Assembly (NCBI GenBank): GCA_903970515.1
Contig: CAJCJA010000002.1
Location: 1 to 64,000, forward strand
Source: Candidatus Saccharibacteria bacterium CG_4_10_14_0_2_um_filter_52_9
GTDB taxonomy: Bacteria; Actinomycetota; Acidimicrobiia; Acidimicrobiales; RAAP-2
Length of the DNA stretch: 64,000 nt
Direction: 5' to 3'
Shown here: positions 1 to 64,000 of the stretch, in pieces
Position numbering within the stretch: the stretch's first letter is position 1
How the letters are laid out: every line of letters starts with the position of its first letter
The notes under the pieces: model-generated
Database searches by the model: none
Told to the model about the DNA's origin: nothing
Seen by the model: the letters and a program-made list of their open reading frames with translations, nothing else
Position numbers and translations under genes: made by a program

Positions 1-1034
1 TCGCTGGCGACCGTGCGGAGACTTGTGAGTTCGTTGCTCATTCCGAAGGACACCTGTAGAAAAGAAATCGTAGTTGCCGCAACCAGCTTGAACGCCGCGT
101 TGTCGCTGCCGTCAAAGGGTGGAAGGTGGTGGGCGGATTGAAGTTCTAGGAACCATTTGTTGGATTGGCTAATTGTGCGATAGAGCTGCACGTCGTAACG
201 AAAGGGATTACACGTATCCGCGAGGCTTTGGATGACGAGGAGGTCCGGCTGGCTCGCTTCGTCCGCGTTCGACTGGTCGGTATCGAGCGAGCCCGAAAAG
301 ATCATCACCGCCCGGTACTCGATTCCCGATCGTAGTTGCGCGTAGTTCACGTCCTGGGGATCGAGTCCGTGGTCGTAGGCCAACATGCTGACCGCTTGCG
401 CGCCGTCGGAGTGACCAGCAAGGGCAAGGTCGGACGGGTCGATGAGACCCTCCACCAAGGGACAACTGGATGTTGCGCTCACCGAGTCCACGAGGACCGA
501 CTTCGTCACGAAGGCGAGATCGCCCGGCTCGTTGACCAGGTCGTCTTCGGTATTGGCCCCACCCTGGGCGGCGACCGCCGAGGCATCCTCGTCAGGGAAG
601 AGCGGCGCGACGACGACGAATCCCGCTTCGACCCACGCGTCGAGGAGCTTTGTGTACGTGTCGGGGGTCACGTTGTACCCATGGGCGAAGACGACGGTCG
701 GGTAGCCGCCAGTTTTGGGAACCGGTGTGGCGTTGGCGACCTCGGTGTTGGCGCCAACTGCGTACTGCGTCGGATAGCGAATCTCAATGACGAGTGTGCG
801 CTCTTTCGAGATGATGCGGTACGGCCTCCTTCGATAATTGAGAAGTCCTCGCGAAGGATCGATGAAGGTGCAGCGTATGATGCCCACCGAATACGCGGGC
901 GTCGCCGCCGCAATGACGCTCGGCGTCGCACCGATGAAGAGAGACGAAACGCACAACGCGATGGCGAAGAAGGTGACCGCCAGTGCGGACCTTCGGGAGT
1001 GGCGACGGGCAGGTTGACGCGGTTGCCACAACAC
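1..1034 (-). CDS. Secreted alpha/beta hydrolase (3' end cut by window edge)
   Basis: Translating the minus strand gives an open frame that runs off the left edge, so the C-terminus is incomplete. The N-terminus is a signal peptide: an Arg-rich stretch (RRHSRRSALAV), a hydrophobic core (FFAIALCVSSLFIGA) and an Ala-rich end. The Arg-Arg pairs resemble a Tat leader, but this is uncertain. The mature part has the alpha/beta hydrolase order: VVFAHGYN (oxyanion region), the nucleophile elbow AGHSDG with Ser at 408-410, a strand-turn with DLLVIQSLAD, and an Ala-His-His that may supply the catalytic His. It looks like the dienelactone hydrolase/PETase-like lipase superfamily; substrate unknown. The start is uncertain: GTG 1034 or TTG 1031 lie just behind an AAGGAG. 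Confidence 0.8.
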   Translation of the reverse strand, partial: MLWQPRQPARRHSRRSALAVTFFAIALCVSSLFIGATPSVIAAATPAYSVGIIRCTFIDPSRGLLNYRRRPYRIISKERTLVIEIRYPTQYAVGANTEVANATPVPKTGGYPTVVFAHGYNVTPDTYTKLLDAWVEAGFVVVAPLFPDEDASAVAAQGGANTEDDLVNEPGDLAFVTKSVLVDSVSATSSCPLVEGLIDPSDLALAGHSDGAQAVSMLAYDHGLDPQDVNYAQLRSGIEYRAVMIFSGSLDTDQSNADEASQPDLLVIQSLADTCNPFRYDVQLYRTISQSNKWFLELQSAHHLPPFDGSDNAAFKLVAATTISFLQVSFGMSNELTSLRTVAS

Positions 1035-1087
1035 GCTCCTTGTCACACTCGACCCCGACGTTCGAGGAGCATCATCACGGTGCACGT

Positions 1088-1912
1088 CTACGAAGGTGCT
1101 CGCGGAAGAGAGGAGACGAACGTTCCGGTGTTCTTCGAGATCGTCATGACGCCACCACCGGCCTCAAAGCGCCTGCCCAATTCTTCGCGTAGTTCAGTCG
1201 ATTGCTCGGGAGTGGCGTTCTCGCCGGGAGGACTCGAGCAGATATAGGCGACGACGTCCTCAGGGTCGCTGCAGCGAATGACGTCGTCGTAACGATGCCA
1301 CGCGACTCGATCGAACGCGGATTCGAGCATCGCGGCGCCCGTCTCGGAACCAAACGCGTCAATAGAGCGATGCGATTGATTGACGCCAAAGATTGCATTG
1401 ACGACCTCGTTCATCTCGCGAAGATTTCCAGGTCCGTTGGTCGCGGTGAGTAAGGCGCCGCTCGGACGAAGGACGCGCGCGAACTCACCAATCGCCTTTA
1501 ACGGCTCGGGCACGTGATAAAGCATGAAGTTGGCGACCACGACGTCGAAGGATTGGTCATCGAAAGGGAGATCCTGCGCGTCGGCTTCGAGCGAGGCTTC
1601 AATCACGTGGCTCGTCGTCGATCGCACGCGATCACTCGCGATTGTGACCATTCCGGGCGACAGATCGCTCAACGTGAGTCGAATCGCCGTGGGAACAACG
1701 TCGGTGCTCTGGGTCCAGAACCATCCAGGGCCGCACCCCACATCAAGCACTCTGGCGTGCTCGGGCCAGTCGATCTGTGCCGCCAGCCACGGGATGAAGC
1801 GCACGCTCGACGTGGAGTGCTTCCGATGCAGATTTGCGCGGGCAAGGAGTTTGGTCGAATCGCGATATTGCACGTTTCGCAAGTAGTCCTGCCGACTCCA
1901 CTGGCTCGCCAT
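1088..1912 (-). CDS. Class I SAM-dependent methyltransferase
   Basis: A 274-residue Rossmann-type methyltransferase of the Methyltransf_11 kind. Motif I is VLDVGCGPGWFW (SAM-binding glycine loop), followed by acidic residues for the ribose hydroxyls, DAQDLPFDDQSFDVV (motif IV region) and FARVLRPSGALL (motif VI). An upstream in-frame extension exists, but the start at 1912 is preferred because GGAGG lies just before it and the extension does not read like protein. The substrate cannot be read from the sequence. The next gene upstream on the same strand is a second, unrelated methyltransferase. Confidence 0.8.
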   Translation of the reverse strand: MASQWSRQDYLRNVQYRDSTKLLARANLHRKHSTSSVRFIPWLAAQIDWPEHARVLDVGCGPGWFWTQSTDVVPTAIRLTLSDLSPGMVTIASDRVRSTTSHVIEASLEADAQDLPFDDQSFDVVVANFMLYHVPEPLKAIGEFARVLRPSGALLTATNGPGNLREMNEVVNAIFGVNQSHRSIDAFGSETGAAMLESAFDRVAWHRYDDVIRCSDPEDVVAYICSSPPGENATPEQSTELREELGRRFEAGGGVMTISKNTGTFVSSLPRAPS

Positions 1913-1983
1913 AATCCTCCGCTCACCCCAGATTACTGACGAGGTTGGCAACGAGCCCACGAGACCTATATATAGGGCTTGGC

Positions 1984-2715
1984 TCAACCTTTCACGAGCA
2001 TTGCCACGTACGGATCGCTCGGAATCGAGGAAATCACCCGTTCTTGGTGCCATCCGGTGCCCACAAGGATTGCTCGCATCTCAGCAGGCGATACGTACAA
2101 CCAGTTGAACCAAGTTCCGGTCAGCTCCTCATAGCGATAACGAACGCGCAACTGACCAGGGGCGACACCGCGTCGCTTGTTGGCGAAATAGTACGTGCGA
2201 TCAAAACCGGGCGCGCCTCCGTAGTAGGCGTTGGTGCTCTCGACGAGAATTCTTGCATTGTCGTTGGTGTTCTCGGCGAGCTTCTTGAGTATTGAGCGTG
2301 CGCGAGTGGGATTCTGTAGGATGCCGAAGTTATTACCAAAGAGGACGAGCGAGTCAAACGCCGAAAGTCGCTCCCCGAGCCCTTCAAGTGTGGCGCAACG
2401 CGCACGGCGCACGCCACACAACTTGGCCGCTTTTGCGGCGAGCGGGGACGCGTCGATCGCGAGGACGTCGATACCCCGGCGCTGTAGTTCAAGCGACACT
2501 CGGCCCGCGCCACACCCCACGTCGAGCACGCGTCCTCGCAGGTGGCGAAGCGCCCGTCGTTCGCACGAGGGCCAATCTCGAAGGGGGGACAGGTAGACCT
2601 GCGGCCCCGCGCCGAGTTGTTGGAACCCGTCCTCTCGCTCGAGAATCTCCGGCGTGGTCCCTCCACGGGCCCAGTCATAGAGCGCACGTCCGAAGACGTC
2701 GTGTCGAGGATTCAC
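1984..2715 (-). CDS. Class I SAM-dependent methyltransferase
   Basis: 243 residues. Motif I is RVLDVGCGAGRVSLEL and the post-I acidic position is in LAIDASPLAAK. FDSLVLFGNNFG follows, in the place where a substrate-proximal loop occurs in this fold. The C-terminal half (FDRTYYFANKRRG, then a WFNWLY segment) suggests a small-molecule methyltransferase, but no substrate can be named. It begins with GTG and has no strong ribosome binding site. It lies about 70 bases upstream of the previous methyltransferase and probably shares its transcript. The two proteins are not close paralogues outside the SAM motif. Confidence 0.75.
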   Translation of the reverse strand: MNPRHDVFGRALYDWARGGTTPEILEREDGFQQLGAGPQVYLSPLRDWPSCERRALRHLRGRVLDVGCGAGRVSLELQRRGIDVLAIDASPLAAKAAKLCGVRRARCATLEGLGERLSAFDSLVLFGNNFGILQNPTRARSILKKLAENTNDNARILVESTNAYYGGAPGFDRTYYFANKRRGVAPGQLRVRYRYEELTGTWFNWLYVSPAEMRAILVGTGWHQERVISSIPSDPYVAMLVKG

Positions 2716-2995
2716 GTGGAGGTCCCATGTTCGAACGATTAATTGGTGAAGACGCAGTCGCTTGGGACAGTACTACCGTCGTTCGCGGTCGAACCTGCAC
2801 GTAGCTTCGCCAGCCATTCGTGCCCGGTGGCGCCACTGGTCGAAAGTCTGTGCCTCTCGATCAAAGAGTGGGTAAGGTCTTGATGAGAGCGTGCGTGAAG
2901 TCGCCTCCGATCGATGGTCACCGACGACATTGGAGGACGCGATGAACGGGCTCTTGACGTCGCCAACCGTGACGCCGCCTACGAGAGGGAAAACC

Positions 2996-3112
2996 ATGGC
3001 CGAGAAATCACCAAGTCAACACAATGCGAAAAAGGTCGGTAAGTCGCTGAAGGAAAAGCGCACCGAGAAGCACGCGAAAAAGGAATCTAAGAAGGGCGTG
3101 CTCGGCTCGTGA
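2996..3112 (+). CDS. Small Lys-rich conserved protein (38 aa)
   Basis: A 38-residue protein with about a third lysines: MAEKSPSQHNAKKVGKSLK, then an EKRTEKHAKKESKK repeat-like tail. AGAGGGA lies about six bases ahead of ATG 2996, which decides this start over a longer frame from 2891. I recall short basic proteins with a GKSLKEKR core in other actinobacteria, of unknown role and possibly nucleic-acid binding. It stands alone between a methyltransferase on the other strand and a 400-base non-coding stretch. Confidence 0.6.
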   Translation: MAEKSPSQHNAKKVGKSLKEKRTEKHAKKESKKGVLGS

Positions 3113-3524
3113 CGCCGTGACGTCGTGGGGCCGCAAGCAGCAGCCCTGACATTCCGTCCGAAAAGCATTGCATTTCGCATCGTCGAGTGGTTGCACGGTG
3201 ATGGTGGGCTGTTCCCCTGTTCGCTGTGGGGGGCTGCTCGCGTTCCGTGTGAACCCATTACGTTGGAGACAGTAGCCGCGGAAGTCCTGTGACTCGACGG
3301 CGGGTGTTTGTTTTGAATGCGCGCGTCCGAAGGGATCGACGTGCAAAAGCCCACTTTCCACCGTTGCGTTTTGATTCGTAGGAACTGTCGTTCCGGCGCT
3401 GCGTCATCGGTCGAACAGCGCACGAAGGGCCAACGGTGAGTGAAGGCGTTCGTGCCGCGAAACGGTTCATTCTCGATCGAGAGCACGTGGCGACATCGTA
3501 AAACCTCGTCAGCATTTTTGGCTC
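3113..3524. other. Non-coding stretch, no gene recognised
   Basis: About 410 bases between the Lys-rich gene and the CHASE-GGDEF-EAL gene. Open frames here (for example on the minus strand, 3016-3486) have odd composition and match nothing I know. A small hairpin, GGAAC-TGTC-GTTCC, lies at 3381-3394. In the last 85 bases the frame of the downstream gene stays open but contains no ATG, GTG or TTG. Confidence 0.5.
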
Positions 3525-5816
3525 ATGGTGGCGGCGCTCGTCGTCATACTGGGTTCCGCTGGTACGTTCCTGGCCGCCAACGTCATATCGAGGAACGCTA
3601 CTCAGGCGTCGCGCCAAAACTTTGACGCGTCGTCGCAAGAGATCGCGTCGACCTTGAAGCTCGCGATTCAACACGAGCAGGACCTTGTCGTGAACGAAGG
3701 TGCATTCTTCGTGGAAAATCCCCACGCGACCCAGGCGCAATTTCTCTCGTGGATCTCCTCGACGCGAACATTCTCTCGTTATCCCGAACTCTCCGGCAGC
3801 GCCCTCGTGGTGATCGTTACCAAGTCACAGCTTCCTGCGTTCGAGGCGAAATCGCTCCAGCATCCTGTGGGCGTCCTTGGTGCCGGTCATACGTTCCAAA
3901 TCATCCCGGCGGGGTCGCGTCCGTTCTACTGCTTCCAACAAGTCGCCGCGACAAGCAGGGGCCCATCGATAACGCCCGTCGGCTACGACTTTTGTGACTC
4001 GTTCTTGGCGCCCGCGCTGCTCGCCGATCGCGATTCGGGGCAGGGCCAGTATTTGCCGTACGGAACGGGGAAGGACGAATTGTTGGTGTTAGGAACGCCC
4101 GTCTACCGCGATGGCGTGACTCCGGCGACCGTCCAAACTCGTCGGGCAAATTTTGTTGGTTGGTCGGGGACGTCCGTTATTCCCAGCGTCATCGTCGCGA
4201 CCGCACTGCAAGACCATCGCGGCATTTCAGCCGCCTTTACGTACATCGGCGGTTCGAAGAACGTCAGTTTCAGCGCGGGCCATGCTCCTTCGCGTGCGCA
4301 GAGTCTGACGGTCCCCTTGCATAACGGTTGGCGCGTGGAGACGTACGGCGCATTGAGCGGTGGCGGCTTGTTCACCAATGGGAACTCGCTGATCTTGCTC
4401 TTAAGCGGCGGAGCGGGCAGCATTATCCTGGGCCTGCTCGTCTTCGTGCTCGGTACCGGCCGCGCCCGAGCACTGGTGTTGGTGAGGGAACGTACCATTG
4501 AACTTCAGCACCGGGCGCTGCACGACCCGCTCACCGGGTTGCCCAATCGGGCGTTGATCCTTGACCGAATCGACCAGATGTTGGCTCGGGCTCGACGTGA
4601 GCGAAGTGCCGTCGCGGTACTCTTCCTCGACCTCGACAATTTTAAAGACGTGAATGACACACTGGGTCACGCGGCGGGTGACCAGTTGCTGATGCAAGTC
4701 GGCGAGCGTCTCTCGGGGGTCTTGCGTGAAGTGGACACTGTGGGGCGACTCGGGGGCGACGAATTCGTCATCCTCGCGCAAGGATCCGCTCTCGCGCCAG
4801 GCGCCGAAGAGGTCGCCCAGCGAGTACTCGACGTGTTGAGACCGCCTTTTGACATCGCCGCGAGCGACACTCCCCTACGAGTCACTGCGAGCATCGGGAT
4901 TGCCGAGGGCATGCGAGAGAAATCGGAGGACCTGCTTCGCGACGCGGACATTGCGCTGTACCAAGCAAAGAGTCTCGGTCGCCGGCGAGCAGTCGCGTTC
5001 TTACCCGCGATGCAAAAGATCGTCGATGAGCGCCAGTCGTTGCTGGTTGATCTGAGCGCGGGACTTGTCGAGCACCAGTTCTTCTTGCTGTACCAACCGA
5101 TCGTCAATCTCGCGACGGGCACGTTCAACGGCGTTGAAGCGATGCTTCGTTGGCGCCACCCGTCACGGGGGGTTGTCATGCCTGAGCAGTTCGTTCCCGC
5201 CCTCGAGGCGAGCGGGATGATGGTGGCGGTGGGAATATGGTCGTTGCAAGAAGCGTGTCGACAAGGTGCGTTGTGGCGCTCCCAGGGGCATCACTTCCCA
5301 ATTTCGGTGAAATTATCGGCGAAGCAACTCGAAAGTGATGACATCATCAACGTCGTGCGTGACGCACTCTCGAGCAGTGGTCTGGAACCTTCGAGTTTGG
5401 TCCTAGAAATCGACGAGACGACGTTAATGCAGGACACTGACGAGACCGCGGATCGACTTCGTGCCCTGAAGGATCTCGGCGTGCATTTGGCGATCGTCGA
5501 TTTTGGGACGTGGTACACGTCGTTGACAAATTTGCGGCGATTCCCGATTGACATGTTGAGAGTTGAGCGGGTGCTCGAGTCAGAATTCGTCGACAACGCA
5601 GAAGTCTCCGTCCTTGAACGCACCGTGGTGCAATTGGGCGAGGCGTTGGGTCTCGAAACCGTGACCGAAGGCGCCCAAGGTCATGATCAACGTCGCCATC
5701 TCATCTCTGCGAACGTCGACACCGGTCGCGAGTCGCTCTTCGCGAAACGTCTCGACGCCGACGGTGTCGATCGACTCTTGAATGATTGGGAGGGCGAACC
5801 CGTCGCCACTCCTTGA
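3525..5816 (+). CDS. CHASE-GGDEF-EAL c-di-GMP protein with intact GGDEF and degenerate EAL
   Basis: 763 residues. A membrane segment (1-25), an extracytoplasmic CHASE-like sensor (about 30-280) and a second membrane segment (about 285-312) lead into GGDEF. The cyclase motif GGDEF (410-414, bases 4752-4766) is intact, with the RxxD inhibitory site (REVD) five residues before it. The phosphodiesterase half is eroded. The EAL motif reads EAM (538-540). The metal-ligand Asn of the NLS motif is Lys (VKLSAKQL). DDFGTG reads VDFGTW, the catalytic Lys is Arg (LRVERV), and the QGY end motif is missing. I infer an active diguanylate cyclase with a non-catalytic, perhaps sensory, EAL domain. The N-terminus starts directly in a membrane helix, so the true start may lie upstream. 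It converges with kaiB. Confidence 0.88.
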   Translation: MVAALVVILGSAGTFLAANVISRNATQASRQNFDASSQEIASTLKLAIQHEQDLVVNEGAFFVENPHATQAQFLSWISSTRTFSRYPELSGSALVVIVTKSQLPAFEAKSLQHPVGVLGAGHTFQIIPAGSRPFYCFQQVAATSRGPSITPVGYDFCDSFLAPALLADRDSGQGQYLPYGTGKDELLVLGTPVYRDGVTPATVQTRRANFVGWSGTSVIPSVIVATALQDHRGISAAFTYIGGSKNVSFSAGHAPSRAQSLTVPLHNGWRVETYGALSGGGLFTNGNSLILLLSGGAGSIILGLLVFVLGTGRARALVLVRERTIELQHRALHDPLTGLPNRALILDRIDQMLARARRERSAVAVLFLDLDNFKDVNDTLGHAAGDQLLMQVGERLSGVLREVDTVGRLGGDEFVILAQGSALAPGAEEVAQRVLDVLRPPFDIAASDTPLRVTASIGIAEGMREKSEDLLRDADIALYQAKSLGRRRAVAFLPAMQKIVDERQSLLVDLSAGLVEHQFFLLYQPIVNLATGTFNGVEAMLRWRHPSRGVVMPEQFVPALEASGMMVAVGIWSLQEACRQGALWRSQGHHFPISVKLSAKQLESDDIINVVRDALSSSGLEPSSLVLEIDETTLMQDTDETADRLRALKDLGVHLAIVDFGTWYTSLTNLRRFPIDMLRVERVLESEFVDNAEVSVLERTVVQLGEALGLETVTEGAQGHDQRRHLISANVDTGRESLFAKRLDADGVDRLLNDWEGEPVATP

Positions 5817-5951
5817 GCCCGGAGATGGTTGTCGTGCCCTGTGACACCAGCGGTGCGTTTCACTACGACGTTCGCTCGCGTGGTCAACTGACGAGGTCCG
5901 ACAGCAAATTGTGATTCACGCTAGCTTTGAGATTGAGTCGTCGGGCGAGGC

Positions 5952-6281
5952 TCACGCCTCGATGAGCTCGAGACCCTGCAAGACCTTCGTGGCGTCGGAG
6001 AGATCGCCAATCACTCGGCGCGGTGGACCTGGCGATCGTCGCACCAAGGTGGGGATGGCGCTGATGTTGTTCTCGATCGCCATTTCGGGATGCACGTCGA
6101 GGTCGATCACTTCGATGCGATAGTTACCGGCGAGGTTGCTGTGACAAATTTGCTCGATATTGGCAATAGCACGCAGTGACAGTACCGTTGCACCCACGAC
6201 GTAGAGATCTAGTTCCCACCTGCCCGAGTCACCGTTGGTGTGCGCACCTGCGGCGTGGGCCATGGCGTTCGACTTAACCAT
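5952..6281 (-). CDS. kaiB: Circadian clock protein KaiB
   Basis: 109 residues with the thioredoxin-like KaiB pattern: LDLYVVGATVLSLRAI (first strand and helix), YRIEVIDLDVHPEMA, the PTL turn (SAIPTLVRR), a Pro-rich PGPPRRVIGDLSD, and a terminal LQGLELI. In cyanobacteria KaiB binds the CI ring of KaiC, switches fold and drives the dephosphorylation phase. The RRVIGDLSD stretch, which holds fold-switch residues, is preserved. ATG 6281 lies inside the last codons of kaiC (8-base overlap), so the two are translationally coupled. A second possible start is ATG 6263. There is no kaiA nearby. Confidence 0.9.
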   Translation of the reverse strand: MVKSNAMAHAAGAHTNGDSGRWELDLYVVGATVLSLRAIANIEQICHSNLAGNYRIEVIDLDVHPEMAIENNISAIPTLVRRSPGPPRRVIGDLSDATKVLQGLELIEA

Positions 6282-8034
6282 TGTCGTCGCTCAGCTCGTC
6301 GTTCGTGGACCACCGGGACGTGCGCATAAGATTGCGAAGGTGGAGGACTTCTTCGAGGGCGCCCACGCCTTCGAGGACTGAATCGTCAAGCATGGCCCGT
6401 TCTTCTTCGAAGGCCCGCCAAAGTGCGCCGACTTGGGATTCGACGTCAAGCCTCTTGCGTTCCATTCGCTCTTGGAGGCGCTTCATCAATTCCACTCGCT
6501 CCTCGGCGACGGCTCGTTCCTTTTCAACCTGCAAGATCCGTGCCGTTCCCGTCAGAACACCTGATGGGCCTATGTAGGGGTCGAATAACTCGATGCCGTG
6601 GTCGGTGATGCCGAATTCCGCAACTTGATTGGAATGCGCCATTCCTCGCGATTTGATGATGAAAAGGACCCTGTTTCGCTCGCCGTTGGTCTCGACCAAA
6701 CGCGTCAAGAGCCAGGTGTCGACGAGCGAGGAGATGAGAACCTCGGAATGCTCGTCTTCGCCACTCGAGGACAGCGCAGTGAACACCGACGTGATGCCCC
6801 GACTCTTCAGGATGTCGATCTCTCGAAACAACATCGACGCGGTTTGCTGGGAGCTACCCATCCGCAAGAAACTGGTCACGGGATCGATCACGACGTTGCG
6901 GGGTTCGAACTCATCGACTATTTGCATCAACCAGAGCAGGTGTCCTTCGATGCTGTAGAGCGTTGGGCGTAATGATTCGATGCGCAGGAGACCTTCATCG
7001 AGCCACACTTGGACGTCCAGGCCGACCGAGCGCAGATTTCTCACTATTTGACTTGGCGATTCTTCGTAGGAGATGTAAAGCGTTCGTTCGCCTCGCTCGC
7101 ACGCCGCGCGCACGAAATGAAAGGCGAAGGTGGTCTTCGCCGTGCCCGCCGAACCACTTATGAGTACCGAACTGCCACGGTAGTAACCACCCGTGAGGGT
7201 GTGGTCAAGATGAGCGACACCGGTCGATATCTTCTCGCTGAACGCCTGTTGATCGAGACGCATCGCGAACACGGGCAAGATGTTGATGCCCTTAGAGGTG
7301 ATGATGAAGGGGAACTCGTCGGCGTGGTGCAATGATCCTCGATACTTCAGCACCCGAAGCCGCCGAACGGCACGCTCGTCGCTCGTGCGATGGTCGAGGA
7401 AGATCACACAATCGGAGACGAACTCTTCGATGCCGTAACGCGTGCCGCCTTGGTGACTCGACGACTCGGCGGTGACCATGGCGGTGAGGCCGCGATCCTT
7501 CAGCCATTCGAAGAGCCGGCGCAGTTCCGTACGAACGATCCCAGGGTCTTGGATCGACGTGAACAGGACTTCGAGGGTGTCGAGTGCGATGCGCTTCGCG
7601 CCAATGGCGTTGGCGAGGGTGGCGATGCGAATGAAGAGCCCTTCGAGATTGAACGCGCCCGATTCAGTGGTGTTCACGCCATCGAGACGAACATTGTCGA
7701 TGGCGAGCTTGCCCTGTGCTTCGAGTTCATCGACGTTAAAGCCAATCGATGCGACGTTCGCGACTAAGTCATCGCGGCGCTCTTCGAAAGAGACGAAGAT
7801 GCCGGGTTCGTCGAATTGCGTGGCACCGCGACAGAGGAATTCCATCGAGAGAAGTGTCTTGCCGCATCCCGCGCCACCGAAGACAAGCGTGGGTCGGCCC
7901 TTGGGCAAGCCCCCTTCAAGGATCTCGTCGAGCCCCGTGATGCCGGTGGGCGATTTCTCAATGCCCAGGGGCGGCGCGATTTTCTTGTTACCTGATGGAG
8001 AACTCTTTTTCTTCGCCGGGGTGGCTGCAGTCAT
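6274..8034 (-). CDS. kaiC: Circadian clock ATPase KaiC with coiled-coil tail
   Basis: 586 residues with two RecA-type halves. CI has Walker A GGAGCGKT (53-60), catalytic Glu pair FEE (84-85) and Walker B Asp at 152. CII has Walker A GSAGTAKT (294-301), Glu pair YEE (324-325) and Walker B VVID (381-384). Aligning by eye to Synechococcus KaiC, the Ser431-Thr432 autophosphorylation pair is Ser435-Ser436 (bases 6727-6732), in ISSLVDT. After CII, residues about 500-570 form a charged coiled coil (EKERAVAEERVELMKRLQER). This replaces the short KaiA-binding tail of cyanobacterial KaiC. ATG 8034 is chosen over 8121 because GAGGTGG sits just upstream. The gene is divergent from a PAS-LuxR regulator. 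Confidence 0.93.
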   Translation of the reverse strand: MTAATPAKKKSSPSGNKKIAPPLGIEKSPTGITGLDEILEGGLPKGRPTLVFGGAGCGKTLLSMEFLCRGATQFDEPGIFVSFEERRDDLVANVASIGFNVDELEAQGKLAIDNVRLDGVNTTESGAFNLEGLFIRIATLANAIGAKRIALDTLEVLFTSIQDPGIVRTELRRLFEWLKDRGLTAMVTAESSSHQGGTRYGIEEFVSDCVIFLDHRTSDERAVRRLRVLKYRGSLHHADEFPFIITSKGINILPVFAMRLDQQAFSEKISTGVAHLDHTLTGGYYRGSSVLISGSAGTAKTTFAFHFVRAACERGERTLYISYEESPSQIVRNLRSVGLDVQVWLDEGLLRIESLRPTLYSIEGHLLWLMQIVDEFEPRNVVIDPVTSFLRMGSSQQTASMLFREIDILKSRGITSVFTALSSSGEDEHSEVLISSLVDTWLLTRLVETNGERNRVLFIIKSRGMAHSNQVAEFGITDHGIELFDPYIGPSGVLTGTARILQVEKERAVAEERVELMKRLQERMERKRLDVESQVGALWRAFEEERAMLDDSVLEGVGALEEVLHLRNLMRTSRWSTNDELSDDNG

Positions 8035-8567
8035 GGTTCCACCTCTGCAAAGATAGGAAGACGATTCGGTTCTCCTACAATGTAACGTCGCGAACCTATT
8101 CGTCATACGAATTTCCTGCAACTCGATGATGTGTCGCCTTCAAAGGACATACTGTCAGTTCGACACCGATTCAGAGTTGGATGTAGAACAAAAAGTTTTT
8201 ACTTATTTGTGTGCTTGATACGTGGTATCGATACTCATATTCCAAATGCTGTGACTTGGTGCTCGACGGAAGCCTTCAAGTGCCGCGATAAGGGTATTTT
8301 TTGTCGAAGAACGACTTGTTGGCCTCGCCTGAACCACGAACGTCCCGTACTGCGAAAGTGGGTGCGCCAGGCAATGGGGAATCGAAGTGCAACGTCGAAA
8401 TTTGACGATGAGCGCCTAAAGGGAAGCGCATTCGCGCGGTTGCTATGTACGTTTTGAAAGCCCTCACAGGTAGTGATCCGAACACTTCGTCGGCACTGCG
8501 CTGACTCTGATTGCTGGCCGTCGAAAGAATCCTGTCTGACCTACCATTCGAAGAAAGAGGTGTGAGC
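8035..8567. promoter_or_regulatory. Divergent intergenic region between kaiC and a PAS-LuxR gene
   Basis: About 530 bases with no credible gene; it should hold both divergent promoters. The part around 8150-8260 is visibly AT-richer than its surroundings. It contains AAAAAGTTTTT near 8191-8201 and a perfect 10-base palindrome, GTATCGATAC, at 8225-8234. Either could be a regulator site, but neither is a known operator. A frame at 8131-8457 was judged non-coding. Confidence 0.4.
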
Positions 8568-9614
8568 ATGTCGGAACTGGATCGAACGTCGCCAGGCGGC
8601 GAGCTGTGGAGTTTCGTCGGTGATCTCCCGCTTCCACTTTATTTGATCGACCTCTCCACGTACAAGATCATCAATGCCACTGGGGACTTGATGGCCATCA
8701 TCGAGCGACCCGTCGAAGATGTCATTGGGCATCAAGTGTTCGATCTCTACAATCCTCGAGAACACAAGAATATCGACACGGCGCTCTCGTCGCTCGCGAA
8801 GGGTTCCATCGATTTCTTCCGCTCACGGCGAATTCTCGCGTACCCTTCGACTGGCACACACGGCGTCACGGTGTGGGTCAAGGTGCTTGAATTCGGGGAT
8901 CAGAAAGTGGGGCTCGCCGAGGTTTGTAACCGCTACGACGCTGTCGAGAGCCCCCTCTTGCAGTACCTAGGTTTCACGCCGCAAAAGATCGCGGCAGGAT
9001 TCACCGACGCAAAAGGCATCGTGACGGCGGTGAGCAACGATGTCGAATCACTTGTCGGTATCCCCGCCGCTCGCCTGGTGGGTCACCACTTGCTCAACGA
9101 CGCCGATCAGCGTCGCTGGGAGGAGATGTACGCGTCACCACCGGTGATGGGCGGCTATTCAATTTCGCACACCCTCGAACGTGAAGAAGTCAATGGCGTG
9201 GCGATACGAACTCGATGCATCCTCACCAGCTTCGCTAACTCCTCCGTGCGATGTTTCATTTTGATTGGCGAGCCGAAAAACCTGGTCAAGAACGCGAACG
9301 CTCGCATTGCGGAACTCGAGCAACGGCTGTGGCGGATCGCTGGTGAAGTCCAGGCGAGTGGTGTCTTTGATCCCGTCAAGAGTATTCCGGATCTCACCAA
9401 GTTCGACCAGATGGGTTCGCTGAGTGGAAGAGAATGGGAGGTGCTCACTCGACTCTTAAGCGGCGAGCGAGTCGCTTCGATCGCGCGGGTTCTCTTCGTG
9501 AGCCAAAGTACGATTCGCAACAATCTCAGTTCGATCTTTCGGAAGTTCGGCGTTCACTCGCAAGCGGAACTCTTGACGCTCTTGGCGCACCCGAAAGAAG
9601 AGTCGGTTCGTTAA
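8568..9614 (+). CDS. PAS-domain LuxR-family transcriptional regulator
   Basis: 348 residues. Two PAS-like sensor segments are visible (about 15-115 and 130-245; for example LPLYLIDLSTYKIINATG and GFTDAKGIVTAVSNDVESL). A helical linker and a C-terminal LuxR/FixJ helix-turn-helix (about 285-340) follow; SQSTIRNNLSSIF is the recognition helix and KFGVHSQAELL closes the motif. There is no receiver domain, so the input is probably a ligand, redox or protein contact at PAS. ATG 8568 follows AGAGGTG; an upstream ATG at 8511 is less likely. The protein has a paralogue of the same architecture at 14981-16099. Divergent orientation to kaiC suggests it may regulate, or respond to, the Kai pair; this is inference. 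Confidence 0.85.
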   Translation: MSELDRTSPGGELWSFVGDLPLPLYLIDLSTYKIINATGDLMAIIERPVEDVIGHQVFDLYNPREHKNIDTALSSLAKGSIDFFRSRRILAYPSTGTHGVTVWVKVLEFGDQKVGLAEVCNRYDAVESPLLQYLGFTPQKIAAGFTDAKGIVTAVSNDVESLVGIPAARLVGHHLLNDADQRRWEEMYASPPVMGGYSISHTLEREEVNGVAIRTRCILTSFANSSVRCFILIGEPKNLVKNANARIAELEQRLWRIAGEVQASGVFDPVKSIPDLTKFDQMGSLSGREWEVLTRLLSGERVASIARVLFVSQSTIRNNLSSIFRKFGVHSQAELLTLLAHPKEESVR

Positions 9615-9652
9615 CTTGTCGGAATCCGGTTGGACCGTGTTTCCTTTTCGAT

Positions 9653-12646
9653 TTACTCCGAAGCAGGCTTCGAACACAAGAGCGATGTCGCTTCAGTGAA
9701 ATCGACCGCTCGGCTCCAAAGGAAACCTTGACCGATTTTGCAACCCATACGCTGCAATGTTTCCCTCTGTGCTTCGACCTCGATGCCTTCAGCGACGATT
9801 CTCAGATCTAGCACGGCGGCGATGCCCATGATTGCCTTGATGAGCGTCGATTCCTCGCCATTCGCTGGAAGCGTGGCGACCATTCCCTTGTCGATTTTCA
9901 TGTAGTCGAATGGATACTCGTGAAGTCGAAGCATCGACGAATAGCCCGTGCCAAAGTCATCGAGGGCGAGTTGCACGCCGAGTTCCTTCAATCCTTGCAG
10001 CACCGCGAGCGCCGATTCAGGGTTGGTCATCGAAGATTCAGTAATCTCGATGCAAAGTTGTCCAGGGTCGATATCCTCTTCGAGCAGAACTTCTTGAACG
10101 ACACCAACGATCGTTTCGTTGATTTGCGTCGGCGAGAGATTGAGCGCAACCGTGATTCGATTATTCAATCGAAGTGAGCGCCACGTGCGCAGTGCCTGAC
10201 AGGTCGTGCGAAGCACCGACTTGAAAATCGCGTCGATGAGTCCGCTTTCCTCGGCGAGGGGAATGAACTCATCGGGCGAAATCGCTCCGAGCTTCAAGTG
10301 TCGCCAACGGGCCAGCGCCTCGAAGCCGATTATCTCGCCCGTCGAAAGGGACACGACGGGCTGAAAGTACGTCTTGATGGCGTCGTTTTCGATGGCATTG
10401 ATGAGTTCGTCACGCAAATGACTTCTTCGAACGAGTTCATCGTGCGACGTGGCGTCAAAGACGCCGTAATTCGAGAAGCCGAGCTGACTCGCCGAGGACA
10501 TGGCGATATCGGCACCGCGAAGGAGTTCATCCGCGTTCGCGTCGCGCCAAACCAGAACCACACCCACGCGAAGGGCGTAGGGTACCTTCTCCATTCCAAC
10601 TGACAGGGGCATTCGGGAATGTTCGACGAGTTGCGCGGCAAAGGCGATCGCCTCATCGGATGAATCAAGGTATTCCATGCAAAGGGCGAATTCGGTGCCG
10701 CCAAAATGCGCGAGGAAGTCGTCCGGGCGAAGCTCGTTCGAGAACGTCCGAGCCCAGGCTTCCATAGCGTCCTCTCGGGACGCCAAGCCGGTTCGCCCGT
10801 GCACCGCGGCCTTTTCTTCGAAATCAACGAGGACCACGGCGAGGGACTTCGACGTTTCGCGAGAACGTATGAGGACCGCATCGAGATGCTCGAGGAACAG
10901 GCGTCGATTGGGAAGTCCCGATTGCGAGTCGTGGCGCGCCTGGTAGGCGAGCTGGTCCTCGAGTTCTCGCAAGTCGCGTATGTCAATGGACGCCGAGAGG
11001 GTCCCGTGGAAGTCCAACTCCTCGATGTGAATATTCTCGACCTTCGCGCGTACGGGGATCAGCGTGGCGTCAGCGCGCCGGGCGTCGTAGGTGCCTTCCC
11101 ATGAGCCGTATTCGGCGAGCGATTCGCCCACGACATGGGCGAAGCTGTGTCGTACCCCTAGATCGGACATGCTTCTGCCGATCGCGTCATCCTTGGAAAA
11201 TCCGTAGATCTCCTCGGCGCTTTGATTCCAGTAGACGATCGTTTCGCACTCGTCGTAGACAATGACGGCGGCTGGGAGGCGCTCGAGCAATCTCGACTCG
11301 AGGTTGCGAGCGATGCTGGCGAACTTTCGATTGGTCACGTCGTGACCAATCACCGTGATGGCCTTTATATCGGGATCGTCCAGTCGATTGGTCGCCCGGA
11401 GGTCGAGAATGTGCTGGCGTCGTCGCTCGTCGTAGACGCGAAGTTCCACTTGCTCGCTGGCCATTGGCTTGGCGACGAGGCGAGCGAGTAGCTCGTGAGC
11501 TTTCTGCACGTCGGCGGGTACCAAATTGGCGAATCCATTGAACGAAGTGGCCGTGAAGTCTGTCGTGCCGAGAATATTTCGAGTGGACAGTGAGCGCTCG
11601 AGCACGTTGCCGTTCACGTCCAGCAGCGCGAAGACTCTCGGCTCGTCGGAATGTTCATCCGCGTGGATCTGTTCAACGTGGTGCGTCGCACCGTGATTTT
11701 CGTCGCCGGCCATTTGTTCACTGAGTCGCACGTCGGTGATATCAATGTGCGATACGTGAGCGTACTCCCCAGCGGCGACGACTCGTACGCTTCGCCAATG
11801 ATCTTGACCATCGAACGGGCAGTAGTAGTCGCAACTGAAACGATTGATGTCGCCGACGAGCACTGATCGAATGCCTCGCGCGACGTCACGCGCTTCCTTC
11901 GCGAACTCGTCACTGGCGTGATCGCACGTCGTCAGATAATTCGCACCTACTCCCGTTTTTCCCGCGGGCACACCGCTGCGTAGCTCTAGCTCGCGCCAGG
12001 TGTGATTTACCGAAACGATGAGGCCGGTTCGATCGATGATCGCCGAGGGCACTTTCAATTCTTCAAAGGCCGCCGCCGCGATCAATTCTTCTTCGTTGAT
12101 GAGAGGGGGACCCGATCGGCGTCGAAGCGCATTGGTGATGGTCTCGCGGAGAACGGGGGTACTCAATTCATCCTTGTCAACGACACCGTCGGCCCCGTGC
12201 GACAGCGCTTCGAAGTGCAACGATTTTTCCGCGACGCTCGCGAGTACGACGATCGGGGAGTGGGGGGCGCTGCGAGCAAGGACACTGAGGCCACTGAATT
12301 CTCGGGTGTCGGGCAGACTCAAGTCGAGAAAGATGACGTCAAAGGATGAGTCGCTGATCAGACTGCACGCGTCATCGATCGTCTCAACGACCCGTACTTC
12401 AACGTCGTGATTGATCTCGAGCAGCGCCTCTCGTAACAAGATCTGGTCGACGGCGCTGTCTTCGATGACGAGCGCTCGACGAAAGACATCGCTGGATAGG
12501 GCTACTTCGTTTGTGGGTGGATCTTGCTCGGCGCCAGATCTTGTTGAGCGAGGCGTCGCCAGAGATGACGCGGCGTTGCGCGTTCGCTTTGCATCTGATG
12601 CGCCGGAGTCCTCAAAACTGAAGAGGCGGTGCTCACTGGGATTCAT
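9653..12646 (-). CDS. REC-PAS-GGDEF-EAL protein with degenerate GGDEF and intact EAL
   Basis: 997 residues. The receiver domain (about 57-175) has acidic residues in IEDS and the phosphoacceptor Asp108 in FLDLSLPD. Two or three PAS/PAC segments span about 190-560. The cyclase motif reads GGTEF (649-653, bases 10688-10702), so the metal-binding Asp is lost, although the RxxD site (RPDD) remains. The EAL domain is complete: EAL at 776-778, NLS Asn, EITE Glu, DDFGTG, KID Lys, AEG Glu and GQG. I infer a c-di-GMP phosphodiesterase controlled by phosphorylation and PAS input. The gene lies 46 bases downstream of the kinase-like gene on the same strand, so the two are likely co-transcribed. Confidence 0.9.
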   Translation of the reverse strand: MNPSEHRLFSFEDSGASDAKRTRNAASSLATPRSTRSGAEQDPPTNEVALSSDVFRRALVIEDSAVDQILLREALLEINHDVEVRVVETIDDACSLISDSSFDVIFLDLSLPDTREFSGLSVLARSAPHSPIVVLASVAEKSLHFEALSHGADGVVDKDELSTPVLRETITNALRRRSGPPLINEEELIAAAAFEELKVPSAIIDRTGLIVSVNHTWRELELRSGVPAGKTGVGANYLTTCDHASDEFAKEARDVARGIRSVLVGDINRFSCDYYCPFDGQDHWRSVRVVAAGEYAHVSHIDITDVRLSEQMAGDENHGATHHVEQIHADEHSDEPRVFALLDVNGNVLERSLSTRNILGTTDFTATSFNGFANLVPADVQKAHELLARLVAKPMASEQVELRVYDERRRQHILDLRATNRLDDPDIKAITVIGHDVTNRKFASIARNLESRLLERLPAAVIVYDECETIVYWNQSAEEIYGFSKDDAIGRSMSDLGVRHSFAHVVGESLAEYGSWEGTYDARRADATLIPVRAKVENIHIEELDFHGTLSASIDIRDLRELEDQLAYQARHDSQSGLPNRRLFLEHLDAVLIRSRETSKSLAVVLVDFEEKAAVHGRTGLASREDAMEAWARTFSNELRPDDFLAHFGGTEFALCMEYLDSSDEAIAFAAQLVEHSRMPLSVGMEKVPYALRVGVVLVWRDANADELLRGADIAMSSASQLGFSNYGVFDATSHDELVRRSHLRDELINAIENDAIKTYFQPVVSLSTGEIIGFEALARWRHLKLGAISPDEFIPLAEESGLIDAIFKSVLRTTCQALRTWRSLRLNNRITVALNLSPTQINETIVGVVQEVLLEEDIDPGQLCIEITESSMTNPESALAVLQGLKELGVQLALDDFGTGYSSMLRLHEYPFDYMKIDKGMVATLPANGEESTLIKAIMGIAAVLDLRIVAEGIEVEAQRETLQRMGCKIGQGFLWSRAVDFTEATSLLCSKPASE

Positions 12647-12692
12647 TGCGACCCGCTAGTGTACGTGCGGCGAGACGAGACATCCGACCACG

Positions 12693-14795
12693 TCACTCAC
12701 TCTCTCGCGATGGCGCCAAAGTGAACCAGATGGTTGAGCTAGCTTCGACGTCACGGTGGCTGCCAAAGTCGCCACCGTGCGCGTTGACGATCCGCGCCGC
12801 GATGGCAAGATCGAGCCCCGTACCCGCGAAGGTGTTGCGAGCGTGGGGGCGTTGGAGCATCTGCACTGCCGTCGTGGGGCGCTCAATGTCCTGCAGGACG
12901 CTGCGCGTGACCACGGTTACCTTCGTGCAACCAGCTTCAGAAGTATTGGACGTCACCTCAATGGCGATGTGTTCACCCTCATCATGCGACGACAAGGAGT
13001 GGCGCAACACATTCTCGAAGACTTGTATTAGCAGGGTACGGTTCGCGTGAACGCTCGCGAGGTCACCAACGTTGAGCTCCAAGTCGAAACGGTCGAGCTC
13101 GAGCACCATGTTGGACATCGCGATATCCAAGACGCGGTTCAGTTCCACGTTCTCCGACGGCGGAGTCCCCGACCCGGTCGCGGCGAAGTTCTGGAGGTTG
13201 GCGATCATTGCGCGCATTCGCAAGCAAGCATTGGACGTGTGCCGCAGGTATTCATTGGCGTCGTCGCCGAGCTGATCGTGATATTTGCGCTCAAGGAGTG
13301 AGACCATCCCCGTGATGGCTCGTAACGGTTCGGCGAGGTCGTAGGCCGTCACGTACGCAAAGCGTTCGAGTTCCTCACTCGACTCCTTAAGTCGACGATC
13401 ACGGAGTTCCAACTCTTGACGCGCAACATCGAGCTCGTGCTGGGACTTCTTCTCGGGCGCGAGGTTTCGCGCGCGCGACAAAACGCCAAAGACGCGACCC
13501 TTGACATTTCGAATCGGCGAAAGCGTTTCCTCAACAACGAGTTGCTGTCCGTCGCGTCGCGTTCGCTGAATCTCGGAGCGGTCCACTCGCTCAGCAGAAT
13601 CATCCTTCAGCATCCGAAGCAGTTCTTCCGCGGCAGAGGGGAGTACCTCGCTCACCGAGGCGGCGAACGCTTGCTCGTAACTGATGCCGTAGAGCAACTC
13701 GGCGCCGCGGTTCCAGCTCATCACTCGTCCGTCCACGTCGATGGCGACAACGGCATCTTCCACGCAGTCAAGGATGTCGCTGAGGACAACTTGTTCGACT
13801 TCGTTTCGACGAATTGCAGAATTCGGCCAATCAATCGTCATTAAACTTGACATTGGAGAGTGGCTGACCTCGCTTCCGACGTTGCCCTCGGAAGATGATG
13901 TGGGCGAAAATAACGGTTCGTCAAGCAAGTCGATTGAATTCGTAACGTCCACGCACGTGCACACCACTTGGCTGGACTCGTCACCTTCGCCCGGAGCGAG
14001 TTCGGCGACGACTTGGAGCGTACGGGGTTCGCCATCCGGGCGAAGGACGTGCAACACGAATTCGCAATGAGAAGTGCTCACGACGCTGCGCAACGATGTT
14101 TCCACGTGCTCTCGCTCGTCTTGCGCGACGAGTTGGACGAATTCGACGAGATTCCTGTCCCAGTTGTCGCTCGAGACCCCGAGAATGTCGTACATCTCCC
14201 TCGTGAGCAAGAAGACTTGTTCAGTGTCTACGTCGAATGCGAAGATGCCCAAGCGAGTGTGTCGCGCGGCGCGGCTCGACTGCTGCGCCGCACCATTCTG
14301 GCGATCTCGAAGCAGCTCGATGTCGTACGCCAGTTCGTCGACCAAGGCGCGCAATTCGATGAGTTCACTCGTGCCGAAGGCGTCTTCGGTCTCGGCGTAG
14401 ACGGCGAGTGCGGCGATGACCCCATCGCTGGTGATAATCGGCAGCGCGCACGACGAACGGATTGTCAAGCCCGAGCGCTTGACTGGCGCAGTGCTCGCAT
14501 CGCGTGGTTTGGTATAGGTGGCGACTTGCACGGTGCCGAGGAGAATCGCCACGGTCACCGCGCTGTTGTAGGAATCGGGTCCTCGCCAGCTGTCCTTCAA
14601 ATCTTCCAAGTACTCCGTGTGTCCCGCGGACGCGATGGCGCGCACCGAGAAGTTGTCGGCAAACGCGGGCGCTCCAACCCACGCCAGCACATACTTGCCG
14701 GTCTCCATAAGTTGCATGCACGAGAGCGTGATAAGCGACGCCTCTTCGACGCTCGATTCGTTCCTCGGAGTGGGAACATGGTTCACTGGCTTCAT
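12693..14795 (-). CDS. GAF/PAS histidine-kinase-like protein lacking the phospho-accepting His
   Basis: 700 residues. An N-terminal GAF-like domain (about 15-165), a PAS (about 180-280), a second PAS (about 345-450, VVAIDVDGRVMSWNRGAE), a coiled coil, a HisKA-like helix pair and a C-terminal ATPase-like domain follow in order. The H-box reads FAYVTAYDLAEPLR. Relatives have SHDL at this place, so the phosphoacceptor is Tyr485 (bases 13341-13343). The ATPase domain keeps a G2-like GTGLDLAIA, but the N box is poor (VFENVLRHS) and no DxGxG is seen. It is probably a pseudokinase or scaffold. It has no membrane segment, so it is cytoplasmic. The REC protein encoded next could receive phosphate from elsewhere. 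Confidence 0.8.
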   Translation of the reverse strand: MKPVNHVPTPRNESSVEEASLITLSCMQLMETGKYVLAWVGAPAFADNFSVRAIASAGHTEYLEDLKDSWRGPDSYNSAVTVAILLGTVQVATYTKPRDASTAPVKRSGLTIRSSCALPIITSDGVIAALAVYAETEDAFGTSELIELRALVDELAYDIELLRDRQNGAAQQSSRAARHTRLGIFAFDVDTEQVFLLTREMYDILGVSSDNWDRNLVEFVQLVAQDEREHVETSLRSVVSTSHCEFVLHVLRPDGEPRTLQVVAELAPGEGDESSQVVCTCVDVTNSIDLLDEPLFSPTSSSEGNVGSEVSHSPMSSLMTIDWPNSAIRRNEVEQVVLSDILDCVEDAVVAIDVDGRVMSWNRGAELLYGISYEQAFAASVSEVLPSAAEELLRMLKDDSAERVDRSEIQRTRRDGQQLVVEETLSPIRNVKGRVFGVLSRARNLAPEKKSQHELDVARQELELRDRRLKESSEELERFAYVTAYDLAEPLRAITGMVSLLERKYHDQLGDDANEYLRHTSNACLRMRAMIANLQNFAATGSGTPPSENVELNRVLDIAMSNMVLELDRFDLELNVGDLASVHANRTLLIQVFENVLRHSLSSHDEGEHIAIEVTSNTSEAGCTKVTVVTRSVLQDIERPTTAVQMLQRPHARNTFAGTGLDLAIAARIVNAHGGDFGSHRDVEASSTIWFTLAPSRESE

Positions 14796-14980
14796 GAGCG
14801 GCGGAGGTCGAAGGTCGAGACATTCTGCGACGTGGGAACCGCGAATTGTTGCGTCACGCGGCGTCGGGTTGGCCGCGCGGGCTGAGAGCCCGGATTTTCA
14901 AAGAAATCGGTCACTGCGTAGTGCAAAACACAAGACGGATTTTGGGGAGCATGATATCTGATCGGGCAACATTGCATGCG

Positions 14981-16099
14981 TCAATTCTGGGCGTTGAGCA
15001 CCGAAAATACAATCGACAGAGTGTCCTGATGCAGTTGCGAAACGTCAGAATTGCTCAACAAATCGAGGAGTTCGGCTTGGGAGTGTACACCAAACTTCTG
15101 GAAGATTTCGCTGAGCGTGTTACGAACGGCGCTCGGACTTATGAAGAGCGCCGCGGCGATTGACGAGACGCGTTCTGCGCGCAGGAGTCGGCGCAACACT
15201 TCTAATTGGCGGGCGTTCAGTGCGTCAATTTGTGGCGAATGAGTATCCGGCGTCATCCGGTCGAACGAGTCGAGAACGCGACTGGCTTGAATCTCCTGCG
15301 CGATGCGCACTAGGTGAAGTTCGAGTTGCGAAGTTCGTTGCGAATGGCGCGTAGTGCGGATGACGGCGTGAAGGGAAATGATGAAGCACTGGTCTGTTGT
15401 ACCCGCGAGAGCCGTGAGGATGCACAGAGGCTCCAGTTCCTCTGACTGTTGGTCGCGCCGCGCCATTCGAAGTGCCACGGAGTGAGAGAGAGTGTAATTT
15501 TTCCTATCGTCAACGAGTGTACGAACGTGTTGTTCCTCGCTCGCCGTGAAGAGTCGATGACCAATTAGTTCCTCGCTACTGACACCAAGAACGTCACGAA
15601 CTTGAGAACTGACCGAGGTGACGATCCCGTCGCCATCGATGAGACCGACCACCACGTCGTGGCGAGAGTATTCGAAGTTCTCCGAAAAAATGAACGATTT
15701 GGGTTCGAGACCAATGTTCATCTCATTGAGCGCGAAACTCTTCCCTGCAGCATCGAAGGGCCAGACGCGCGTCCACAGAAATGATCCTTCCTCGGCGAGA
15801 ATGCGGGCGTCGGGTTCGCGTTTGCTCGTGTAGGACTCGACGTGTCGTTTTTCGAGTTGGCGCAGAGCGCCCATCATTTTGTTTCGTTCCTTCGTGGCGA
15901 TCAGAGCGGTCGCAGAATGGCGCAAGACGTCGGCGGCGGTCAGTCCCGTTTGTTCGATGAAAGTGTTGCTGGCGGCGACAATCGTGAGCGACTCGAGGTC
16001 AATGAGCGAAATCGCTAGCGAGAATTCGCCGTCGAGGAGAGTTCGTCGCTCGTCGCCCAGTGCTGAAGTGTCAACTTGGGCATCTTCGATAATCGCCAT
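14981..16099 (-). CDS. PAS-domain LuxR-family transcriptional regulator (paralogue)
   Basis: 372 residues with the same layout as the regulator at 8568-9614: PAS-like segment (SLAISLIDLESLTIVAAS), second PAS (VVVGLIDGDGIVTSVSSQV), a helical linker and a LuxR helix-turn-helix. The ends match almost motif for motif: SPSAVRNTLSEIFQKFGV here against SQSTIRNNLSSIFRKFGV there. The linker is also conserved (RIAQEIQAS against RIAGEVQAS), indicating duplication. ATG 16099 follows AGAGGATGG, favouring it over an in-frame start at 16210. It is the first gene of the minus-strand row leading into the kinase-like gene, after a 185-base gap. Confidence 0.85.
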   Translation of the reverse strand: MAIIEDAQVDTSALGDERRTLLDGEFSLAISLIDLESLTIVAASNTFIEQTGLTAADVLRHSATALIATKERNKMMGALRQLEKRHVESYTSKREPDARILAEEGSFLWTRVWPFDAAGKSFALNEMNIGLEPKSFIFSENFEYSRHDVVVGLIDGDGIVTSVSSQVRDVLGVSSEELIGHRLFTASEEQHVRTLVDDRKNYTLSHSVALRMARRDQQSEELEPLCILTALAGTTDQCFIISLHAVIRTTRHSQRTSQLELHLVRIAQEIQASRVLDSFDRMTPDTHSPQIDALNARQLEVLRRLLRAERVSSIAAALFISPSAVRNTLSEIFQKFGVHSQAELLDLLSNSDVSQLHQDTLSIVFSVLNAQN

Positions 16100-16298
16100 A
16101 AGTGTCCATCCTCTTGATGAACCCTTTGGCGCACATACACCATTGTAGGCGTCGGTTGCAAATCGCAATCGTTCCTTGTCGCATCGAGCCACGTGTCGGT
16201 GTCCTTGCAAAGAACGTTCGACTCACGTCGCTCGTTCGGTGCCAAGTCTGAGATCAGCGAAGTGGTGGTGTCCCGAGACGTGCGATTGAAGCGGTTGC

Positions 16299-16562
16299 TC
16301 AAGCGACTGACGGCGCGTTCGCCGACATTGACGACATTCGACTCACCTCGAGCGCCTCGCGGCCGCGCGCGCTCAAAGTGACAAAAGGCCCTACGCCGGG
16401 CTCGAAGTGTCGCACAAGGAGCCCGCGCGCATTAGCCTCCTCCCAGATTGGCAGGCGCGGGCAGGATGTTCGCCACGCGTCAAGCACGTCCGCATAGGAC
16501 CGTGGACCGGGGTACAACCATTCGAGAAGATCGAGGATCAAGTTGTCAACGGTGTTCTCCAC
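16299..16562 (-). CDS. Conserved small hypothetical protein (87 aa)
   Basis: 87 residues. The pattern LLEWLYPGPRSYADVLDAW, then TSCPRLPIWEEANARGLL and VTLSARGREAL, resembles a small winged-helix-like conserved family found in several phyla. No function is known to me. GTG 16562 is preceded by GAGGAG at a good distance. The last 15 residues (Ser/Met/Ala-rich) look like an unconserved tail. It follows xthA on the same strand with a hairpin between them. Confidence 0.65.
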   Translation of the reverse strand: MENTVDNLILDLLEWLYPGPRSYADVLDAWRTSCPRLPIWEEANARGLLVRHFEPGVGPFVTLSARGREALEVSRMSSMSANAPSVA

Positions 16563-16584
16563 GGCGCCTCCTCAATCCATCGTA

Positions 16585-16606
16585 GGCGTCGACGAGCATC
16601 GACGCC
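16585..16606. terminator. Hairpin between xthA and the small hypothetical gene
   Basis: A perfect 8-base-pair stem (GGCGTCGA / TCGACGCC) with a 6-base loop, just beyond the stop of xthA. No T-run follows on either strand, so it may be a factor-dependent terminator or an mRNA-stabilising structure. Confidence 0.4.
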
Positions 16607-16624
16607 CGGGCGTCGGACGTGAGT

Positions 16625-17422
16625 TTAGATTGACAGTGTGATGCTCACCGGGCAGTGATCGCTCCCCATGATGTCGGCGTGGATCTCGGCCGACTCGAGT
16701 CGAGGCGCAAGGTCCGACGACACGAGGAAGTAGTCGATGCGCCAACCCACGTTGTTGGCGCGGGCGTTGGAAAAATTCGACCACCAGGTGTAGTGACCGT
16801 TGCCCTGGGTGAAGACTCGAAACGAGTCCACGAAGCCGGCTTTCAAAAGGGCTTCGAATCCGCTGCGCTCTTCGCTGGTGAATCCCGCCTTACCGACATT
16901 GACCTTCGGATTGGCGAGGTCGTCATTCGTGTGCGCGACGTTGAGGTCGCCGCAGACCGCGACGGGTTTCTTCTTCATGAGCTTTTTCATGTAGTCAAGG
17001 AAGGCGGGATCCCATTTCTGATGCCGTAATGCGAGGCGGCTGAGGTCGCCCTTGGCGTTGGGCGTGTAGGCGGTGACCAGGTAAAAATCCTCGAATTCGG
17101 CGGTGACGACCCGCCCCTCGTCGTTGGGATTGCCGTAGGCGTCGCTCTCGAGCCCGTGCTTTTTCGCTATCGCCGAGGGCAAGCCGGTGACGACCGACAA
17201 CGGCGTGATCTTGGACGCGATGGCGGTACCCGAATAACCCTTCTTTGACGCCGAGTGCCAATATTGCTCGTAGCCCTCCAAGTTCGCGTCGACTTCGTGC
17301 TCTTGGGCCTTGGTCTCTTGCATGCAGATGATGTCGGGTTGCAGTGACTCGAGAAACGGTGCGAACAAGCCCTTTCGTTCGACCGCCCGAATCCCGTTCA
17401 CGTTCCATGACACGATGCGCAT
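16625..17422 (-). CDS. xthA: Exodeoxyribonuclease III (AP endonuclease)
   Basis: 265 residues of the exonuclease III/AP endonuclease family, which cuts DNA at abasic sites during base excision repair. Visible motifs are MRIVSWNVNGIRA (Asn metal ligand), CMQETKAQ (catalytic Glu), AYTPN (Tyr), VCGDLNVAH (Asp/Asn) and MGSDHCPV at the C-terminus (catalytic Asp-His pair). All active-site residues are present. ATG 17422 begins exactly at the family's N-terminal strand; the upstream TTG at 17437 adds only five residues. Confidence 0.95.
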   Translation of the reverse strand: MRIVSWNVNGIRAVERKGLFAPFLESLQPDIICMQETKAQEHEVDANLEGYEQYWHSASKKGYSGTAIASKITPLSVVTGLPSAIAKKHGLESDAYGNPNDEGRVVTAEFEDFYLVTAYTPNAKGDLSRLALRHQKWDPAFLDYMKKLMKKKPVAVCGDLNVAHTNDDLANPKVNVGKAGFTSEERSGFEALLKAGFVDSFRVFTQGNGHYTWWSNFSNARANNVGWRIDYFLVSSDLAPRLESAEIHADIMGSDHCPVSITLSI

Positions 17423-17507
17423 GCGCCATGGTAACAAGATGGGTTGTCGCGATGAGTCGCCATCGACGCCGCCCGCAAGGACAACGACAACGACTAAATT
17501 GTGGGGC

Positions 17508-17696
17508 GTGTCTGATTATTCCAACGAGAGCGTGATCGCGATTGAAAACACGCTTAACGAGGTCGACCGAGCGCTCGAGCGCCTACGCGTGGGTACCTAT
17601 CGAACGTGTCAGGTGTGCGACGCGCCCATCGACGACGCCGAACTCGTGAAGAACCCGTTGTTGGCCAACTGTCGCGCGCACCCTGAACTCTCCTGA
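17508..17696 (+). CDS. Small DksA/TraR-like zinc-finger protein
   Basis: 62 residues. A short helical part (SVIAIENTLNEVDRALERLR) is followed by GTYRTCQVCDAPID. The finger has spacing C-x2-C-x17-C-x2-H, the DksA/TraR arrangement with the last Cys replaced by His. The protein is much shorter than DksA and lacks its coiled-coil tip, so action on RNA polymerase cannot be assumed. Starts at GTG 17508 or TTG 17499 are both possible. It is divergent from xthA. Confidence 0.7.
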   Translation: MSDYSNESVIAIENTLNEVDRALERLRVGTYRTCQVCDAPIDDAELVKNPLLANCRAHPELS

Positions 17697-17749
17697 TCAA
17701 CCGGTACTGAACGTAGTGGTGTCAGCCGAAGTGCAGCGACCGCACAGCC

Positions 17750-18166
17750 CTACTTCTTGGTCGCCCAGAACAACTCGGCGATCGCGTCGATCTCGCTGAG
17801 CAGCCGATCGGCGACGACGACGTCGTTGGTCTTCTTCGATTCACCGGCCGACTTGGTCGCCATCCAGAACAGGTCGTGCAGGTTCGGGAACTCCTTCAGG
17901 TGTTCGACCTTGAAGTAGTCCGTCCACAGCACCCACAGGTGGTGCTTGACGAGATCGGCGCGCTCTTCTTTGATGATGGTGGCACGCACCTTGAAGTCAG
18001 GGTCGCTCGAGGCGTTGTACTTCTCCATGCAGGCCTTGACTGACTGCGCTTCGAGCTTCGCCTGGGCGGGGTCGTACACACCGCAGGGAAGGTCGCAGTG
18101 CGCCGAGACGCAAAGAGGTTCGATGTGCTTGTCGAGTACTGCGTTGATTCGGGAAAGAAGCGTCAT
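17750..18166 (-). CDS. sodN: Nickel superoxide dismutase
   Basis: 138 residues. A 22-residue leader (MTLLSRINAVLDKHIEPLCV plus Ser-Ala) precedes the nickel hook HCDLPCGVYDPAQ. Cleavage before His23 would expose His1, Cys2 and Cys6, the Ni ligands known for this family. The rest matches the four-helix SodN subunit (for example WVLWTDYFKVEHLKEFPNL). The enzyme dismutes superoxide as a hexamer. An extended frame to 18322 exists, but the leader begins naturally at 18166, after an AAAGG. The maturation protease gene is divergent about 90 bases away. Confidence 0.95.
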   Translation of the reverse strand: MTLLSRINAVLDKHIEPLCVSAHCDLPCGVYDPAQAKLEAQSVKACMEKYNASSDPDFKVRATIIKEERADLVKHHLWVLWTDYFKVEHLKEFPNLHDLFWMATKSAGESKKTNDVVVADRLLSEIDAIAELFWATKK

Positions 18167-18257
18167 GGCTTCGCCTTTCGAATGTCGTGGCCCGTGGTCC
18201 CGAGGCCTTTTGTCTCCTTCGAAGATTAGCGAGCGTGTGCCGATATCGTTCAATTTC

Positions 18258-18554
18258 GTGGTAGTCATCCTTCGGATCCTTCTTCGCCGATTTGAGGTCG
18301 AGGGGCCTTCCATGCTGCCCACCTACCTACCGGGCGAGCGACTGACCGCCATTCGCCGATGGCGCGCCGTGAAGGTCGGCGACGTGGTGGTGCTGCGCGA
18401 TCCGCGCGATCGAGATCGTTGGATCATCAAGCGCTGCGCGCGAAAAGAGGGGCGGATGCTCGACCTTCGAGGGGACAACCCCGACGGGTCCACCGATTCG
18501 CGAGAATTCGGACTCGTCGAACAAAAGCTCGTTCGCTGGATCGTGCTGCCCTGA
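18258..18554 (+). CDS. sodX: Nickel-SOD maturation protease (S26 signal-peptidase family)
   Basis: About 98 residues. RRFEVEGPSMLPTYLPGERL carries the S26 nucleophile Ser in GPSM, and RWIIKRCARK carries the general-base Lys. GDNPDGSTDSREFG is the S26 C-terminal signature. In actinobacteria this protease is encoded beside sodN and is thought to remove the SodN leader to expose the nickel hook. The start is uncertain (GTG 18258 or GTG 18237; neither has a clear ribosome binding site). It is divergent from sodN. Confidence 0.85.
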   Translation: MVVILRILLRRFEVEGPSMLPTYLPGERLTAIRRWRAVKVGDVVVLRDPRDRDRWIIKRCARKEGRMLDLRGDNPDGSTDSREFGLVEQKLVRWIVLP

Positions 18555-18640
18555 AATCGTCGTTGAGCAGCAATTTTGCCGCTGGTGGCCCCTCGTGCCG
18601 CGACCTTATTAATAGGTCCGTTCACCGGTATGCTCGCCCC

Positions 18641-19858
18641 GTGGCTCGTCTCTGCGTTCTCTCGTATCACACCTCGCCCCTGGCCCAGCCCGGCACCGGC
18701 GACGGCGGAGGAATGAACGTCTACGTCCGCGAGCTCTCGAGCGCATTGGCTCGTTTGGGCCACGAGGTCGACGTCTACACGCGTCGCGACAGTACCCACG
18801 CGAGCGACGTCGTGGACGTCGAACCCGGGCTTCGGGTCCACCACGTCAGCGCCGGACCCGTGGCGCCACTCGAACGCGACGAATTGGCGAATCACGTCAA
18901 GGAATTCACCGACGCCGTCGCCGCGTCGTTTCGCAGCGACGGGGTGCCCGACGCCATCCACGCGAACTACTGGCTGAGCGGTCTCGTGGGACATCGTCTT
19001 AAGCACGAGCTCAACATCCCGCTCATCATGACCTTTCACACCCTCGAGCGAGTGAAGGCCGACCATTTCGAGGCCGAATCAGAGGAGCGAGCTCTCCAAG
19101 AGGCGGCGATTTTCGCTTGCGCCGACGCCGTGCTCGCCAGCTGCGAGGTGGAGGCGGAACAGTTCGTCACGTTCTACGACGCCGATCCGCGTCGCGTGCA
19201 CGTCGTGCCCCTGGGCGTCGAGCACGCGTTCTTTGCGCCGGGGTATCGGCCCCAGGCTCGACGCGCACTCGGCCTCGACGGCATCGAGACGATGCTGCTC
19301 TTCGTCGGACGTTTGCAAGCCCTCAAGGGCGTCGACCTCGCGCTCGAGACGCTGATCGAACTTCGCTCGCGAGGTCGCAACGCCATGCTCGCGGTCGTCG
19401 GGGGACCGTCGGGATCCCAGGGACGCGGCACGCTCGCCCAGTTGCATAGTCGCGTCGCGGACGCGGGCGTGATCGAGCACGTGCGTTTCGTCGCACCCCA
19501 GGGACACCAACTTCTTTCGACGTGGATGCGCGCGGCGGACGTCACCCTCGTACCGAGTCGCTCGGAGAGTTTTGGGCTCGTCGCGCTCGAGTCCTCGGCG
19601 TGCGGTACGCCGGTCGTCGCGAGCAACGTTGGCGGCCTCATGACGCTGATTGAGCCAGGCGTGAACGGCTTCTTGGTGAGCGAGCGCGACGAGCACGCCT
19701 GGGCCGACGCGGTCGAGGTGGCGCTCACTCCCGAGACGACGACCGCCATGAGCAATGACGCAGTGTTGCTCGCGCGAAAGTACACGTGGCGGGCGGCGGC
19801 GGCGTCGCTGGCGGGACTCATGGAGCAGCTCGCGGCGTCGGGTCTCGTGTCCTGCTAG
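18641..19858 (+). CDS. mshA: D-inositol-3-phosphate glycosyltransferase (mycothiol synthesis)
   Basis: 405 residues, GT-B family 4. The N-terminal VLSYHTSPLAQPGTGDGGG with MNVYVREL is diagnostic for MshA, which joins N-acetylglucosamine from UDP-GlcNAc to inositol 3-phosphate as the first step of mycothiol. The C-terminal half has the donor-site signatures LLFVGRLQALKGVD and SRSESFGLVALESSACGTPV. GTG 18641 starts exactly at the conserved first strand. The downstream YbjN-domain gene begins immediately after the stop, the same order as in mycobacteria. Confidence 0.93.
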   Translation: MARLCVLSYHTSPLAQPGTGDGGGMNVYVRELSSALARLGHEVDVYTRRDSTHASDVVDVEPGLRVHHVSAGPVAPLERDELANHVKEFTDAVAASFRSDGVPDAIHANYWLSGLVGHRLKHELNIPLIMTFHTLERVKADHFEAESEERALQEAAIFACADAVLASCEVEAEQFVTFYDADPRRVHVVPLGVEHAFFAPGYRPQARRALGLDGIETMLLFVGRLQALKGVDLALETLIELRSRGRNAMLAVVGGPSGSQGRGTLAQLHSRVADAGVIEHVRFVAPQGHQLLSTWMRAADVTLVPSRSESFGLVALESSACGTPVVASNVGGLMTLIEPGVNGFLVSERDEHAWADAVEVALTPETTTAMSNDAVLLARKYTWRAAAASLAGLMEQLAASGLVSC

Positions 19859-20350
19859 ATGCGCGCACCTATTGGCGACGCTGACGCGCCCGAGCAACTC
19901 GACGCCGTCATCAAAGAGTGGGCGCGGCTCTGGCACGCGAATGGATTTGTCGCCGACGTCGAGCACGCAAGCCACAGCGACAACAAGGGCCAGTATCACT
20001 GGATGATCAGGCTTCGCGGCGAGGAAAAAGACGTCATTGCGTTGTGGTTGACGTTGCGCCAGCGCACCGTGCACGTCGAGACCCAGGTGATGCCCGCGCC
20101 CGAAGAGAACCTCGAGACGCTGTACAAATTTCTCTTGGTGAAGAACGCCGAACTGCGCGAACTGCACCTCGCGATTGGCCCCGAAGAGGGGATCTACCTC
20201 CTCGGCCAAGTCCCCATTGGTGAAGTCACACTCGAGCGACTCGACGAGATCGTTGGGGCGACGATGCAGTACGTTGACGAGATCTTTCCGACCGCGATGT
20301 CACTGGGACTGAGTTCGTTGTATCGACGTCGTCGACGCAACCCTTTGTGA
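19859..20350 (+). CDS. YbjN-domain protein
   Basis: 163 residues of the YbjN/type III chaperone-like fold, with an N-terminal helix (LDAVIKEWARLW), a strand-rich middle (TVHVETQVMPAPEENLETLY) and the typical end VTLERLDEIVGATMQYVDE. The start codon abuts the mshA stop, so it is in the same operon. The mshA-ybjN pairing is conserved in actinobacteria, but its reason is unknown. A role as a chaperone or regulator is speculation. Confidence 0.8.
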   Translation: MRAPIGDADAPEQLDAVIKEWARLWHANGFVADVEHASHSDNKGQYHWMIRLRGEEKDVIALWLTLRQRTVHVETQVMPAPEENLETLYKFLLVKNAELRELHLAIGPEEGIYLLGQVPIGEVTLERLDEIVGATMQYVDEIFPTAMSLGLSSLYRRRRRNPL

Positions 20351-20399
20351 ACCGGCTTCATCCCTAGGGACTTCGAGGGGCACCTTGTAGCCTTGTCGC

Positions 20400-21206
20400 A
20401 TGTCATTTGCGCTGGTGATCGTCGGTGGTGGTCGAATGGGTAGCGCTCTCGCCGAGGGTCTCCTCGCCGCGCAATGGTGCGAGCCCAGCGCCCTCGCGAT
20501 CATCGAGCCGTCCTCGGGTCAACGCGACATCCTCGCCACGCAGTTTGGTGACTCGACGGTGCTCGCGTCACTCGAGCTCGAGCACGTCGACGAATCGAGC
20601 GGTGTGCTCTTGTGCGTGAAACCGGATCACGCGGACGCGGCGCTGCGCAGTGTCGCCGCCGTCGGGGCTTCGCGAGTGTTGTCGGTCGTGGCCGGTCTCT
20701 CGACGGCGCGCATCGAGTCGAACTTCGTCGTCCCGGTCGCGGTGATTCGAGCGATGCCCAACACGCCGGTGCTCGTGCGAAAGGGGGTCAGCGCCATCGC
20801 GGGAGGTGCGCACGTGACGAGTGACGACCTCAACTGGGCCGAGTCGATCCTCGGCGCCGTGGGTAGCGTGCTTCGGGTGAGTGAACGAAACATCGACGTG
20901 GTGACGGGTCTGTCCGGATCGGGGCCCGCGTACTTCTATCTGGTGATCGAGGCGTTGATTGACGCGGGCGTGCACCAGGGCTTGACGCGCGAGGTATCGC
21001 GTCAACTCGTCGTGGGCACCTTCGAGGGTTCGGCTGCGCTCTTGAACGAGACGGGCGAGACGCCCGAGGAGCTTCGAGCCCAAGTCACCTCGCCTGGTGG
21101 CACGACCGCCGCGGGGCTTCGCGTCCTCGAAGGTCGCGCCGTGCGTGCGGCGTTGCTCGATGCGGTCGCCGCCGCCGTCGAGCGCAGTCGCCAGTTGGGG
21201 CGCTAG
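20400..21206 (+). CDS. proC: Pyrroline-5-carboxylate reductase
   Basis: 268 residues. The N-terminal Rossmann motif IVGGGRMGSALAEGLL binds NAD(P)H. VIRAMPNTPVLVRKGVSA and LSGSGPAYFYLVIEALIDAG are ProC signatures, and TSPGGTTAAGLRVLE is the C-terminal proline-site motif. The enzyme catalyses the last step of proline synthesis. It lies between the mshA pair and rex, as in several actinobacteria. Confidence 0.95.
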   Translation: MSFALVIVGGGRMGSALAEGLLAAQWCEPSALAIIEPSSGQRDILATQFGDSTVLASLELEHVDESSGVLLCVKPDHADAALRSVAAVGASRVLSVVAGLSTARIESNFVVPVAVIRAMPNTPVLVRKGVSAIAGGAHVTSDDLNWAESILGAVGSVLRVSERNIDVVTGLSGSGPAYFYLVIEALIDAGVHQGLTREVSRQLVVGTFEGSAALLNETGETPEELRAQVTSPGGTTAAGLRVLEGRAVRAALLDAVAAAVERSRQLGR

Positions 21207-21229
21207 GAAGTTTTAGTAACGTTCCGGAG

Positions 21230-21919
21230 ATGGCGACCCCCCGTCTGCGCCCACGAAAGTTGTCCGAGCCAACGATTGCCCGATTGCCGGTCTATCAACG
21301 CATCGCCGAGGGTTGGCTCGCGCGCGGCCAGCACCGCATCGATTCCCAGCAGATCGCCGAATTAGCCGGCGTCACCGCGACGACGGTGCGTCGCGACCTC
21401 GCGGGTTTAGGCACGCTCGGGACTCGCGGGGCGGGCTATGACGTCAGTGTCCTCAACGACCGTATCGGTGAAGCGCTCGGTCACGACCGCAAGTACGACG
21501 TCGTCGTGGTCGGCATTGGCAATCTCGGCCGCGCACTCGTCAACTCGACGAACTTCTTGATCCGAGGTGCGCAGTTGGCCGCCCTCTACGACATCGACCC
21601 CGAGGTCGTGGGTACCGAGGTCGCCGGTCACGTCGTGCGCGCGCTGGACGGTCCGATCGAACCCGCCACCGTCGGGGTCATCTGCGTGCCGGCGTCCGCC
21701 GCACAAGAGGTTGCCGATCACCTCGTGGCCGCCCAGATCCACGGCTTGCTTAATTTCGCGCCACAAGTCATCACGACCCCGCTGGGCACGGCGGTGCACT
21801 ACGTGGACTTTTCGATCGAATTGCAGATCCTGATGTACCACCTCAACAACGGCACCGGTCCCCTTGGCGGAGGATTGCTGCATTCGCTCGGTATCGCGAG
21901 TCCTCTTCGCGGCACGTAG
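21230..21919 (+). CDS. rex: Redox-sensing transcriptional repressor Rex
   Basis: 229 residues. An N-terminal winged helix (ISQQIAELAG-type recognition region, here SQQIAELAGVTATTVRRDL) is followed by a Rossmann domain VVVGIGNLGRALVNS and the C-terminal swapped helix. Rex senses the NADH/NAD+ ratio and represses respiratory genes when NAD+ is high. Its position directly before hemA and in the same window as nuo and bcc-aa3 genes fits that regulon, although no clear TTGTGA-type Rex operator was recognised by eye. Confidence 0.94.
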   Translation: MATPRLRPRKLSEPTIARLPVYQRIAEGWLARGQHRIDSQQIAELAGVTATTVRRDLAGLGTLGTRGAGYDVSVLNDRIGEALGHDRKYDVVVVGIGNLGRALVNSTNFLIRGAQLAALYDIDPEVVGTEVAGHVVRALDGPIEPATVGVICVPASAAQEVADHLVAAQIHGLLNFAPQVITTPLGTAVHYVDFSIELQILMYHLNNGTGPLGGGLLHSLGIASPLRGT

Positions 21920-21943
21920 CATTGTCTCCAACATGGAGAACTC

Positions 21944-23206
21944 GTGGCACTGATCTCATTGGGCATTGATCACGAGCACGCGTCTCTCGACCTGGTCGAA
22001 CTCGTCACGGTGCCCGAGCACGAGTGGAGCAAGGTACTGCGCACGCTGATCAGCCAGCGCAATATTCACGAGGCGGTCTTCGTCTCGACGTGTCTTCGCA
22101 CCGAGGTCGTCGCCGTGATCGACCGCTTCCACGGGGCGATTGATGAGATTACTGAGACCCTGGCGGAGGCGACCCACGTTCCCGCGGCGCAGTTCCAAGA
22201 GAAGTTGACGGTGCACTTCGATCGCGGTGTCGCGACGCACCTCTTCAGTGTCGCCGCCGGACTGCGATCGGTCGTGCCCGGGGAATTCGAGATCCTCGGA
22301 CAGTTGCGACGCGCCCTCGAACTCGCCCAGGAAGAGCACACCGCGGGCGCCGAATTGACAGAGTTGTTCCAGCGCGCCCTCGCGAGTGGACGTCGCGTGC
22401 GAGCGGAGACCAACATCTCGCGCGGCACGACGAGTTTCGCGCAAGCCGCGGTGACCATGTCGCTCGAGGAGTTGGGTGCCGACGTGCGCGACGCAGACGT
22501 CGTCGTCGTGGGGGCGGGTCAGTTGGCATCGGGCGTGGTGAAGAACCTATTGAGTTCCTCCACGTATCTGCGCAAGGTGACGATCGCGAATCGCTCCGAG
22601 GAGCGCGCAGCCTCACTGCGCGCCGACGTCGACGACCCCCGACTCCACGTCGCGCGCTTCGAAGAACTCGTCGACGAACTTCGCTCGTCGCGACTTGCGA
22701 TAGTCGCGGTCGAAGTACCTTCGCCGATCATCACGCGTGACGATGTCGCGGCGCTCGCACATCCGTTGCTGATTGTCGACTTGGGCGTGCCGCGGGCGGT
22801 CGAGAGTGGTGTCGACGACGTGACCCACGTGCGGCGTATCGACATTGGCGATCTCCAGCGTCGCGTGGAGCGCGCAATCGACCTGCGCCACGAGGCCGCT
22901 GACGACGCCCAAGGAATCGTCGACGCGGACGTGGAGAAGTATCTGAGCGACCAACGAGCGAGGGGCGCCGCGGTGATCGTCAGTGAACTGCGCGAGTACT
23001 TCGACGAGATTGTCGACGGCGAACTCCTCAGGCGCGAGTCGGAATTGGGTGAACTGAGCGACGGGCAGCGTGAGAGGGTTCGCTCACTCATACGTTCGGT
23101 CGTCGCGAAGATCGCGCACCGCCCGACGGTGGCCTTGAAAGAGGCGGCGGGGACCGATCAAGGAATACGACTCAACGAGGCGACACGCTCACTCTTTGAT
23201 CTATGA
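21944..23206 (+). CDS. hemA: Glutamyl-tRNA reductase
   Basis: 420 residues. It reduces glutamyl-tRNA to glutamate-1-semialdehyde, the first committed step of C5 heme synthesis. It shows the catalytic Cys in VSTCLRTEVV, an NADPH-binding VVVGAGQLASGVV, IANRSEERA and a C-terminal dimerisation helix region. GTG 21944 has GGAG six bases upstream. The stop overlaps the hemC ATG (ATGA). Confidence 0.95.
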   Translation: MALISLGIDHEHASLDLVELVTVPEHEWSKVLRTLISQRNIHEAVFVSTCLRTEVVAVIDRFHGAIDEITETLAEATHVPAAQFQEKLTVHFDRGVATHLFSVAAGLRSVVPGEFEILGQLRRALELAQEEHTAGAELTELFQRALASGRRVRAETNISRGTTSFAQAAVTMSLEELGADVRDADVVVVGAGQLASGVVKNLLSSSTYLRKVTIANRSEERAASLRADVDDPRLHVARFEELVDELRSSRLAIVAVEVPSPIITRDDVAALAHPLLIVDLGVPRAVESGVDDVTHVRRIDIGDLQRRVERAIDLRHEAADDAQGIVDADVEKYLSDQRARGAAVIVSELREYFDEIVDGELLRRESELGELSDGQRERVRSLIRSVVAKIAHRPTVALKEAAGTDQGIRLNEATRSLFDL

Positions 23207-24108
23207 CCAGCCTGCGACTCGCGACGCGCAAGTCGCCTCTCGCGCTGCTCCAGGCACACATCGTCAAGGACCTCCTCGAACGGCACGGAGTACTCGCGGA
23301 ACTCGTCGCACTTGAGACGAGCGGGGATCAACGCCTCGACGTGCCCCTCGCGCAAATGGGAGGCGAAGGCGTCTTCGCCGTCGAGATTCAGCGCGCGGTC
23401 CTGCGAGGCGACGCCGACGTCGCCGTGCATAGTGCGAAGGATCTACCGAGTGAGTCACCCGACGGATTGATGCTCGCGTGCGTGCCTGAACGCCTTGACC
23501 CCGCCGACGTGTTGGTGGGGCGCTCCCTCGCGGGACTTGGTCCGGGTGCGACGGTCGCGACGGGTTCGCCGCGTCGTCGCGCGTTGCTACTCGAGCGGCG
23601 ACCAGATCTGCACATCGTCGAATTGCGCGGGAACATGGCGAGTCGACTCGCGGCGCCGGGCCGCAACGGCGTCGACGCGGTGGTCGCGGCGGCCGCGGCG
23701 CTCGAGCGACTGGGTTCGAGCGCGCTGTGCGCGCAGCGTCTCGACGAGTCCTGGTTCGTCCCCCAAGTCGGACAAGGCGCGCTCGCCCTCGAGGCGCGTA
23801 TGGACGACCTCGCGACGTTGATGCTGCTCGCAGAGATCAACGACGAGGACGCGTTCGCCTGCGTGCTCGCCGAGCGCGCGTTTCTTCGCGAACTTGGCGT
23901 CGGTTGTTCCATCCCCGCCGGCGCGTACGCACGGATCACCGACGACGTGCTCGAGATGAGCGCCGTGATGATCGCGAGTGACGGCTCGAGGAGCGTGCGT
24001 GGCATTGCTCGTGGCACTCGTCACGAGCCCTTAGGCACTCGACTTGCTCTTCACCTACGCGATGAACAGGGCGGTGGATCCTTGCCCGGTTGGGACCGCG
24101 ACACGTGA
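23203..24108 (+). CDS. hemC: Porphobilinogen deaminase (hydroxymethylbilane synthase)
   Basis: 301 residues. It begins with the family motif LRLATRKSPLALLQAHIV. VHSAKDLPSE, TGSPRRRALL and ELRGNMASRL are substrate-binding regions, and GVGCSIPAGAYA holds the Cys that carries the dipyrromethane cofactor. It couples four porphobilinogens into hydroxymethylbilane. It overlaps hemA by four bases at the start and hemD by four bases (GTGA) at the end. Confidence 0.95.
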   Translation: MTSLRLATRKSPLALLQAHIVKDLLERHGVLAELVALETSGDQRLDVPLAQMGGEGVFAVEIQRAVLRGDADVAVHSAKDLPSESPDGLMLACVPERLDPADVLVGRSLAGLGPGATVATGSPRRRALLLERRPDLHIVELRGNMASRLAAPGRNGVDAVVAAAAALERLGSSALCAQRLDESWFVPQVGQGALALEARMDDLATLMLLAEINDEDAFACVLAERAFLRELGVGCSIPAGAYARITDDVLEMSAVMIASDGSRSVRGIARGTRHEPLGTRLALHLRDEQGGGSLPGWDRDT

Positions 24109-24782
24109 ACATCGTGCTCACGCGAGAGAGCGGCATGAACGGCGAACTGCGAGGTTTCACCCCGCCATCGGCGCTCGTGAAGGAGGTGCCGCTCACGAGG
24201 ACCGAGTACCGGCGTCTCGGTGACGTGAAAGGGCAACTCGAAGCCTCGGGTCACTACGGAACCTTCGCCTCGCTCGTCGTCACGAGCACGCGAAGCGGCG
24301 ACTACGTCGAGACCGCGATGCAGTCGCTCAAGCGCGGTGCCGCAGTGTTCAGTGTGGGACGCGCGACGACGAGACTGCTGTTAGGACGAGGCATCACGGT
24401 AACGGGTGAGGCGGCGTCGACGTCGAAGGATCTCGCCGACTTCATTCGTCGCGGACCGGTCTTAGTGCTCGGAGCCGCGCTGATGCGCTCCGAGCTGCCC
24501 GACGCGCTGCGTGAGCGAGAACTCGAGGTCGTGCACGTCACGTGTTATGAGACCGTGCCGGTCGAATTGAGCGATTTCGCCAAGGAGGCGATTTTGAGCG
24601 CGGATGTGGTGTTCATAGGGGCGCCGTCCGCGTGGCTCGTCGCACGCGACTTTGTCGCCGCGTCCGCGTGGGTCGTCGTACCGGGCACGACGACCGGCGA
24701 CGTCGTGCGTAGCGATCACGAACAGGTCCTCGAAGGTTGGGAACCTTCGATTCGCGAGGTACTCTCCTCACTCGAGTTCTGA
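24105..24782 (+). CDS. hemD: Uroporphyrinogen-III synthase
   Basis: 225 residues. This family is poorly conserved in sequence; the call rests on position between hemC and hemB, on size, and on the two-domain pattern of short strands and helices (VVTSTRSGDYVETAMQSL, VFSVGRATTRLLLGRG, VVHVTCYETVPV, VFIGAPSAWLVA). It closes hydroxymethylbilane to uroporphyrinogen III. GTG 24105 overlaps the hemC stop; a TTG at 24090 is less likely. Confidence 0.87.
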   Translation: MNIVLTRESGMNGELRGFTPPSALVKEVPLTRTEYRRLGDVKGQLEASGHYGTFASLVVTSTRSGDYVETAMQSLKRGAAVFSVGRATTRLLLGRGITVTGEAASTSKDLADFIRRGPVLVLGAALMRSELPDALRERELEVVHVTCYETVPVELSDFAKEAILSADVVFIGAPSAWLVARDFVAASAWVVVPGTTTGDVVRSDHEQVLEGWEPSIREVLSSLEF

Positions 24783-24824
24783 TTGCGCGAAGGTTGTCTC
24801 GGCGACCAGTAATAGGCTTGGGGC

Positions 24825-25805
24825 ATGTTTCCGAGCGAACGACCACGCCGCCTGCGTCGTACGCCGGCGCTGCGCCGACTCGTCGCCGAGACGACGCTAC
24901 GACCGAGCGATCTGGTCGCGCCGCTGTTCGTCGCCGAGGGTCGAAGCGAACCAACACCCATTGCGTCACTGCCCGGACACTTCCAACACACGCTCGACTC
25001 GCTTCGCAAAGAGGTGCACTCGCTCCAGTTGCGCGGGGTGGATTCGGTCATCCTCTTTGGCGTACCCGCCACCAAGGACGAGATCGGCTCGGGCGCGTGG
25101 GACCCCCACGGCATTGCCCAGATGGCTCTGCGTGCGTTGCGCGACGACGTCGGTGACGAGATGGTCATCATGGCCGACCTCTGTCTCGACGAGTACACGA
25201 CGCACGGGCACTGCGGAGTACTCGACGCGCACGGCAACGTCGACAACGACGCGACCCTCGAGCTCTACGCGAAAACCGCACTCGCCCAGGCGCACGCGGG
25301 GGCGGCGGTCGTCGCGCCGAGCGGGATGATGGACGGTCAGGTCGCGGCGATTCGCCGGACCCTCGACGCCGAGGGTTTCAGCGACGTGCTGATCATGGCC
25401 TACGCGGCGAAGTACGCCAGTGCGCTCTACGGACCTTTTCGTGAGGCCGTGGGGGTTCGAATCGCCGACGGCGGGGACCGGCGCGCCTATCAACAGGACT
25501 TCGCCAATCGACGCGAAGCGCTGCGCGAGGCGCGCGCGGACATCGAACAAGGTGCGGACATCGTCATGGTGAAACCCGCAACGACGTACCTCGACATCGT
25601 GAGCGACCTCCGTCGCGAACTCGACGTGCCGGTGTGCGCGTATCACGTGAGCGGGGAATACGCCATGGTGAAGGCGGCCGGTGCCAACGGGTGGCTCGAC
25701 GCTGACGCGCTGGCCCTCGAGCAGTTGACGGCGATTCGTCGCGCGGGTGCGGACTTCGTCCTCACCTACTTCGCGGGCGAGGTCGCCGAGGTGCTCGGGC
25801 GTTGA
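24825..25805 (+). CDS. hemB: Delta-aminolevulinic acid dehydratase (porphobilinogen synthase)
   Basis: 326 residues. It condenses two 5-aminolevulinates to porphobilinogen. Catalytic lysines are visible in AAKYASALYGPFREA and MVKPATTYLDIV. The metal site reads ADLCLDEYTTHGHCG, that is C, D, C where zinc-type enzymes have C, C, C. This mixed site makes strict zinc dependence doubtful. N-terminal RPRRLRRTPALRRLV is the usual arm. The stop overlaps the hemL TTG. Confidence 0.95.
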   Translation: MFPSERPRRLRRTPALRRLVAETTLRPSDLVAPLFVAEGRSEPTPIASLPGHFQHTLDSLRKEVHSLQLRGVDSVILFGVPATKDEIGSGAWDPHGIAQMALRALRDDVGDEMVIMADLCLDEYTTHGHCGVLDAHGNVDNDATLELYAKTALAQAHAGAAVVAPSGMMDGQVAAIRRTLDAEGFSDVLIMAYAAKYASALYGPFREAVGVRIADGGDRRAYQQDFANRREALREARADIEQGADIVMVKPATTYLDIVSDLRRELDVPVCAYHVSGEYAMVKAAGANGWLDADALALEQLTAIRRAGADFVLTYFAGEVAEVLGR

Positions 25806-27088
25806 GCGATACGAATCAAGCGTGGTTTGAGCGAGCCCTGGAGGTCATCGCCGGCGGCGTCGACTCGCCGGTGCGTTCGTTCCGATCAGTGGGTGGCACG
25901 CCCTACACCGTCAGGAGCGGGAAGGGCGCGTACGTCACCGACGTGGAAGGTACGTCCTACATCGACTACGTCCAGTCCTACGGCGCATCATTGCTGGGTC
26001 ACGCTCATCCCGACGTCGTGCACACGCTTCGAGGCGCGCTCGAGCTCGGCACGACCTTCGGCGCCCCGACGCCCGGTGAGGTGCTGCTGTGTGAGGCGAT
26101 GGTCGCTCGCGTCGCGGGACTCGAGCGGGTGCGGCTCGTCTCCTCGGGCACCGAAGCGGTGATGAGCGCCGTGCGTCTCGCGCGTGGTTACACGAAGCGC
26201 GACAAGATCGTGAAGTTTGATGGTTGCTATCACGGACACTCTGACGCCCTCCTCGTCGCGGGGGGCAGCGGCGTCGCTCAACTTGGACTTCCCGGTTCGG
26301 CGGGCGTGACCGCGGGCGCCGTCCTCGACACGATCGTCGCGCCCTATAACGAGGTGCCCTCCTTGGACGACACGGTCGCGGCGGTCCTCGTCGAGCCGGT
26401 CGCCGCGAACATGAACTTGGTCGCGCCACTCGAGGGGTATCTCGCGGCGCTTCGCGCCGAGTGCGACCGCGTCGGTGCGCTACTCATCTTCGACGAAGTG
26501 ATCACGGGTTTTCGCTTGGCGACCGGTGGGGCCGAGGAGTACTACGCGGTGACGCCCGACCTGTGGTGTTTTGGCAAGGTCATCGGCGGGGGACTACCGG
26601 TCGGCGCGTTCGGAGGTTCGAAGAAGATCCTGTCCTCGCTCGCCCCCGAGGGTCCCGTCTATCAAGCGGGCACCTTGTCGGGCAACCCGCTCGCGACCGC
26701 GGCGGGACTGTGCGTGCTCGAACTCGTGCGTCCTCGCGACCTCGACAGCCTGTCGGCGAGCGTCGCATCCTTCGCGGGTCAACTACGCGACGCGATTTGC
26801 TCGAGTGGATTGTTCGCACTGACGCCGTGTGTCGGCCCGCTCATGGGCCTCTACCTTGCGCGCGAGGAGTGCAGTGTGCCGCGTAATTTCGAAGAGGCGA
26901 AGGTGCTGTGCGAGAACGGGTTGTACCGAACGTTTTTTCACTCGATGTTAGAGCGAGGCGTCGCGCTCGCGCCGGGGGCCTATGAGATTGTCTTCACGTC
27001 ACTCGCCCACAGCGAGGACGACCTCGCGACGACGGTCGCGTGCGCGCTCGAGTCGGCCTCGTTCGCACTGGAGGCGGCGTCGCGATGA
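25802..27088 (+). CDS. hemL: Glutamate-1-semialdehyde 2,1-aminomutase
   Basis: 428 residues of the PLP class III aminotransferase family, converting glutamate-1-semialdehyde to 5-aminolevulinate. It has the N-terminal GGVDSPVRSFRSVGG, SSGTEAVMSAVRLARG (phosphate cup), LLIFDEVITGFR (Asp) and CFGKVIGGGLPVGAFGG with the PLP-binding Lys. The likely start is the TTG overlapping the hemB stop. The downstream membrane-protein gene overlaps its stop by ATGA. Confidence 0.94.
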   Translation: MSDTNQAWFERALEVIAGGVDSPVRSFRSVGGTPYTVRSGKGAYVTDVEGTSYIDYVQSYGASLLGHAHPDVVHTLRGALELGTTFGAPTPGEVLLCEAMVARVAGLERVRLVSSGTEAVMSAVRLARGYTKRDKIVKFDGCYHGHSDALLVAGGSGVAQLGLPGSAGVTAGAVLDTIVAPYNEVPSLDDTVAAVLVEPVAANMNLVAPLEGYLAALRAECDRVGALLIFDEVITGFRLATGGAEEYYAVTPDLWCFGKVIGGGLPVGAFGGSKKILSSLAPEGPVYQAGTLSGNPLATAAGLCVLELVRPRDLDSLSASVASFAGQLRDAICSSGLFALTPCVGPLMGLYLAREECSVPRNFEEAKVLCENGLYRTFFHSMLERGVALAPGAYEIVFTSLAHSEDDLATTVACALESASFALEAASR

Positions 27089-28191
27089 CGGCGAATCTTC
27101 GAAGCGAGGGCTGGAGCGTGCGACCAAGTTTCGTGCCTCATGGCGCCACGTCACCAGTGACGCTGCTCGCCGATGACGCGGGGCTCACGCAACTCGTGGG
27201 CGACCCACCCGTCGCCTGGCAGACGCCGTGGACGGAGTTCTCCGGCCTCCAACTCGTGCGTTTTTCACGGTGCCTCGCGTTGTTCGCCGTCGTCGACGGC
27301 ATTCGCTACTGCTGGCGCACGTCGAACACCGCCGACGAGAGCGCGCTCGGTGCGTTCGTCGTGGCGCACGGAGGCCTGGTCGTTCGTCGCAAGAAGCGCG
27401 CGCTCGTGTTCGTCGTCGTCGGCATCGTCGTGCTCGCGTCACTCGCCGGAGGGATCGCTGCGTCGCTCTCGGGTGGGTCCTCGACGAACGAAGAGATCGC
27501 TCAGCTGCGCGCGGTGAATCTCACGCTGAGGGACCTTCCGAGCGCGTGGTACGCGACGAGTAAGAACAGCACGATTCTGAGCTACCTCTTCGGTACGCCC
27601 GGCAAGGTGGTCGCGCCGACGACCGCGCCGACGACGCCCGTGAAGAAGGATTCGGCGTTCGCCGAGATCTCCGCCTTGTTCCAGCACTGTCTCGGGGTCC
27701 CCGCGAACAAGGACCGCATGTTCGGCGCCGCCGGACAGCAACCCTTGGATCAAATCTCCTCGAGCGTCTTTGGCACCACGGGCGCGGGGGCACTTGAGGT
27801 GGCGTCACTCAGTCAGTACTACGCCTCGACGACCATGGTGCAAAAGGACACCGCCGAGATGCGTGACGAGAACTTCGGCGCGTGCTTCGCCCAATCCGAA
27901 GGCGGACTCGTGCGCTACGTCGACGGCACGACGGTCGCGAGGACGCCTGCAGGAACGAACTTCCAACCCGTCACCTTCGTCAAGGGATTCTCGCGCGGTG
28001 GCGTCGTGAAGTTGACGTTGCCCGACGTGTCGGGTCCCGTCTACCTGGTGATGGTGCAATTGACGCTCGGACACTACGAGACGACGCTGGGTGCGTTGGT
28101 CACCGCGTGGCCGGCGGAGAAGTCCTTCGTCGAGAACCTCGCGAACGCCTTGCTGTCGCGGATGTCCTCCACGACGTCCACCGCCGCGTAG
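27085..28191 (+). CDS. Hypothetical single-pass membrane protein coupled to hemL
   Basis: 368 residues, family not recognised. An N-terminal cytoplasmic part of about 100 residues (LVGDPPVAWQTPWTEFSGL, then ALFAVVDGIRYCW) precedes a basic RRKKR and one membrane helix (about 107-127). An extracytoplasmic domain of about 240 residues follows. It has a Thr/Pro-rich linker (APTTAPTTPVKK) and two Cys (QHCLGVPAN, GACFAQSEGG) that could form a disulfide. The start overlaps the hemL stop (ATGA), so it is translated with the heme operon. Roles in heme transfer or sensing are conceivable, but nothing in the sequence shows them. Confidence 0.75.
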   Translation: MTANLRSEGWSVRPSFVPHGATSPVTLLADDAGLTQLVGDPPVAWQTPWTEFSGLQLVRFSRCLALFAVVDGIRYCWRTSNTADESALGAFVVAHGGLVVRRKKRALVFVVVGIVVLASLAGGIAASLSGGSSTNEEIAQLRAVNLTLRDLPSAWYATSKNSTILSYLFGTPGKVVAPTTAPTTPVKKDSAFAEISALFQHCLGVPANKDRMFGAAGQQPLDQISSSVFGTTGAGALEVASLSQYYASTTMVQKDTAEMRDENFGACFAQSEGGLVRYVDGTTVARTPAGTNFQPVTFVKGFSRGGVVKLTLPDVSGPVYLVMVQLTLGHYETTLGALVTAWPAEKSFVENLANALLSRMSSTTSTAA

Positions 28192-28213
28192 TGCGCGTCG
28201 ATTTCGAGACGCC

Positions 28214-29551
28214 TCAGGCGCCCGACGCTTCGTTGCCCAACAAGAGGTCGAAGGCACGCTCGGGCACTGCGTGCGCCAGTCGCAGCAGCGCCCGGTACCC
28301 AACCTCTGCCGGTCCACCGTGGTCGTTGCTCATCAGGTTCGCCATGATCGCGAGCAGTTGTTTCATGAGTGGTTCGATGCGTAGTCCCGCGCCCACGCAC
28401 ACCGACAAGATGCGCGGCTCCGAAATCAGGCGTACGAACGCGCGCGCGACCTTGTAGTAGTCACCGTAGGCGTCGTCGAGCAGTTCGTCGTAGCGCGCGA
28501 GCAGCGACGAGTCGCCCGCGAGCAAGGCTTCGCCGATCACGCTCGCGGCGAGACGTCCGGTTTCGTACCCGTAGGCGATGCCTTCGCCGTTGAAGGGATT
28601 GACCGCGCCGGCGGCGTCACCGATCGTGAGGGTGTTCGCTCCCACGTGCGGGCCCAGGGCGAGGCCCATGGGGAGACGTCCACCCGTCGCCGGTCCACAG
28701 CACGTCTCGTCATTGAGCCCCCACGCGTCGCCGACCTGGGCGACGAAGTACTCCTGGAGCTTGGTGGTGTTGACGCCCTTCCACGCGCCACCCGTCGAGA
28801 GCAGTCCCACGCCGACGTTGACCCGTCCGTCGCCGAGGGGGAAGATCCACCCGTAACCGGGCACGACCTTTCCTTCGGGGTCTCGGATGTCGAGGTGCGA
28901 GTCGATCCATGGTTCGCAGTGGCGATCACTCGTGTAGTAGCCGCGAAGCGCCATGCCCATGGGCCAGGACTTGTTACGCGCGACGCCGAGTTCGCGCCCG
29001 ACGCGCGAGTTCTGTCCGTCGGCGACGACAACGTAGGACGCACGAAGCTCGCCCACACGACCCGAGTCCTTCTCCTTGACGAGCACGCCTTTCGCACCAC
29101 GGAGTCCTTCGCCGAGTGGTTCACTGGGTTCGAGCAGGGCAGTCACCTCGACGCCATTGAGCAAAGTTGCGCCGAACTCTTCGGCGCGCTCGGCGACCAT
29201 GCCGTCGAGGTTGAAGCGGGTGATCGTGTAGCCGTAGTTGGGAAACGTCGGATGATCGGGCCAGTTCATCTCGAGCGAGGCACCGAAGCCGAACGCACGA
29301 AGTCCGTTGTAGCGATGCCCGTGCGCGGCGACGTCGCGCTCGAGTCCCATCTCTTGGATCTGAAACACCGAGCGCGGGGTCAGTCCGTCGCCGCAGGTCT
29401 TTTCGCGCGGGAACGTCTTTTTCTCGATGAGGCAGACGGACCAGCCCGCCTTCGCGAGCCAGTATGCGCACGCCGAACCGCTCGGCCCCGCGCCGACGAT
29501 GACGACGTCGAAGTGGCGGGGGGTGTCGAGCGCGTCGCTGAGTGATGTCAC
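28214..29551 (-). CDS. Geranylgeranyl-reductase-family FAD oxidoreductase (possible menaquinone reductase)
   Basis: 445 residues. The FAD-binding VVIVGAGPSGSACAYWLAKAG comes first, then EKKTFPREKTCGDGLTPRSV (the family signature with Cys), FNLDGMVAERAEEFG, VVADGQNSRVGRELG and TIGDAAGAVNPFNGEGI for the second FAD contact. These enzymes saturate isoprenoid chains. In mycobacteria MenJ, a member, reduces a menaquinone isoprene unit. A place next to nuo would fit that, but archaeal-lipid-like or carotenoid substrates cannot be excluded by sequence. It is convergent with the hemL-linked membrane protein. Confidence 0.88.
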   Translation of the reverse strand: MTSLSDALDTPRHFDVVIVGAGPSGSACAYWLAKAGWSVCLIEKKTFPREKTCGDGLTPRSVFQIQEMGLERDVAAHGHRYNGLRAFGFGASLEMNWPDHPTFPNYGYTITRFNLDGMVAERAEEFGATLLNGVEVTALLEPSEPLGEGLRGAKGVLVKEKDSGRVGELRASYVVVADGQNSRVGRELGVARNKSWPMGMALRGYYTSDRHCEPWIDSHLDIRDPEGKVVPGYGWIFPLGDGRVNVGVGLLSTGGAWKGVNTTKLQEYFVAQVGDAWGLNDETCCGPATGGRLPMGLALGPHVGANTLTIGDAAGAVNPFNGEGIAYGYETGRLAASVIGEALLAGDSSLLARYDELLDDAYGDYYKVARAFVRLISEPRILSVCVGAGLRIEPLMKQLLAIMANLMSNDHGGPAEVGYRALLRLAHAVPERAFDLLLGNEASGA

Positions 29552-29650
29552 GCGACGAGCCTAACGGGGGTCGATAGCTTTACCTGAAAGCGTGATTCTG
29601 TCTCCAATGTTTGCAATGTGCCCACACTTTGAAATACCTACGATGGACTC

Positions 29651-30181
29651 GTGGCGAAGGAACTCAGCGCCGAATCGATTGCGGCGGCAACGGGGCGAAC
29701 GTGGGACGAATGGGTCGCATACTTCGACTCGCAGGGAGCTGAATCGATGAGTCACCAAGAACTCGTGTCGCTGTCGTCCGGGGCGGGAGTACCGCCCTGG
29801 TGGCGCCAAATGATTGCGGTGAAGTACGAGCAACACATTGGCCGTCGGGTTCCCGGACAGGGCAACGGCGGCACGTTCAACGTGTCGGCGAGTAAAACCT
29901 GGTCTGGATCGCTCGATGACGCCCTCGCTCGCTGGACCAAGGTGATGGACCCACGCACCGAAGTGTCGGGGGTCGAGATCGCGCGAGGACCCGACGTGTC
30001 CGCGACGGAGAAATGGCGTTACTGGCGTGCGGGACTTGCTGACGGCACCCGCGTCGTTGTCAACATTTCCGCGAAGTCGCCGGACAAGTCGGTGATCAGC
30101 GTCCAACACGAGAATCTCGAGTCCGAGGATGCCGCGCAACATTGGCGAGGCTTTTGGAAGTCGGTCCTCAGCGACATCTGA
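29651..30181 (+). CDS. Conserved hypothetical, DUF4287-like plus SRPBCC-like
   Basis: 176 residues. The first third (TGRTWDEWVAYFDSQGAESM, then SHQELVSL and WWRQMIAVKYEQHIGRR) resembles the DUF4287 helical domain. The rest (TFNVSASKTWSGSLDDALARW, ATEKWRYWRAGLADGTRVVV, then a closing W-rich helix) resembles an SRPBCC/AHSA1 ligand-binding fold. Function unknown. GTG 29651 is the likely start. It stands about 100 bases upstream of nuoA but is separated from it by a hairpin. Confidence 0.7.
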   Translation: MAKELSAESIAAATGRTWDEWVAYFDSQGAESMSHQELVSLSSGAGVPPWWRQMIAVKYEQHIGRRVPGQGNGGTFNVSASKTWSGSLDDALARWTKVMDPRTEVSGVEIARGPDVSATEKWRYWRAGLADGTRVVVNISAKSPDKSVISVQHENLESEDAAQHWRGFWKSVLSDI

Positions 30182-30226
30182 GATCGGGGCGTCTGGTACG
30201 CCGTCGCGACGTGCCACGTGACGAGT

Positions 30227-30244
30227 CCGGGTCCCGAGACCCGG
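30227..30244. terminator. Hairpin ahead of the nuo operon
   Basis: CCGGGTC-CCGA-GACCCGG, a perfect 7-base-pair GC-rich stem with a 4-base loop, between the DUF4287-like gene and nuoA (GTG 30289). No T-run follows. It may end the upstream transcript or sit in the nuo leader. Confidence 0.45.
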
Positions 30245-30288
30245 GTTGCAACAACAGTGACCGTGTTCAAGTCTGATAAAAAGGTCAC

Positions 30289-30735
30289 GTGGACCAGTAC
30301 TTACCAATACTGGGACTCCTGCTTCTGGGGGTGTTGTTCGCCTCGGGATCACTTGTAGCGTCCGCTTGGTTGGCGCCGCACAAGCGACCGACCGACGCGA
30401 AACTGGCACCCTACGAATGTGGGATCGTCCCCGAAAGTGAACCTCCACAGCGCTTCCCGGTTCGTTTCTACCTCGTCGCGATGATCTTCGTGATCTTTGA
30501 CATCGAGGTCGTGTTCATGTATCCCTTCGCCGTCGTGTTTCGTCAACTTCACGTCTTTGGACTCATCGAGATCCTCACGTTTTCGCTGACGGTCTTCGCC
30601 GCGCTCGTCTTTCTCGTGAGTGAGGGCGCCCTGCAGTGGGGGCCCGTCAAGTACCTCACGCCGGGTATGCCCGAGCGCACGAGCTCGTCAACCATCGTGC
30701 GCATTGGTCGCGACGACCCCGAACAGGCGGCGTAG
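30289..30735 (+). CDS. nuoA: NADH-quinone oxidoreductase subunit A
   Basis: 148 residues with three membrane helices. The conserved loop [20 protein letters not shown], with its Cys and Glu, lies between helices one and two, and [16 protein letters not shown]-type sequence (here [20 protein letters not shown]) follows. It is part of the membrane arm near the quinone site. It is the first gene of a complete 14-gene complex I operon. The GTG start has AAAAAGG upstream. The stop TAG shares a base with the nuoB GTG. Confidence 0.95.
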
Positions 30736-31298
30736 TGGGCCTCGAAGACCTGCAGCATAACTTCCTCACCGGACGCTTGGAGGACCTCGTGCGTTGGGCG
30801 CGTCGCGCGAGCGTGTGGCCGGCGTCCTTCGGACTGGCGTGCTGCGCGATCGAGATGATGGCGGCGGGTGCCGCGGACTTCGACCTTGCGCGCTACGGCA
30901 TGGAGGTCTTTCGCAATTCGCCCCGACAAGCCGACCTCATGATTGTCGCGGGGCGCGTCTCACAAAAAATGGCGCCGGTATTGCGCCAGGTCTACGACCA
31001 GATGATGGAGCCCAAGTGGGTCATTTCGATGGGCGTGTGCGCGTCGACCGGTGGGCTCTTCAACAACTACGCCATTGTTCAAGGCGTCGACCAGATCGTG
31101 CCCGTCGACGTGTACGCACCGGGCTGTCCTCCGAGCCCCGAGACGCTCATGCACGCGATCCTCACCTTGCACGAGCAGATCCGCACCGGCGAGATCATGC
31201 AGCGTCGCAGCGAGGGCCGCCCGACGCACGTTGAAGACAGCCAGAACCTCTGGACTCCCGAGGTGCCCGTGTCGGTGAGGGTGGGCACGCCGAAGTGA
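30735..31298 (+). CDS. nuoB: NADH-quinone oxidoreductase subunit B
   Basis: 187 residues. It carries the terminal cluster N2 beside the quinone: the tandem Cys of [11 protein letters not shown], a Cys in [15 protein letters not shown] and a Cys in [11 protein letters not shown]. The start is GTG 30735, which overlaps the nuoA stop; longer frames upstream are not conserved. The C-terminal 30 residues are variable. Confidence 0.95.
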
Positions 31299-31789
31299 TC
31301 TCCCTTTCTCCAATGGCCCCCCCAGGCGTCGTGACCGGTGACGGTCTCGCCGCGGATCTGTGTTGCTTTCCCACGCGCGAGCAATACTTCGCCCTCGTGC
31401 GATCCTTCAAGAACGATGCGTTCGAGATGTGCATCGACGTGTGTGGGGTCGACTACTTGTTGCACATGGATCGTCCCGTACCCGAGGGCATCGTGGCGAC
31501 GCGCTTCGAGGTCGTCACGAATCTTCTGAGCCTTTCGAAACGTCAGCGAGTACGGATCCGCGTGCAGGCGGGCAATGACGAACCCGAGGTCACGTCCCTC
31601 TTCGAGCTCTATCCGGGAGTCGAAGCAATGGAGCGCGAAGTCTTTGACCTCATGGGAATCCTCTTCAGTGGTCATCCCGACTTGACGCGCATCTTGATGC
31701 CCGAAGATTGGGAAGGACACCCGCTACGCAAGGACTACGGCGCGGGCAACGTACCCGTCCAGTTCAAGGAAGCGCCGGGTCCGCGATGA
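31295..31789 (+). CDS. nuoC: NADH-quinone oxidoreductase subunit C
   Basis: 164 residues, the 30 kDa peripheral subunit. [43 protein letters not shown] and the signature [18 protein letters not shown] are present. It is separate from nuoD, unlike the fused enterobacterial form. GTG 31295 overlaps the nuoB stop (GTGA). Confidence 0.94.
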
Positions 31790-33138
31790 GTGAACCAACG
31801 GTGCGCGCGATCGAGCGACTCGACCTGTTGACGGCCGAGACCTCCGAGGGCGCCCAAGAACTGCAGCGTCGCGAATTCACCAAGCCCAGCGAACTGGGCC
31901 GCGAAATCGGCGCGGTGCTCTTGGCGAACGATCTACACATCGATCCCACGCAAGTCGACCTCGAACGACGTGACGATGAGACGATGATCATCAACATGGG
32001 TCCGTCGCACCCCTCGACGCACGGGGTGCTGCGACTCATGCTCGAACTCGACGGCGAGTACGTACTTCGTTGCAAGCCCGTCATTGGCTATCTGCACACG
32101 GGCATGGAAAAGACCGGTGAGGAACTCAGCTACATCCAGGGCGCGACCAACGTCACGCGCATGGACTATCTCTCGCCGGTGATCAACGAACTCAACTACT
32201 CGCTCGCCGTCGAGAAATTACTCGGCATTGAGGTGCCCGAGCGTGCCGTGTGGATTCGCATGCTCATGAGCGAACTCAATCGAGTCTCGTCGCACCTGGT
32301 GTGGATGGCGACCAACGGTATGGACCTCGGTTCGACGTCGATGATGATCTATGGACTACGCGAGCGCGAATTAATCCTTGCCTTCTTCGAGAAGACGGCG
32401 GGACTGCGCATGAACCTCAACTTCGTGCGACCCGGTGGTGTGGCGGCCGACCTGCCCGACGGTTGGCAGGACGACGTGCAAGTGATCTGCGACACGATTC
32501 TGGAGCGCACCTACGAGTACGACCAACTCCTCACTGGTCAGCCGATATTTCGCCAGCGCATGATCGGCGTCGCCCCGATCACCGCCGAAGAGGCACTGGC
32601 CTTGAGCGTCACCGGACCGGTGCTGCGCTCGACGGGTGTGCCGTGGGACCTTCGTCGCACCATGCCCTATCTCGCCTACGACAAAGTGGAGTTCGACGTC
32701 ATCGTCGGCACCTACGGGGACAACTTTGACCGTTACTCGATTCGTTTGAACGAGATTCGCGAGTCCATCCGCATCGTGCGCCAGTGCGTCGACATGATGC
32801 CGCGCGGTGATTATCGAAGCCAAGACCCCAAGGTCACCCCGCCTCCTCGTGCGCGCATTGGCGAATCGATGGAGGCGTTGATCCACCACTTCAAACTCTT
32901 CACCGAAGGTTTCCACGTGCCCGTGGGTGAGGTGTACTCGGCCGTCGAGTCCCCGCGCGGTGAGATTGGTTGCTATATCGTCTCTGACGGCGGGGCCAAG
33001 CCCTATCGCTTGCACGTGCGCGGTCCGAGCTTCGTGAACCTCCAGGCGATCGCGCTCTTGATGCGCGGAGGGTCGGTCTCGGACGCGATTACCACGATCT
33101 CGACGATTGACCCCGTATTGGGCGAGGTGGACCGGTGA
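31786..33138 (+). CDS. nuoD: NADH-quinone oxidoreductase subunit D
   Basis: 450 residues, the 49 kDa subunit that forms the quinone pocket with NuoB. MGPSHPSTHGVLRLMLELDG holds the quinone-site His. It also has PVIGYLHTGMEKTGE, DYLSPVINELNYSLAVE and RGEIGCYIVSDGGAKPYRL. About 60 residues precede the conserved core, longer than usual. ATG 31786 overlaps the nuoC stop; an in-frame start at 31708 would lie well inside nuoC. Confidence 0.95.
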   Translation: MSEPTVRAIERLDLLTAETSEGAQELQRREFTKPSELGREIGAVLLANDLHIDPTQVDLERRDDETMIINMGPSHPSTHGVLRLMLELDGEYVLRCKPVIGYLHTGMEKTGEELSYIQGATNVTRMDYLSPVINELNYSLAVEKLLGIEVPERAVWIRMLMSELNRVSSHLVWMATNGMDLGSTSMMIYGLRERELILAFFEKTAGLRMNLNFVRPGGVAADLPDGWQDDVQVICDTILERTYEYDQLLTGQPIFRQRMIGVAPITAEEALALSVTGPVLRSTGVPWDLRRTMPYLAYDKVEFDVIVGTYGDNFDRYSIRLNEIRESIRIVRQCVDMMPRGDYRSQDPKVTPPPRARIGESMEALIHHFKLFTEGFHVPVGEVYSAVESPRGEIGCYIVSDGGAKPYRLHVRGPSFVNLQAIALLMRGGSVSDAITTISTIDPVLGEVDR

Positions 33139-33752
33139 GTCACTTCCAACCAGAGCTTCGCCAGCGCGCCGAAGAGTTGGTCGCGCTCTATCCGCGCTCG
33201 CGATCGGCGATGCTGCCGTTGTTGCATCTGGCCCAAGAACAAGACGGCTATCTCAGCGAGGCGGGCATCGAAGAGGTGGCGGGTCTCACCGGCACGACGA
33301 GCGCTGACGTGCGCGGGACCGCGTCGTTCTACGACATGTTCCACTTAGAACCGGTGGGGAAATACGTGGTCGGCGTGTGCACCAACATTGCGTGCCTGCT
33401 CGCGGGCGGCGAGGAGTTCCTCGAGCACGCATCACAAACCCTGGGCTGTGCCGTCGGCGCGACGTCCGAGGATGGACTGTTCACGTTGGAGGAGACCGAG
33501 TGTCTCGCCGACTGTGACAAGGCACCGTGCGTGCAGGTGAATCACCGTTACGTGCGCACGACGACGCCAGAGAGTTTCGACACGCTCGTCGGCGACTTGC
33601 GTAAGGGAGTGCACGACGCCGACATCCCCTCGCACGGCACGCTTATTCGCGTGAAGCGAAATGGGGGACTGCGCGCCTCGCACGACGAGATCAGAGAGCA
33701 GCGCGCCACGTCCAGTGCGGCGCGGGCCAAGCGTGCGGAAGGGAACTCGTGA
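33135..33752 (+). CDS. nuoE: NADH-quinone oxidoreductase subunit E
   Basis: 205 residues of thioredoxin-like fold with the 2Fe-2S cluster N1a. The cluster Cys lie in VCTNIACLLAGG (two) and ETECLADCDKAPCVQVN. The N-terminal helical part (LPLLHLAQEQDGYLSEAGIE) is typical. The C-terminal 45 residues are basic and Ala-rich, beyond the usual family end. GTG 33135 overlaps the nuoD stop. Confidence 0.94.
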   Translation: MSHFQPELRQRAEELVALYPRSRSAMLPLLHLAQEQDGYLSEAGIEEVAGLTGTTSADVRGTASFYDMFHLEPVGKYVVGVCTNIACLLAGGEEFLEHASQTLGCAVGATSEDGLFTLEETECLADCDKAPCVQVNHRYVRTTTPESFDTLVGDLRKGVHDADIPSHGTLIRVKRNGGLRASHDEIREQRATSSAARAKRAEGNS

Positions 33753-35056
33753 TGGCGACGCTCGACGCACCTCGCATCGTCTCGTCGCGCGCCGAGTTCG
33801 AAGACTCCTACACACTCGCGCGCTACCTCGAGACCGGTGGGTACGAGGGACTTCGCAAGACGCTTACCATGTTCCCCGAGGCGGTCGCCGCCGAAGTCGA
33901 CGCCGCGTCGTTGCTCGGACGAGGCGGTGCCGGATTTCCCGCGGGGCGCAAGTGGTCGATGCTACGTAAGTCGCCCGTGTCGTACCTCGTCGTCAACGGC
34001 GATGAATCCGAACCCGCGACGTTTAAGGACCACTTCCTCGTCGAGCGCGATCCGCACCAACTGGTCGAGGGCGTCATCATCGCCGCCTACGCGCTGCAGG
34101 TCGCCCAAGCCTTCATCTATATCCGCGGTGAGTTCGCCCTCGGGCTCGAACGCGTCCAACAAGCCGTCAACGATGCGTACGCGCACGGCGCGCTGGGATC
34201 GAAGATCTTCGACTCGGACTTCTCGCTCGACATCGTGGTGCATCCCGGCGCAGGCGCCTACATTTGCGGCGAAGAGACGGCGCTTATCGAGGGACTCGAG
34301 GGGAAGCGTGGATTCCCGCGCATCAAGCCACCGTTCTTTCCCGCGGTGACCGGGCTCTACGGTGAACCCACGGTCGTCAATAACGTCGAGACGATGTCCA
34401 ACCTGCCGTGGATCATCACCAACGGGGGCGCCGCCTTTGCCGCCTTAGGTGTGGGCAAGTCCACCGGCACGCGACTGTTCGCGCTGGCCGGTCGAGTGAA
34501 GAACCCCGGCGTCTATGAGGTCGAGATGGTGAAGAATACGTTTCGCGACATCATTTACGACCCTCGTCTCGGCGGCGGCATCACCGACGACCGGGCATTG
34601 AAGGCCTTCATCCCTGGAGGGGTCTCTGCCCCGTGGTTCGGTCCCGACATGCTCGACCTCGCGCTCGGCCAGGACGAAGTCGGGGCGCAAGGCTCGATGC
34701 TCGGTTCGGGGTCAATTGTCGTCCTCGACGAAACCAGTTGTCCGGTGCGCGCGGCATGGCGCATCACCAAATTCTTCTCGCGCGAGTCGTGTGGTCAGTG
34801 CACGCCTTGTCGCGAAGGTTCGGGTTGGATCGAGCGGGCCATGTACCGACTCGAACACGGCGGTGGGCGCGAAGAGGACCTCGCCCTCGTGCTCGACCTG
34901 TGTGACAACATCGCGCCCGGACTCGGGTGGCCTCCTCAACAGACCACGATTTGCGTGCTCGGATCGTCCATACCGTCGTCGGTGCACTCGGCGATACAGA
35001 TGTTCCGCGACGACTTCATCGCCCACGTCGAACTCGGAAGATGCCCCCATGACTGA
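33752..35056 (+). CDS. nuoF: NADH-quinone oxidoreductase subunit F
   Basis: 434 residues, the NADH- and FMN-binding subunit. GRGGAGFPAGRKWSML and NGDESEPATFKD bind NADH/FMN. GAGAYICGEETALIEGLEG is the family signature, and SCGQCTPCREG with a later Cys binds the N3 4Fe-4S cluster. ATG 33752 (or GTG 33749) overlaps the nuoE stop. The last codons overlap nuoG by eight bases. Confidence 0.95.
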   Translation: MATLDAPRIVSSRAEFEDSYTLARYLETGGYEGLRKTLTMFPEAVAAEVDAASLLGRGGAGFPAGRKWSMLRKSPVSYLVVNGDESEPATFKDHFLVERDPHQLVEGVIIAAYALQVAQAFIYIRGEFALGLERVQQAVNDAYAHGALGSKIFDSDFSLDIVVHPGAGAYICGEETALIEGLEGKRGFPRIKPPFFPAVTGLYGEPTVVNNVETMSNLPWIITNGGAAFAALGVGKSTGTRLFALAGRVKNPGVYEVEMVKNTFRDIIYDPRLGGGITDDRALKAFIPGGVSAPWFGPDMLDLALGQDEVGAQGSMLGSGSIVVLDETSCPVRAAWRITKFFSRESCGQCTPCREGSGWIERAMYRLEHGGGREEDLALVLDLCDNIAPGLGWPPQQTTICVLGSSIPSSVHSAIQMFRDDFIAHVELGRCPHD

Positions 35057-37652
35057 CGTGATCAAGACGACGGTCACCCTCAACGTGAATGGTCGCCCCA
35101 TAGAGGTCAAACCCGGCGAGCTCCTGATCGAGGCTTGCGAACAGGCGGGCGACTACATCCCTCGATTCTGTTATCACCCGCGCATGGAACCCGTCGGGAT
35201 GTGTCGCATGTGTCTCGTCGAAGTCGACGGTCCACGGGGGGCGACCCTACAGCCTGCGTGCTACATCCACGTGACTGACGGCATGAACGTGACGACGAAC
35301 TCCGAGAAGGTGAAAAAGGCCCAGGACGGTGTCTTGGAGTTCCTCCTCGCGAATCACCCGCTCGATTGTCCCGTCTGTGACAAGGGCGGCGAATGCCCCC
35401 TCCAGGATCAGACCCTCACGCACGGTTCGGGTGAGACGCGATTCATCGAGGAGAAGCGACACTTCGTCAAGCCCATTGAGATCGGCAAGTTGGTGCTCCT
35501 CGACCGCGAACGCTGCATTCAGTGCGCGCGCTGCACTCGATTCTCCGACGAGGTCGCAGGCGACACCGAGATCGCCTTTTCCGGACGTGGTGACCTGATC
35601 GAAGTCGCCCCCTCGCCGACGAAGCCCTTCGACTCGGTGTTTTCGGGCAACACGGTCCAGATCTGTCCGGTCGGTGCGTTGACCGCGAAGCCTTATCGCT
35701 TCAGCGCTCGTCCCTGGGACCTCGAGCAGGTCGAGAGCACTTGTACGACGTGTGCGGTGGGGTGTCGCGTCGCGGTCCAATCCTCGGGTAACCGGCTGAC
35801 ACGAATCCTCGGCGTCGACAGTGACCCCGTCAATCACGGTTGGCTCTGCGACAAGGGACGTTTCAGTCTCGACTCGATCGACGGCAATGAGGAGTCGCGT
35901 GACCTGCTGTCCGCCGCCACGCGCATCAGCCAGCCGCTACTGCGCGAGAACGGCGTCCTTAAGGAAGTGACGTGGGACGAGGCCCTCGAAGCAGCGGCGT
36001 CGATTCTGCGAAACGCGGCGCAATCGAGCGACGGCGTCGGTGCGGTCGGGGGTGCGTCGCTCACCAATGAAGGGGCCTTCGCGTGGGAGCGACTCGTGCG
36101 CGGTGTCCTCGGCAGTGAGCACCTTGACGCGCAATTCGGCGACGGTCTCGACCCTGTCGTGCTGCAGGCACTGCCCAAGGCGACGATCGACGAAGCGGCT
36201 GCGGCGAAGACGATCGTCACGCTGACGGGTGATTTGCGCGAAGAGCTGCCCGTGTTGTTCTTGCGTTTGCGCGAGAACATCGTGCGCCAAAACAGCGCTC
36301 TGATCGAATTTGGCTTCGGGCCGTCCGCGCTACGTTCGCTCGCGCGCGTGTCGCTCGCGATCCGACCGGGCGAAGCGCACCTCGCGGCGCGTGCGTTGTG
36401 CGACGGCAGCGACGCGCCCAAGGGAGCGATCTTCACGAACGAGGAGCTCGAGGAGGCTCGACAGCACATAGGCGACAGCGGCGAGGGCGTCGTCTTCGTC
36501 GTCGGGCGAGCAAATCTCGCGGAGGACTCCTCGGTACTCGAGGAGGCGATTCGTCGCTTCGCCGAGCGCTACCCGAACGCGACGTTCCTCGTCGCGCTGC
36601 GACGCGCCAACGTGATGGGCGCCCTCGACATGGGTCTCGCCCCACGCCTTCGCCCCGGCCGCGGGGTCGACGTGGCTGCCTCGGGACGTGACACCCTCGA
36701 CCAACTCGCGGCCCTGCGCGATGGCGAGCAAAAGGCACTGCTTGTGCTCGGCGGGTGCCTCATCGGCAACGTCGCCGACGCCCCGGCCGCGAGAGCCGCG
36801 TTGGAGAAGGCCGACGTGATCGCGGTGACGGGTCACGGCGGCGCCACCCTCGCCTACGCGTCGGTGGTGCTGCCCGCCGCGGTGCAGCACGAGCGTCGCG
36901 GCACGGTCACCAACATCGAAGGTCGCGTCAGCGCCGTGACGCCCAAGATCGTCGCGCCCGGTTCCGCGTGGCCCGATGTCGCGATCGCGGCGGAGCTCGC
37001 CGAGTTGTTGGGACAGAGTATTGGACTCACCTCGGTCGAACAAGCGGCCAAGGCCATCGAGGAGACGACCGGGTACCCGGCGCTCTCGGTGATGAACGAC
37101 GAGCTGCACGACGGCGTCGTGGTCGGAAGAGCGGACGCGTCGTCATTGCGTCACGCGCTCGACCCCATGGCCTTCCCCGGGATCCGCTCGACCGAGGCCG
37201 TGGGTATCGCGTCCTACACCGGTTCGACGACGACCGTGCTGGCCCACAGCTCCGGGGTGACGAAGGGCGCGTCGTTGAGTGATCTGACGAGCAGCCCCGA
37301 GATCGAGGTGGGCATCGCCGACGCGTATTCACTCACCCTGTACGCGTCGCGCCGTCTCTATGACCGCGGCATCGCAATGCAGGGTTCTCCCGCGTTGCAG
37401 CCGCTGATACCGTCGAGCGCGCTCGCCCTACACCACGTCGACCTCGATCGCTTGGGCGTCGAAAGCGGCACGGTCGTAAAGGTCACCGGCGCGAGGGGAT
37501 CGATACTCTTGCCCGTCGTCCTTGACGAGCACGTCGCGCGCGGGAGCGCCGGGATCTTCGTCGGGACGTTGAATTCTTCGGGTGAGAATCCCCTCGACGT
37601 CTTGTTCGATCCGGAGCACTTGATCAGCCAAGTTCGATTGGAGACGCGATGA
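35049..37652 (+). CDS. nuoG: NADH-quinone oxidoreductase subunit G
   Basis: 867 residues, the large iron-sulfur subunit. The N-terminal 2Fe-2S motif (PRFCYHPRMEPVGMCRMC), the N5-type CPVCDKGGECPLQD region, and N4-type RERCIQCARCTRF are all present. The N7-type set CTTCAVGC with a following WLCDKGRF is kept, which many bacteria lose. The rest is a molybdopterin-oxidoreductase-like domain without cofactor evidence. Much longer in-frame extension into nuoF exists, but ATG 35049 begins the conserved domain. Confidence 0.95.
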   Translation: MTDVIKTTVTLNVNGRPIEVKPGELLIEACEQAGDYIPRFCYHPRMEPVGMCRMCLVEVDGPRGATLQPACYIHVTDGMNVTTNSEKVKKAQDGVLEFLLANHPLDCPVCDKGGECPLQDQTLTHGSGETRFIEEKRHFVKPIEIGKLVLLDRERCIQCARCTRFSDEVAGDTEIAFSGRGDLIEVAPSPTKPFDSVFSGNTVQICPVGALTAKPYRFSARPWDLEQVESTCTTCAVGCRVAVQSSGNRLTRILGVDSDPVNHGWLCDKGRFSLDSIDGNEESRDLLSAATRISQPLLRENGVLKEVTWDEALEAAASILRNAAQSSDGVGAVGGASLTNEGAFAWERLVRGVLGSEHLDAQFGDGLDPVVLQALPKATIDEAAAAKTIVTLTGDLREELPVLFLRLRENIVRQNSALIEFGFGPSALRSLARVSLAIRPGEAHLAARALCDGSDAPKGAIFTNEELEEARQHIGDSGEGVVFVVGRANLAEDSSVLEEAIRRFAERYPNATFLVALRRANVMGALDMGLAPRLRPGRGVDVAASGRDTLDQLAALRDGEQKALLVLGGCLIGNVADAPAARAALEKADVIAVTGHGGATLAYASVVLPAAVQHERRGTVTNIEGRVSAVTPKIVAPGSAWPDVAIAAELAELLGQSIGLTSVEQAAKAIEETTGYPALSVMNDELHDGVVVGRADASSLRHALDPMAFPGIRSTEAVGIASYTGSTTTVLAHSSGVTKGASLSDLTSSPEIEVGIADAYSLTLYASRRLYDRGIAMQGSPALQPLIPSSALALHHVDLDRLGVESGTVVKVTGARGSILLPVVLDEHVARGSAGIFVGTLNSSGENPLDVLFDPEHLISQVRLETR

Positions 37653-38881
37653 ATCCGTTGCTCGCTCTTTCGGACCCGCTCTTTGACCACGGCGTCACGG
37701 GCGTCATTATCTTGATCGTGCTCATCAAGATCGTGGTGGGATTTGGTGCGTTGATGAACGCCGTCATCTTGATGATTTGGTTCGAGCGCAAGGCCATCTC
37801 GGACATGCAGAGTCGCATTGGTCCCCAGCGATGGGGTCCGTTCGGTCTGTTGCAGACCATGGCGGACGGGCTCAAATTGATGGGCAAAGAGGACCTCATT
37901 CCCGCCGAGGCTGATCGATTCGTCTTCAAGTTGGCGCCCTTCCTCGTGGTGATCCCCGCCTTCATCACTTTCGCCATCGTGCCTATCGGCGGAACGATGC
38001 ATATCGCTGGTCACGTCGTGCAATTGCAAATGGCGAATCCGCCGATGGGCATCTTGTTGATGCTCGCGATGTCGGGTATCTCGGTCTACGGCGTGATGCT
38101 CGCGGGATGGTCATCGGGATCGAAGTATCCGCTCTTGTCATCGGTGCGCGCGAGCGCCCAGATGATCAGTTACGAGGCGGCCCTCGGGATGACGATCGTC
38201 ATTGTGATCCTCGTCACGGGTTCGCTCACGACCCACGACATCGTCCTATCCCAGGGTGGCAACATCCTGCACTGGAATCTGATTCGACTCGGACTCGTGC
38301 CCTTCGCGATCTTCTTGATCGCGATCACCGCTGAACTCAACCGTCCGCCCTTTGACGTCGTCGAAGCCGAGAGCGAGCTCGTGGGTGGTTTCCACACCGA
38401 GTACTCGTCGTTTCGCTTCGCCATTTTCTTCCTCGCCGAGTTCATGAACACGATCACGATGTCGGCGGTGATGGTGACGTTGTTCTTCGGCGGTCCCGCG
38501 GGATGGGTGCCTCCCGTCGCGCACCTCAAGTGGATATTTCCGATTCTGTGGTTCCTCATCAAGACGACCATCTTCTGCTTCTGTTACATCTGGTTCCGCG
38601 CCGCGTTGCCGAGATTCCGTTACGACCAACTCATGGACTTGGGCTGGAAGCGGCTGATACCGCTCAGCCTTGGTTGGATGTTGATCGTGGCGGGATTCTT
38701 GATCTCGTGGCGCTGGGGTCTGCTCATGGGTAGCGTCGTGATCTTCGCGTGGCTCGTGCTGACGCGGGCGTTCGAACTCGGAAAGACGCGCGAATCCGGA
38801 CCCGAGCGGGTGCTCCCAACGATTGGCCAACGTCCCATACCGGGATCGGTCATACGAAAAATGAGCGAAGGGGATTCGTGA
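37649..38881 (+). CDS. nuoH: NADH-quinone oxidoreductase subunit H
   Basis: 410 residues with about eight membrane helices. Quinone-channel signatures are RIGPQRWGPFGLLQTMADGL with KLMGKED, LAGWSSGSKYPLLSSVRASA (then QMISYEA) and LNRPPFDVVEAESELVGGFH. It links the peripheral arm to the membrane arm. ATG 37649 overlaps the nuoG stop, and its own stop TGA overlaps the nuoI ATG by one base. Confidence 0.95.
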   Translation: MNPLLALSDPLFDHGVTGVIILIVLIKIVVGFGALMNAVILMIWFERKAISDMQSRIGPQRWGPFGLLQTMADGLKLMGKEDLIPAEADRFVFKLAPFLVVIPAFITFAIVPIGGTMHIAGHVVQLQMANPPMGILLMLAMSGISVYGVMLAGWSSGSKYPLLSSVRASAQMISYEAALGMTIVIVILVTGSLTTHDIVLSQGGNILHWNLIRLGLVPFAIFLIAITAELNRPPFDVVEAESELVGGFHTEYSSFRFAIFFLAEFMNTITMSAVMVTLFFGGPAGWVPPVAHLKWIFPILWFLIKTTIFCFCYIWFRAALPRFRYDQLMDLGWKRLIPLSLGWMLIVAGFLISWRWGLLMGSVVIFAWLVLTRAFELGKTRESGPERVLPTIGQRPIPGSVIRKMSEGDS

Positions 38882-39657
38882 TGGCCAGTCCCTTCAAGTT
38901 CTTCAGTGGCTTTAACCTCACGCTTCGCCACATCGCTCGGCCGACGGTGACGACGAGTTACCCGCAAGCCAAGCGTGCGAAGCAGCCGCGACAACATGGT
39001 CGCCACGTGCTCAATCGTTACGAGGACGGGATGGAGAAGTGCATTGGTTGTGAGTTGTGCGCCGGGGTGTGTCCGGTCAACTGCATCTACGTGCGCGGAC
39101 TGGACAATCCTCCCGACCACCCGGTGAGTCCCGGTGAGCGCTACGGCTACGTCTACGAGATCAACTATTTGCGCTGCATCCACTGTGACTTGTGCGTCGA
39201 GGCGTGTCCCACGCAAGCGATCACCGAGTCCAAGATGTTCGAGTTCTCCTTCACCAATCGTGCCGACGCCATCTACACCAAGGCCGAACTGCTCGTCGAC
39301 GACCAGGGCAACCCGCAGCGTCTGCCCTGGGAGGACTGGCGAAGCGGCGAAGCGGCGATGACCGGCGGCTGGATGCGCGCGACGTCACCCGCGGGTGACG
39401 CGTCCTTCGAAGGCGTCGTGCAATGGACTGCGGACCTTGGCGAAGGCGTGCGCGCACCCGAAGCCGGTCAATCCGAGCATCGCGACGACGCGGCGACGGG
39501 ATCAAAGCAGATTCGCGAGGTCTTCTATCGGCACCTCCAACCCGAGGACGTGCCGCTTGATCGGCGCGGCCTGCAAGGACTGGTACGCCACGCGCGAGAG
39601 AAGATGCCCACCGCGATGTTGGAGCGCCTCCCTCGTCGTCACAGGGAGGACCAGTGA
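38881..39657 (+). CDS. nuoI: NADH-quinone oxidoreductase subunit I
   Basis: 258 residues, carrying clusters N6a and N6b in two ferredoxin motifs: CIGCELCAGVCPVNCIYV and CIHCDLCVEACPTQAI. About 110 residues follow the second motif, including an acidic, low-complexity part (GQSEHRDDAATGSKQ). That is longer than the family norm and resembles other actinobacterial forms only in general. ATG 38881 is fixed by the TGATG junction. Confidence 0.94.
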   Translation: MASPFKFFSGFNLTLRHIARPTVTTSYPQAKRAKQPRQHGRHVLNRYEDGMEKCIGCELCAGVCPVNCIYVRGLDNPPDHPVSPGERYGYVYEINYLRCIHCDLCVEACPTQAITESKMFEFSFTNRADAIYTKAELLVDDQGNPQRLPWEDWRSGEAAMTGGWMRATSPAGDASFEGVVQWTADLGEGVRAPEAGQSEHRDDAATGSKQIREVFYRHLQPEDVPLDRRGLQGLVRHAREKMPTAMLERLPRRHREDQ

Positions 39658-40229
39658 TGATCGCGACGAGTTACGCCGTGCCCAGCATCATCGTCTTCGT
39701 CGGCGCGGCGATCATCATCATCGTCGGCGCCCTTGGTGTCATCACGTTCAAGAATCCCGTGCACTGCGCCCTTAGTTTGATCATGACGTTGTTCGGGGTC
39801 GCCATCGCGTTCATCGCCCAACAGGCTGACTTCCTCGCGGCGGTGCAGATCATCGTCTACGCCGGTGCGATCGTCGTACTGTTCTTGTTCGTCATCATGT
39901 TCCTTGGCGTCGATCGCACTGATCACGTGCACGTCGAGCCCCTCGTCGCTCAGCGACCGCTCGCGGCGCTCGGCGTCGTGATCACGCTGGGCGGCCTCGT
40001 GGCCCTGATGGCGCAGTCGCACTGGGTGACCGGTGTGATGTCGGCGTCCACGGACGGCAAGCCGCTCGAGAGTGGCACGGCGAACGTCCATCAACTTGGT
40101 ACCTCCGTCTTTACGACGTACCTCTTCGCCTTCGAAGCGACCGCCGCGCTGCTCGTCATCGCGGTCGTGGGTGCGGTCTTACTCGCGCGACGAGAGCGCA
40201 CCCTACAAGCCGACGAGGTCGAAGTATGA
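39657..40229 (+). CDS. nuoJ: NADH-quinone oxidoreductase subunit J
   Basis: 190 residues with five membrane helices. The motif [20 protein letters not shown] is the conserved third helix with its pi-bulge region. Start is ATG 39657 (TGATG with nuoI) or GTG 39654. The end overlaps nuoK by four bases. Confidence 0.94.
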
Positions 40230-40531
40230 ACGTACCCGCGTCGTGGTATCTGATCTTGGCGGCGGTGCTTTTTGGCATTGGGGCCTTCGGGCTCTTGACG
40301 CGTCGCTCCGCGCTCATCATGTTCATGTGCATCGAGTTGATGTTGAACGCGGTCAACCTCACGTTCGTCACGTTCGCGCGCACGCTCAGTGACATCGGAG
40401 GCCAAGCGACGGTGTTCTTCGTGATGGTCGTCGCCGCCGCCGAGGTGACGGTGGGACTCGGCATCGTGGTGGCGGTCTTTCGTCGCCGATCGTCGACGTC
40501 GGTTGACGAGCTCTCGGAGCTGAAGGGCTGA
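40226..40531 (+). CDS. nuoK: NADH-quinone oxidoreductase subunit K
   Basis: 101 residues, three membrane helices. [17 protein letters not shown] carries the conserved membrane Glu, and [19 protein letters not shown] the second Glu, both needed for proton transfer in this family. ATGA overlap with nuoJ. Confidence 0.95.
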
Positions 40532-40532
40532 G

Positions 40533-42404
40533 ATGGCGCACGTTTCGACGCTCATCGTGATCCTGCCGCTGCTCGGATACCTCCTCGTCCTCATCAACGG
40601 TTCGCGGCTCACTGAACGCCAGATTGGTTACGTGGCGACCGGCGTCGTAGGGCTCAGTTTTGTCGCGTCCGTCGTGACCTTCGTCCTCTTGCTGCACCGT
40701 CATTCGCGACAAGTGACCGTGCACCTGTTCAATTGGATCGACGTCGGCACGCTGCACGTTCCCGCCGCGCTGTTGATTGATCCGCTGTCGATCACGATGT
40801 GTCTGTTCGTGACCGGAATCTCGGCGCTCATTCACCTCTATTCGATTGGTTACATGCACGGCGAGAAGGACTATAAGAAGTTCTTCCTGTACTTGAACCT
40901 CTTCGTCTTTTCGATGCTGACCCTCGTGCTCGCGAACAACCTGGTGCTCACCTTCGTTGGCTGGGAGGGCGTTGGCGTGTGCTCGTACTGGTTGGTGAGC
41001 TACTACTTCGACCGCGACTCCGCGTCGAGCGCGGGCAAGAAGGCCTTCATCTACAACCGCGTGGGCGACGTCGGGCTCCTGCTCGCGATGTTCCTGCTCT
41101 TCTCGCGAACGGGCACCCTCACGTACGTGGGGGTCTTCGCGAGGGCCGGGTCGCTCAGCCCGACGGTCGCGACGTTGGTCGTGCTGGCCCTGTTGTTGGC
41201 GGCGACGGGAAAGAGTGCGCAGATCCCCCTGTTTAACTGGCTGCCCGACGCGATGGAGGGTCCGACCCCCGTCTCGGCGCTCATCCATGCGGCGACCATG
41301 GTCACCGCGGGCGTCTACCTGCTCGTTCGCATGTCGCCCGTACTCGCCATTTCGTCCTCCGGTCGTTTGACGATTGCCATCATCGGCGGCGTCACCGCTT
41401 TCGTCGCGGCGACCATCGCGACCTCGCAAAAGGACATCAAGAAGGTCCTCGCCTTTTCGACCGTATCCCAGATTGGCTACATGGTTCTCGCCGTGGGCGT
41501 CGGGGCTTACGCTGCCGCCATCTTCTTGATGGTGAGTCACGCGTTCTTCAAGGCCCTCCTCTTCCTCGGATCGGGATCGGTCATCCACGCGCTCAACGGC
41601 GAGCAGGACCTACGAAAGATGGGAGCGTTGCAACGCTTCTTGCCCCTCACGTTCCCCACGTTTCTCATCGGGTGGTTGACGATATCGGGGGTACCTCCCT
41701 TCGCGGGGTTCTGGTCCAAGGGTGACGTGCTCACGAACGTGTTCGAGCACAACAAGATCCTTTGGGTGTTGGGCGTCGTGACGGCGATTCTGACGGCGTA
41801 CTACATGAGTCGACTCTTCGTGTTGACGTTCCGCGGTACCGAGCGCTTCCGCGAAGTGACCCACGGCCACGATCCCCACGAATCACCATGGGTCATGACG
41901 CTGCCACTCGTGGTACTCGCGGTGTTGTCGGTGCTCGGAGGGTTGCTCGACCTGCCGTGGATCCATCACGACTCGCTCGCCGGATTCCTCAGTTCCACGT
42001 TCGGGTACGTCGCGCCGCTGCACGCCCAGAGCACGCTGAGCCAATACGGACTCGCCGCCGTCGACGTCGCGGCGGCACTGATCGGGCTCGCCGCCGCCAT
42101 CTCGATCTGGCGATCGCGCACTGAGGACGAGCGCTTGACGCCGGCGTTCCTCGAGCACGTGTGGTACTGGGACGACTTCTACGACGCGACGATCGGGCGC
42201 CCGCTCGAAGAGCTCGCCGTCTTCAGTGACGTCGTCGTCGAAGACGAAGTCATCGACGGCGGTGTGATGGGCCTCGCGGTGGGCATCAGTCGCAGCGCCG
42301 AAAGTGTGCGGAAGATTCAGTCGGGCTTCGTGCGTCACTACGCCCTCGCGATGATGCTCGGTACCGCGGTACTCGTTGTCTTCCTCGTCGCGAGAGTCAG
42401 TTAG
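40533..42404 (+). CDS. nuoL: NADH-quinone oxidoreductase subunit L
   Basis: 623 residues, the distal antiporter-like proton pump with about 15-16 membrane helices and the long lateral helix near its end. VGWEGVGVCSYWLVSYYF, QIPLFNWLPDAMEGPTPVSA (then LIHAATMVTAGVYLL) and KKVLAFSTVSQIGYM are the conserved channel segments with Lys and His residues. The ATG follows the nuoK stop by one base. Confidence 0.95.
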   Translation: MAHVSTLIVILPLLGYLLVLINGSRLTERQIGYVATGVVGLSFVASVVTFVLLLHRHSRQVTVHLFNWIDVGTLHVPAALLIDPLSITMCLFVTGISALIHLYSIGYMHGEKDYKKFFLYLNLFVFSMLTLVLANNLVLTFVGWEGVGVCSYWLVSYYFDRDSASSAGKKAFIYNRVGDVGLLLAMFLLFSRTGTLTYVGVFARAGSLSPTVATLVVLALLLAATGKSAQIPLFNWLPDAMEGPTPVSALIHAATMVTAGVYLLVRMSPVLAISSSGRLTIAIIGGVTAFVAATIATSQKDIKKVLAFSTVSQIGYMVLAVGVGAYAAAIFLMVSHAFFKALLFLGSGSVIHALNGEQDLRKMGALQRFLPLTFPTFLIGWLTISGVPPFAGFWSKGDVLTNVFEHNKILWVLGVVTAILTAYYMSRLFVLTFRGTERFREVTHGHDPHESPWVMTLPLVVLAVLSVLGGLLDLPWIHHDSLAGFLSSTFGYVAPLHAQSTLSQYGLAAVDVAAALIGLAAAISIWRSRTEDERLTPAFLEHVWYWDDFYDATIGRPLEELAVFSDVVVEDEVIDGGVMGLAVGISRSAESVRKIQSGFVRHYALAMMLGTAVLVVFLVARVS

Positions 42405-42406
42405 TC

Positions 42407-43906
42407 ATGCATTCGTCTCTTTGGCTGAGCGCGCTTCTTGTCGTGCCATTGCTCGGATCGCTGGGCGCGATGCTCGTGCGCAAACAGCAAGGGCGCTCCT
42501 ACGCGGTCGGCGTCGTGACGGCGAGTGTCGAGATGGCGCTCGGTATCGTCGTCTTCTTTCTCTACAACAACCACCTCGCCCACGCGCAGACCTTCGACTT
42601 TGCCACGCGCCACGTGCTCGCCGCGCCGCTCGGGCTCGCCTACGACGTTGCCCTCGACGGCATCTCGTTATTCCTCGTCGAGCTCACCGCGATCGTCGTG
42701 CTCCTCGCCCTGCTCGGTGGGCGCGACAAACGTCGTGAGCCGTCGTTCGTCGCGTGGTTGCTCGTGCTCACCTCGCTCACGATGGGCAGTTTCATCGCCC
42801 ACGACCTCTTAGAGTTCTTCGTCTTCTTCGAACTGACCCTAGTGCCGTGTTACTTCATCATCTCGGGCTGGGGTGGCAAGCAACGAGACTTCGCGGCACT
42901 GAAGTTCTTCCTCTACACCTTCAGTGCGTCGGCGTTCTTGCTGATCGGCGTGTTGTACCTCGGCTTCGCGCACCAGCATCAGAGCGGTGGGGCGCTCAGC
43001 TTCGCCTACGGCGTGTTGCAGTCGACCTCGATGAGTCACGCGACCGCGATCTGGCTCTTCGTCGCCTTCGCGATCGCCTTCGCCGCGAAAGCACCCATTT
43101 GGCCGTTGCATACCTGGTCACCCGTCACATATGCCGAAGCCCCCACGGCCGGTTCCATCGAACTCTCCGCATTGTTGGCGAAACTCGGATCGTACGGATT
43201 GTTGCGTTTCGCCGTGGGTCTCTTCCCGCTCGCCCTCGCCGACGTGCGCCCCGTGTTCTTGACCCTCGCCGTGATCGGGATCTTGTACGGTTCCTTGCTC
43301 GCCTGTACCGCGAAGGACCTCAAGCGCTTCGTCGCGTATTCGTCGCTCGCTCAGATGGGCTTCATCACACTCGGGGTCGTGTCGGGTTCACAGATCGCGA
43401 CGGTCGGCGCGGTGCTGTTGATGTTCAACCACGGCATCATCACGATTGGCTTCTTTCTGATCATTGGCTTCATCGAGCAACGTCGTGGTAGCTACCAGGT
43501 CGCGGACCTCCAGGGTCTCCAGGGCCCCGCGCCCGTGATGGCGGGGGTCTTCACCGTCGTGATGATGGCCTCGATTGGCTTGCCTGGTCTTTCGGGCTTC
43601 GTGAGTGAGTACTTGATCCTCATCGGGACGTTCGCCGTGCACGCGTGGTGGGGGGTCGTGGGCGCCTTCGGTGTCGTGGCGGCGGCGGTCTACTTGCTCT
43701 GGGCCTACCAGCGCGTGTTCCAGGGCAAGGCGGTCGGGGCGAACGCGACGATGCCCGACGTGAACACGAAGGAACGCTGGGTGCTCGTGCCCGTCGTGGT
43801 CTTGATCGTCGCGCTCGGTGTGTTCCCCCACCCGGTGCTCGAGCGGATCACGCCTTCGGTGCACCAATTGATTGAGCACGTCGCACCGAGTGGGGTGACG
43901 AAGTGA
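42407..43906 (+). CDS. nuoM: NADH-quinone oxidoreductase subunit M
   Basis: 499 residues, antiporter-like pump with about 14 membrane helices. FFVFFELTLVPCYFIISGWG (conserved Glu), APIWPLHTWSPVTYAEAPTA and KRFVAYSSLAQMGF are visible. It starts two bases after nuoL and overlaps nuoN by four bases (GTGA). Confidence 0.95.
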   Translation: MHSSLWLSALLVVPLLGSLGAMLVRKQQGRSYAVGVVTASVEMALGIVVFFLYNNHLAHAQTFDFATRHVLAAPLGLAYDVALDGISLFLVELTAIVVLLALLGGRDKRREPSFVAWLLVLTSLTMGSFIAHDLLEFFVFFELTLVPCYFIISGWGGKQRDFAALKFFLYTFSASAFLLIGVLYLGFAHQHQSGGALSFAYGVLQSTSMSHATAIWLFVAFAIAFAAKAPIWPLHTWSPVTYAEAPTAGSIELSALLAKLGSYGLLRFAVGLFPLALADVRPVFLTLAVIGILYGSLLACTAKDLKRFVAYSSLAQMGFITLGVVSGSQIATVGAVLLMFNHGIITIGFFLIIGFIEQRRGSYQVADLQGLQGPAPVMAGVFTVVMMASIGLPGLSGFVSEYLILIGTFAVHAWWGVVGAFGVVAAAVYLLWAYQRVFQGKAVGANATMPDVNTKERWVLVPVVVLIVALGVFPHPVLERITPSVHQLIEHVAPSGVTK

Positions 43907-45399
43907 CGACGGTCCCAGTGGTGAGTTCGTCAATCACCATCCCCTCGATCCACTATCTCGCGATCTTGCCGGTGATCATCCTGCTGGGTGCGTCGGTCGT
44001 GCTCGTCTTCGCGACCGCGCTCGTGCGCACGAAGGTTACCCAGTTCGTCGCCTCCTCGGTCACGGTCGCCGCGTCGGTCGCGGTGCTCGTGGTGACGTAC
44101 TTCCAGTGGCGCTGCCTCGACTCGTCGGGGCCCTCGACGACGATCGCGCACGCCATCGTGCTCGACGGCTTCAGTGTCGTCGCGACGGGGGTCGTCGCGG
44201 TGAGTTTGTTGATGGCGACGTTGGTCGCTCACGACTGGGCGCTACGCGAGCGCATCGTGGGTGCGGAATACCAGATCCTCGCCCTCGCCGCCTCCGCGGG
44301 AGCGGTGTTGATGACCCAGGCGAACGACTTGGTCGTGATCTTTCTCGGACTCGAGATCCTCTCACTTGGTCTGTACGTGCTCGTCGCCTTCGACCGGCAT
44401 CGCCACACTTCGGCGGAGGCGGCGCTCAAGTACTTCTTGTTGGGCGGATTCGCGTCCGCGATCTTCATCTATGGGGCGGCCCTCGTCTACGGCGCGACCG
44501 GTTCCACGAACCTGTCGACGATGTCGTACTTCCTCGCGAGCAACGTGCTGACCCATCCCGGGCTGCTCTACGCCGGGTTCGCACTCTTGATCGTGGGCTT
44601 CTCCTTCAAGATCGCGGCGGTGCCGTTCCATCTCTGGTCACCCGACGTCTACGAGGGGGCGCCGACACCGGTGACGGGATTCATGGCGTCGATCGTGAAG
44701 GTCGGCGCCTTCGCCGCGTTCGTTCGGGTGCTGATCAGCGCGCTCGGTACCCAGATCGACACGTGGCGACCGATTCTGTGGGTGCTGGTGGTGCTCACGA
44801 CGGTCGTGGGTGCGAGCGTCGCGTTGTTGCAGCGAAACGCCAAACGAATGCTCGCGTACTCGTCGATTAATCACGCCGGGTTCATCCTGCTCGGCATCTG
44901 GGCGGGTACGACGCGCGGCGTCGCGAGCACGCTGTTCTACATCGTCACTTACGCACCGACCGTCGTCGCGACGTTCGCCGTCGTGACCCTGGTGGGCGGG
45001 CTCGGCGACGAGAACCATTCGATTGGCGGATATCGCGGTCTCGCGCGACGCCAGCCCTGGCTTGGCGCGTCGATGTGCGTGCTGCTACTCAGTCAGCTCG
45101 GTGCGCCGCTCACTAGCGGCTTCTACGCGAAGTACTCGGTGCTCGCCTCGACGATCGACGTGGGGGGTAGTCCCCTCGCCCTGATCGCCCTCTTGAGCGC
45201 CGCGATCGCCGCGTGCTTCTATCTTCGTTGGTCGTCGGCGCTGTACTCGGATGAGCCCGTCGAGGCGACACGGATCGTCGTGCCGCTCTCGACGGGCATC
45301 GTCATCGGTGTGGGTGTCGCCATGACCTTGGTGTTCGGCATCTGGCCCGGGCCGCTCGTCACCCTCTGCCAGCACGCGACCCTGCTCTTCACTCCGTGA
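43903..45399 (+). CDS. nuoN: NADH-quinone oxidoreductase subunit N
   Basis: 498 residues, antiporter-like pump with about 14 membrane helices. It has LVVIFLGLEILSLGLYVLVA (conserved Glu), KIAAVPFHLWSPDVYEGAPT and AKRMLAYSSINHAGF. It ends the 14-gene complex I set, but its stop overlaps a further gene for an ATP-grasp enzyme. Confidence 0.95.
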   Translation: MTTVPVVSSSITIPSIHYLAILPVIILLGASVVLVFATALVRTKVTQFVASSVTVAASVAVLVVTYFQWRCLDSSGPSTTIAHAIVLDGFSVVATGVVAVSLLMATLVAHDWALRERIVGAEYQILALAASAGAVLMTQANDLVVIFLGLEILSLGLYVLVAFDRHRHTSAEAALKYFLLGGFASAIFIYGAALVYGATGSTNLSTMSYFLASNVLTHPGLLYAGFALLIVGFSFKIAAVPFHLWSPDVYEGAPTPVTGFMASIVKVGAFAAFVRVLISALGTQIDTWRPILWVLVVLTTVVGASVALLQRNAKRMLAYSSINHAGFILLGIWAGTTRGVASTLFYIVTYAPTVVATFAVVTLVGGLGDENHSIGGYRGLARRQPWLGASMCVLLLSQLGAPLTSGFYAKYSVLASTIDVGGSPLALIALLSAAIAACFYLRWSSALYSDEPVEATRIVVPLSTGIVIGVGVAMTLVFGIWPGPLVTLCQHATLLFTP

Positions 45400-46274
45400 G
45401 TCGCATCGCGATCGCGACGTGTCGGCGCCTCGACATCGATCCCCAGTCCACGTTTCGTGGAGCGAACGTCGATCCCGACTCGCCCCATCTGCTCGCCGCG
45501 CTCGAGGACGTCGGGTTGCGCGGCGAACTGTGCGTATGGGACGACTCGAAGGTACGTTGGGACGCCTACGATCTCGTCGTCATCCGCTCGACGTGGGACT
45601 ACTCGCCACGGCGCGATGAGTTCCTCGATTGGGCGAAGGGCGTCGCGCACCTGATGAATCCCTTCGACGTGCTCGAGTACTCCTCGGATAAGCACTACCT
45701 TGAGGACCTCGGGAACGCGGGACACCGGATCGTGCCTTCCTTCTTCTGCGACGTGGGGAAGATGCCGATCTTTCCGAGTGGCGATTTCGTCGTGAAGCCC
45801 AGCGTCGGTGCGGGATCCATCGACGCTGCTCGCTACGCCGCTCACCAACGGGGCGAGGCGAGAGAACATGTGCTACGCCTACACGCCCAAGGTCGCGACG
45901 TCCTCATCCAGCCCTACGTGTCGTCGGTCGACGAGGTGGGCGAGCGCGCGCTCGTGTTCATCGACGGAGCGTTCAGTCACGCCATGACCAAGGGTGCCAT
46001 GCTCAACACGCCTGCGGCGAAGCGTGACGGATTGTTCCGCATGGAACAAATGTCGGTCGCGAACGCCGAACCCGACGCGGTGCACTTTGCGACGAGGGTC
46101 CTTGGCGATCTCGACTTCGCGGACTTGCTCTACGCACGAGTCGACGTGGTGCGCACCGACACGGGGTGGGCCTTGATGGAGCTCGAACTCGTGGAACCCT
46201 CGTTGTTCTTGCAGTTCCACGCGCCCGCCGCCGAGCGCCTTGCTCAGGCAATCGCCCAACGAGTCGCTTTTTGA
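45396..46274 (+). CDS. ATP-grasp ligase-like protein coupled to nuoN
   Basis: 292 residues of the RimK-like/DcsG-like ATP-grasp type. The N-terminal part (IAIATCRRLDID, LVVIRSTWDYSPRRDEF) is the pre-ATP domain. DFVVKPSVGAGSIDAARY is the ATP-binding loop with Lys, VLIQPYVSSVDEVGERALVF the hinge, and LYARVDVVRT...ELELVEPSLF the metal-binding Glu/Asp region. Such enzymes form an amide or similar bond using ATP; the substrate is unknown. Homologues in many actinobacteria are annotated only as hypothetical or glutathione-synthetase-like. GTG 45396 overlaps the nuoN stop, and its own stop lies one base from the convergent cyclase gene. Confidence 0.82.
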   Translation: MSRIAIATCRRLDIDPQSTFRGANVDPDSPHLLAALEDVGLRGELCVWDDSKVRWDAYDLVVIRSTWDYSPRRDEFLDWAKGVAHLMNPFDVLEYSSDKHYLEDLGNAGHRIVPSFFCDVGKMPIFPSGDFVVKPSVGAGSIDAARYAAHQRGEAREHVLRLHAQGRDVLIQPYVSSVDEVGERALVFIDGAFSHAMTKGAMLNTPAAKRDGLFRMEQMSVANAEPDAVHFATRVLGDLDFADLLYARVDVVRTDTGWALMELELVEPSLFLQFHAPAAERLAQAIAQRVAF

Positions 46275-46275
46275 T

Positions 46276-47241
46276 CTATCCAGAAGCCTGACGGTGCCCG
46301 AGTTTGTCACGGTACATCTGCGCGTCGGCGCGCGCCACCAACTCGTCGAGGCCCTCGCCTCGCTCGGCGTCGAACGTCGCCGTGCCTACGCTCGTTGAAA
46401 GTTCATACGCACGTCCAGACTGACGGCTGAGTGCCGTGAGATCCATGCGGACTCGTTCGATGGCGAGAGTCGGATCGCTCGCGTCAGCGAGAATGACGAC
46501 GAATTCGTCGCCGCCGTAACGCGCGATGATGTCCGACGTCCTAAACGACGAGTTCAGAGTTGTCGCGAAGTCCACAAGCGCGCGATCACCCTCCTGGTGA
46601 CCGAAGTCATCGTTAATGGCTTTGAAGTCATCGAGATCGAAGAAGAGTAGGGTCGCCTGCACTCCTCTTCGAGAGCAGACGTCCAGCAACATTGGAGCGC
46701 TGAAATCGAAACCCCGACGATTGCTCAGCCCCGTCAAGTCGTCGGTCGTGGCCAATTGCAGGGCTCTGATCTCCTGTTCGACCATGGTCGCGAGATCACG
46801 GAGACTCGCGGCATCCTCACTCGAGAGCTCGCGTGGTTGCTCGTCAAAGACGCAAATGCTGCCCAGGTTTGAACCTCGCGGACCGCTGATGGGGCAACTT
46901 GCGTAGAAGCGAATGTTGGGTTCACCTACGACGTAAGGATTGTCGAAGAAGCGCGGGTCCTTGGTCGCGTCGAAGACTTGGACGACCTCGTTGCCCAGAA
47001 TGGTGTGCGCGCAAAACGACTCATCGCGTGATGCCTCACGCTGGGGATAGCCCTGGACCGAAAGGAGCCAGTTCGTGTCATCTCCGACGATGGTCACGAC
47101 CGCTGACGTCACGTTGAAGAGTCGAAGCGCGAGCCGCGTGATTCGATCGAAACGTTCCTCGGGTTGACGATGCAAGAGGTCCAATGACAGTACTTCGGCC
47201 AGTCGCTCCTCTTCGTTAGGGGGTTTCTCAGCGGCGGGCAT
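46276..47241 (-). CDS. GAF-GGDEF diguanylate cyclase
   Basis: 321 residues, soluble. The GAF domain (about 25-155) has FCAHTILGNEVVQVFDATKD and YASCPISGPRGSNLGSICVF, the free-Met-reductase-like GAF type. GGDEF is intact at 243-247 (bases 46501-46515), preceded by an RxxD inhibitory site (RTSD). DLTGLSNRRGFD and FFDLDDFKAINDDFGHQEGD give the Mg and GTP contacts. It should make c-di-GMP in response to a small cytoplasmic signal. ATG 47241 is used; an upstream GTG at 47256 is possible. Confidence 0.9.
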   Translation of the reverse strand: MPAAEKPPNEEERLAEVLSLDLLHRQPEERFDRITRLALRLFNVTSAVVTIVGDDTNWLLSVQGYPQREASRDESFCAHTILGNEVVQVFDATKDPRFFDNPYVVGEPNIRFYASCPISGPRGSNLGSICVFDEQPRELSSEDAASLRDLATMVEQEIRALQLATTDDLTGLSNRRGFDFSAPMLLDVCSRRGVQATLLFFDLDDFKAINDDFGHQEGDRALVDFATTLNSSFRTSDIIARYGGDEFVVILADASDPTLAIERVRMDLTALSRQSGRAYELSTSVGTATFDAERGEGLDELVARADAQMYRDKLGHRQASG

Positions 47242-47528
47242 CGATGTACGTGTCACCTTTCCTTTATTGCAGCACGCGTTCGTATCGACGCACTGCAACG
47301 ATCACGCTCGAGGATGTAGACAATCGTCGTCACAATTCTACGGCACTACCGCGAAGAACTGTTCCACCTTTTCTCAAATCCTCGAACGTGACACTTCGCC
47401 AAATGGGTCCAGCCGAGGTCCCGGTTCGCATTGACAAGGTGGTCGCGAGCGCAGACACTTTGCAATGTTGCGCCAATCGTCGCGCACGCGAGGGCCGGGC
47501 GTATGGCGTCTCGAGGACAGTAACGTTG

Positions 47529-47909
47529 ATGACAATGGAGTACTCAGACCCCCTCACCCCTGGGGAACCGCCCGAGAACCCCGACGATTGGAGCGACGAA
47601 CAGTGGATCGCGTGGCTGAAGGCGACTGACTCGGGTCCCTATACGAGTGACGAGCTGCCGGTGAGCACGCTGGGCTCCAAACTTGCCCGCTCGTCATCTG
47701 GTCAGGCACTTGGTCAAGCCATGCTCGGCCTCGCCGCCGCGATTTACGGACCCAAGGATGAGGATCAAGTGATCATCGTTGAAGGGACGTCGTCGGGGGA
47801 GGACGACGAACCGTTTGCGGTGCTCCTCGACTTCGAACACCCCGAACAATCCTCCGTCGTCTTCAAGACTGATGAGAAGGAAGAATTGGACGACGATACC
47901 GCGTCGTAG
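47529..47909 (+). CDS. Acidic hypothetical protein
   Basis: 126 residues, strongly acidic at both ends. MEYSDPLTPGEPPENPDDW and SDEQWIAWLKATD come first, then SKLARSSSGQALGQAMLGLA in the middle, and DLDFEHPEQSS-like, EKEELDDDT at the end. It has no membrane helix or known motif. A start at ATG 47529 or 47535 is chosen because the frame further upstream, from 47244, does not read like protein. Function unknown. It converges with the RDD gene. Confidence 0.6.
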   Translation: MTMEYSDPLTPGEPPENPDDWSDEQWIAWLKATDSGPYTSDELPVSTLGSKLARSSSGQALGQAMLGLAAAIYGPKDEDQVIIVEGTSSGEDDEPFAVLLDFEHPEQSSVVFKTDEKEELDDDTAS

Positions 47910-47929
47910 GTGTGGGCGTGAGAACCTTT

Positions 47930-47955
47930 GCGCAAGTGACGTTCGCGTTGCGCAC
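47930..47955. terminator. Inverted repeat between convergent genes
   Basis: TGCGCAA at 47930-47936 and TTGCGCA at 47949-47955 can pair as a 7-base stem with a 12-base loop, in the 60 bases between two convergent stops. No T-run; weak candidate bidirectional terminator. Confidence 0.3.
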
Positions 47956-47970
47956 GCGCTGCGAGACGAC

Positions 47971-48594
47971 CTAGGCGCTGACGGGTCGAACGACGACGGT
48001 CTTGGCGAACTTGTCGTGGAGGGTCTGGTTCTTCTTGTCCCACAGCGGCCAGAGCAGATCGATCAGGACGGGCAGGAACAGGATGATCACGATCGACAGG
48101 TGTCGCGAGTTCAACATCTTCTCGTGCGCATCAGGGTGCAGATACCTGGTGTAGTGGTACAGCGACCCCAGTACGTCGAGGACACAGTAGAGACCCGTGC
48201 GCATGATGGCCTGCTGACTGGAAAGTCTCGATCGTGATTTCTCATCGACGCAGCGGATGTGCGTCACCCTCATGCCGAGCGTTTGACCATTCATGTAGAT
48301 GAGCAACAACACCGCGTACAAGAACACGATGACGATGTTGATGAAGGTCGCGGCGTACGACGTGACGCCGATCGCCCGGAGAGGGAAGGTGGCGACGATG
48401 CCCAGGATGATGATGTCGATCACGTACGCGACAACGCGCCACAGGAAACCCGCGAGGGCGACGTTGTCGCCGCGCTCGACGCTCGAGAGCGTAGGCATCG
48501 GGGCGAGCGTGGGTGCAGACGACGCCTTTCCACACGAGGGGCAGAATTGCTGGTCGGCCGTCTTCTCGGCGCCGCAATTCGAGCAGTAAGGCAT
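47971..48594 (-). CDS. RDD-family membrane protein with N-terminal zinc ribbon
   Basis: 207 residues. A zinc-ribbon (YCSNCGAEKTADQQFCPSCG) opens the protein, followed by a short linker and an RDD domain: FLWRVVAYVIDIIILGIVAT (the Arg-Asp pattern), a second helix, TLGMRVTHIRCVDEKSR, then two more helices. RDD proteins are membrane proteins of mostly unknown role, some linked to ion transport. The ribbon may bind metal or partners. Confidence 0.85.
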   Translation of the reverse strand: MPYCSNCGAEKTADQQFCPSCGKASSAPTLAPMPTLSSVERGDNVALAGFLWRVVAYVIDIIILGIVATFPLRAIGVTSYAATFINIVIVFLYAVLLLIYMNGQTLGMRVTHIRCVDEKSRSRLSSQQAIMRTGLYCVLDVLGSLYHYTRYLHPDAHEKMLNSRHLSIVIILFLPVLIDLLWPLWDKKNQTLHDKFAKTVVVRPVSA

Positions 48595-48676
48595 GGATTC
48601 TCCAGGATCACAATGTTGTCAACGAAAAAACTAACGCAGCGCAACGCTTGCTTCGCTACATGAACGAGCGTGCGGG

Positions 48677-51600
48677 TCAGTGCGCGGCGATCCTCTCGTC
48701 CTCACGTTTTGCCGCTTCCAGCACCTCATCAGGCACAACGGTGCCTGGTCGGTTGGCGGGGTCATTGGCCAAGAAACGCCCGAGCACCGGGATCTCGGTG
48801 ATTGACTCGGCGCGCAAGATCGCCGCGACCACCGGCACGAAACTCTCCGCCGCCGGATACACGAGATAACGCGCGAGCCACGAGGGGTAGTACTTGGCGT
48901 TAAAGGTCCATAGCGACTCGATCGGCAAGACGCCCGAGAGTCGCTTCAGGGCCCAACGCTCGACGCGGGTGAAGGTGCCGTCACCGCGTTCGCCGTCGAG
49001 CACCGAGCGGAACGCGGCGAAGTTGAGACTGAGACCCTGGGCACCGGTGGCGGCGAGATGAGCGATGGTCGAGCACAGCGCGTAGTCAATCAGTCCATTG
49101 GGATGTTCGCCGGGGTCGCGACGCATGATGTCGAGTGAATAACCGTTGATGGCGGGCGACGGCACGAACTGACAGACCGCGGCGGGATGTCCGTCGGGAT
49201 CGTTGACGATCGTGAGCAGCAGACCCTTGTCCTTGGGATCGAAGAGTCGCCCGAGCATCATTGAGAAACCGCGTTCCCCCTCGCCTCGACGGAGCATCGA
49301 GATGAGTTCGACGATTCTCGATACCTGGCTTGGGTCGATGTTCGAAGGGTCCACGAACTGCACGCTGTAGCCGTGCCGCGCGAGTCGCGTGCACGCTTGG
49401 CGCAACCCCTTCATCTTGCCGCCCTCGAGGGAAAACGATCGACAGTCGACGATTGCTTCGTCCCCGAGATAGATGTAGTGCATGCCCGCGGCGTGGTAGA
49501 TCGACGTCCACTCCTCGGACGCCGCCATCACGCCAATAGTCCATCCTCGCGACTCGCCGTACGCGCGAAAGGCGCTGAAGACCTCGGTGCGTTCCGCCTC
49601 GGGTCCAATGGGGTCGGGCGAGATCAGGGCGACGCCGCCGTAGACGGCGTAGGCGACGAGCGAGTCACGAAAGAAAAAGAACTGCTTGTCGTCGCGAAGC
49701 GCAAAGTAGTCGAGCGTGCCGCGCCCGTGTCGACGAACGATCTCTCTCGCGCGTAGTTCGGCGATTCGTCGCTCCGTGCTCGTGCCGTGTTCGCTCAGTC
49801 GGCGATCGACGACCGGTCGGGTCACGAGGTACAACAACGACACGAACAGCGCGACGCCAATCGTGACGAGCACTGGATCGATGAAGTCGTCGACATTGTC
49901 GGGCAGGTTGATGTTGTAGACGCCGATCAGGCGCTCCGCGCACGCGACCAACACGACGCCGAAGGAAGGCAGTTGATGGAGGTGGTGACGTGCGCTCGAT
50001 GCTTCAATACCCAGCGTCGAGGCGATGACGGCAATCGCCCCGATGAGTCCCAATCGGGGCACTGCCGTGCGCGTCGAGGACCGATCGGTCGTTGCTTGGA
50101 AGTGCTGGCGCTCCAGCACCAGAAAGGTCAGAATCGCGGCGGCGACCAGGGATGACGCGATTGACCCCCCTCGCGCGAGATGCGTGACCACGGTGAAGCT
50201 AAGGGCGGACACCGCGAGGAACCAGGCACGTCGCTGCCCACGGCGAATCCCGCGCGAGATCATGATCATCGCGATGCCCGCGACCGCCGTGATGGCGGCG
50301 GCGGACTGGGCGACGCCCAACGGAAGCAACGAGAGCACGACGTGGAGTCGATGGTGCAGCGGAGGTTCTGCGGTGACCGCGACACTAATGAGTCCATCGA
50401 GGAACAACAATCCGCTCGCCCAACGTCGAATGGAACGTTGTCGGCGTTGGGCGGTCAGGCGTTCGGCGCTGACCGGGAAGGGCGTGCCGTTAGGCCACGA
50501 ACCGACGCTCGACGTCGCGGTCGTGGGCGAGGGCTGGAGGGGTTGCCCCGCGACGGCGCGTTCGAGCATCGTGCCACGTCGTCGTGGGGACTGCGCGCAA
50601 ATGAGCCGGACCTGTAAGGTGCTCGCTGCCTCCACCTCGACGATGCCGAGTCGCTCCACTGAGGCGAACACCGGGGGGAGTCCAATTCTTCCTCGTCGCT
50701 CAATGACGACGGTGCGCGATGGTCCGGGCGCGGCGCACACACCGTCGTCGAGGAATGCCAACGCAGGCCTCGGCGCACCACCCACGACGGCGCCCGCACC
50801 GCCTCGCTCGCTGATTCGACGAGCGAGTTCGATCGCGTCCACGCCGTCGACGTAGGTCGCCGCGAGGGGTTCGCTCAATTCCGCCGAACGGTGCGTTCTC
50901 GCGTCACGATCGAAGCGTCGTCGTACGAGGAGCCCCGCGCACCCCACCACGAGCGCCTCGAGCGCGACGATCACGATGATATTGACGACGAGGTTGCCCC
51001 AAAAACTGGTGGTGTGCGGAACGTGAACCTTGTACACGCGGTGAGTGAAGTGCCCCACCAGTTTGGTGATGGTGTTGAAGAGGTCGAAAATCAACATGGC
51101 GAGGACCGGGAGCCAAATCCAAGCGCCGAGGCGTCGATAGAGAACTCGCGAGGAGACGAAGCGCGAGAGCGACGTAGGGTCCTCGAGTCGGTCCGCGTCA
51201 GATCGATCGTCCTTGTCGGCGAGTGACACGTCGATGTCGCAACGTCCGGCACTCACGGCGAGGTCGCGCACTCCTTTGGCGGTGGCGACCTGGAGAATCA
51301 CGTCCTTCGCGATCTCGATCCCGAGCGCGAGCAGTTGTGCCTGCGCTCGCTCGCGCTGGTCGAGCTCCGCGTCGTCGCTGCCCGGGAGCACGATAAATCG
51401 GTGATTGTCCTTGGCACAGAACGCTTCGATGGCGTCGCGCAGTTGGGGTAACGCTACGAATGTCGCCTCGATGAATTTTCCCAAGTGCGAAGTGGGCTCG
51501 GGGTGGAACATGTTGCCCGCCACGATGACGACGGCCGCGTCATCGATATCGTCCATCAAGTCCACCAATTCACGCAGTGGACGGCTTTCCGCGTCGGTCG

Positions 51601-51703
51601 TCGGCGAGAGCGAGAGATCGCTCAGCACGTACACGTGGCGTCCGTAGGGGACGGGGAGCGTCTGTCGCTCGGTCACTGGCACGACGTCTAGTCTCGCAGA
51701 CAT
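48677..51703 (-). CDS. Metallophosphoesterase-like domain fused to MprF/LysX-type membrane aminoacyltransferase
   Basis: 1008 residues. The first 200 follow the calcineurin-like phosphoesterase pattern with lost ligands: YVLSDLSLSP (relatives SDLHLG), VIVAGNMFHP (relatives GDLFD), VLPGSDD (relatives GNHD). About nine membrane helices follow (from about 200 to 600), with a large soluble loop between helices two and three. The last 400 residues are the DUF2156/MprF C-terminal domain: FFFFRDSLVAYAVYGGVALI, SLEGGKMKGLRQACTRL, GLSLNFAAFRSVL, WLARYLVYPAAESFVPVV. That domain transfers an amino acid from aminoacyl-tRNA to a membrane lipid. Substrate unknown. Start ATG 51703 or GTG 51706; divergent from the HAD gene by 34 bases. 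Confidence 0.83.
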   Translation of the reverse strand: MSARLDVVPVTERQTLPVPYGRHVYVLSDLSLSPTTDAESRPLRELVDLMDDIDDAAVVIVAGNMFHPEPTSHLGKFIEATFVALPQLRDAIEAFCAKDNHRFIVLPGSDDAELDQRERAQAQLLALGIEIAKDVILQVATAKGVRDLAVSAGRCDIDVSLADKDDRSDADRLEDPTSLSRFVSSRVLYRRLGAWIWLPVLAMLIFDLFNTITKLVGHFTHRVYKVHVPHTTSFWGNLVVNIIVIVALEALVVGCAGLLVRRRFDRDARTHRSAELSEPLAATYVDGVDAIELARRISERGGAGAVVGGAPRPALAFLDDGVCAAPGPSRTVVIERRGRIGLPPVFASVERLGIVEVEAASTLQVRLICAQSPRRRGTMLERAVAGQPLQPSPTTATSSVGSWPNGTPFPVSAERLTAQRRQRSIRRWASGLLFLDGLISVAVTAEPPLHHRLHVVLSLLPLGVAQSAAAITAVAGIAMIMISRGIRRGQRRAWFLAVSALSFTVVTHLARGGSIASSLVAAAILTFLVLERQHFQATTDRSSTRTAVPRLGLIGAIAVIASTLGIEASSARHHLHQLPSFGVVLVACAERLIGVYNINLPDNVDDFIDPVLVTIGVALFVSLLYLVTRPVVDRRLSEHGTSTERRIAELRAREIVRRHGRGTLDYFALRDDKQFFFFRDSLVAYAVYGGVALISPDPIGPEAERTEVFSAFRAYGESRGWTIGVMAASEEWTSIYHAAGMHYIYLGDEAIVDCRSFSLEGGKMKGLRQACTRLARHGYSVQFVDPSNIDPSQVSRIVELISMLRRGEGERGFSMMLGRLFDPKDKGLLLTIVNDPDGHPAAVCQFVPSPAINGYSLDIMRRDPGEHPNGLIDYALCSTIAHLAATGAQGLSLNFAAFRSVLDGERGDGTFTRVERWALKRLSGVLPIESLWTFNAKYYPSWLARYLVYPAAESFVPVVAAILRAESITEIPVLGRFLANDPANRPGTVVPDEVLEAAKREDERIAAH

Positions 51704-51737
51704 CACTCTGGTGCACGCCGGAGGAGCAAAAGCACTG

Positions 51738-52226
51738 ATGACATCCTCTTACTCACGGGAAAACTGGCACTGGCGCGAGGACGTTGTCCCATCGGGAAGC
51801 GTCGTGATCTTTGACATTGACGGCGTGCTCGCCGACGCGGCCGGACGCCAGCACTACCTCGATTGGGGCGACTGGCGCAGCTTCTTCGATGCGTGCGGCG
51901 ACGATCCGGTGATCGACGAGATCGAACGCTTGCTCGAGCTTCTCGATTCCTCCCTCCTGATCGTCTTGCTCACGGGACGTCCGCGTCGGGTTCAACCCCA
52001 TACGGTCGCGTGGCTCGAGCGCTACGGCATTCGTTGGGACCTGTTGATCATGCGCGAGTTTGGCGACTATTCCGGTGTCGACGAATTCAAACGCGGCGCG
52101 GTCCAAGACCTTCGTGCACGAGGTTACGAGATCCGCCTCGCCCTCGACGACGACCCGAAGAACCACGCGATGTACGTGAGCGAGGGCGTGCCTTGCATCT
52201 ACATCCATTCGGGCTACTACCTCTAG
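51738..52226 (+). CDS. HAD-like phosphatase
   Basis: 162 residues. VVIFDIDGVLADAAGRQHYL is motif I with both Asp, IVLLTGRPRR gives motif II Thr, KRG is near motif III, and LALDDDPKNHAMY gives motif IV acidic residues. The small cap and size resemble the polynucleotide-kinase-phosphatase or swiveling HAD-like groups; substrate unknown. ATG 51738 lies downstream of GGAGGAG; a GTG at 51711 is also open. Confidence 0.78.
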   Translation: MTSSYSRENWHWREDVVPSGSVVIFDIDGVLADAAGRQHYLDWGDWRSFFDACGDDPVIDEIERLLELLDSSLLIVLLTGRPRRVQPHTVAWLERYGIRWDLLIMREFGDYSGVDEFKRGAVQDLRARGYEIRLALDDDPKNHAMYVSEGVPCIYIHSGYYL

Positions 52227-52295
52227 TGGCTGTTCTCCTCGCCACCCCTAGGCTCGCCTCAGCATGGCACGATGCACCAGGTCGGAGAACGAAGA

Positions 52296-53543
52296 GTGAA
52301 AATCGCCATTATCGGTGCGGGCGTCGCCGGACTGACGGCCGCGTACGTGTTGTGTGAGCAACACGAGGTGACCCTGTACGAACGCGAGTCACGTCTCGGG
52401 GGCCACGCGCATACCGTCATGGTGCCCGGCGGCGATAGTGAGTACCCCGTCGACACCGGTTTCCTCGTCTACAACGATGCGACCTATCCGCGATTCATTG
52501 AGTTGCTCGATCGTCTCGGCGTCGCGAGCAAGCTAAGCACCATGAGTTTTAGTTACCAGGACCTCGCGAGTGGGCTCGAATGGAAGGGGACCAACCTCAA
52601 CTCCATCTTCGCCCAGCGACGCAACGTCCTTCGCCCGCGGTTCTGGCGCATGGTGCGCGAGATCCTTGCGTTCAATCGCACACTTCGTGATCTTTTGAAG
52701 AACCCGATTGATCCCGAACTCACCCTGGCGCAGCTGCTCGCGACGCGGCGCTGGAGCCGAGAATTCCTCGAGTGGTACCTCATCCCCATGGGTGCAGCGA
52801 TTTGGTCCGCCGAACCCAGTACCTTCAGCGAGATCCCGGCGAGGACGTTCGCAGAATTCTTCTCTCGTCACGGTCTTTTGAACATCCGAGGTCGTCCCGC
52901 GTGGCGAACAATAGATGGTGGATCAGTCAGATACGTGCAGCGAATTCGAGAGCGGCTCGACATTCGAGGGAAGGTGCGCATGTCGACGCCCGTGGTGGCG
53001 CTTCGCCGCGCCGATGAAGGTGTCGACGTCTTGACGGCGACTGACACGTCGCGCTTCGACCACGCGATTCTGGCGTGCCACAGCGATGAGGCGCTCGCCA
53101 TCCTGAGCGACCCCACGAAGGCGGAGTCCGAAGTACTGTCGGCAATCCGCTACCAGCCCAACGACGTGACGCTGCACTGGGACACCTCGCTGATGCCTCG
53201 ACGAAAGCGAGCGTGGGCCGCCTGGAATTATCGCCGTGCGCCCGGGGACGGCGATGTCGCCACCTTGACCTACGACGTTTCGACGCTGCAGTCACTCACG
53301 GCTCCCCGAACCTTCCTCGTGTCGCTGAACAGTCACCACGCGATCGATCCCGCCAAGATCCTCGCTCGATTCACCTACGCGCATCCGGTGCTCGATCGAG
53401 CAACCGTACGCGCGCAACAACTGCGCCACACACTCACGGGCAATCACACGTCATTCTGCGGCGCATACTTCGGCTACGGCTTCCACGAGGACGGCGTGCG
53501 CAGCGCGCTCGAAATCTGCGACGCCCTCGGGGTGGCGTGGTGA
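52296..53543 (+). CDS. FAD-dependent oxidoreductase of the cyclopropane fatty acid cluster
   Basis: 415 residues of the amine-oxidase-like flavoprotein family. It has KIAIIGAGVAGLTAAYVLCE (FAD), ERESRLGGHAHTV, PVDTGFLVYNDATYPRFIEL and AYFGYGFHEDGVRSALE at the end. This family is encoded next to DUF1365 and cyclopropane-fatty-acid synthase genes in many bacteria, and probably acts on the acyl chain or supplies a modified lipid; its reaction is not settled. GTG 52296 has GGAG eight bases upstream, better than ATG 52272. The stop overlaps the next gene. Confidence 0.88.
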   Translation: MKIAIIGAGVAGLTAAYVLCEQHEVTLYERESRLGGHAHTVMVPGGDSEYPVDTGFLVYNDATYPRFIELLDRLGVASKLSTMSFSYQDLASGLEWKGTNLNSIFAQRRNVLRPRFWRMVREILAFNRTLRDLLKNPIDPELTLAQLLATRRWSREFLEWYLIPMGAAIWSAEPSTFSEIPARTFAEFFSRHGLLNIRGRPAWRTIDGGSVRYVQRIRERLDIRGKVRMSTPVVALRRADEGVDVLTATDTSRFDHAILACHSDEALAILSDPTKAESEVLSAIRYQPNDVTLHWDTSLMPRRKRAWAAWNYRRAPGDGDVATLTYDVSTLQSLTAPRTFLVSLNSHHAIDPAKILARFTYAHPVLDRATVRAQQLRHTLTGNHTSFCGAYFGYGFHEDGVRSALEICDALGVAW

Positions 53544-54364
53544 GTGATTCGGCGATCTATTGGGGACGAGTCGCACATCATCGATTCTTGCCACGCGAAC
53601 ACCAATTCGCCTATCGCGTAATGATGTTCATGCTGTATCTCGATGAACTCGACGACCTCGAGCGTGACGTCACTGGTCTCGAGTTGGAAGGTAACGTCAC
53701 GGGCCGCGCAGCGCCCGCGAAAGCGATACACCGACTCCCTGGTCGTTACACGCTTCGTCGGCGTGACTTCTTGCCTGAGTATTCGGGCTCGCTCGACGAG
53801 GCCGTGCGAGAAATGTATCTTCGCGAGGTCGGCAGCGCCGCGCCCGGTCGCATTGCGGTTATGACGAACCTGGCGTCATTGGGGTGGAACTTCAATCCCA
53901 TTACGTTGTATTTCTTCTTCGACGGCGATTCCCTCACTCGGGCGATCGCCGAAGTGACGAACACGCCCTGGGGGGAGCGTCATCTCTACGTTCTCAACGA
54001 GCCCGGACCAATCGAATTCGAGAAGGCGCACCACGTCTCGCCATTCTTGGAGATGGACGGTACGTATCGACTCAATTACGCCGCTCCCACCGAGCGGTTC
54101 TCCCTCTCGATGACCCTGTTCGACCACCACGCCACGAAGCACAACGAATTGGGGAGTCGCCGATTCTCTGCCTCCATGGCCTTCGAGCGAGTGCCGCTCA
54201 CGAGTGAGGAGCTGCGGCGAGCGAGCCGACGCTACCCCGACATGGCGTTTCGAGTCAGCTTTCGAATCTACGTGCACGCGGCGCGCCTTTTCGCAAAGGG
54301 CATCAAGTATGTCCCTCATCCCACGGTCCGTGAGAAGGGTGCAGACAATGTCAGTCGGCATTAG
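53540..54364 (+). CDS. DUF1365 family protein
   Basis: 274 residues. AIYWGRVAHHRFLPREHQFA opens the DUF1365 domain; NLASLGWNFNPITLYFFFD, TNTPWGERHLYVL and HVSPFLEMDGTYRLNY are typical. The function is unknown, but it is the constant partner of the adjacent flavoprotein and cyclopropane synthase. GTG 53540 overlaps the preceding stop (GTGA). It overlaps the next gene by 17 bases. Confidence 0.88.
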   Translation: MSDSAIYWGRVAHHRFLPREHQFAYRVMMFMLYLDELDDLERDVTGLELEGNVTGRAAPAKAIHRLPGRYTLRRRDFLPEYSGSLDEAVREMYLREVGSAAPGRIAVMTNLASLGWNFNPITLYFFFDGDSLTRAIAEVTNTPWGERHLYVLNEPGPIEFEKAHHVSPFLEMDGTYRLNYAAPTERFSLSMTLFDHHATKHNELGSRRFSASMAFERVPLTSEELRRASRRYPDMAFRVSFRIYVHAARLFAKGIKYVPHPTVREKGADNVSRH

Positions 54365-55667
54365 CGACACGATTGCGCCGGGGGAGTTCCTTGCACCGCG
54401 ACGCCAACACTTCGCTCGACTCGCGCGCCGAATCTTTTTTCGTATCGTCAGCGCACCAAAACTTCACCGCATTGGCACGTTGCATCTCACCGAGACTTTC
54501 TCGGGAACTCCCGTCACACGCATCATCGGCGAAGGTGCGTTGATCGCCGAGATGACGGTGAAGGATCGCGGCACCTACGCCGCGATCGTCTTTGGGGGAT
54601 CGCGTGGCATGGGCCGCAGCTACGTGAACGGTCTGTGGGAGACCAACGACCTTTCGTCGCTCGTTCGCTATCTCTTTCGAGCGTCCAATCCACTCCGACA
54701 TCGCCAAGACCGTCGCGCTCGTCGACTACGTGCGCTCTACGGGTTCGCCCCGTTCCAGTGGCGTCTCGTGACCTCAGCGCTCTTTCGTTACCGCGACACC
54801 AAGCGTGCAGACCGCAAGAACATCCACGCGCACTACGACCTCTCGAACGAGTTCTTCGAATTGATGCTCGACGAGACGCTGGCGTACTCGTGCGCGGTCT
54901 TCAAGGACGAGTCGACCTCGCTCTACGACGCGCAGGTAGAGAAGTTCGATCGACTCTGTCAGAAACTCGGTCTCGAATCTGGTGATCACGTCATCGAGAT
55001 CGGTACGGGTTGGGGCGGGTTCGCGTTGCACGCGGCGAAGCACTATGGCGCCAAAGTCACGACGACCACGATCTCGGAGAACCAACGTCGCGTCGCCCAG
55101 CGACGCGTTGACGACGAGAGTCTGGGTCACCTCGTCACCGTGATAGGCGAGCACTACCGCGACCTGACTGGTACCTACGACGCACTTGTCTCAGTCGAGA
55201 TGATCGAGGCCGTGCACTGGCGCCACTACCGCGACTTCTTTTCCAAGTGCTCAACGTTGTTGAACGACAAGGGTCGCATGGCGCTGCAGGCGATCACGAT
55301 CTCGGACCAGAGTTTCGATCGGGCGAAATTACGTGACGACTTCATCCGCGATCTCATCTTTCCGGGTGGCTGCCTGCCGAGCGTCGCCGCGATCATGGAT
55401 TCGGTCGCGAGCTACACCGATCTGAAACTCACCGACCTCGACGACATTGGTCTGCATTACGCGAGGACGCTTCGATACTGGGGAAAGAACGTGGAGGAGC
55501 GTTTCGACCAGATTCGCGTCCTCGGTTTCGACGACCGGTTCAAGCGACTCTGGGACATGTACTTGAAGTATTGCGAGGGGGCGTTCCTCGAGCGCCACAT
55601 CTCGGACGTGCAGATGATCTTCCACAAGCCCAGTACCTTGATGAATCTCGGTTACCGCGCAGGTTAG
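54348..55667 (+). CDS. cfa: Cyclopropane-fatty-acyl-phospholipid synthase
   Basis: 439 residues. An N-terminal lipid-binding part is followed by a SAM methyltransferase domain. ENIHAHYDLSNEFFELMLDE (here KNIHAHYDLSNEFFELML), DHVIEIGTGWGGFALHAA (SAM), TISENQRRVAQRRV, VSVEMIEAVHWRHY and FPGGCLPS are family signatures. It methylenates double bonds of membrane lipids using SAM. ATG 54348 has AAGGG upstream. Its stop codon overlaps, on the opposite strand, the stop of hemY. Confidence 0.92.
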   Translation: MSVGISDTIAPGEFLAPRRQHFARLARRIFFRIVSAPKLHRIGTLHLTETFSGTPVTRIIGEGALIAEMTVKDRGTYAAIVFGGSRGMGRSYVNGLWETNDLSSLVRYLFRASNPLRHRQDRRARRLRALYGFAPFQWRLVTSALFRYRDTKRADRKNIHAHYDLSNEFFELMLDETLAYSCAVFKDESTSLYDAQVEKFDRLCQKLGLESGDHVIEIGTGWGGFALHAAKHYGAKVTTTTISENQRRVAQRRVDDESLGHLVTVIGEHYRDLTGTYDALVSVEMIEAVHWRHYRDFFSKCSTLLNDKGRMALQAITISDQSFDRAKLRDDFIRDLIFPGGCLPSVAAIMDSVASYTDLKLTDLDDIGLHYARTLRYWGKNVEERFDQIRVLGFDDRFKRLWDMYLKYCEGAFLERHISDVQMIFHKPSTLMNLGYRAG

Positions 55668-57103
55668 GCGAGCAGCGAACGTACGTCGTTCGCGGCGCGT
55701 CGACCAGACCCAATGCTCGCGGGGATTCCCACGCCGTCGTAGGCCATGCCGCACAGCGCGACACTGATCGCACGGGCGGCTGCCTTCGCATCGCGCACGA
55801 GAGACTCGTGACCCCGTCGATATTGCGGCAATGACGTGGGCCAGCGCTGCACCCGCGTCTCGAGGGGAGCGCCGCAACGCCCGAGGATGAAACGCAGCTC
55901 GTCCTCGATGCGGGCGCGCAGTTCGTCGTCGCTCAACGAGAGCGCCCTCTCGTCGTCGATCCGGCCCACGTGCGCGCGCAGCAAGTGGGTGGAGTCGTTG
56001 GCGAGATGGGGCCACTTGCGATCGAGCAAGGTGATCGCGGTGATCATCAGTGTGCCGTCGCCCGACCAGGTCGTGGAAAGTGGGACGAGCGCGCCGGTGC
56101 CGCGTTCGGGAAGGGCGACGTCGTCGCGCGAGAAGGCGAAGGTGACCATCGCCGCACTCGCGCACGTAATGCTCGACAATTTCTCAAGGTGGGGATCGAA
56201 ACGACCGAGCAGGTGCGCGGCGCTGCTCGCCGACGCCGCCATTATCACCGCGTGGGCGGGCGTCGTCGTGGTCTCGGTGTCGACCTCCCATGGATACGTA
56301 CTCGCGGGAGTGCGCCGAAGGGCACTGACCGGTACGCCGGTTCGAATGACGACGCCGCGTTCTTGCAAGCGCCGCGCGAGGGTGCGGGGAAGGGATCCAA
56401 CCCCGTCCAGCAGCGTGTCGAACGCGGGTCCACCCATGACGCTCTCGGCCTCGGGTCCCGGATTCACGGGACCGACCGGGCGAATGGCCTTCGTGAGTGA
56501 ACCGCCCTTGCGCGCGGCTTGAAGCAGCGCGGGGAACACCGACGTCGCGGATAACTCGTCGATGCGACCCGCTTGAATGCCGCCGATCATGGGCTCGACG
56601 AGGAGCGCACTGATGTCGTCGCCAAGTTTTCGACGGACTATCTCGCCGATCGTCGCGTCCTCGCCCAAGGTAAGTCGTCGGGGTATAAAACGATCACGGC
56701 GCAACGCAAGCTTCGCGCGCCAAGGTAGACCCTTGAGCGACGACAGCGACGAGGCGCTCGTGGGTACGCCCAGCACGAGTCCGCCCGGTATCTCGCGTAG
56801 GGCGCCGTCGAGGAAGATCGACGCGCCACTCGTCGCGATCGCCTCGAGTTGGTCCTCGAGACCCAATTCACGCACCAGCTCTAGCGCTTCTGGTCGGCGC
56901 GCGAGGAAACCGTCGGCACCAAGGTCGATCGTGTGCTGGTCGAACGTGGTCGTCACGAGGGCGCCGCCCACGCGCGACGAACTCTCGATGATCTCGACGC
57001 GCGGGGTCGTCGTGTCGGGCCCCTTTTCGGCACCGGTCAGTTCCCACGCGGCGCTGAGTCCGGCGATCCCCGCGCCGACGATGACGACGGAGTTGCTCGG
57101 CAC
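55664..57103 (-). CDS. hemY: Protoporphyrinogen/coproporphyrinogen III oxidase
   Basis: 479 residues of the flavin-dependent HemY (CgoX) family. It has SVVIVGAGIAGLSAAWELTG (FAD), LVTTTFDQHTIDLGADGFLA, IGEIVRRKLGDDISALLVEP (then MIGGIQAG) and the C-terminal YDGVGIPASIGSGRRAA. Actinobacterial enzymes of this type mostly oxidise coproporphyrinogen III. Start is the GTG directly after the hemH stop. It ends against cfa with overlapping stop codons. Confidence 0.93.
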   Translation of the reverse strand: MPSNSVVIVGAGIAGLSAAWELTGAEKGPDTTTPRVEIIESSSRVGGALVTTTFDQHTIDLGADGFLARRPEALELVRELGLEDQLEAIATSGASIFLDGALREIPGGLVLGVPTSASSLSSLKGLPWRAKLALRRDRFIPRRLTLGEDATIGEIVRRKLGDDISALLVEPMIGGIQAGRIDELSATSVFPALLQAARKGGSLTKAIRPVGPVNPGPEAESVMGGPAFDTLLDGVGSLPRTLARRLQERGVVIRTGVPVSALRRTPASTYPWEVDTETTTTPAHAVIMAASASSAAHLLGRFDPHLEKLSSITCASAAMVTFAFSRDDVALPERGTGALVPLSTTWSGDGTLMITAITLLDRKWPHLANDSTHLLRAHVGRIDDERALSLSDDELRARIEDELRFILGRCGAPLETRVQRWPTSLPQYRRGHESLVRDAKAAARAISVALCGMAYDGVGIPASIGSGRRAANDVRSLLA

Positions 57104-58012
57104 CTAATTCGCCACGTCGAGCACGACGTTGGCGAGGATCGCCACGAACTCGTCGTCATCGTTGAGTGACTTCGTACGCACGAGGTTGAGCCCGATCTCG
57201 TGAGCGACGCCTTGGGCCTCGATGTCGATGTCGAAGAGGACTTCGAGGTGATCGGCGACGAAACCAATCGGGCACGACACGATGTCGGTCACGCCGGCGG
57301 TGCGCTTCTCTCGAAGCACCTGGAGGATGTCGGGTCCAATCCACGGGTCCGGGGTTCGGCCCGCCGACTGCCAGGCGATGTCGAAGGAGTCGACGTGGGC
57401 GATCGCGGCGGCGCGCACGGCGCTGTCACGAAGTTGATCGGGGTACGTGTCGCCTTCGAGCAGGATGCGTTGGGGCAGCGAGTGCGCCGAAAAGAGGACC
57501 TGGGTCGTCGCACGACGCTCGAGGGGAATCTTCTCGAAGGCGTCGTTCACCCGTTGCGCGATGAGTTCTAAGAATCCCGGTGCCTCGTACCACGCACCGA
57601 TCTCGATGAACTCGACGTCGGCACCGAGGGCCTCGCGGGCGCGCGCCATGTACTGGTCGGTCGACATCGACGACGAATGGGGTGCGAGCACGAGTCCAAT
57701 GACGAGGTTGAAACCGTCATCGCGAAAACTCTCCGCCGTCGCCTCCAGGAGTGGCGGTTCATATTTAGATCCGAAGCGAACGTCGTAGGCACCCGGGGCG
57801 ATTTGCTCGAGCGCCGCGGCGATGCCCCTCACCTGGTCGGCCGTGCGCTGGGCGAGAGGGGACGTGCCGCCAATGGCGTTGTAGCGACGCACGAGGTCAG
57901 CGAGCAACTCGGGCGTGGGCGCGCGACCGTGACGGATGCGCGTGTAGTACGCCTCGACGTCCTCGGGCGTACTTGGTGTGCCGTAAGCCATGACGAGCAC
58001 ACCGATCTTCAT
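57104..58012 (-). CDS. hemH: Ferrochelatase (coproporphyrin type likely)
   Basis: 302 residues. It inserts Fe2+ into the porphyrin. Signatures are VLVMAYGTPSTPEDVEAYY, YNAIGGTSPLAQRTADQ, LFSAHSLPQRIL (catalytic His) and PIGFVADHLEVLFDIDIEA (Glu). In actinobacteria this enzyme acts on coproporphyrin III, with decarboxylation later by ChdC (not in the window). ATG 58012 overlaps the hemE stop (ATGA). Confidence 0.94.
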   Translation of the reverse strand: MKIGVLVMAYGTPSTPEDVEAYYTRIRHGRAPTPELLADLVRRYNAIGGTSPLAQRTADQVRGIAAALEQIAPGAYDVRFGSKYEPPLLEATAESFRDDGFNLVIGLVLAPHSSSMSTDQYMARAREALGADVEFIEIGAWYEAPGFLELIAQRVNDAFEKIPLERRATTQVLFSAHSLPQRILLEGDTYPDQLRDSAVRAAAIAHVDSFDIAWQSAGRTPDPWIGPDILQVLREKRTAGVTDIVSCPIGFVADHLEVLFDIDIEAQGVAHEIGLNLVRTKSLNDDDEFVAILANVVLDVAN

Positions 58013-59046
58013 CGCACACCAGCCTTTCCTTCGTCGTGCACCACTCGCACCACTGCTTCGAGGACCGCGGGATCGGTCTCGGGCAAGACGCCGTGGCCGA
58101 GGTTGAAGATGTGCCCCGGATCCGAACCCGCCCGCGCGATCACCTCGCGCGCCGCCTCGACGCCGAGCGCCTCGCCACTAAGGCAGCGAGCCGGATCGAG
58201 GTTGCCTTGTACCGGTTTGTGGCCCACGCGGCGTCGGCCCTCGTCTAAATCGACGTGCCAGTCAATGCCGACGACGGTGCTCCCCGCCGTCGTCATGAGG
58301 TCGAGGAGTTCGCCGGTCCCGACACCGAACAAGATGGTCGGCACTCCGAGATCGATGAGACCGTCGATGACCTGGCTCGTGGCGGGCAGAGCGAAACGTT
58401 GATACTCGTCGCGGGTGAGGGCGCCCGCCCAGGAATCAAAGATTTGAAGAGCGCGCGCACCGTGGGCGACCTGGAGCCGCAGAAACGAGATGGTGATCTC
58501 GACGAGACGATCCATGAGACGCCCAAAGAGCGCAGGGTCCTGATGCATCAAGCCTTTGATCAGGGCGAAGTCGCGAGTCGGGGCGCCCTCGACGAGGTAG
58601 CTCGCCACAGTGAACGGTGCGCCCGCGAAGCCAATGAGTGGCGTATTCGTCGCTTCGAGCTCCTTCACGACTAAATCGACCGTCTCGGTGACTTGGGCGA
58701 CGTCGAGGGCGGTGAGGGTGCGCAAACGCGATAAGTCCGCGGCACTCGCAAAAGGCGATGCGATGACCGGACCACGACCGGGCACGACGTCGACGCCAAA
58801 GCCGATCGCGTGATAGGGCACGACGATGTCGGAGAACAATATGGCGGCGTCGACGCCGTAGCGACGAACTGGTTGCATAGTGACCTCGCTCGCAATGGCG
58901 GGGTCGGCGATCGCGTCGAGGATTGATCCGGTGCCTCGAAGAGCTCGGTACTCGGGAAGGGAACGTCCCGCCTGGCGCATAAACCACACCGGCACGTGCT
59001 CCACGCTCTGGCCTCGACACGCCTTCAAAAAGACTGGGTCGTTCAC
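58009..59046 (-). CDS. hemE: Uroporphyrinogen decarboxylase
   Basis: 345 residues. It removes four carboxyl groups from uroporphyrinogen III. HVPVWFMRQAGRSLPEYRAL and AAILFSDIVVPYHAIG hold the active-site Arg and Asp; LIGFAGAPFTVASYLVEG and IFDSWAGALTRDEY follow. GTG 59046 has AGGAG at the right distance, so it is chosen over TTG 59067. First gene of the hemE-hemH-hemY unit, divergent from helR. Confidence 0.94.
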   Translation of the reverse strand: MNDPVFLKACRGQSVEHVPVWFMRQAGRSLPEYRALRGTGSILDAIADPAIASEVTMQPVRRYGVDAAILFSDIVVPYHAIGFGVDVVPGRGPVIASPFASAADLSRLRTLTALDVAQVTETVDLVVKELEATNTPLIGFAGAPFTVASYLVEGAPTRDFALIKGLMHQDPALFGRLMDRLVEITISFLRLQVAHGARALQIFDSWAGALTRDEYQRFALPATSQVIDGLIDLGVPTILFGVGTGELLDLMTTAGSTVVGIDWHVDLDEGRRRVGHKPVQGNLDPARCLSGEALGVEAAREVIARAGSDPGHIFNLGHGVLPETDPAVLEAVVRVVHDEGKAGVR

Positions 59047-59245
59047 TACTCTCCTCGCGACACACAAATCCTAGGGCGACCAAATTTTCTGTTCTGCGGC
59101 GTGAGCCACTCTACGGGCTTCGTGCTGAGAAACTTCCCTCGACGTTAGGACGATGTCGTCTCCTAGGGACACACGCCGAATTCGACCATGAGGCCCAACC
59201 GATTAGACTTGTCAGACTCCAATTAGGGGCTGAAGAGAGGTCGTA

Positions 59246-61552
59246 ATGGCACACGAGCGAGAGGTCGCCGAAGAGCAAGCTTTCCTCGACCGTGCACTCG
59301 ACGCGCTCGATCACATGCGCGACGAAGCCCGCTCGCTGCGCGACAGCGCGGCAGTCGCCAACATGCGCGGTGCGGGCGATCTCGTCGAACGTGACGTCGT
59401 CATGGGTACGGCCCTGCAGCGTCTCGACCAGCTCGCCATTGGTGACCAGCCCTTGTTCTTCGGTCGAATCGATTACCTTCCCGATGCCTCGGGGACGTCG
59501 GATATCTATCACGTGGGTCGACTCGCCGTGTCGGACGAAGAGCTGAACGCCCTCGTCGTCGACTGGCGTGCCCCCGTCGCCGAAGCCTTCTACCGGGCGA
59601 CGGGCGTCGAATCACTGGGCCTCTCGAGGCGCCGACACGTCGCGATTCGCGGACACGGCGTCACGGGGGTCGAGGATGAATACTTCGCCGACGAGTTCGG
59701 GGAGTTGGTCCTGCCCGAGGACGAGGTGCGTGGCGCCACCGAGGAGGGACTGGTCGAGGGAGGCCTCGCGCTCGGCGGCCCCGGTGCGCTGCTCGCCGCG
59801 CTCGGTCGCGCGCGTACCGGTCGGATGGGTGACATCGTCGCCACGATCCAGGGCGAACAGGACCAGATCATTCGAAGTCCTCTCGCGGGGATCCTCCTCG
59901 TCCAGGGTGGACCGGGCACCGGCAAGACGGCGGTGGCGCTGCACCGTGCGGCGTATCTGCTTTTCACCTATCGTTCGACGCTCGAACGCCAGGGCGTGCT
60001 CGTGGTAGGTCCCAATCCCTTGTTCTTGAACTACATCGAGAACGTGCTGCCGTCATTGGGCGAGTCCGGGGTGACATTGTCGACCATCTCTGGACTGGTC
60101 ACCAACGTCGAGATCCGTGGCTACGAGTCGGAAGAGGTCGATCAATTGAAGGGCGACCTGCGAATGGCGACCCTCATCGCCAGAGCCCTTCGCACGCGCC
60201 AGCGTCCGCTGCGCGCAGACGTCGAGATCCCCATTGGTCGCGCGATCGTCAACTTGCGCGCGAGCTATACCCACGAGGCCGTCGAGCGGGCGCGGCGACG
60301 ACCCGGTAATCACAACCAGCGTCGATCGGCGGTGGGTCGCGAGATCGCGAACCGACTCGCGCAGGAATACCACCAGCGATTCGTGCGCGAGGGCACCGAC
60401 GAAGTGAGTGGCATCGGCGAGCTCGCGGACCTGATTCGCTCGACGCCGCAGTTCAAAGAGGCCCTGCAACGAATCTGGCCCCGCTTGAGTGGACAAGACC
60501 TGCTCCACGACCTGTTCGGGGCTCCGGCGTTGTTGCGCGCCGCCGGCAAAGACCTCTTCAGTGACGCAGAATTGGAGCTTCTCTCGCGCAAGCGATCAGA
60601 ATCCATCGACGAGATCGAATGGACCAAGGCGGACGCCGCACTGATCGACGAGGCGCGCGTGTTGCTCGGTCCGAGGAAGCGCCCCCGCCCCCCGATCAAG
60701 GTCACCGAGAACGACATCCTCAATGGCATCGACCTCGACGCCTACGCGGGCGACGTGCGCGCTGCCGCCATGCGCGAGGCGCAACGAAACGCGCCCGCTC
60801 AGTCCGTCGAACTCGACGAGGCCGAGTTCGTGACCTACGGTCATATCGTCGTCGACGAGGCCCAAGACCTCTCGCCGATGGAGCTTCGCGTGCTTAAGCG
60901 TCGCGACCTGACGGGTTCGATGACGATTGTGGGCGACATGGGCCAAGCGACCACGGCCTCGAGCTCGGCGTCGTGGAACTCCGTGCTCGAAGTGCTCGAC
61001 CCGCGCAACGCACCCACGCGCGTTGATCTCACGGTGAGTTATCGCACCCCCGAAGAGGTGCTCGATTTCGCCGCACCCACGTTGCTCGCAGCGACCCCCG
61101 GTCTCGAGCCACCGCGACCCGTTCGTCGTGCCGGTTTCGTGCCTATTGTCGAGGTCGTCGCGCCGGAGCACTTCTCCGACACGCTCGTGCACGCGACCAG
61201 GCGTGAAGTCGAGGCGGTCGCCCCTGGGCGCGTGGCCGTCATCGTCACGGCTCGTCGCGTCGCGGAGATCGTCGAGTTGCTGAAGGAACATGGCATCGAA
61301 GCCGTCGACCCGCGCGATCAAGACTCCAAGGGTCTAGGTGCGGACTTGGTCGTGTTGAGCGCCGAAGGGGCGAACGGGCTCGAATTCGACGCGACCATCG
61401 TCGTCGAGCCCAGTCAGATTGTGAGTCGCGGCTCGCAGGACCCGAACCAGGCGAGTGCTCGAGGACTTCGCACGCTGTACGTCGCGATGACGCGTCCCAC
61501 CAGGCGCCTCGCGATCGTCGCTGCGGGAAATTTGCCCGACACTCTTTCGTAA
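59246..61552 (+). CDS. helR: HelR/HelD-type RNA polymerase recycling helicase
   Basis: 768 residues, UvrD/Rep-like superfamily 1. The N-terminal coiled-coil arm (EREVAEEQAFLDRALDALD) is the HelD feature that enters RNA polymerase. ATPase motifs are GGPGTGKTAVALHRA (Walker A), VDEAQDLSPMEL (Walker B), VGDMGQATTASSSASW, VDLTVSYRTPEEVLDF and LSAEGANGLEFDA, the last two with family Arg/Glu. HelR removes stalled or rifamycin-bound polymerase in Streptomyces and mycobacteria. ATG 59246 follows AGAGAGG. Confidence 0.9.
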   Translation: MAHEREVAEEQAFLDRALDALDHMRDEARSLRDSAAVANMRGAGDLVERDVVMGTALQRLDQLAIGDQPLFFGRIDYLPDASGTSDIYHVGRLAVSDEELNALVVDWRAPVAEAFYRATGVESLGLSRRRHVAIRGHGVTGVEDEYFADEFGELVLPEDEVRGATEEGLVEGGLALGGPGALLAALGRARTGRMGDIVATIQGEQDQIIRSPLAGILLVQGGPGTGKTAVALHRAAYLLFTYRSTLERQGVLVVGPNPLFLNYIENVLPSLGESGVTLSTISGLVTNVEIRGYESEEVDQLKGDLRMATLIARALRTRQRPLRADVEIPIGRAIVNLRASYTHEAVERARRRPGNHNQRRSAVGREIANRLAQEYHQRFVREGTDEVSGIGELADLIRSTPQFKEALQRIWPRLSGQDLLHDLFGAPALLRAAGKDLFSDAELELLSRKRSESIDEIEWTKADAALIDEARVLLGPRKRPRPPIKVTENDILNGIDLDAYAGDVRAAAMREAQRNAPAQSVELDEAEFVTYGHIVVDEAQDLSPMELRVLKRRDLTGSMTIVGDMGQATTASSSASWNSVLEVLDPRNAPTRVDLTVSYRTPEEVLDFAAPTLLAATPGLEPPRPVRRAGFVPIVEVVAPEHFSDTLVHATRREVEAVAPGRVAVIVTARRVAEIVELLKEHGIEAVDPRDQDSKGLGADLVVLSAEGANGLEFDATIVVEPSQIVSRGSQDPNQASARGLRTLYVAMTRPTRRLAIVAAGNLPDTLS

Positions 61553-61618
61553 GTCTTGTTGTAAGGCTTCTCAGGCCCTGCTCGCATCGGGTCCGCGAAA
61601 TCCGCTAGAAAGGTAGGC

Positions 61619-62215
61619 GTGAGTCAGGCGATTCCCCTCAATAGCCTGGCGAAGCAAGAGAAGATTGTTCACGATCGACCGCCGATGCTGGCCATTGGCG
61701 TGATGATTTGGCTCGGTAGCGAGCTGATGTTCTTCTCGGGACTCTTCGCCGCGTTGTTTACGATCCGTGCACACTTGGCTTCGTGGCCTCCCAAGGGCAC
61801 CCACTTGGACGTGTTGCAGTCGGGCATCTTCACGATCATTTTGATCGCGTCATCGTTCACCATGCAGTGGGCCGTATGGCTCGTTGAGCATCGACGACGC
61901 AGGGAGGCGCGCAACTGGATCATCATCACCATGATCATGGGGGCGCTCTTCGTGGGCAATCAGGCCTACGAGTGGACTCACCTGACGACGCGCTGGTACA
62001 CCAACTCCTACGGATCGGTGTTCTTCATCACGACCGGCATTCATGGTCTGCACGTCTTCCTCGGTCTGGTCGCGATGGCCTTTCTCCTGTTTCGCATGCG
62101 TGGCCGCGAGGGCGACCCGGGTGAGCTCTCGACGTTCCAGGGCGTGAGCTACTACTGGCACTTCGTCGACGTCGTGTGGATCGGTTTGTACTCGTCCCTG
62201 TTCTTGTTGAAGTAG
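61619..62215 (+). CDS. ctaE: Cytochrome c oxidase subunit III
   Basis: 198 residues with five membrane helices, the actinobacterial short form. It shows MIWLGSELMFFSGLFAALF (Glu in helix), GNQAYEWTHL, SVFFITTGIHGLHVFLGLVA and YYWHFVDVVWIGLYSSLF. It supports the aa3 oxidase of the bcc-aa3 supercomplex. GTG 61619 has AAAGG upstream. Same operon as qcrC and qcrA. Confidence 0.95.
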   Translation: MSQAIPLNSLAKQEKIVHDRPPMLAIGVMIWLGSELMFFSGLFAALFTIRAHLASWPPKGTHLDVLQSGIFTIILIASSFTMQWAVWLVEHRRRREARNWIIITMIMGALFVGNQAYEWTHLTTRWYTNSYGSVFFITTGIHGLHVFLGLVAMAFLLFRMRGREGDPGELSTFQGVSYYWHFVDVVWIGLYSSLFLLK

Positions 62216-62220
62216 GAGAA

Positions 62221-63117
62221 GTGACGTCCACGTACCTCAAACGCGCCGCCATTTTCTCCTTCACCGCACTCATGGGCCTTGGCCCCTTAGTGCTCTTCGC
62301 CGACCACGTGGGCGCATCGTCATCGCACGCGGGCTATCAAACCACGCGCAAGAACTCGGGCACGCCCAACTCCACGTACGTGAAGGTTGACCCGAAGACG
62401 GGCGTCGTCATCGCCTACGGCGACAGCGCGATCACGTACAACGCACCGTCGTCCAAGCTCGACACGCTCGGTCGGGCGCTTTTCCTAGAGAATTGCGCCT
62501 CGTGTCACGGCACGGAGGCGAACGGCGTCCCCGCGAATGGCACGTCGGGTTCGTTCCCTGACCTGGTCGGCTTGGGCCCGGCGACGATCGACTTCTGGGT
62601 CGACTCGGGTCGCATGCCCGCCGCCGACGTTCGCGCCGTCCAAGCCATTCGTCATCAGCCGCGCCTCAACCAGTCCCAGGCGTTGGCGATCGCGGCCTGG
62701 GTGAATTCGCTCGACCCGAGCTATCCATCCATCCCCACGCCGCACCTCAAGGACGCCAACGTGTCCGACGGGGCGGCGTTGTTCGCGCTCAACTGCGCTG
62801 CGTGTCACACGATTGAAGGCGACGGCGACGCGCTCGCGAGCGACACCTTCGCTCCGTCACTTCGTGACATCCCCGCGTTCGAAGTCGTCGAGGCGATTCG
62901 AACCGGTCCGGCCAACATGCCGCGCTTCACCGGCAACCTGAGCGACGACCAAGTACGCGACATCGTCGCCTACGTCACGACCGAGATTCAGCACCCCAAC
63001 AACCCGGGAGGCTTCGGTCTCGGTGGACTCGGACCCGTCGCCGAAGGATTCGTTGGCTTGCTGGTCGGTGTCGGCTTATTGATCCTCATCGCTTATTGGG
63101 TAGGAGAGCGCCAGTGA
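62221..63117 (+). CDS. qcrC: Diheme cytochrome c subunit of the bcc complex
   Basis: 298 residues. An N-terminal signal/anchor, two c-type heme motifs (NCASCHGTEANG and NCAACHTIEGDG), then a C-terminal membrane helix (GFVGLLVGVGLLILIAYWVG). Methionine ligands probably lie in RMPAADVRAVQ and NMPRFTGNLS. In actinobacteria QcrC replaces a soluble cytochrome c and passes electrons from QcrA to the aa3 oxidase. GTG 62221 has AGGAG close by. Overlaps qcrA (GTGA). Confidence 0.94.
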   Translation: MTSTYLKRAAIFSFTALMGLGPLVLFADHVGASSSHAGYQTTRKNSGTPNSTYVKVDPKTGVVIAYGDSAITYNAPSSKLDTLGRALFLENCASCHGTEANGVPANGTSGSFPDLVGLGPATIDFWVDSGRMPAADVRAVQAIRHQPRLNQSQALAIAAWVNSLDPSYPSIPTPHLKDANVSDGAALFALNCAACHTIEGDGDALASDTFAPSLRDIPAFEVVEAIRTGPANMPRFTGNLSDDQVRDIVAYVTTEIQHPNNPGGFGLGGLGPVAEGFVGLLVGVGLLILIAYWVGERQ

Positions 63118-64000
63118 GCGACCACGACGAACTTCGAACGCCGGTGTCGCTGCAGGGTCTGAGTGCGGACGACCCGCACCTACAACCCGCAGCGAAGAAC
63201 CCCGATCTAGTCGAGCGCGTCATCGCCGTGACGTTGTTGTTGGGAGTCGTGCTGGTCGCGGCCTTTGGTGCGTGCTACTGGGTGAACGCGAAGCCCTGGA
63301 CGCTCGGGGCGACGATGGGTGGCGGCCTGTTCTTTCTTGGTGTGGGACTCATCGCGTGGGGGAAGTACCTTATGCCGCGCGGACCGTTCGTGGAAGAGCG
63401 CCACGAGTTGGCGACCAGCGAGGAGGACCGCAACGCGATGGCGGCCGCCATCGTCGAGCGAGGCGGCGGCATCATGCAACGTCGTAAAATGCTCGGTGGC
63501 ATTCTCGGCGCTGGACTCGGGATCTTCGGCGTCGTCGCCATTTTCCCGTTGTTACGAAGTCTCGGCCCGTTGCCCAAGGGCACGCTGTTCTCCACTGATT
63601 GGAAGAAGGGCACCTACCTCGTCGACATCACCGGTCGGCGCGTGTCGGTGGGCGAGATGGCGGTGGGATCGATCGTGACGGTCTATCCGGAAGGAAAGCA
63701 GAACACCGACCGCGGCCAGGCGGTCGACCAGACCGTCTTGATTCGCATCTCGAATGAGAATTTCACCACGCAGAAGGGTCGCGAGACCTGGGGACCAAAG
63801 GGCTACGTCGCGTACTCGAAACTCTGTACGCACTTGGGTTGTCCGGTAGGTCTCTACGAGCAAGAGTTGCAACTGCTCGTGTGCCCGTGTCACCAGTCGA
63901 TGTTCGACGTCACCAACGGCGCTATTCCGCAGTTCGGGCCCGCGCCCCGTCCGCTGCCGCAGTTGCCGCTCTACGTGGACGCGGCTGGCTACTTACGTTC
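63114..64000 (+). CDS. qcrA: Rieske iron-sulfur subunit of the bcc complex (3' end cut)
   Basis: Reads from GTG 63114 to the right edge without a stop; 295 codons visible. Three membrane helices are visible: VIAVTLLLGVVLVAAF, TMGGGLFFLGVGLIAWG and MLGGILGAGLGIFGVVA, the actinobacterial three-helix form. The Rieske ligands are CTHLGC and CPCHQS. The C-terminal end (PAPRPLPQLPLYVDAAGYL) has the usual Pro loop, so few residues are missing. qcrB probably follows outside the window. Confidence 0.95.
   Translation, partial: MSDHDELRTPVSLQGLSADDPHLQPAAKNPDLVERVIAVTLLLGVVLVAAFGACYWVNAKPWTLGATMGGGLFFLGVGLIAWGKYLMPRGPFVEERHELATSEEDRNAMAAAIVERGGGIMQRRKMLGGILGAGLGIFGVVAIFPLLRSLGPLPKGTLFSTDWKKGTYLVDITGRRVSVGEMAVGSIVTVYPEGKQNTDRGQAVDQTVLIRISNENFTTQKGRETWGPKGYVAYSKLCTHLGCPVGLYEQELQLLVCPCHQSMFDVTNGAIPQFGPAPRPLPQLPLYVDAAGYLR

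Follow-up and report, generated by a model that had tools for sequence, protein, structure and literature searches.

Gene Content and Organization of the Locus

The analysed window, a stretch of 64,000 nucleotides from an uncultured actinobacterium, contains seven signalling genes standing together between positions 3525 and 16099 (Table 1), as the original prediction had it; their place was confirmed by open reading frame calls and Pfam, and all seven reading frames are open. The kaiB gene overlaps the 3' end of kaiC, making the two adjacent, and the kaiC start at the ATG behind GAGGTGG was better than the start of the longer open reading frame. Gene g1 is convergent with kaiB and g4 is divergent from kaiC. 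No gene directly follows kaiB on the same strand, the adjoining g1 being a GGDEF-EAL gene on the opposite strand. The Rfam search of the window gave no match, and the scan of positions 7950–8620 for sigma-70-like promoters found none.

Table 1. Genes and conserved upstream blocks of the kai locus (window coordinates).
Feature	Position	Strand	Product length	Remarks
g1, CHASE-GGDEF-EAL	3525..5816	+	763 aa	Pfam, residue alignment
kaiB	5952..6281	-	109 aa	PF07689, 73 bits
kaiC	6274..8034	-	586 aa	from ATG 8034; ORF open to 8121
ACATACTGTCAGTTCG	8147..8162	none		conserved block upstream of kaiC; includes palindrome ACTGTCAGT
GGATGTAGAACAAAAAGTTTTTACTTA	8179..8205	none		27-bp block between the divergent kaiC and g4; candidate operator
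g4, PAS-PAS-coiled coil-LuxR HTH	8568..9614 (alternative start 8511)	+
g5, REC-PAS-GGDEF-EAL	9653..12646	-	997 aa
g6, GAF-PAS-PAS-HisKA-HATPase-like	12693..14795	-	700 aa	predicted pseudokinase
g7, PAS-LuxR	14981..16099	-		ATG 16099; ORF open to 16210

KaiC and KaiB

Judged by sequence, KaiC and KaiB belong to the KaiBC type of Rhodobacter sphaeroides (KaiC2/KaiB2). PF06745 was found in two stretches of KaiC, identifying a double-domain (CI and CII) protein, which also matched PRK09302 over its full length and above the cut-off of that model. The phosphosites are two serines (ISSLVDTW), a criterion for the KaiC2 type in the accessible parts of PMC5520375 and PMC10076222. The protein carries a C-terminal extension, for which about 50 aa was applied as the KaiC2/KaiB2-type criterion, and its match to 8dba runs to chain residue 530 of 568. 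The best PDB match of KaiB was 8fwj_M, from an entry whose KaiC is the same as in 8fwi, and the nearest solved structures of the pair by sequence are those of R. sphaeroides (8dba, 8fwi). The Walker A motif of CI is intact; that of CII reads GSAGTAKT, with Ala in the window species and its sister species at a position occupied by Gly in all 86 other KaiCs. This substitution was missed in the original prediction.

Catalytic Residues of the Large Partner Proteins

A selective loss of catalytic sites in the large partners, suspected from the outset, was borne out by the alignments for the EAL domain of g1, the GGDEF domain of g5 and the kinase part of g6. The GGDEF domain of g1 and its RxxD I-site are intact, and four of the eight inspected EAL residues are changed in the window species, the Glu of EAL itself being kept. 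All eight are present in the sister species and in nine of ten further matches (the tenth, from genome G232, has two changes), so the full loss is confined to the window species. In g5 the pattern is shared by both species: the GGDEF motif is degenerate (GGTEF in the window, GGSEF in the sister species) with RxxD kept, and the inspected EAL residues are retained (8/8).

In g6, judged against 67 other kinase-domain sequences, the phospho-His position is occupied by Tyr in the window and by Arg in the sister species. Both species share an N-box Asn to His change, a G2 Gly to Asp change and replacement of the first Gly of DxGxG by Ser; the remainder of the latter motif is lost in the window. The protein is thus predicted to be a pseudokinase, lacking the residues of an active histidine kinase. 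Its structure model was unusable (pLDDT 35.9).

PAS-LuxR Regulators and the Intergenic Blocks

A GerE domain was recognized in g4 at 50 bits, PAS models being weak. Its AF2 model (4 rows, mean pLDDT 68.5) comprised two alpha/beta domains, a long helix and an HTH, and its Foldseek matches were tandem-PAS proteins with E-values of about 1e-11, yet a TM of about 0.25. The second regulator, g7, is 30% identical to g4.

Ten loci with longer matches to the PAS-LuxR regulators outside the two Kai species were examined, nine partial matches (G268, G244, G240, G205, G111, G194, G419, G424 and G472) being left out. The relatives directly adjoined GGDEF/EAL genes at seven of these ten Kai-less loci, of which about five are independent (L215/L216 and L217/L218 are near copies, at 88 and 98%, respectively); a genome-wide test for the absence of kaiB covered seven of the ten, all but G411, G430 and G487.

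Both blocks upstream of kaiC are identical in the sister species. The shorter, ACATACTGTCAGTTCG, had one window site at 0 mismatches, and 25 of 100 shuffles matched at up to 3 mismatches. With up to 3 mismatches allowed, each of the two genomes had one occurrence of the 17-base core of the 27-bp GGATGTAGAACAAAAAGTTTTTACTTA, in both cases at 0 mismatches, and reversed-pattern controls gave 2 and 1 sites. No regulon was found for the 27-bp element, which has this single site in each of the two genomes.

Conservation within the Genus and Composition

The sister species, represented by genome G234 from a bog, carries the same seven genes in the same order beside xthA, so the refuting condition set originally, neighbours conserved with kaiBC in no relative, does not apply. 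Among 99 genus genomes, kaiB, the N-terminal 560 aa (sensor part) of g5, full-length g6 and the presence of two PAS-LuxR genes were limited to these two species (G000, the window species, and G234). The original reading is supported in part. The PAS-LuxR/c-di-GMP pairing also occurs without Kai, and g1 is a gene of the genus that is mostly found without it: the genus contains 25 full-length matches (41–100% identity, one of them interrupted by an internal stop) and 3 partial ones, and 26 of these 28 genomes lack kaiB. Because full-length matches were present in 25 of the 99 genomes, g1 is not Kai-specific, and its status as a Kai partner by descent was rejected.

Relative to the sister species, six island genes had dN/dS values of 0.08–0.19, their synonymous sites being close to saturation; stop and N-containing codons within the matched stretches of G234 were left out before counting, and the ratio was not computable for g4. 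These six genes are under purifying selection. The most diverged gene was g5 (55% identity). Synonymous divergence (pS) was 0.67–0.77 in island genes versus 0.42–0.55 in backbone genes, apart from one short backbone outlier at 0.19. As a sign of separate transfer this was weakened by a non-island GGDEF pair reaching 0.75; two other such pairs gave 0.54 and 0.58, and three further pairings were dropped as not orthologous (34–42% identity).

The GC content in 2-kb steps was 0.535–0.600 over 3–17 kb versus 0.594–0.662 from 17 kb rightwards, in agreement with the lower GC noted originally, and island codon use deviated from that of 22 backbone genes with z of -1.9 to -4.5. The same deviation was seen in six of seven other GGDEF genes (counting the one in the second kai locus) and in two flanking methyltransferases. 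Most of the other GGDEF genes in this genome have a GC content just as low or codons just as deviant; composition thus does not single out the island, and low GC was rejected as a sign of import. There was also no tRNA in the window and no integrase among the seven genes; the locus thus does not have the marks of a mobile genomic island (integrase, tRNA target, distinctive composition).

In G232, which lacks Kai, g1 is present near the site and the stretch between it and xthA is filled with unrelated genes (hydrolase, PLD-like and HipA-like by eye). Accessory signalling genes might gather beside xthA by chance or because the site is a hot spot, and be passed on jointly though they share no pathway. 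The low GC3 and odd codons common to other accessory genes and the non-island GGDEF pair as divergent as the island at synonymous sites point in the same direction, but seven genes kept in order, with purifying selection measurable in six, and a kaiBC linkage to GGDEF/EAL and kinase genes that recurs across phyla and has been reported before leave this a possibility that we consider rather unlikely.

Neighbours of kaiBC in Other Bacteria

Kinase or GGDEF-EAL genes after kaiBC recur in many phyla. The gene right after kaiBC encoded a kinase at 37 and a GGDEF-EAL protein at 16 of 68 informative loci, i.e., the 80 KaiC loci minus 12 with less than 2.5 kb behind kaiB; the sister-species locus (L104) is among the 68 and was scored 'none'. 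About 0.3 GGDEF neighbours were expected over 50 genomes, which were chosen to take in all 16 positive loci, with 950 genes per Mb assumed, genome sizes rounded and a background count of at least 1156 GGDEF genes (three genomes at 58 or more each). On the KaiC tree, from which L040, L104 (a copy of the G234 locus L080) and L119 (a copy of the G058 locus L039) were left out, the neighbour state changed between kinase and GGDEF-EAL at least 5 times, a count that gives no direction. All 17 Kai-linked GGDEF-EAL proteins of the alignment had the inspected EAL residues (8/8), and GGDEF was kept in 15. No GGDEF/EAL gene was present near kaiB in the examined stretches of G164, G067 and G146, three of six other order members with a clear kaiB and enough sequence. 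The genome of the window species has a second kai locus (C28), which also includes a hybrid kinase and a REC-wHTH-PAS-EAL-GGDEF protein; three of the nine GGDEF genes of this genome lie within its two kai loci, i.e., in 1.1% of its bases, which is beyond chance (P about 1e-4 under uniform placement).

These data bear on whether KaiBC might have transcription as its sole output, exerted via g6 and the two PAS-LuxR proteins, with c-di-GMP genes that belong to the PAS-LuxR cassette and ignore Kai. Such cassettes do exist without Kai, a kinase is the commoner kaiBC neighbour and g1 is independent of Kai within the genus; however, g6 lacks the kinase residues, several distinct branches of the KaiC tree have a GGDEF-EAL gene beside kaiBC and the second locus also pairs kaiBC with GGDEF/EAL domains, which makes a purely transcriptional output unlikely.

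The occurrence of kaiBC followed by a kinase or GGDEF/EAL gene was published in 2011 in the Ramlibacter tataouinensis genome paper (PMC3164672), so calling the locus 'undescribed' was too strong: that context is already known, and what is new is the arrangement seen here. Kinase-like and GGDEF/EAL proteins neighbour kaiBC in both cases. Unlike in the kaiC-kaiB clusters that form the first kaiC context in the accessible part of that paper, where the third gene lies immediately downstream, the GGDEF-EAL gene beside kaiB is convergent, the kinase-like g6 is apparently catalytically dead and separated from kaiBC by g4 and g5, and the cluster has two PAS-LuxR regulators interspersed.

Proposed Function

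The explanation that we prefer, and to which we give about an even chance, is a co-inherited merger of a KaiC2/KaiB2-type module, a PAS-LuxR/c-di-GMP cassette and a resident CHASE-GGDEF-EAL gene, in which the Kai state would be coupled to c-di-GMP and transcription. By analogy with the R. sphaeroides hourglass (described in PMC10076222), the phosphorylation/ATPase state of KaiC and fold-switched KaiB may report cell energy or the time since a shift, to be read by contact with the neighbouring PAS/GAF proteins. Under this scheme g5 would break down c-di-GMP as a phosphodiesterase, with its REC and PAS domains and its catalytically dead GGDEF domain tuning the activity, g1 would act as a diguanylate cyclase in the window species and g6 as a non-phosphorylating scaffold or sensor. 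The transcription arm would consist of g4 and g7, one of which probably acts at the conserved single-site element in the kaiC–g4 intergenic region. A more specific version, in which KaiBC works without KaiA as a timer or gauge of energy and directly sets the g1 cyclase/g5 phosphodiesterase pair, with a pseudokinase adaptor and with the PAS-LuxR pair looping back onto the kaiC promoter, seems doubtful as a whole. A c-di-GMP output of Kai without a phosphorelay is in line with the EAL half being kept in g5 and in all 17 Kai-linked GGDEF-EAL proteins.

Several observations count against this explanation. The gene beside kaiB, g1, is convergent and not Kai-specific, and three of the six other order members had no GGDEF/EAL gene in the stretch examined. 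The window species and its sister together are one evolutionary event, GGDEF-EAL is a minority neighbour of kaiBC (16 versus 37 kinases) and the CII Walker A substitution could blunt the kinase activity of KaiC. In addition, Synechococcus elongatus KaiC was unchanged by c-di-GMP in vitro, according to the available part of PMC13001216.

The system resembles R. sphaeroides KaiBC as presented in the accessible part of PMC10076222 in having a KaiC with two Ser sites and a C-terminal extension, and a KaiB partner. It differs in the Gly to Ala change in CII Walker A. The R. sphaeroides kaiBC operon includes a histidine kinase, as stated in the part of PMC5520375 available. As in the SasA/RpaA output of the cyanobacterial KaiABC clock (same part of PMC13001216), the Kai state could reach a DNA-binding regulator; unlike there, the kinase-like g6 has no phospho-His and the regulators are PAS-LuxR proteins without REC.

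That kinase and GGDEF-EAL genes alternate after kaiBC suggests that c-di-GMP may serve as an output in place of a kinase. With its catalytic sites assigned as dead or live, and with one candidate operator conserved in both species, the locus opens the idea of a c-di-GMP output to tests that need few constructs. That the lost sites reflect degeneration of a decaying locus rather than regulatory design is very improbable: the four EAL changes in g1 of the window species, the altered KaiC CII Walker A and the divergence of g5 would fit, but the seven frames are open in the window, dN/dS is low in six genes, and the two species have the same dead sites in g5, and some of the same in g6, with the partner domains intact.

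Organization and Conservation of the Locus

The window runs for 64 kb from the start of a contig 83 kb long, in a 1.97-Mb genome that is 96% complete, and the seven signaling genes fill a single stretch of it.

Coordinates and strands of the locus and of related features
Feature	Location	Strand	Remark
Seven signaling genes	window 3525-16210		
g1 (CHASE-GGDEF-EAL)	window	+	
kaiC-kaiB	window	-	genes overlap; 8034 is the best placement of the kaiC start
g4 (PAS-LuxR)	window	+	divergent from kaiC
g7 (PAS-LuxR), g6 (GAF-PAS-PAS-HisKA-HATPase-like), g5 (REC-PAS-GGDEF-EAL)	window	-	
Intergenic blocks	window 8147-8162, 8179-8205		kaiC-g4 gap
Nickel superoxide dismutase (Sod_Ni)	window 17753-18166		SodX-like peptidase reading frame on the opposite strand, by eye
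GAF-GGDEF protein	window 46276-47298		one of nine GGDEF genes in the genome
Second kai locus	L037 (G000:C28) 206-9254		short contig, unanchored in the genome
Kai-linked PAS-GAF-GGDEF-EAL, two proteobacteria	L140 12084-15191; L143 12093-15596		GGDEF site lost, EAL residues kept
PAS-LuxR locus without Kai	L252 (G487:C122) 7160-10631		two PAS-LuxR genes alternate with GGDEF-EAL genes
Lone kaiB	L081 (G234:C50) 9070-9432		no KaiC detected within the 20 kb fetched
Transposase-like gene, by eye	L081 18411-19412		same contig as the lone kaiB

In the sister species G234 all seven genes adjoined xthA in unchanged order, with identities to the window of 73 (g1), 79 (kaiB), 76 (kaiC), 60 (g4), 55 (g5), 63 (g6) and 64% (g7). 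Among 99 genomes of the genus (59 with completeness of 90% or more and contamination of 5% or less), kaiB was present in two (E 1e-8), and the N-terminal part of g5 and full-length g6 occurred in the same two; the GAF-PAS part of g6 alone was matched in four further genomes. The Kai-less member G232 had both g1 and xthA but lacked the Kai block. The dN/dS values of six genes (g4 was not computable) were 0.08–0.19, with synonymous sites near saturation. In the kaiC-g4 gap two blocks were identical in G234 amid diverged DNA, and the core of the second was the sole such site in each of the two genomes with up to three mismatches allowed. The conserved block is a candidate operator.

Catalytic residues were read at aligned columns. 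The window g1 had intact GGDEF and RxxD motifs, and four of the eight EAL residues were changed (Asn to Lys, first Asp of DDFG to Val, Lys to Arg, last Glu to Gln); all eight were kept in G234 and in nine other inspected matches, and two were changed in G232. In both species g5 carried GGTEF/GGSEF at the GGDEF site with RxxD and all eight EAL residues kept, and g6 had lost the phospho-His (Tyr, Arg), the N-box Asn (to His) and the G2 Gly (to Asp). Kai-linked GGDEF-EAL proteins of other bacteria kept the EAL residues in 17/17 and GGDEF in 15/17 cases; L140 and L143 have lost GGDEF, like g5. The gene content, order, co-inheritance, constraint, and live and dead sites of the locus are established.

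Kai Proteins and Their Neighbors

The window KaiC scored higher against KaiC of R. sphaeroides (8dba, 553 bits) than of Synechococcus (1tf7, 316 bits; species according to PMC10076222), and the best match of KaiB was 8fwj_M. The window KaiC had Ser-Ser sites and the C-terminal extension, which PMC10076222 associates in R. sphaeroides with phosphorylation independent of KaiA and with an hourglass. The residue before the CII Walker A lysine was alanine in the window and G234 and glycine in all 86 others. Active P-loop enzymes elsewhere can also have alanine at this position.

Linkage of kaiBC to a kinase or GGDEF/EAL gene is already known: the Ramlibacter genome paper PMC3164672 (2011) describes one directly downstream in almost all non-cyanobacterial kaiC-kaiB clusters, and PMC3899966, on Bradyrhizobium, gives kaiC-kaiB-kinase-CheY as an operon. 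Among 80 named loci, the best of 456 confirmed, 68 were informative. The next gene (same strand, within 1 kb) encoded a kinase at 37 of these and a GGDEF-EAL protein at 16; three had a PAS-only gene there, and at 12 none was detected. Nine of the 16 were checked with Pfam and combined PAS or PAS-GAF with GGDEF-EAL. At least 1156 GGDEF matches over 217 Mb in 50 of the surveyed genomes predict about 0.3 such neighbors. On a quick KaiC tree (87 rows, long branches, moderate support) the kinase and GGDEF-EAL states required at least five changes, a count without direction; a 15-row actinobacterial clade had GGDEF-EAL in 12, a kinase in one and none in two. KaiC of the window, G234 and C28 formed their own clade, subject to a long-branch warning. 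At the C28 locus kaiC-kaiB was accompanied by a PAS/GAF hybrid kinase of 1266 aa and by a REC-wHTH-PAS-EAL-GGDEF protein of 1047 aa, in which the EAL-GGDEF order is reversed. The lone kaiB of G234 was adjoined by REC-PAS, a PAS-HisKA_3 kinase and two REC-LuxR genes.

Possible Signaling Through c-di-GMP

KaiBC may sense energy or elapsed time, and neighboring proteins would read its state, g5 and g1 changing c-di-GMP and g4/g7 transcription. Counting against a Kai/c-di-GMP mechanism, three of six other order members with a clear kaiB had no GGDEF/EAL gene nearby. According to PMC13001216, KaiC of S. elongatus was unaffected by c-di-GMP in vitro; this result speaks against direct binding as a route of feedback, but leaves room for an action of Kai on c-di-GMP enzymes.

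Among the matches listed, g1 was full-length in 25/99 genus genomes (41–100% identity, one with an internal stop) and partial in three more. PAS-LuxR relatives occurred in 11/99 genus genomes (E 1e-15) and, own genome counted, 11/397 order genomes (E 1e-30). At seven of ten loci outside both Kai species (G238, G259, G228, G227, G055, G411, G487; about five independent cases, given the near copies G238/G259 and G227/G228) a GGDEF-EAL or EAL gene adjoined PAS-LuxR; none was found in G204, G430 and G069, and neither KaiB nor KaiC was observed at any of the ten. Therefore, c-di-GMP is the element common to the Kai and PAS-LuxR parts. At the four genus loci the neighbor also shared part of the GAF-PAS stretch of g6.

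What the first reader, a model, noticed from the sequence alone, without database searches (positions are those of the whole stretch)
5952..8034. KaiC-KaiB clock pair without KaiA in an actinobacterium
Seen: complete kaiC (both Walker A and both catalytic Glu pairs) and kaiB in a coupled operon, in a genome whose other genes are clearly actinobacterial. Known: Kai systems are worked out in cyanobacteria; kaiBC without kaiA occurs elsewhere, with simpler timing or stress roles. Inference: a timing or stress-integrating switch feeding nearby c-di-GMP and LuxR proteins.
Basis: partly seen in the sequence, partly recalled or inferred. Interest (0 to 1): 0.8.

Follow-up and report, generated by a model that had tools for sequence, protein, structure and literature searches.

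The report
KaiBC hourglass-type timer in an actinobacterium
This actinobacterium carries a two-protein relative of the cyanobacterial clock (KaiC and KaiB, no KaiA) of the simpler hourglass type known from purple bacteria, set in a cluster of second-messenger and transcription genes; it is a real and rather divergent member of a known, widespread family, not a new kind of clock.

Summary
In detail: kaiC (6274-8034, minus strand, 586 aa) and kaiB (5952-6281) are real and overlap by 8 nt; no KaiA was found. KaiC is not of the cyanobacterial kind. Its closest solved relative is Rhodobacter sphaeroides KaiC (553 bits against about 316), sharing the Ser-Ser phosphosites and the ~80-residue C-terminal helix of that KaiA-independent, ATP/ADP-driven hourglass. 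Such loci occur in many phyla, including about 4% of sampled Actinomycetota, and a histidine kinase or GGDEF/EAL gene beside them was reported in 2011: a new member of a known kind. Distinctive: a second, 52%-identical kaiBC operon in the same 2-Mb genome; a CII Walker A with Ala for the last Gly (GSAGTAKT), seen only in this lineage; a module (two PAS-LuxR regulators, a degenerate histidine kinase, REC-PAS-GGDEF-EAL, KaiC, KaiB, CHASE-GGDEF-EAL) kept at the same site in a second species, with kaiB in only 2 of 99 genomes of the genus; c-di-GMP enzymes that look split into one synthase and one phosphodiesterase; and a unique conserved 27+17-nt element ahead of kaiC. Timing, phosphorylation and output are inferred, not shown.

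The parts
6274..8034 (-). kaiC, 586 aa, two RecA-like KaiC domains plus a C-terminal helical extension
5952..6281 (-). kaiB, 109 aa, overlaps the kaiC stop by 8 nt
7855..7878 (-). CI Walker A, residues 53-60, GGAGCGKT
   Evidence: coordinates computed from residue numbers
7132..7155 (-). CII Walker A, residues 294-301, GSAGTAKT; A299 replaces a Gly kept in 85 of 87 KaiCs
6727..6732 (-). S435-S436, the Ser-Ser phosphosite pair (aligned with S413/S414 of R. sphaeroides KaiC)
6313..6549 (-). C-terminal helix, residues 496-574, equivalent of the R. sphaeroides coiled-coil extension
   Evidence: (pLDDT about 90 to residue 550)
8179..8205 (-). Conserved non-coding block 1, TAAGTAAAAACTTTTTGTTCTACATCC, 144 nt before the kaiC ATG
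   Evidence: identical and equally spaced in bog_769; its 24-nt core is unique in both genomes
8146..8162 (-). Conserved non-coding block 2, CGAACTGACAGTATGTC, 111 nt before the kaiC ATG
8568..9614 (+). LuxR-type (GerE) regulator with a weakly PAS-like N-terminal region, divergent from kaiC
9653..12646 (-). REC-PAS-GGDEF-EAL protein; GGDEF degenerate (GGTEF), EAL residues intact: predicted c-di-GMP phosphodiesterase
12693..14795 (-). GAF/PAS histidine-kinase-like protein; phospho-acceptor His replaced (VTAYDL): predicted pseudokinase
14981..16210 (-). Second PAS-LuxR regulator
3525..5816 (+). CHASE-GGDEF-EAL protein; GGDEF intact, EAL degenerate (EAM, VDFGTW, TEGAQ): predicted diguanylate cyclase

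Best explanation
The pair is a KaiA-independent KaiBC timer of the R. sphaeroides (KaiC2-like) hourglass type. [quoted passage not shown] This gives a switch that lags behind, and is reset by, the energy state; it is not a self-sustained clock. Its state is probably passed to the conserved neighbours: the divergent PAS-LuxR regulator and a c-di-GMP pair of one synthase and one phosphodiesterase. Shown by sequence: family, active-site residues, tail helix (predicted), missing KaiA, conserved module. Inferred: phosphorylation, dodecamer, timing, and every link to the neighbours.
For: R. sphaeroides KaiC is the best solved match by sequence (8dba 553 bits over residues 23-550; cyanobacterial about 316) and by fold (ranks 1-17 are all R. 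sphaeroides KaiC). SS phosphosites and both Glu pairs kept. Tail of 95 aa after GVLTG against 97 in R. sphaeroides; single helix 496-574. KaiB matches R. sphaeroides KaiB best. KaiA absent; no SasA-type KaiB-domain kinase, as the only KaiB-domain matches are the two KaiB genes. Mechanism of the relative: PMC10076222. Module order and site kept in bog_769, with kaiC (78%) and kaiB (77%) its best-kept genes while 57-74% of four-fold degenerate sites differ. Conserved element before kaiC at identical spacing.
Against: A299 in the CII Walker A and 21 shared departures from near-universal KaiC residues (other KaiCs: median 3, maximum 13), including R472A, suggest altered CII chemistry. No direct evidence of any activity. 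Coupling to c-di-GMP rests on neighbourhood only; in S. elongatus c-di-GMP was found to act on the clock only indirectly (PMC13001216). No phytochrome was found and the rhodopsin search was uninformative, so a light-driven day/night ATP cue is not evident.
Confidence: 0.55

Rival explanations
1. KaiBC here is a stress or redox/energy switch without timekeeping, as proposed for Legionella, acting through contacts with the PAS and c-di-GMP proteins.
For: The neighbours are sensory (GAF, PAS, CHASE, REC); no phytochrome; a stress role is reported for the KaiC2 homologue of Legionella (PMC5520375).
Against: SS sites, Glu pairs and tail helix of the hourglass type are all kept.
Confidence: 0.25
2. 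The neighbourhood is an accessory island of signalling genes in which kaiBC lies by chance; the c-di-GMP and LuxR proteins are not its output.
For: The module lies in a stretch that differs among congeners next to a conserved glycosyltransferase-proC block, kaiB is found in 2 of 99 genomes of the genus, and GC3 is lower (0.60-0.71) than in the flank (0.77-0.82).
Against: The same gene order is kept in bog_769 despite 53-78% protein identity; kaiBC next to HK or GGDEF/EAL recurs in 43 of 62 named loci with enough sequence and in PMC3164672.
Confidence: 0.15
3. This KaiC lineage has lost its CII kinase cycle and serves as an ATPase scaffold, the real timer being the second operon on contig C28.
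For: A299 and 21 shared departures in the window lineage; the C28 copy keeps GKT and sits by a histidine kinase that keeps its His.
Against: In bog_769 only the window-type two-domain KaiC was found, S435/S436 and both CII Glu are kept, and kaiC is the best-kept gene of the module. AKS/AKT Walker A motifs are compatible with ATPase activity in MCM and MoxR proteins (own knowledge, not tested).
Confidence: 0.12
4. A self-sustained circadian oscillator.
For: Homology to KaiC and KaiB only.
Against: No KaiA; the closest characterised relative is an hourglass, not an oscillator (PMC10076222); R. palustris KaiBC sustains rhythm poorly (PMC4794148).
Confidence: 0.03

Closest known systems
Rhodobacter (Cereibacter) sphaeroides KaiBC hourglass (PDB 8DBA, 8FWI, 8FWJ; PMC10076222)
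   Same: Two KaiC domains, SS phosphosites, C-terminal helical extension of equal length, kaiC followed by kaiB, KaiA-independent
   Different: 46-48% identity; Ala in CII Walker A; the R. sphaeroides neighbour is an HWE histidine kinase, here a pseudokinase, two LuxR and two GGDEF-EAL proteins
kaiC-kaiB loci of other Actinomycetota (Solirubrobacterales, Frankiales, Acidimicrobiia EGI L10123 and others)
   Same: Same KaiC type, kaiC-kaiB order, often a GGDEF-EAL gene downstream
   Different: Most have a second kaiB and lack the CHASE-GGDEF-EAL/LuxR/HK-like set; they form a separate, strongly supported branch
Own second operon, contig C28 (L007:7155-9254)
   Same: kaiC-kaiB with SS sites and tail; clusters with the window KaiC (99/99)
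   Different: 52% identity, canonical GKT, different partners (hybrid PAS kinase that keeps its His; REC-wHTH-PAS-EAL-GGDEF)
Cyanobacterial KaiABC (S. elongatus)
   Same: CI/CII layout, Walker motifs, Glu pairs, KaiB
   Different: No KaiA, SS instead of ST, long tail helix, no SasA-type kinase; below the circ_KaiC cut-off (329.8 against 546.25)
Rhodopseudomonas palustris and Legionella pneumophila kaiBC
   Same: KaiA-less KaiC2-type systems with autophosphorylation reported (PMC4794148, PMC5520375)
   Different: Different hosts and partners; not aligned here

Membership tests
KaiA-independent KaiBC (R. sphaeroides-type / KaiC2-like) | Two tandem KaiC ATPase domains | tested here: met
KaiA-independent KaiBC (R. 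sphaeroides-type / KaiC2-like) | Catalytic Glu pairs in CI and CII | tested here: met
   E84-E85 and E324-E325
KaiA-independent KaiBC (R. sphaeroides-type / KaiC2-like) | Walker A GxxxxGK[ST] in CI | tested here: met
   GGAGCGKT
KaiA-independent KaiBC (R. sphaeroides-type / KaiC2-like) | Walker A GxxxxGK[ST] in CII | tested here: inconclusive
   GSAGTAKT: Lys and Thr kept, one departure (A299) whose effect in this family is not known
KaiA-independent KaiBC (R. sphaeroides-type / KaiC2-like) | Ser-Ser phosphosites | tested here: met
   S435-S436
KaiA-independent KaiBC (R. sphaeroides-type / KaiC2-like) | C-terminal extension of about 50 aa forming a long helix | tested here: met
KaiA-independent KaiBC (R. 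sphaeroides-type / KaiC2-like) | KaiB partner gene, no KaiA | tested here: met
KaiA-independent KaiBC (R. sphaeroides-type / KaiC2-like) | Dodecamer, autophosphorylation, ATP/ADP-driven reset | not testable with these tools
   needs purified protein
Cyanobacterial KaiABC clock | KaiA present | tested here: not met
   control S. elongatus rings
Cyanobacterial KaiABC clock | Ser-Thr phosphosites and circ_KaiC model score | tested here: not met
   SS; 329.8 against 546.25
Cyanobacterial SasA output | Histidine kinase with KaiB-like domain | tested here: not met
   only two KaiB-domain matches in the genome, both KaiB genes

The most novel reading that the evidence does not exclude
A lineage-specific KaiBC with altered CII chemistry (A299) gates a dedicated c-di-GMP circuit in which one neighbour only makes and the other only breaks c-di-GMP, running beside a second KaiBC with canonical motifs in the same 2-Mb genome: two parallel hourglass timers, one wired to a second messenger.
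Probability: 0.2. Interest if true: 0.7.

Novelty: new member of a known kind. Interest (0 to 1): 0.38.

Why it matters
No paper I opened described a Kai system of Actinomycetota, yet KaiB is present in about 4% of sampled species, so the hourglass family reaches further into soil bacteria than that literature shows. This genome has two diverged copies, and one module stays intact across two species with apparently split c-di-GMP enzymes and a unique conserved upstream element, which makes the older suggestion that kaiBC works with GGDEF/EAL proteins directly testable.

Tried and rejected
Horizontal transfer as the origin: GC3 and patchy presence fit it, but the KaiC tree puts the window copy with the C28 copy, and the join to other actinobacterial KaiCs is supported in the quick tree and unresolved in the careful one, with long branches; left open. 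Sigma-70 promoters near kaiC: none found; terminators no more than chance. Known RNA elements in the window: none. Conserved block in front of the C28 kaiC: not found. First structure model from four sequences was poor (pLDDT 59.6); replaced by one from 58 (83.2). Rhodopsin search uninformative because no control rang. Literature searches for kaiBC with Acidimicrobi and for KaiC with Solirubrobacter gave nothing; the actinobacterial paper opened reports that R. lacicola and A. photophilum lack Kai proteins (PMC8591293).

Full report
Observation. kaiC runs from an ATG at 8034 to a stop at 6274 on the minus strand (586 aa) and kaiB from 6281 to 5952 (109 aa), overlapping by 8 nt. Pfam gives KaiC 5.3e-114 in two stretches and KaiB 73 bits; NCBIfam PRK09302 gives 657 bits against a cut-off of 408, while the cyanobacterial model circ_KaiC gives 329.8 against 546.

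What kind of KaiC. The best solved relatives are the R. sphaeroides KaiC entries (553 bits over residues 23-550, most of the tail included); cyanobacterial KaiCs score about 316. KaiB also matches R. sphaeroides KaiB best. In an alignment of 87 KaiCs the window protein keeps both Glu pairs, CI GGAGCGKT, the arginines in the KYRG and SRGM stretches, and Ser-Ser at the phosphosites. Its tail after GVLTG is 95 aa against 97 in R. sphaeroides, and a 58-sequence AlphaFold2 model (pLDDT 83) has one helix from 496 to 574; Foldseek puts R. sphaeroides KaiC at ranks 1-17, ahead of all cyanobacterial KaiC. KaiA is absent and no SasA-like KaiB-domain kinase was found. In R. sphaeroides this type is a dodecamer held by the tails, phosphorylates without KaiA, and is reset by the ATP-to-ADP ratio with KaiB promoting hydrolysis: an hourglass (PMC10076222). 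I infer the same for the window pair.

Departures. A299 replaces the last Gly of the CII Walker A only in the window and bog_769 (2 of 87). These two share 21 departures from residues kept in at least 93% of other KaiCs; other rows have a median of 3 and a maximum of 13. CII may therefore work differently, although kinase residues are kept.

Genome and distribution. The 1.97-Mb genome (96% complete) has a second kaiBC on contig C28, 52% identical in KaiC, with a hybrid PAS kinase and a REC-wHTH-PAS-EAL-GGDEF protein. The two KaiCs cluster at 99/99, with long branches. KaiB is in 2 of 99 genomes of the genus and 17 of 397 Actinomycetota, own genome included in both; many named actinobacterial loci exist. 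Of 80 named loci, 79 have kaiB and 49 two or more; of 62 with at least 4 kb downstream, 43 have an HK or GGDEF/EAL gene within 4 kb. The 2011 Ramlibacter paper had already noted this neighbourhood (PMC3164672).

Module. In bog_769 the order LuxR, HK-like, REC-PAS-GGDEF-EAL, LuxR (opposite), kaiC, kaiB, CHASE-GGDEF-EAL (opposite) is the same, beside the same xth gene. Identities: xth 97%, glycosyltransferase 93%, proC 89%; kaiC 78%, kaiB 77%, CHASE 73%, LuxR 66 and 62%, HK 64%, REC-EAL 53%. Seven congeners examined at the glycosyltransferase-proC block show no trace of it, but four of those contigs end within about 5 kb, so three are fully informative. GC3 is 0.60-0.71 in the module and 0.77-0.82 in the flank.

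Neighbour activity, predicted from residues only. The window CHASE protein keeps GGDEF but its EAL domain has EAM, Lys for Asn, VDFGTW, Arg for Lys and TEGAQ; bog_769's EAL is intact. The REC protein has GGTEF (GGSEF in bog_769) and an intact EAL in both. The HK-like protein has Tyr (Arg in bog_769) in place of the phospho-acceptor His. So the window genome appears to pair one cyclase with one phosphodiesterase and a pseudokinase.

Upstream element. The kaiC-LuxR intergenic region is otherwise diverged but holds a 27-nt and a 17-nt block, identical in both species and at identical distances (144 and 111 nt) from the kaiC start; the longest shared run in shuffles is 11 nt. A 24-nt core of the first block is unique in both genomes with up to 3 mismatches. 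It is a candidate promoter or operator; its function is not shown.

Verdict. Real, and a divergent new member of a known hourglass-type family; the c-di-GMP and LuxR output is a reasonable, testable inference.

Noticed in passing
L007:7155-9254 (own genome contig C28): Second kaiBC operon, with a 1266-aa PAS hybrid kinase and a 1047-aa REC-wHTH-PAS-EAL-GGDEF protein.
   Followed up: partly
window 8146-8205 (-): 27-nt and 17-nt non-coding blocks identical and equally spaced before kaiC in two species; no such block before the C28 kaiC.
   Followed up: yes
L025:9070-11959 (bog_769 genome, contig C50): Orphan kaiB beside a REC-PAS protein and a PAS histidine kinase, with no KaiC there.
   Followed up: no
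L026:7434-13044 (G074, same order): kaiC followed by two kaiB genes, a PAS-GGDEF-EAL gene and a wHTH-EAL fusion; its KaiC has Ala at the first phosphosite.
   Followed up: partly
window 3525-5816: EAL domain degenerate in the window genome but intact in bog_769, so the loss is lineage-specific.
   Followed up: partly
window 16625-27088: Right flank looks like a core block: xth, glycosyltransferase, proC, rex and heme genes (apart from the xth domain, names are from reading the sequence, not searched).
   Followed up: no
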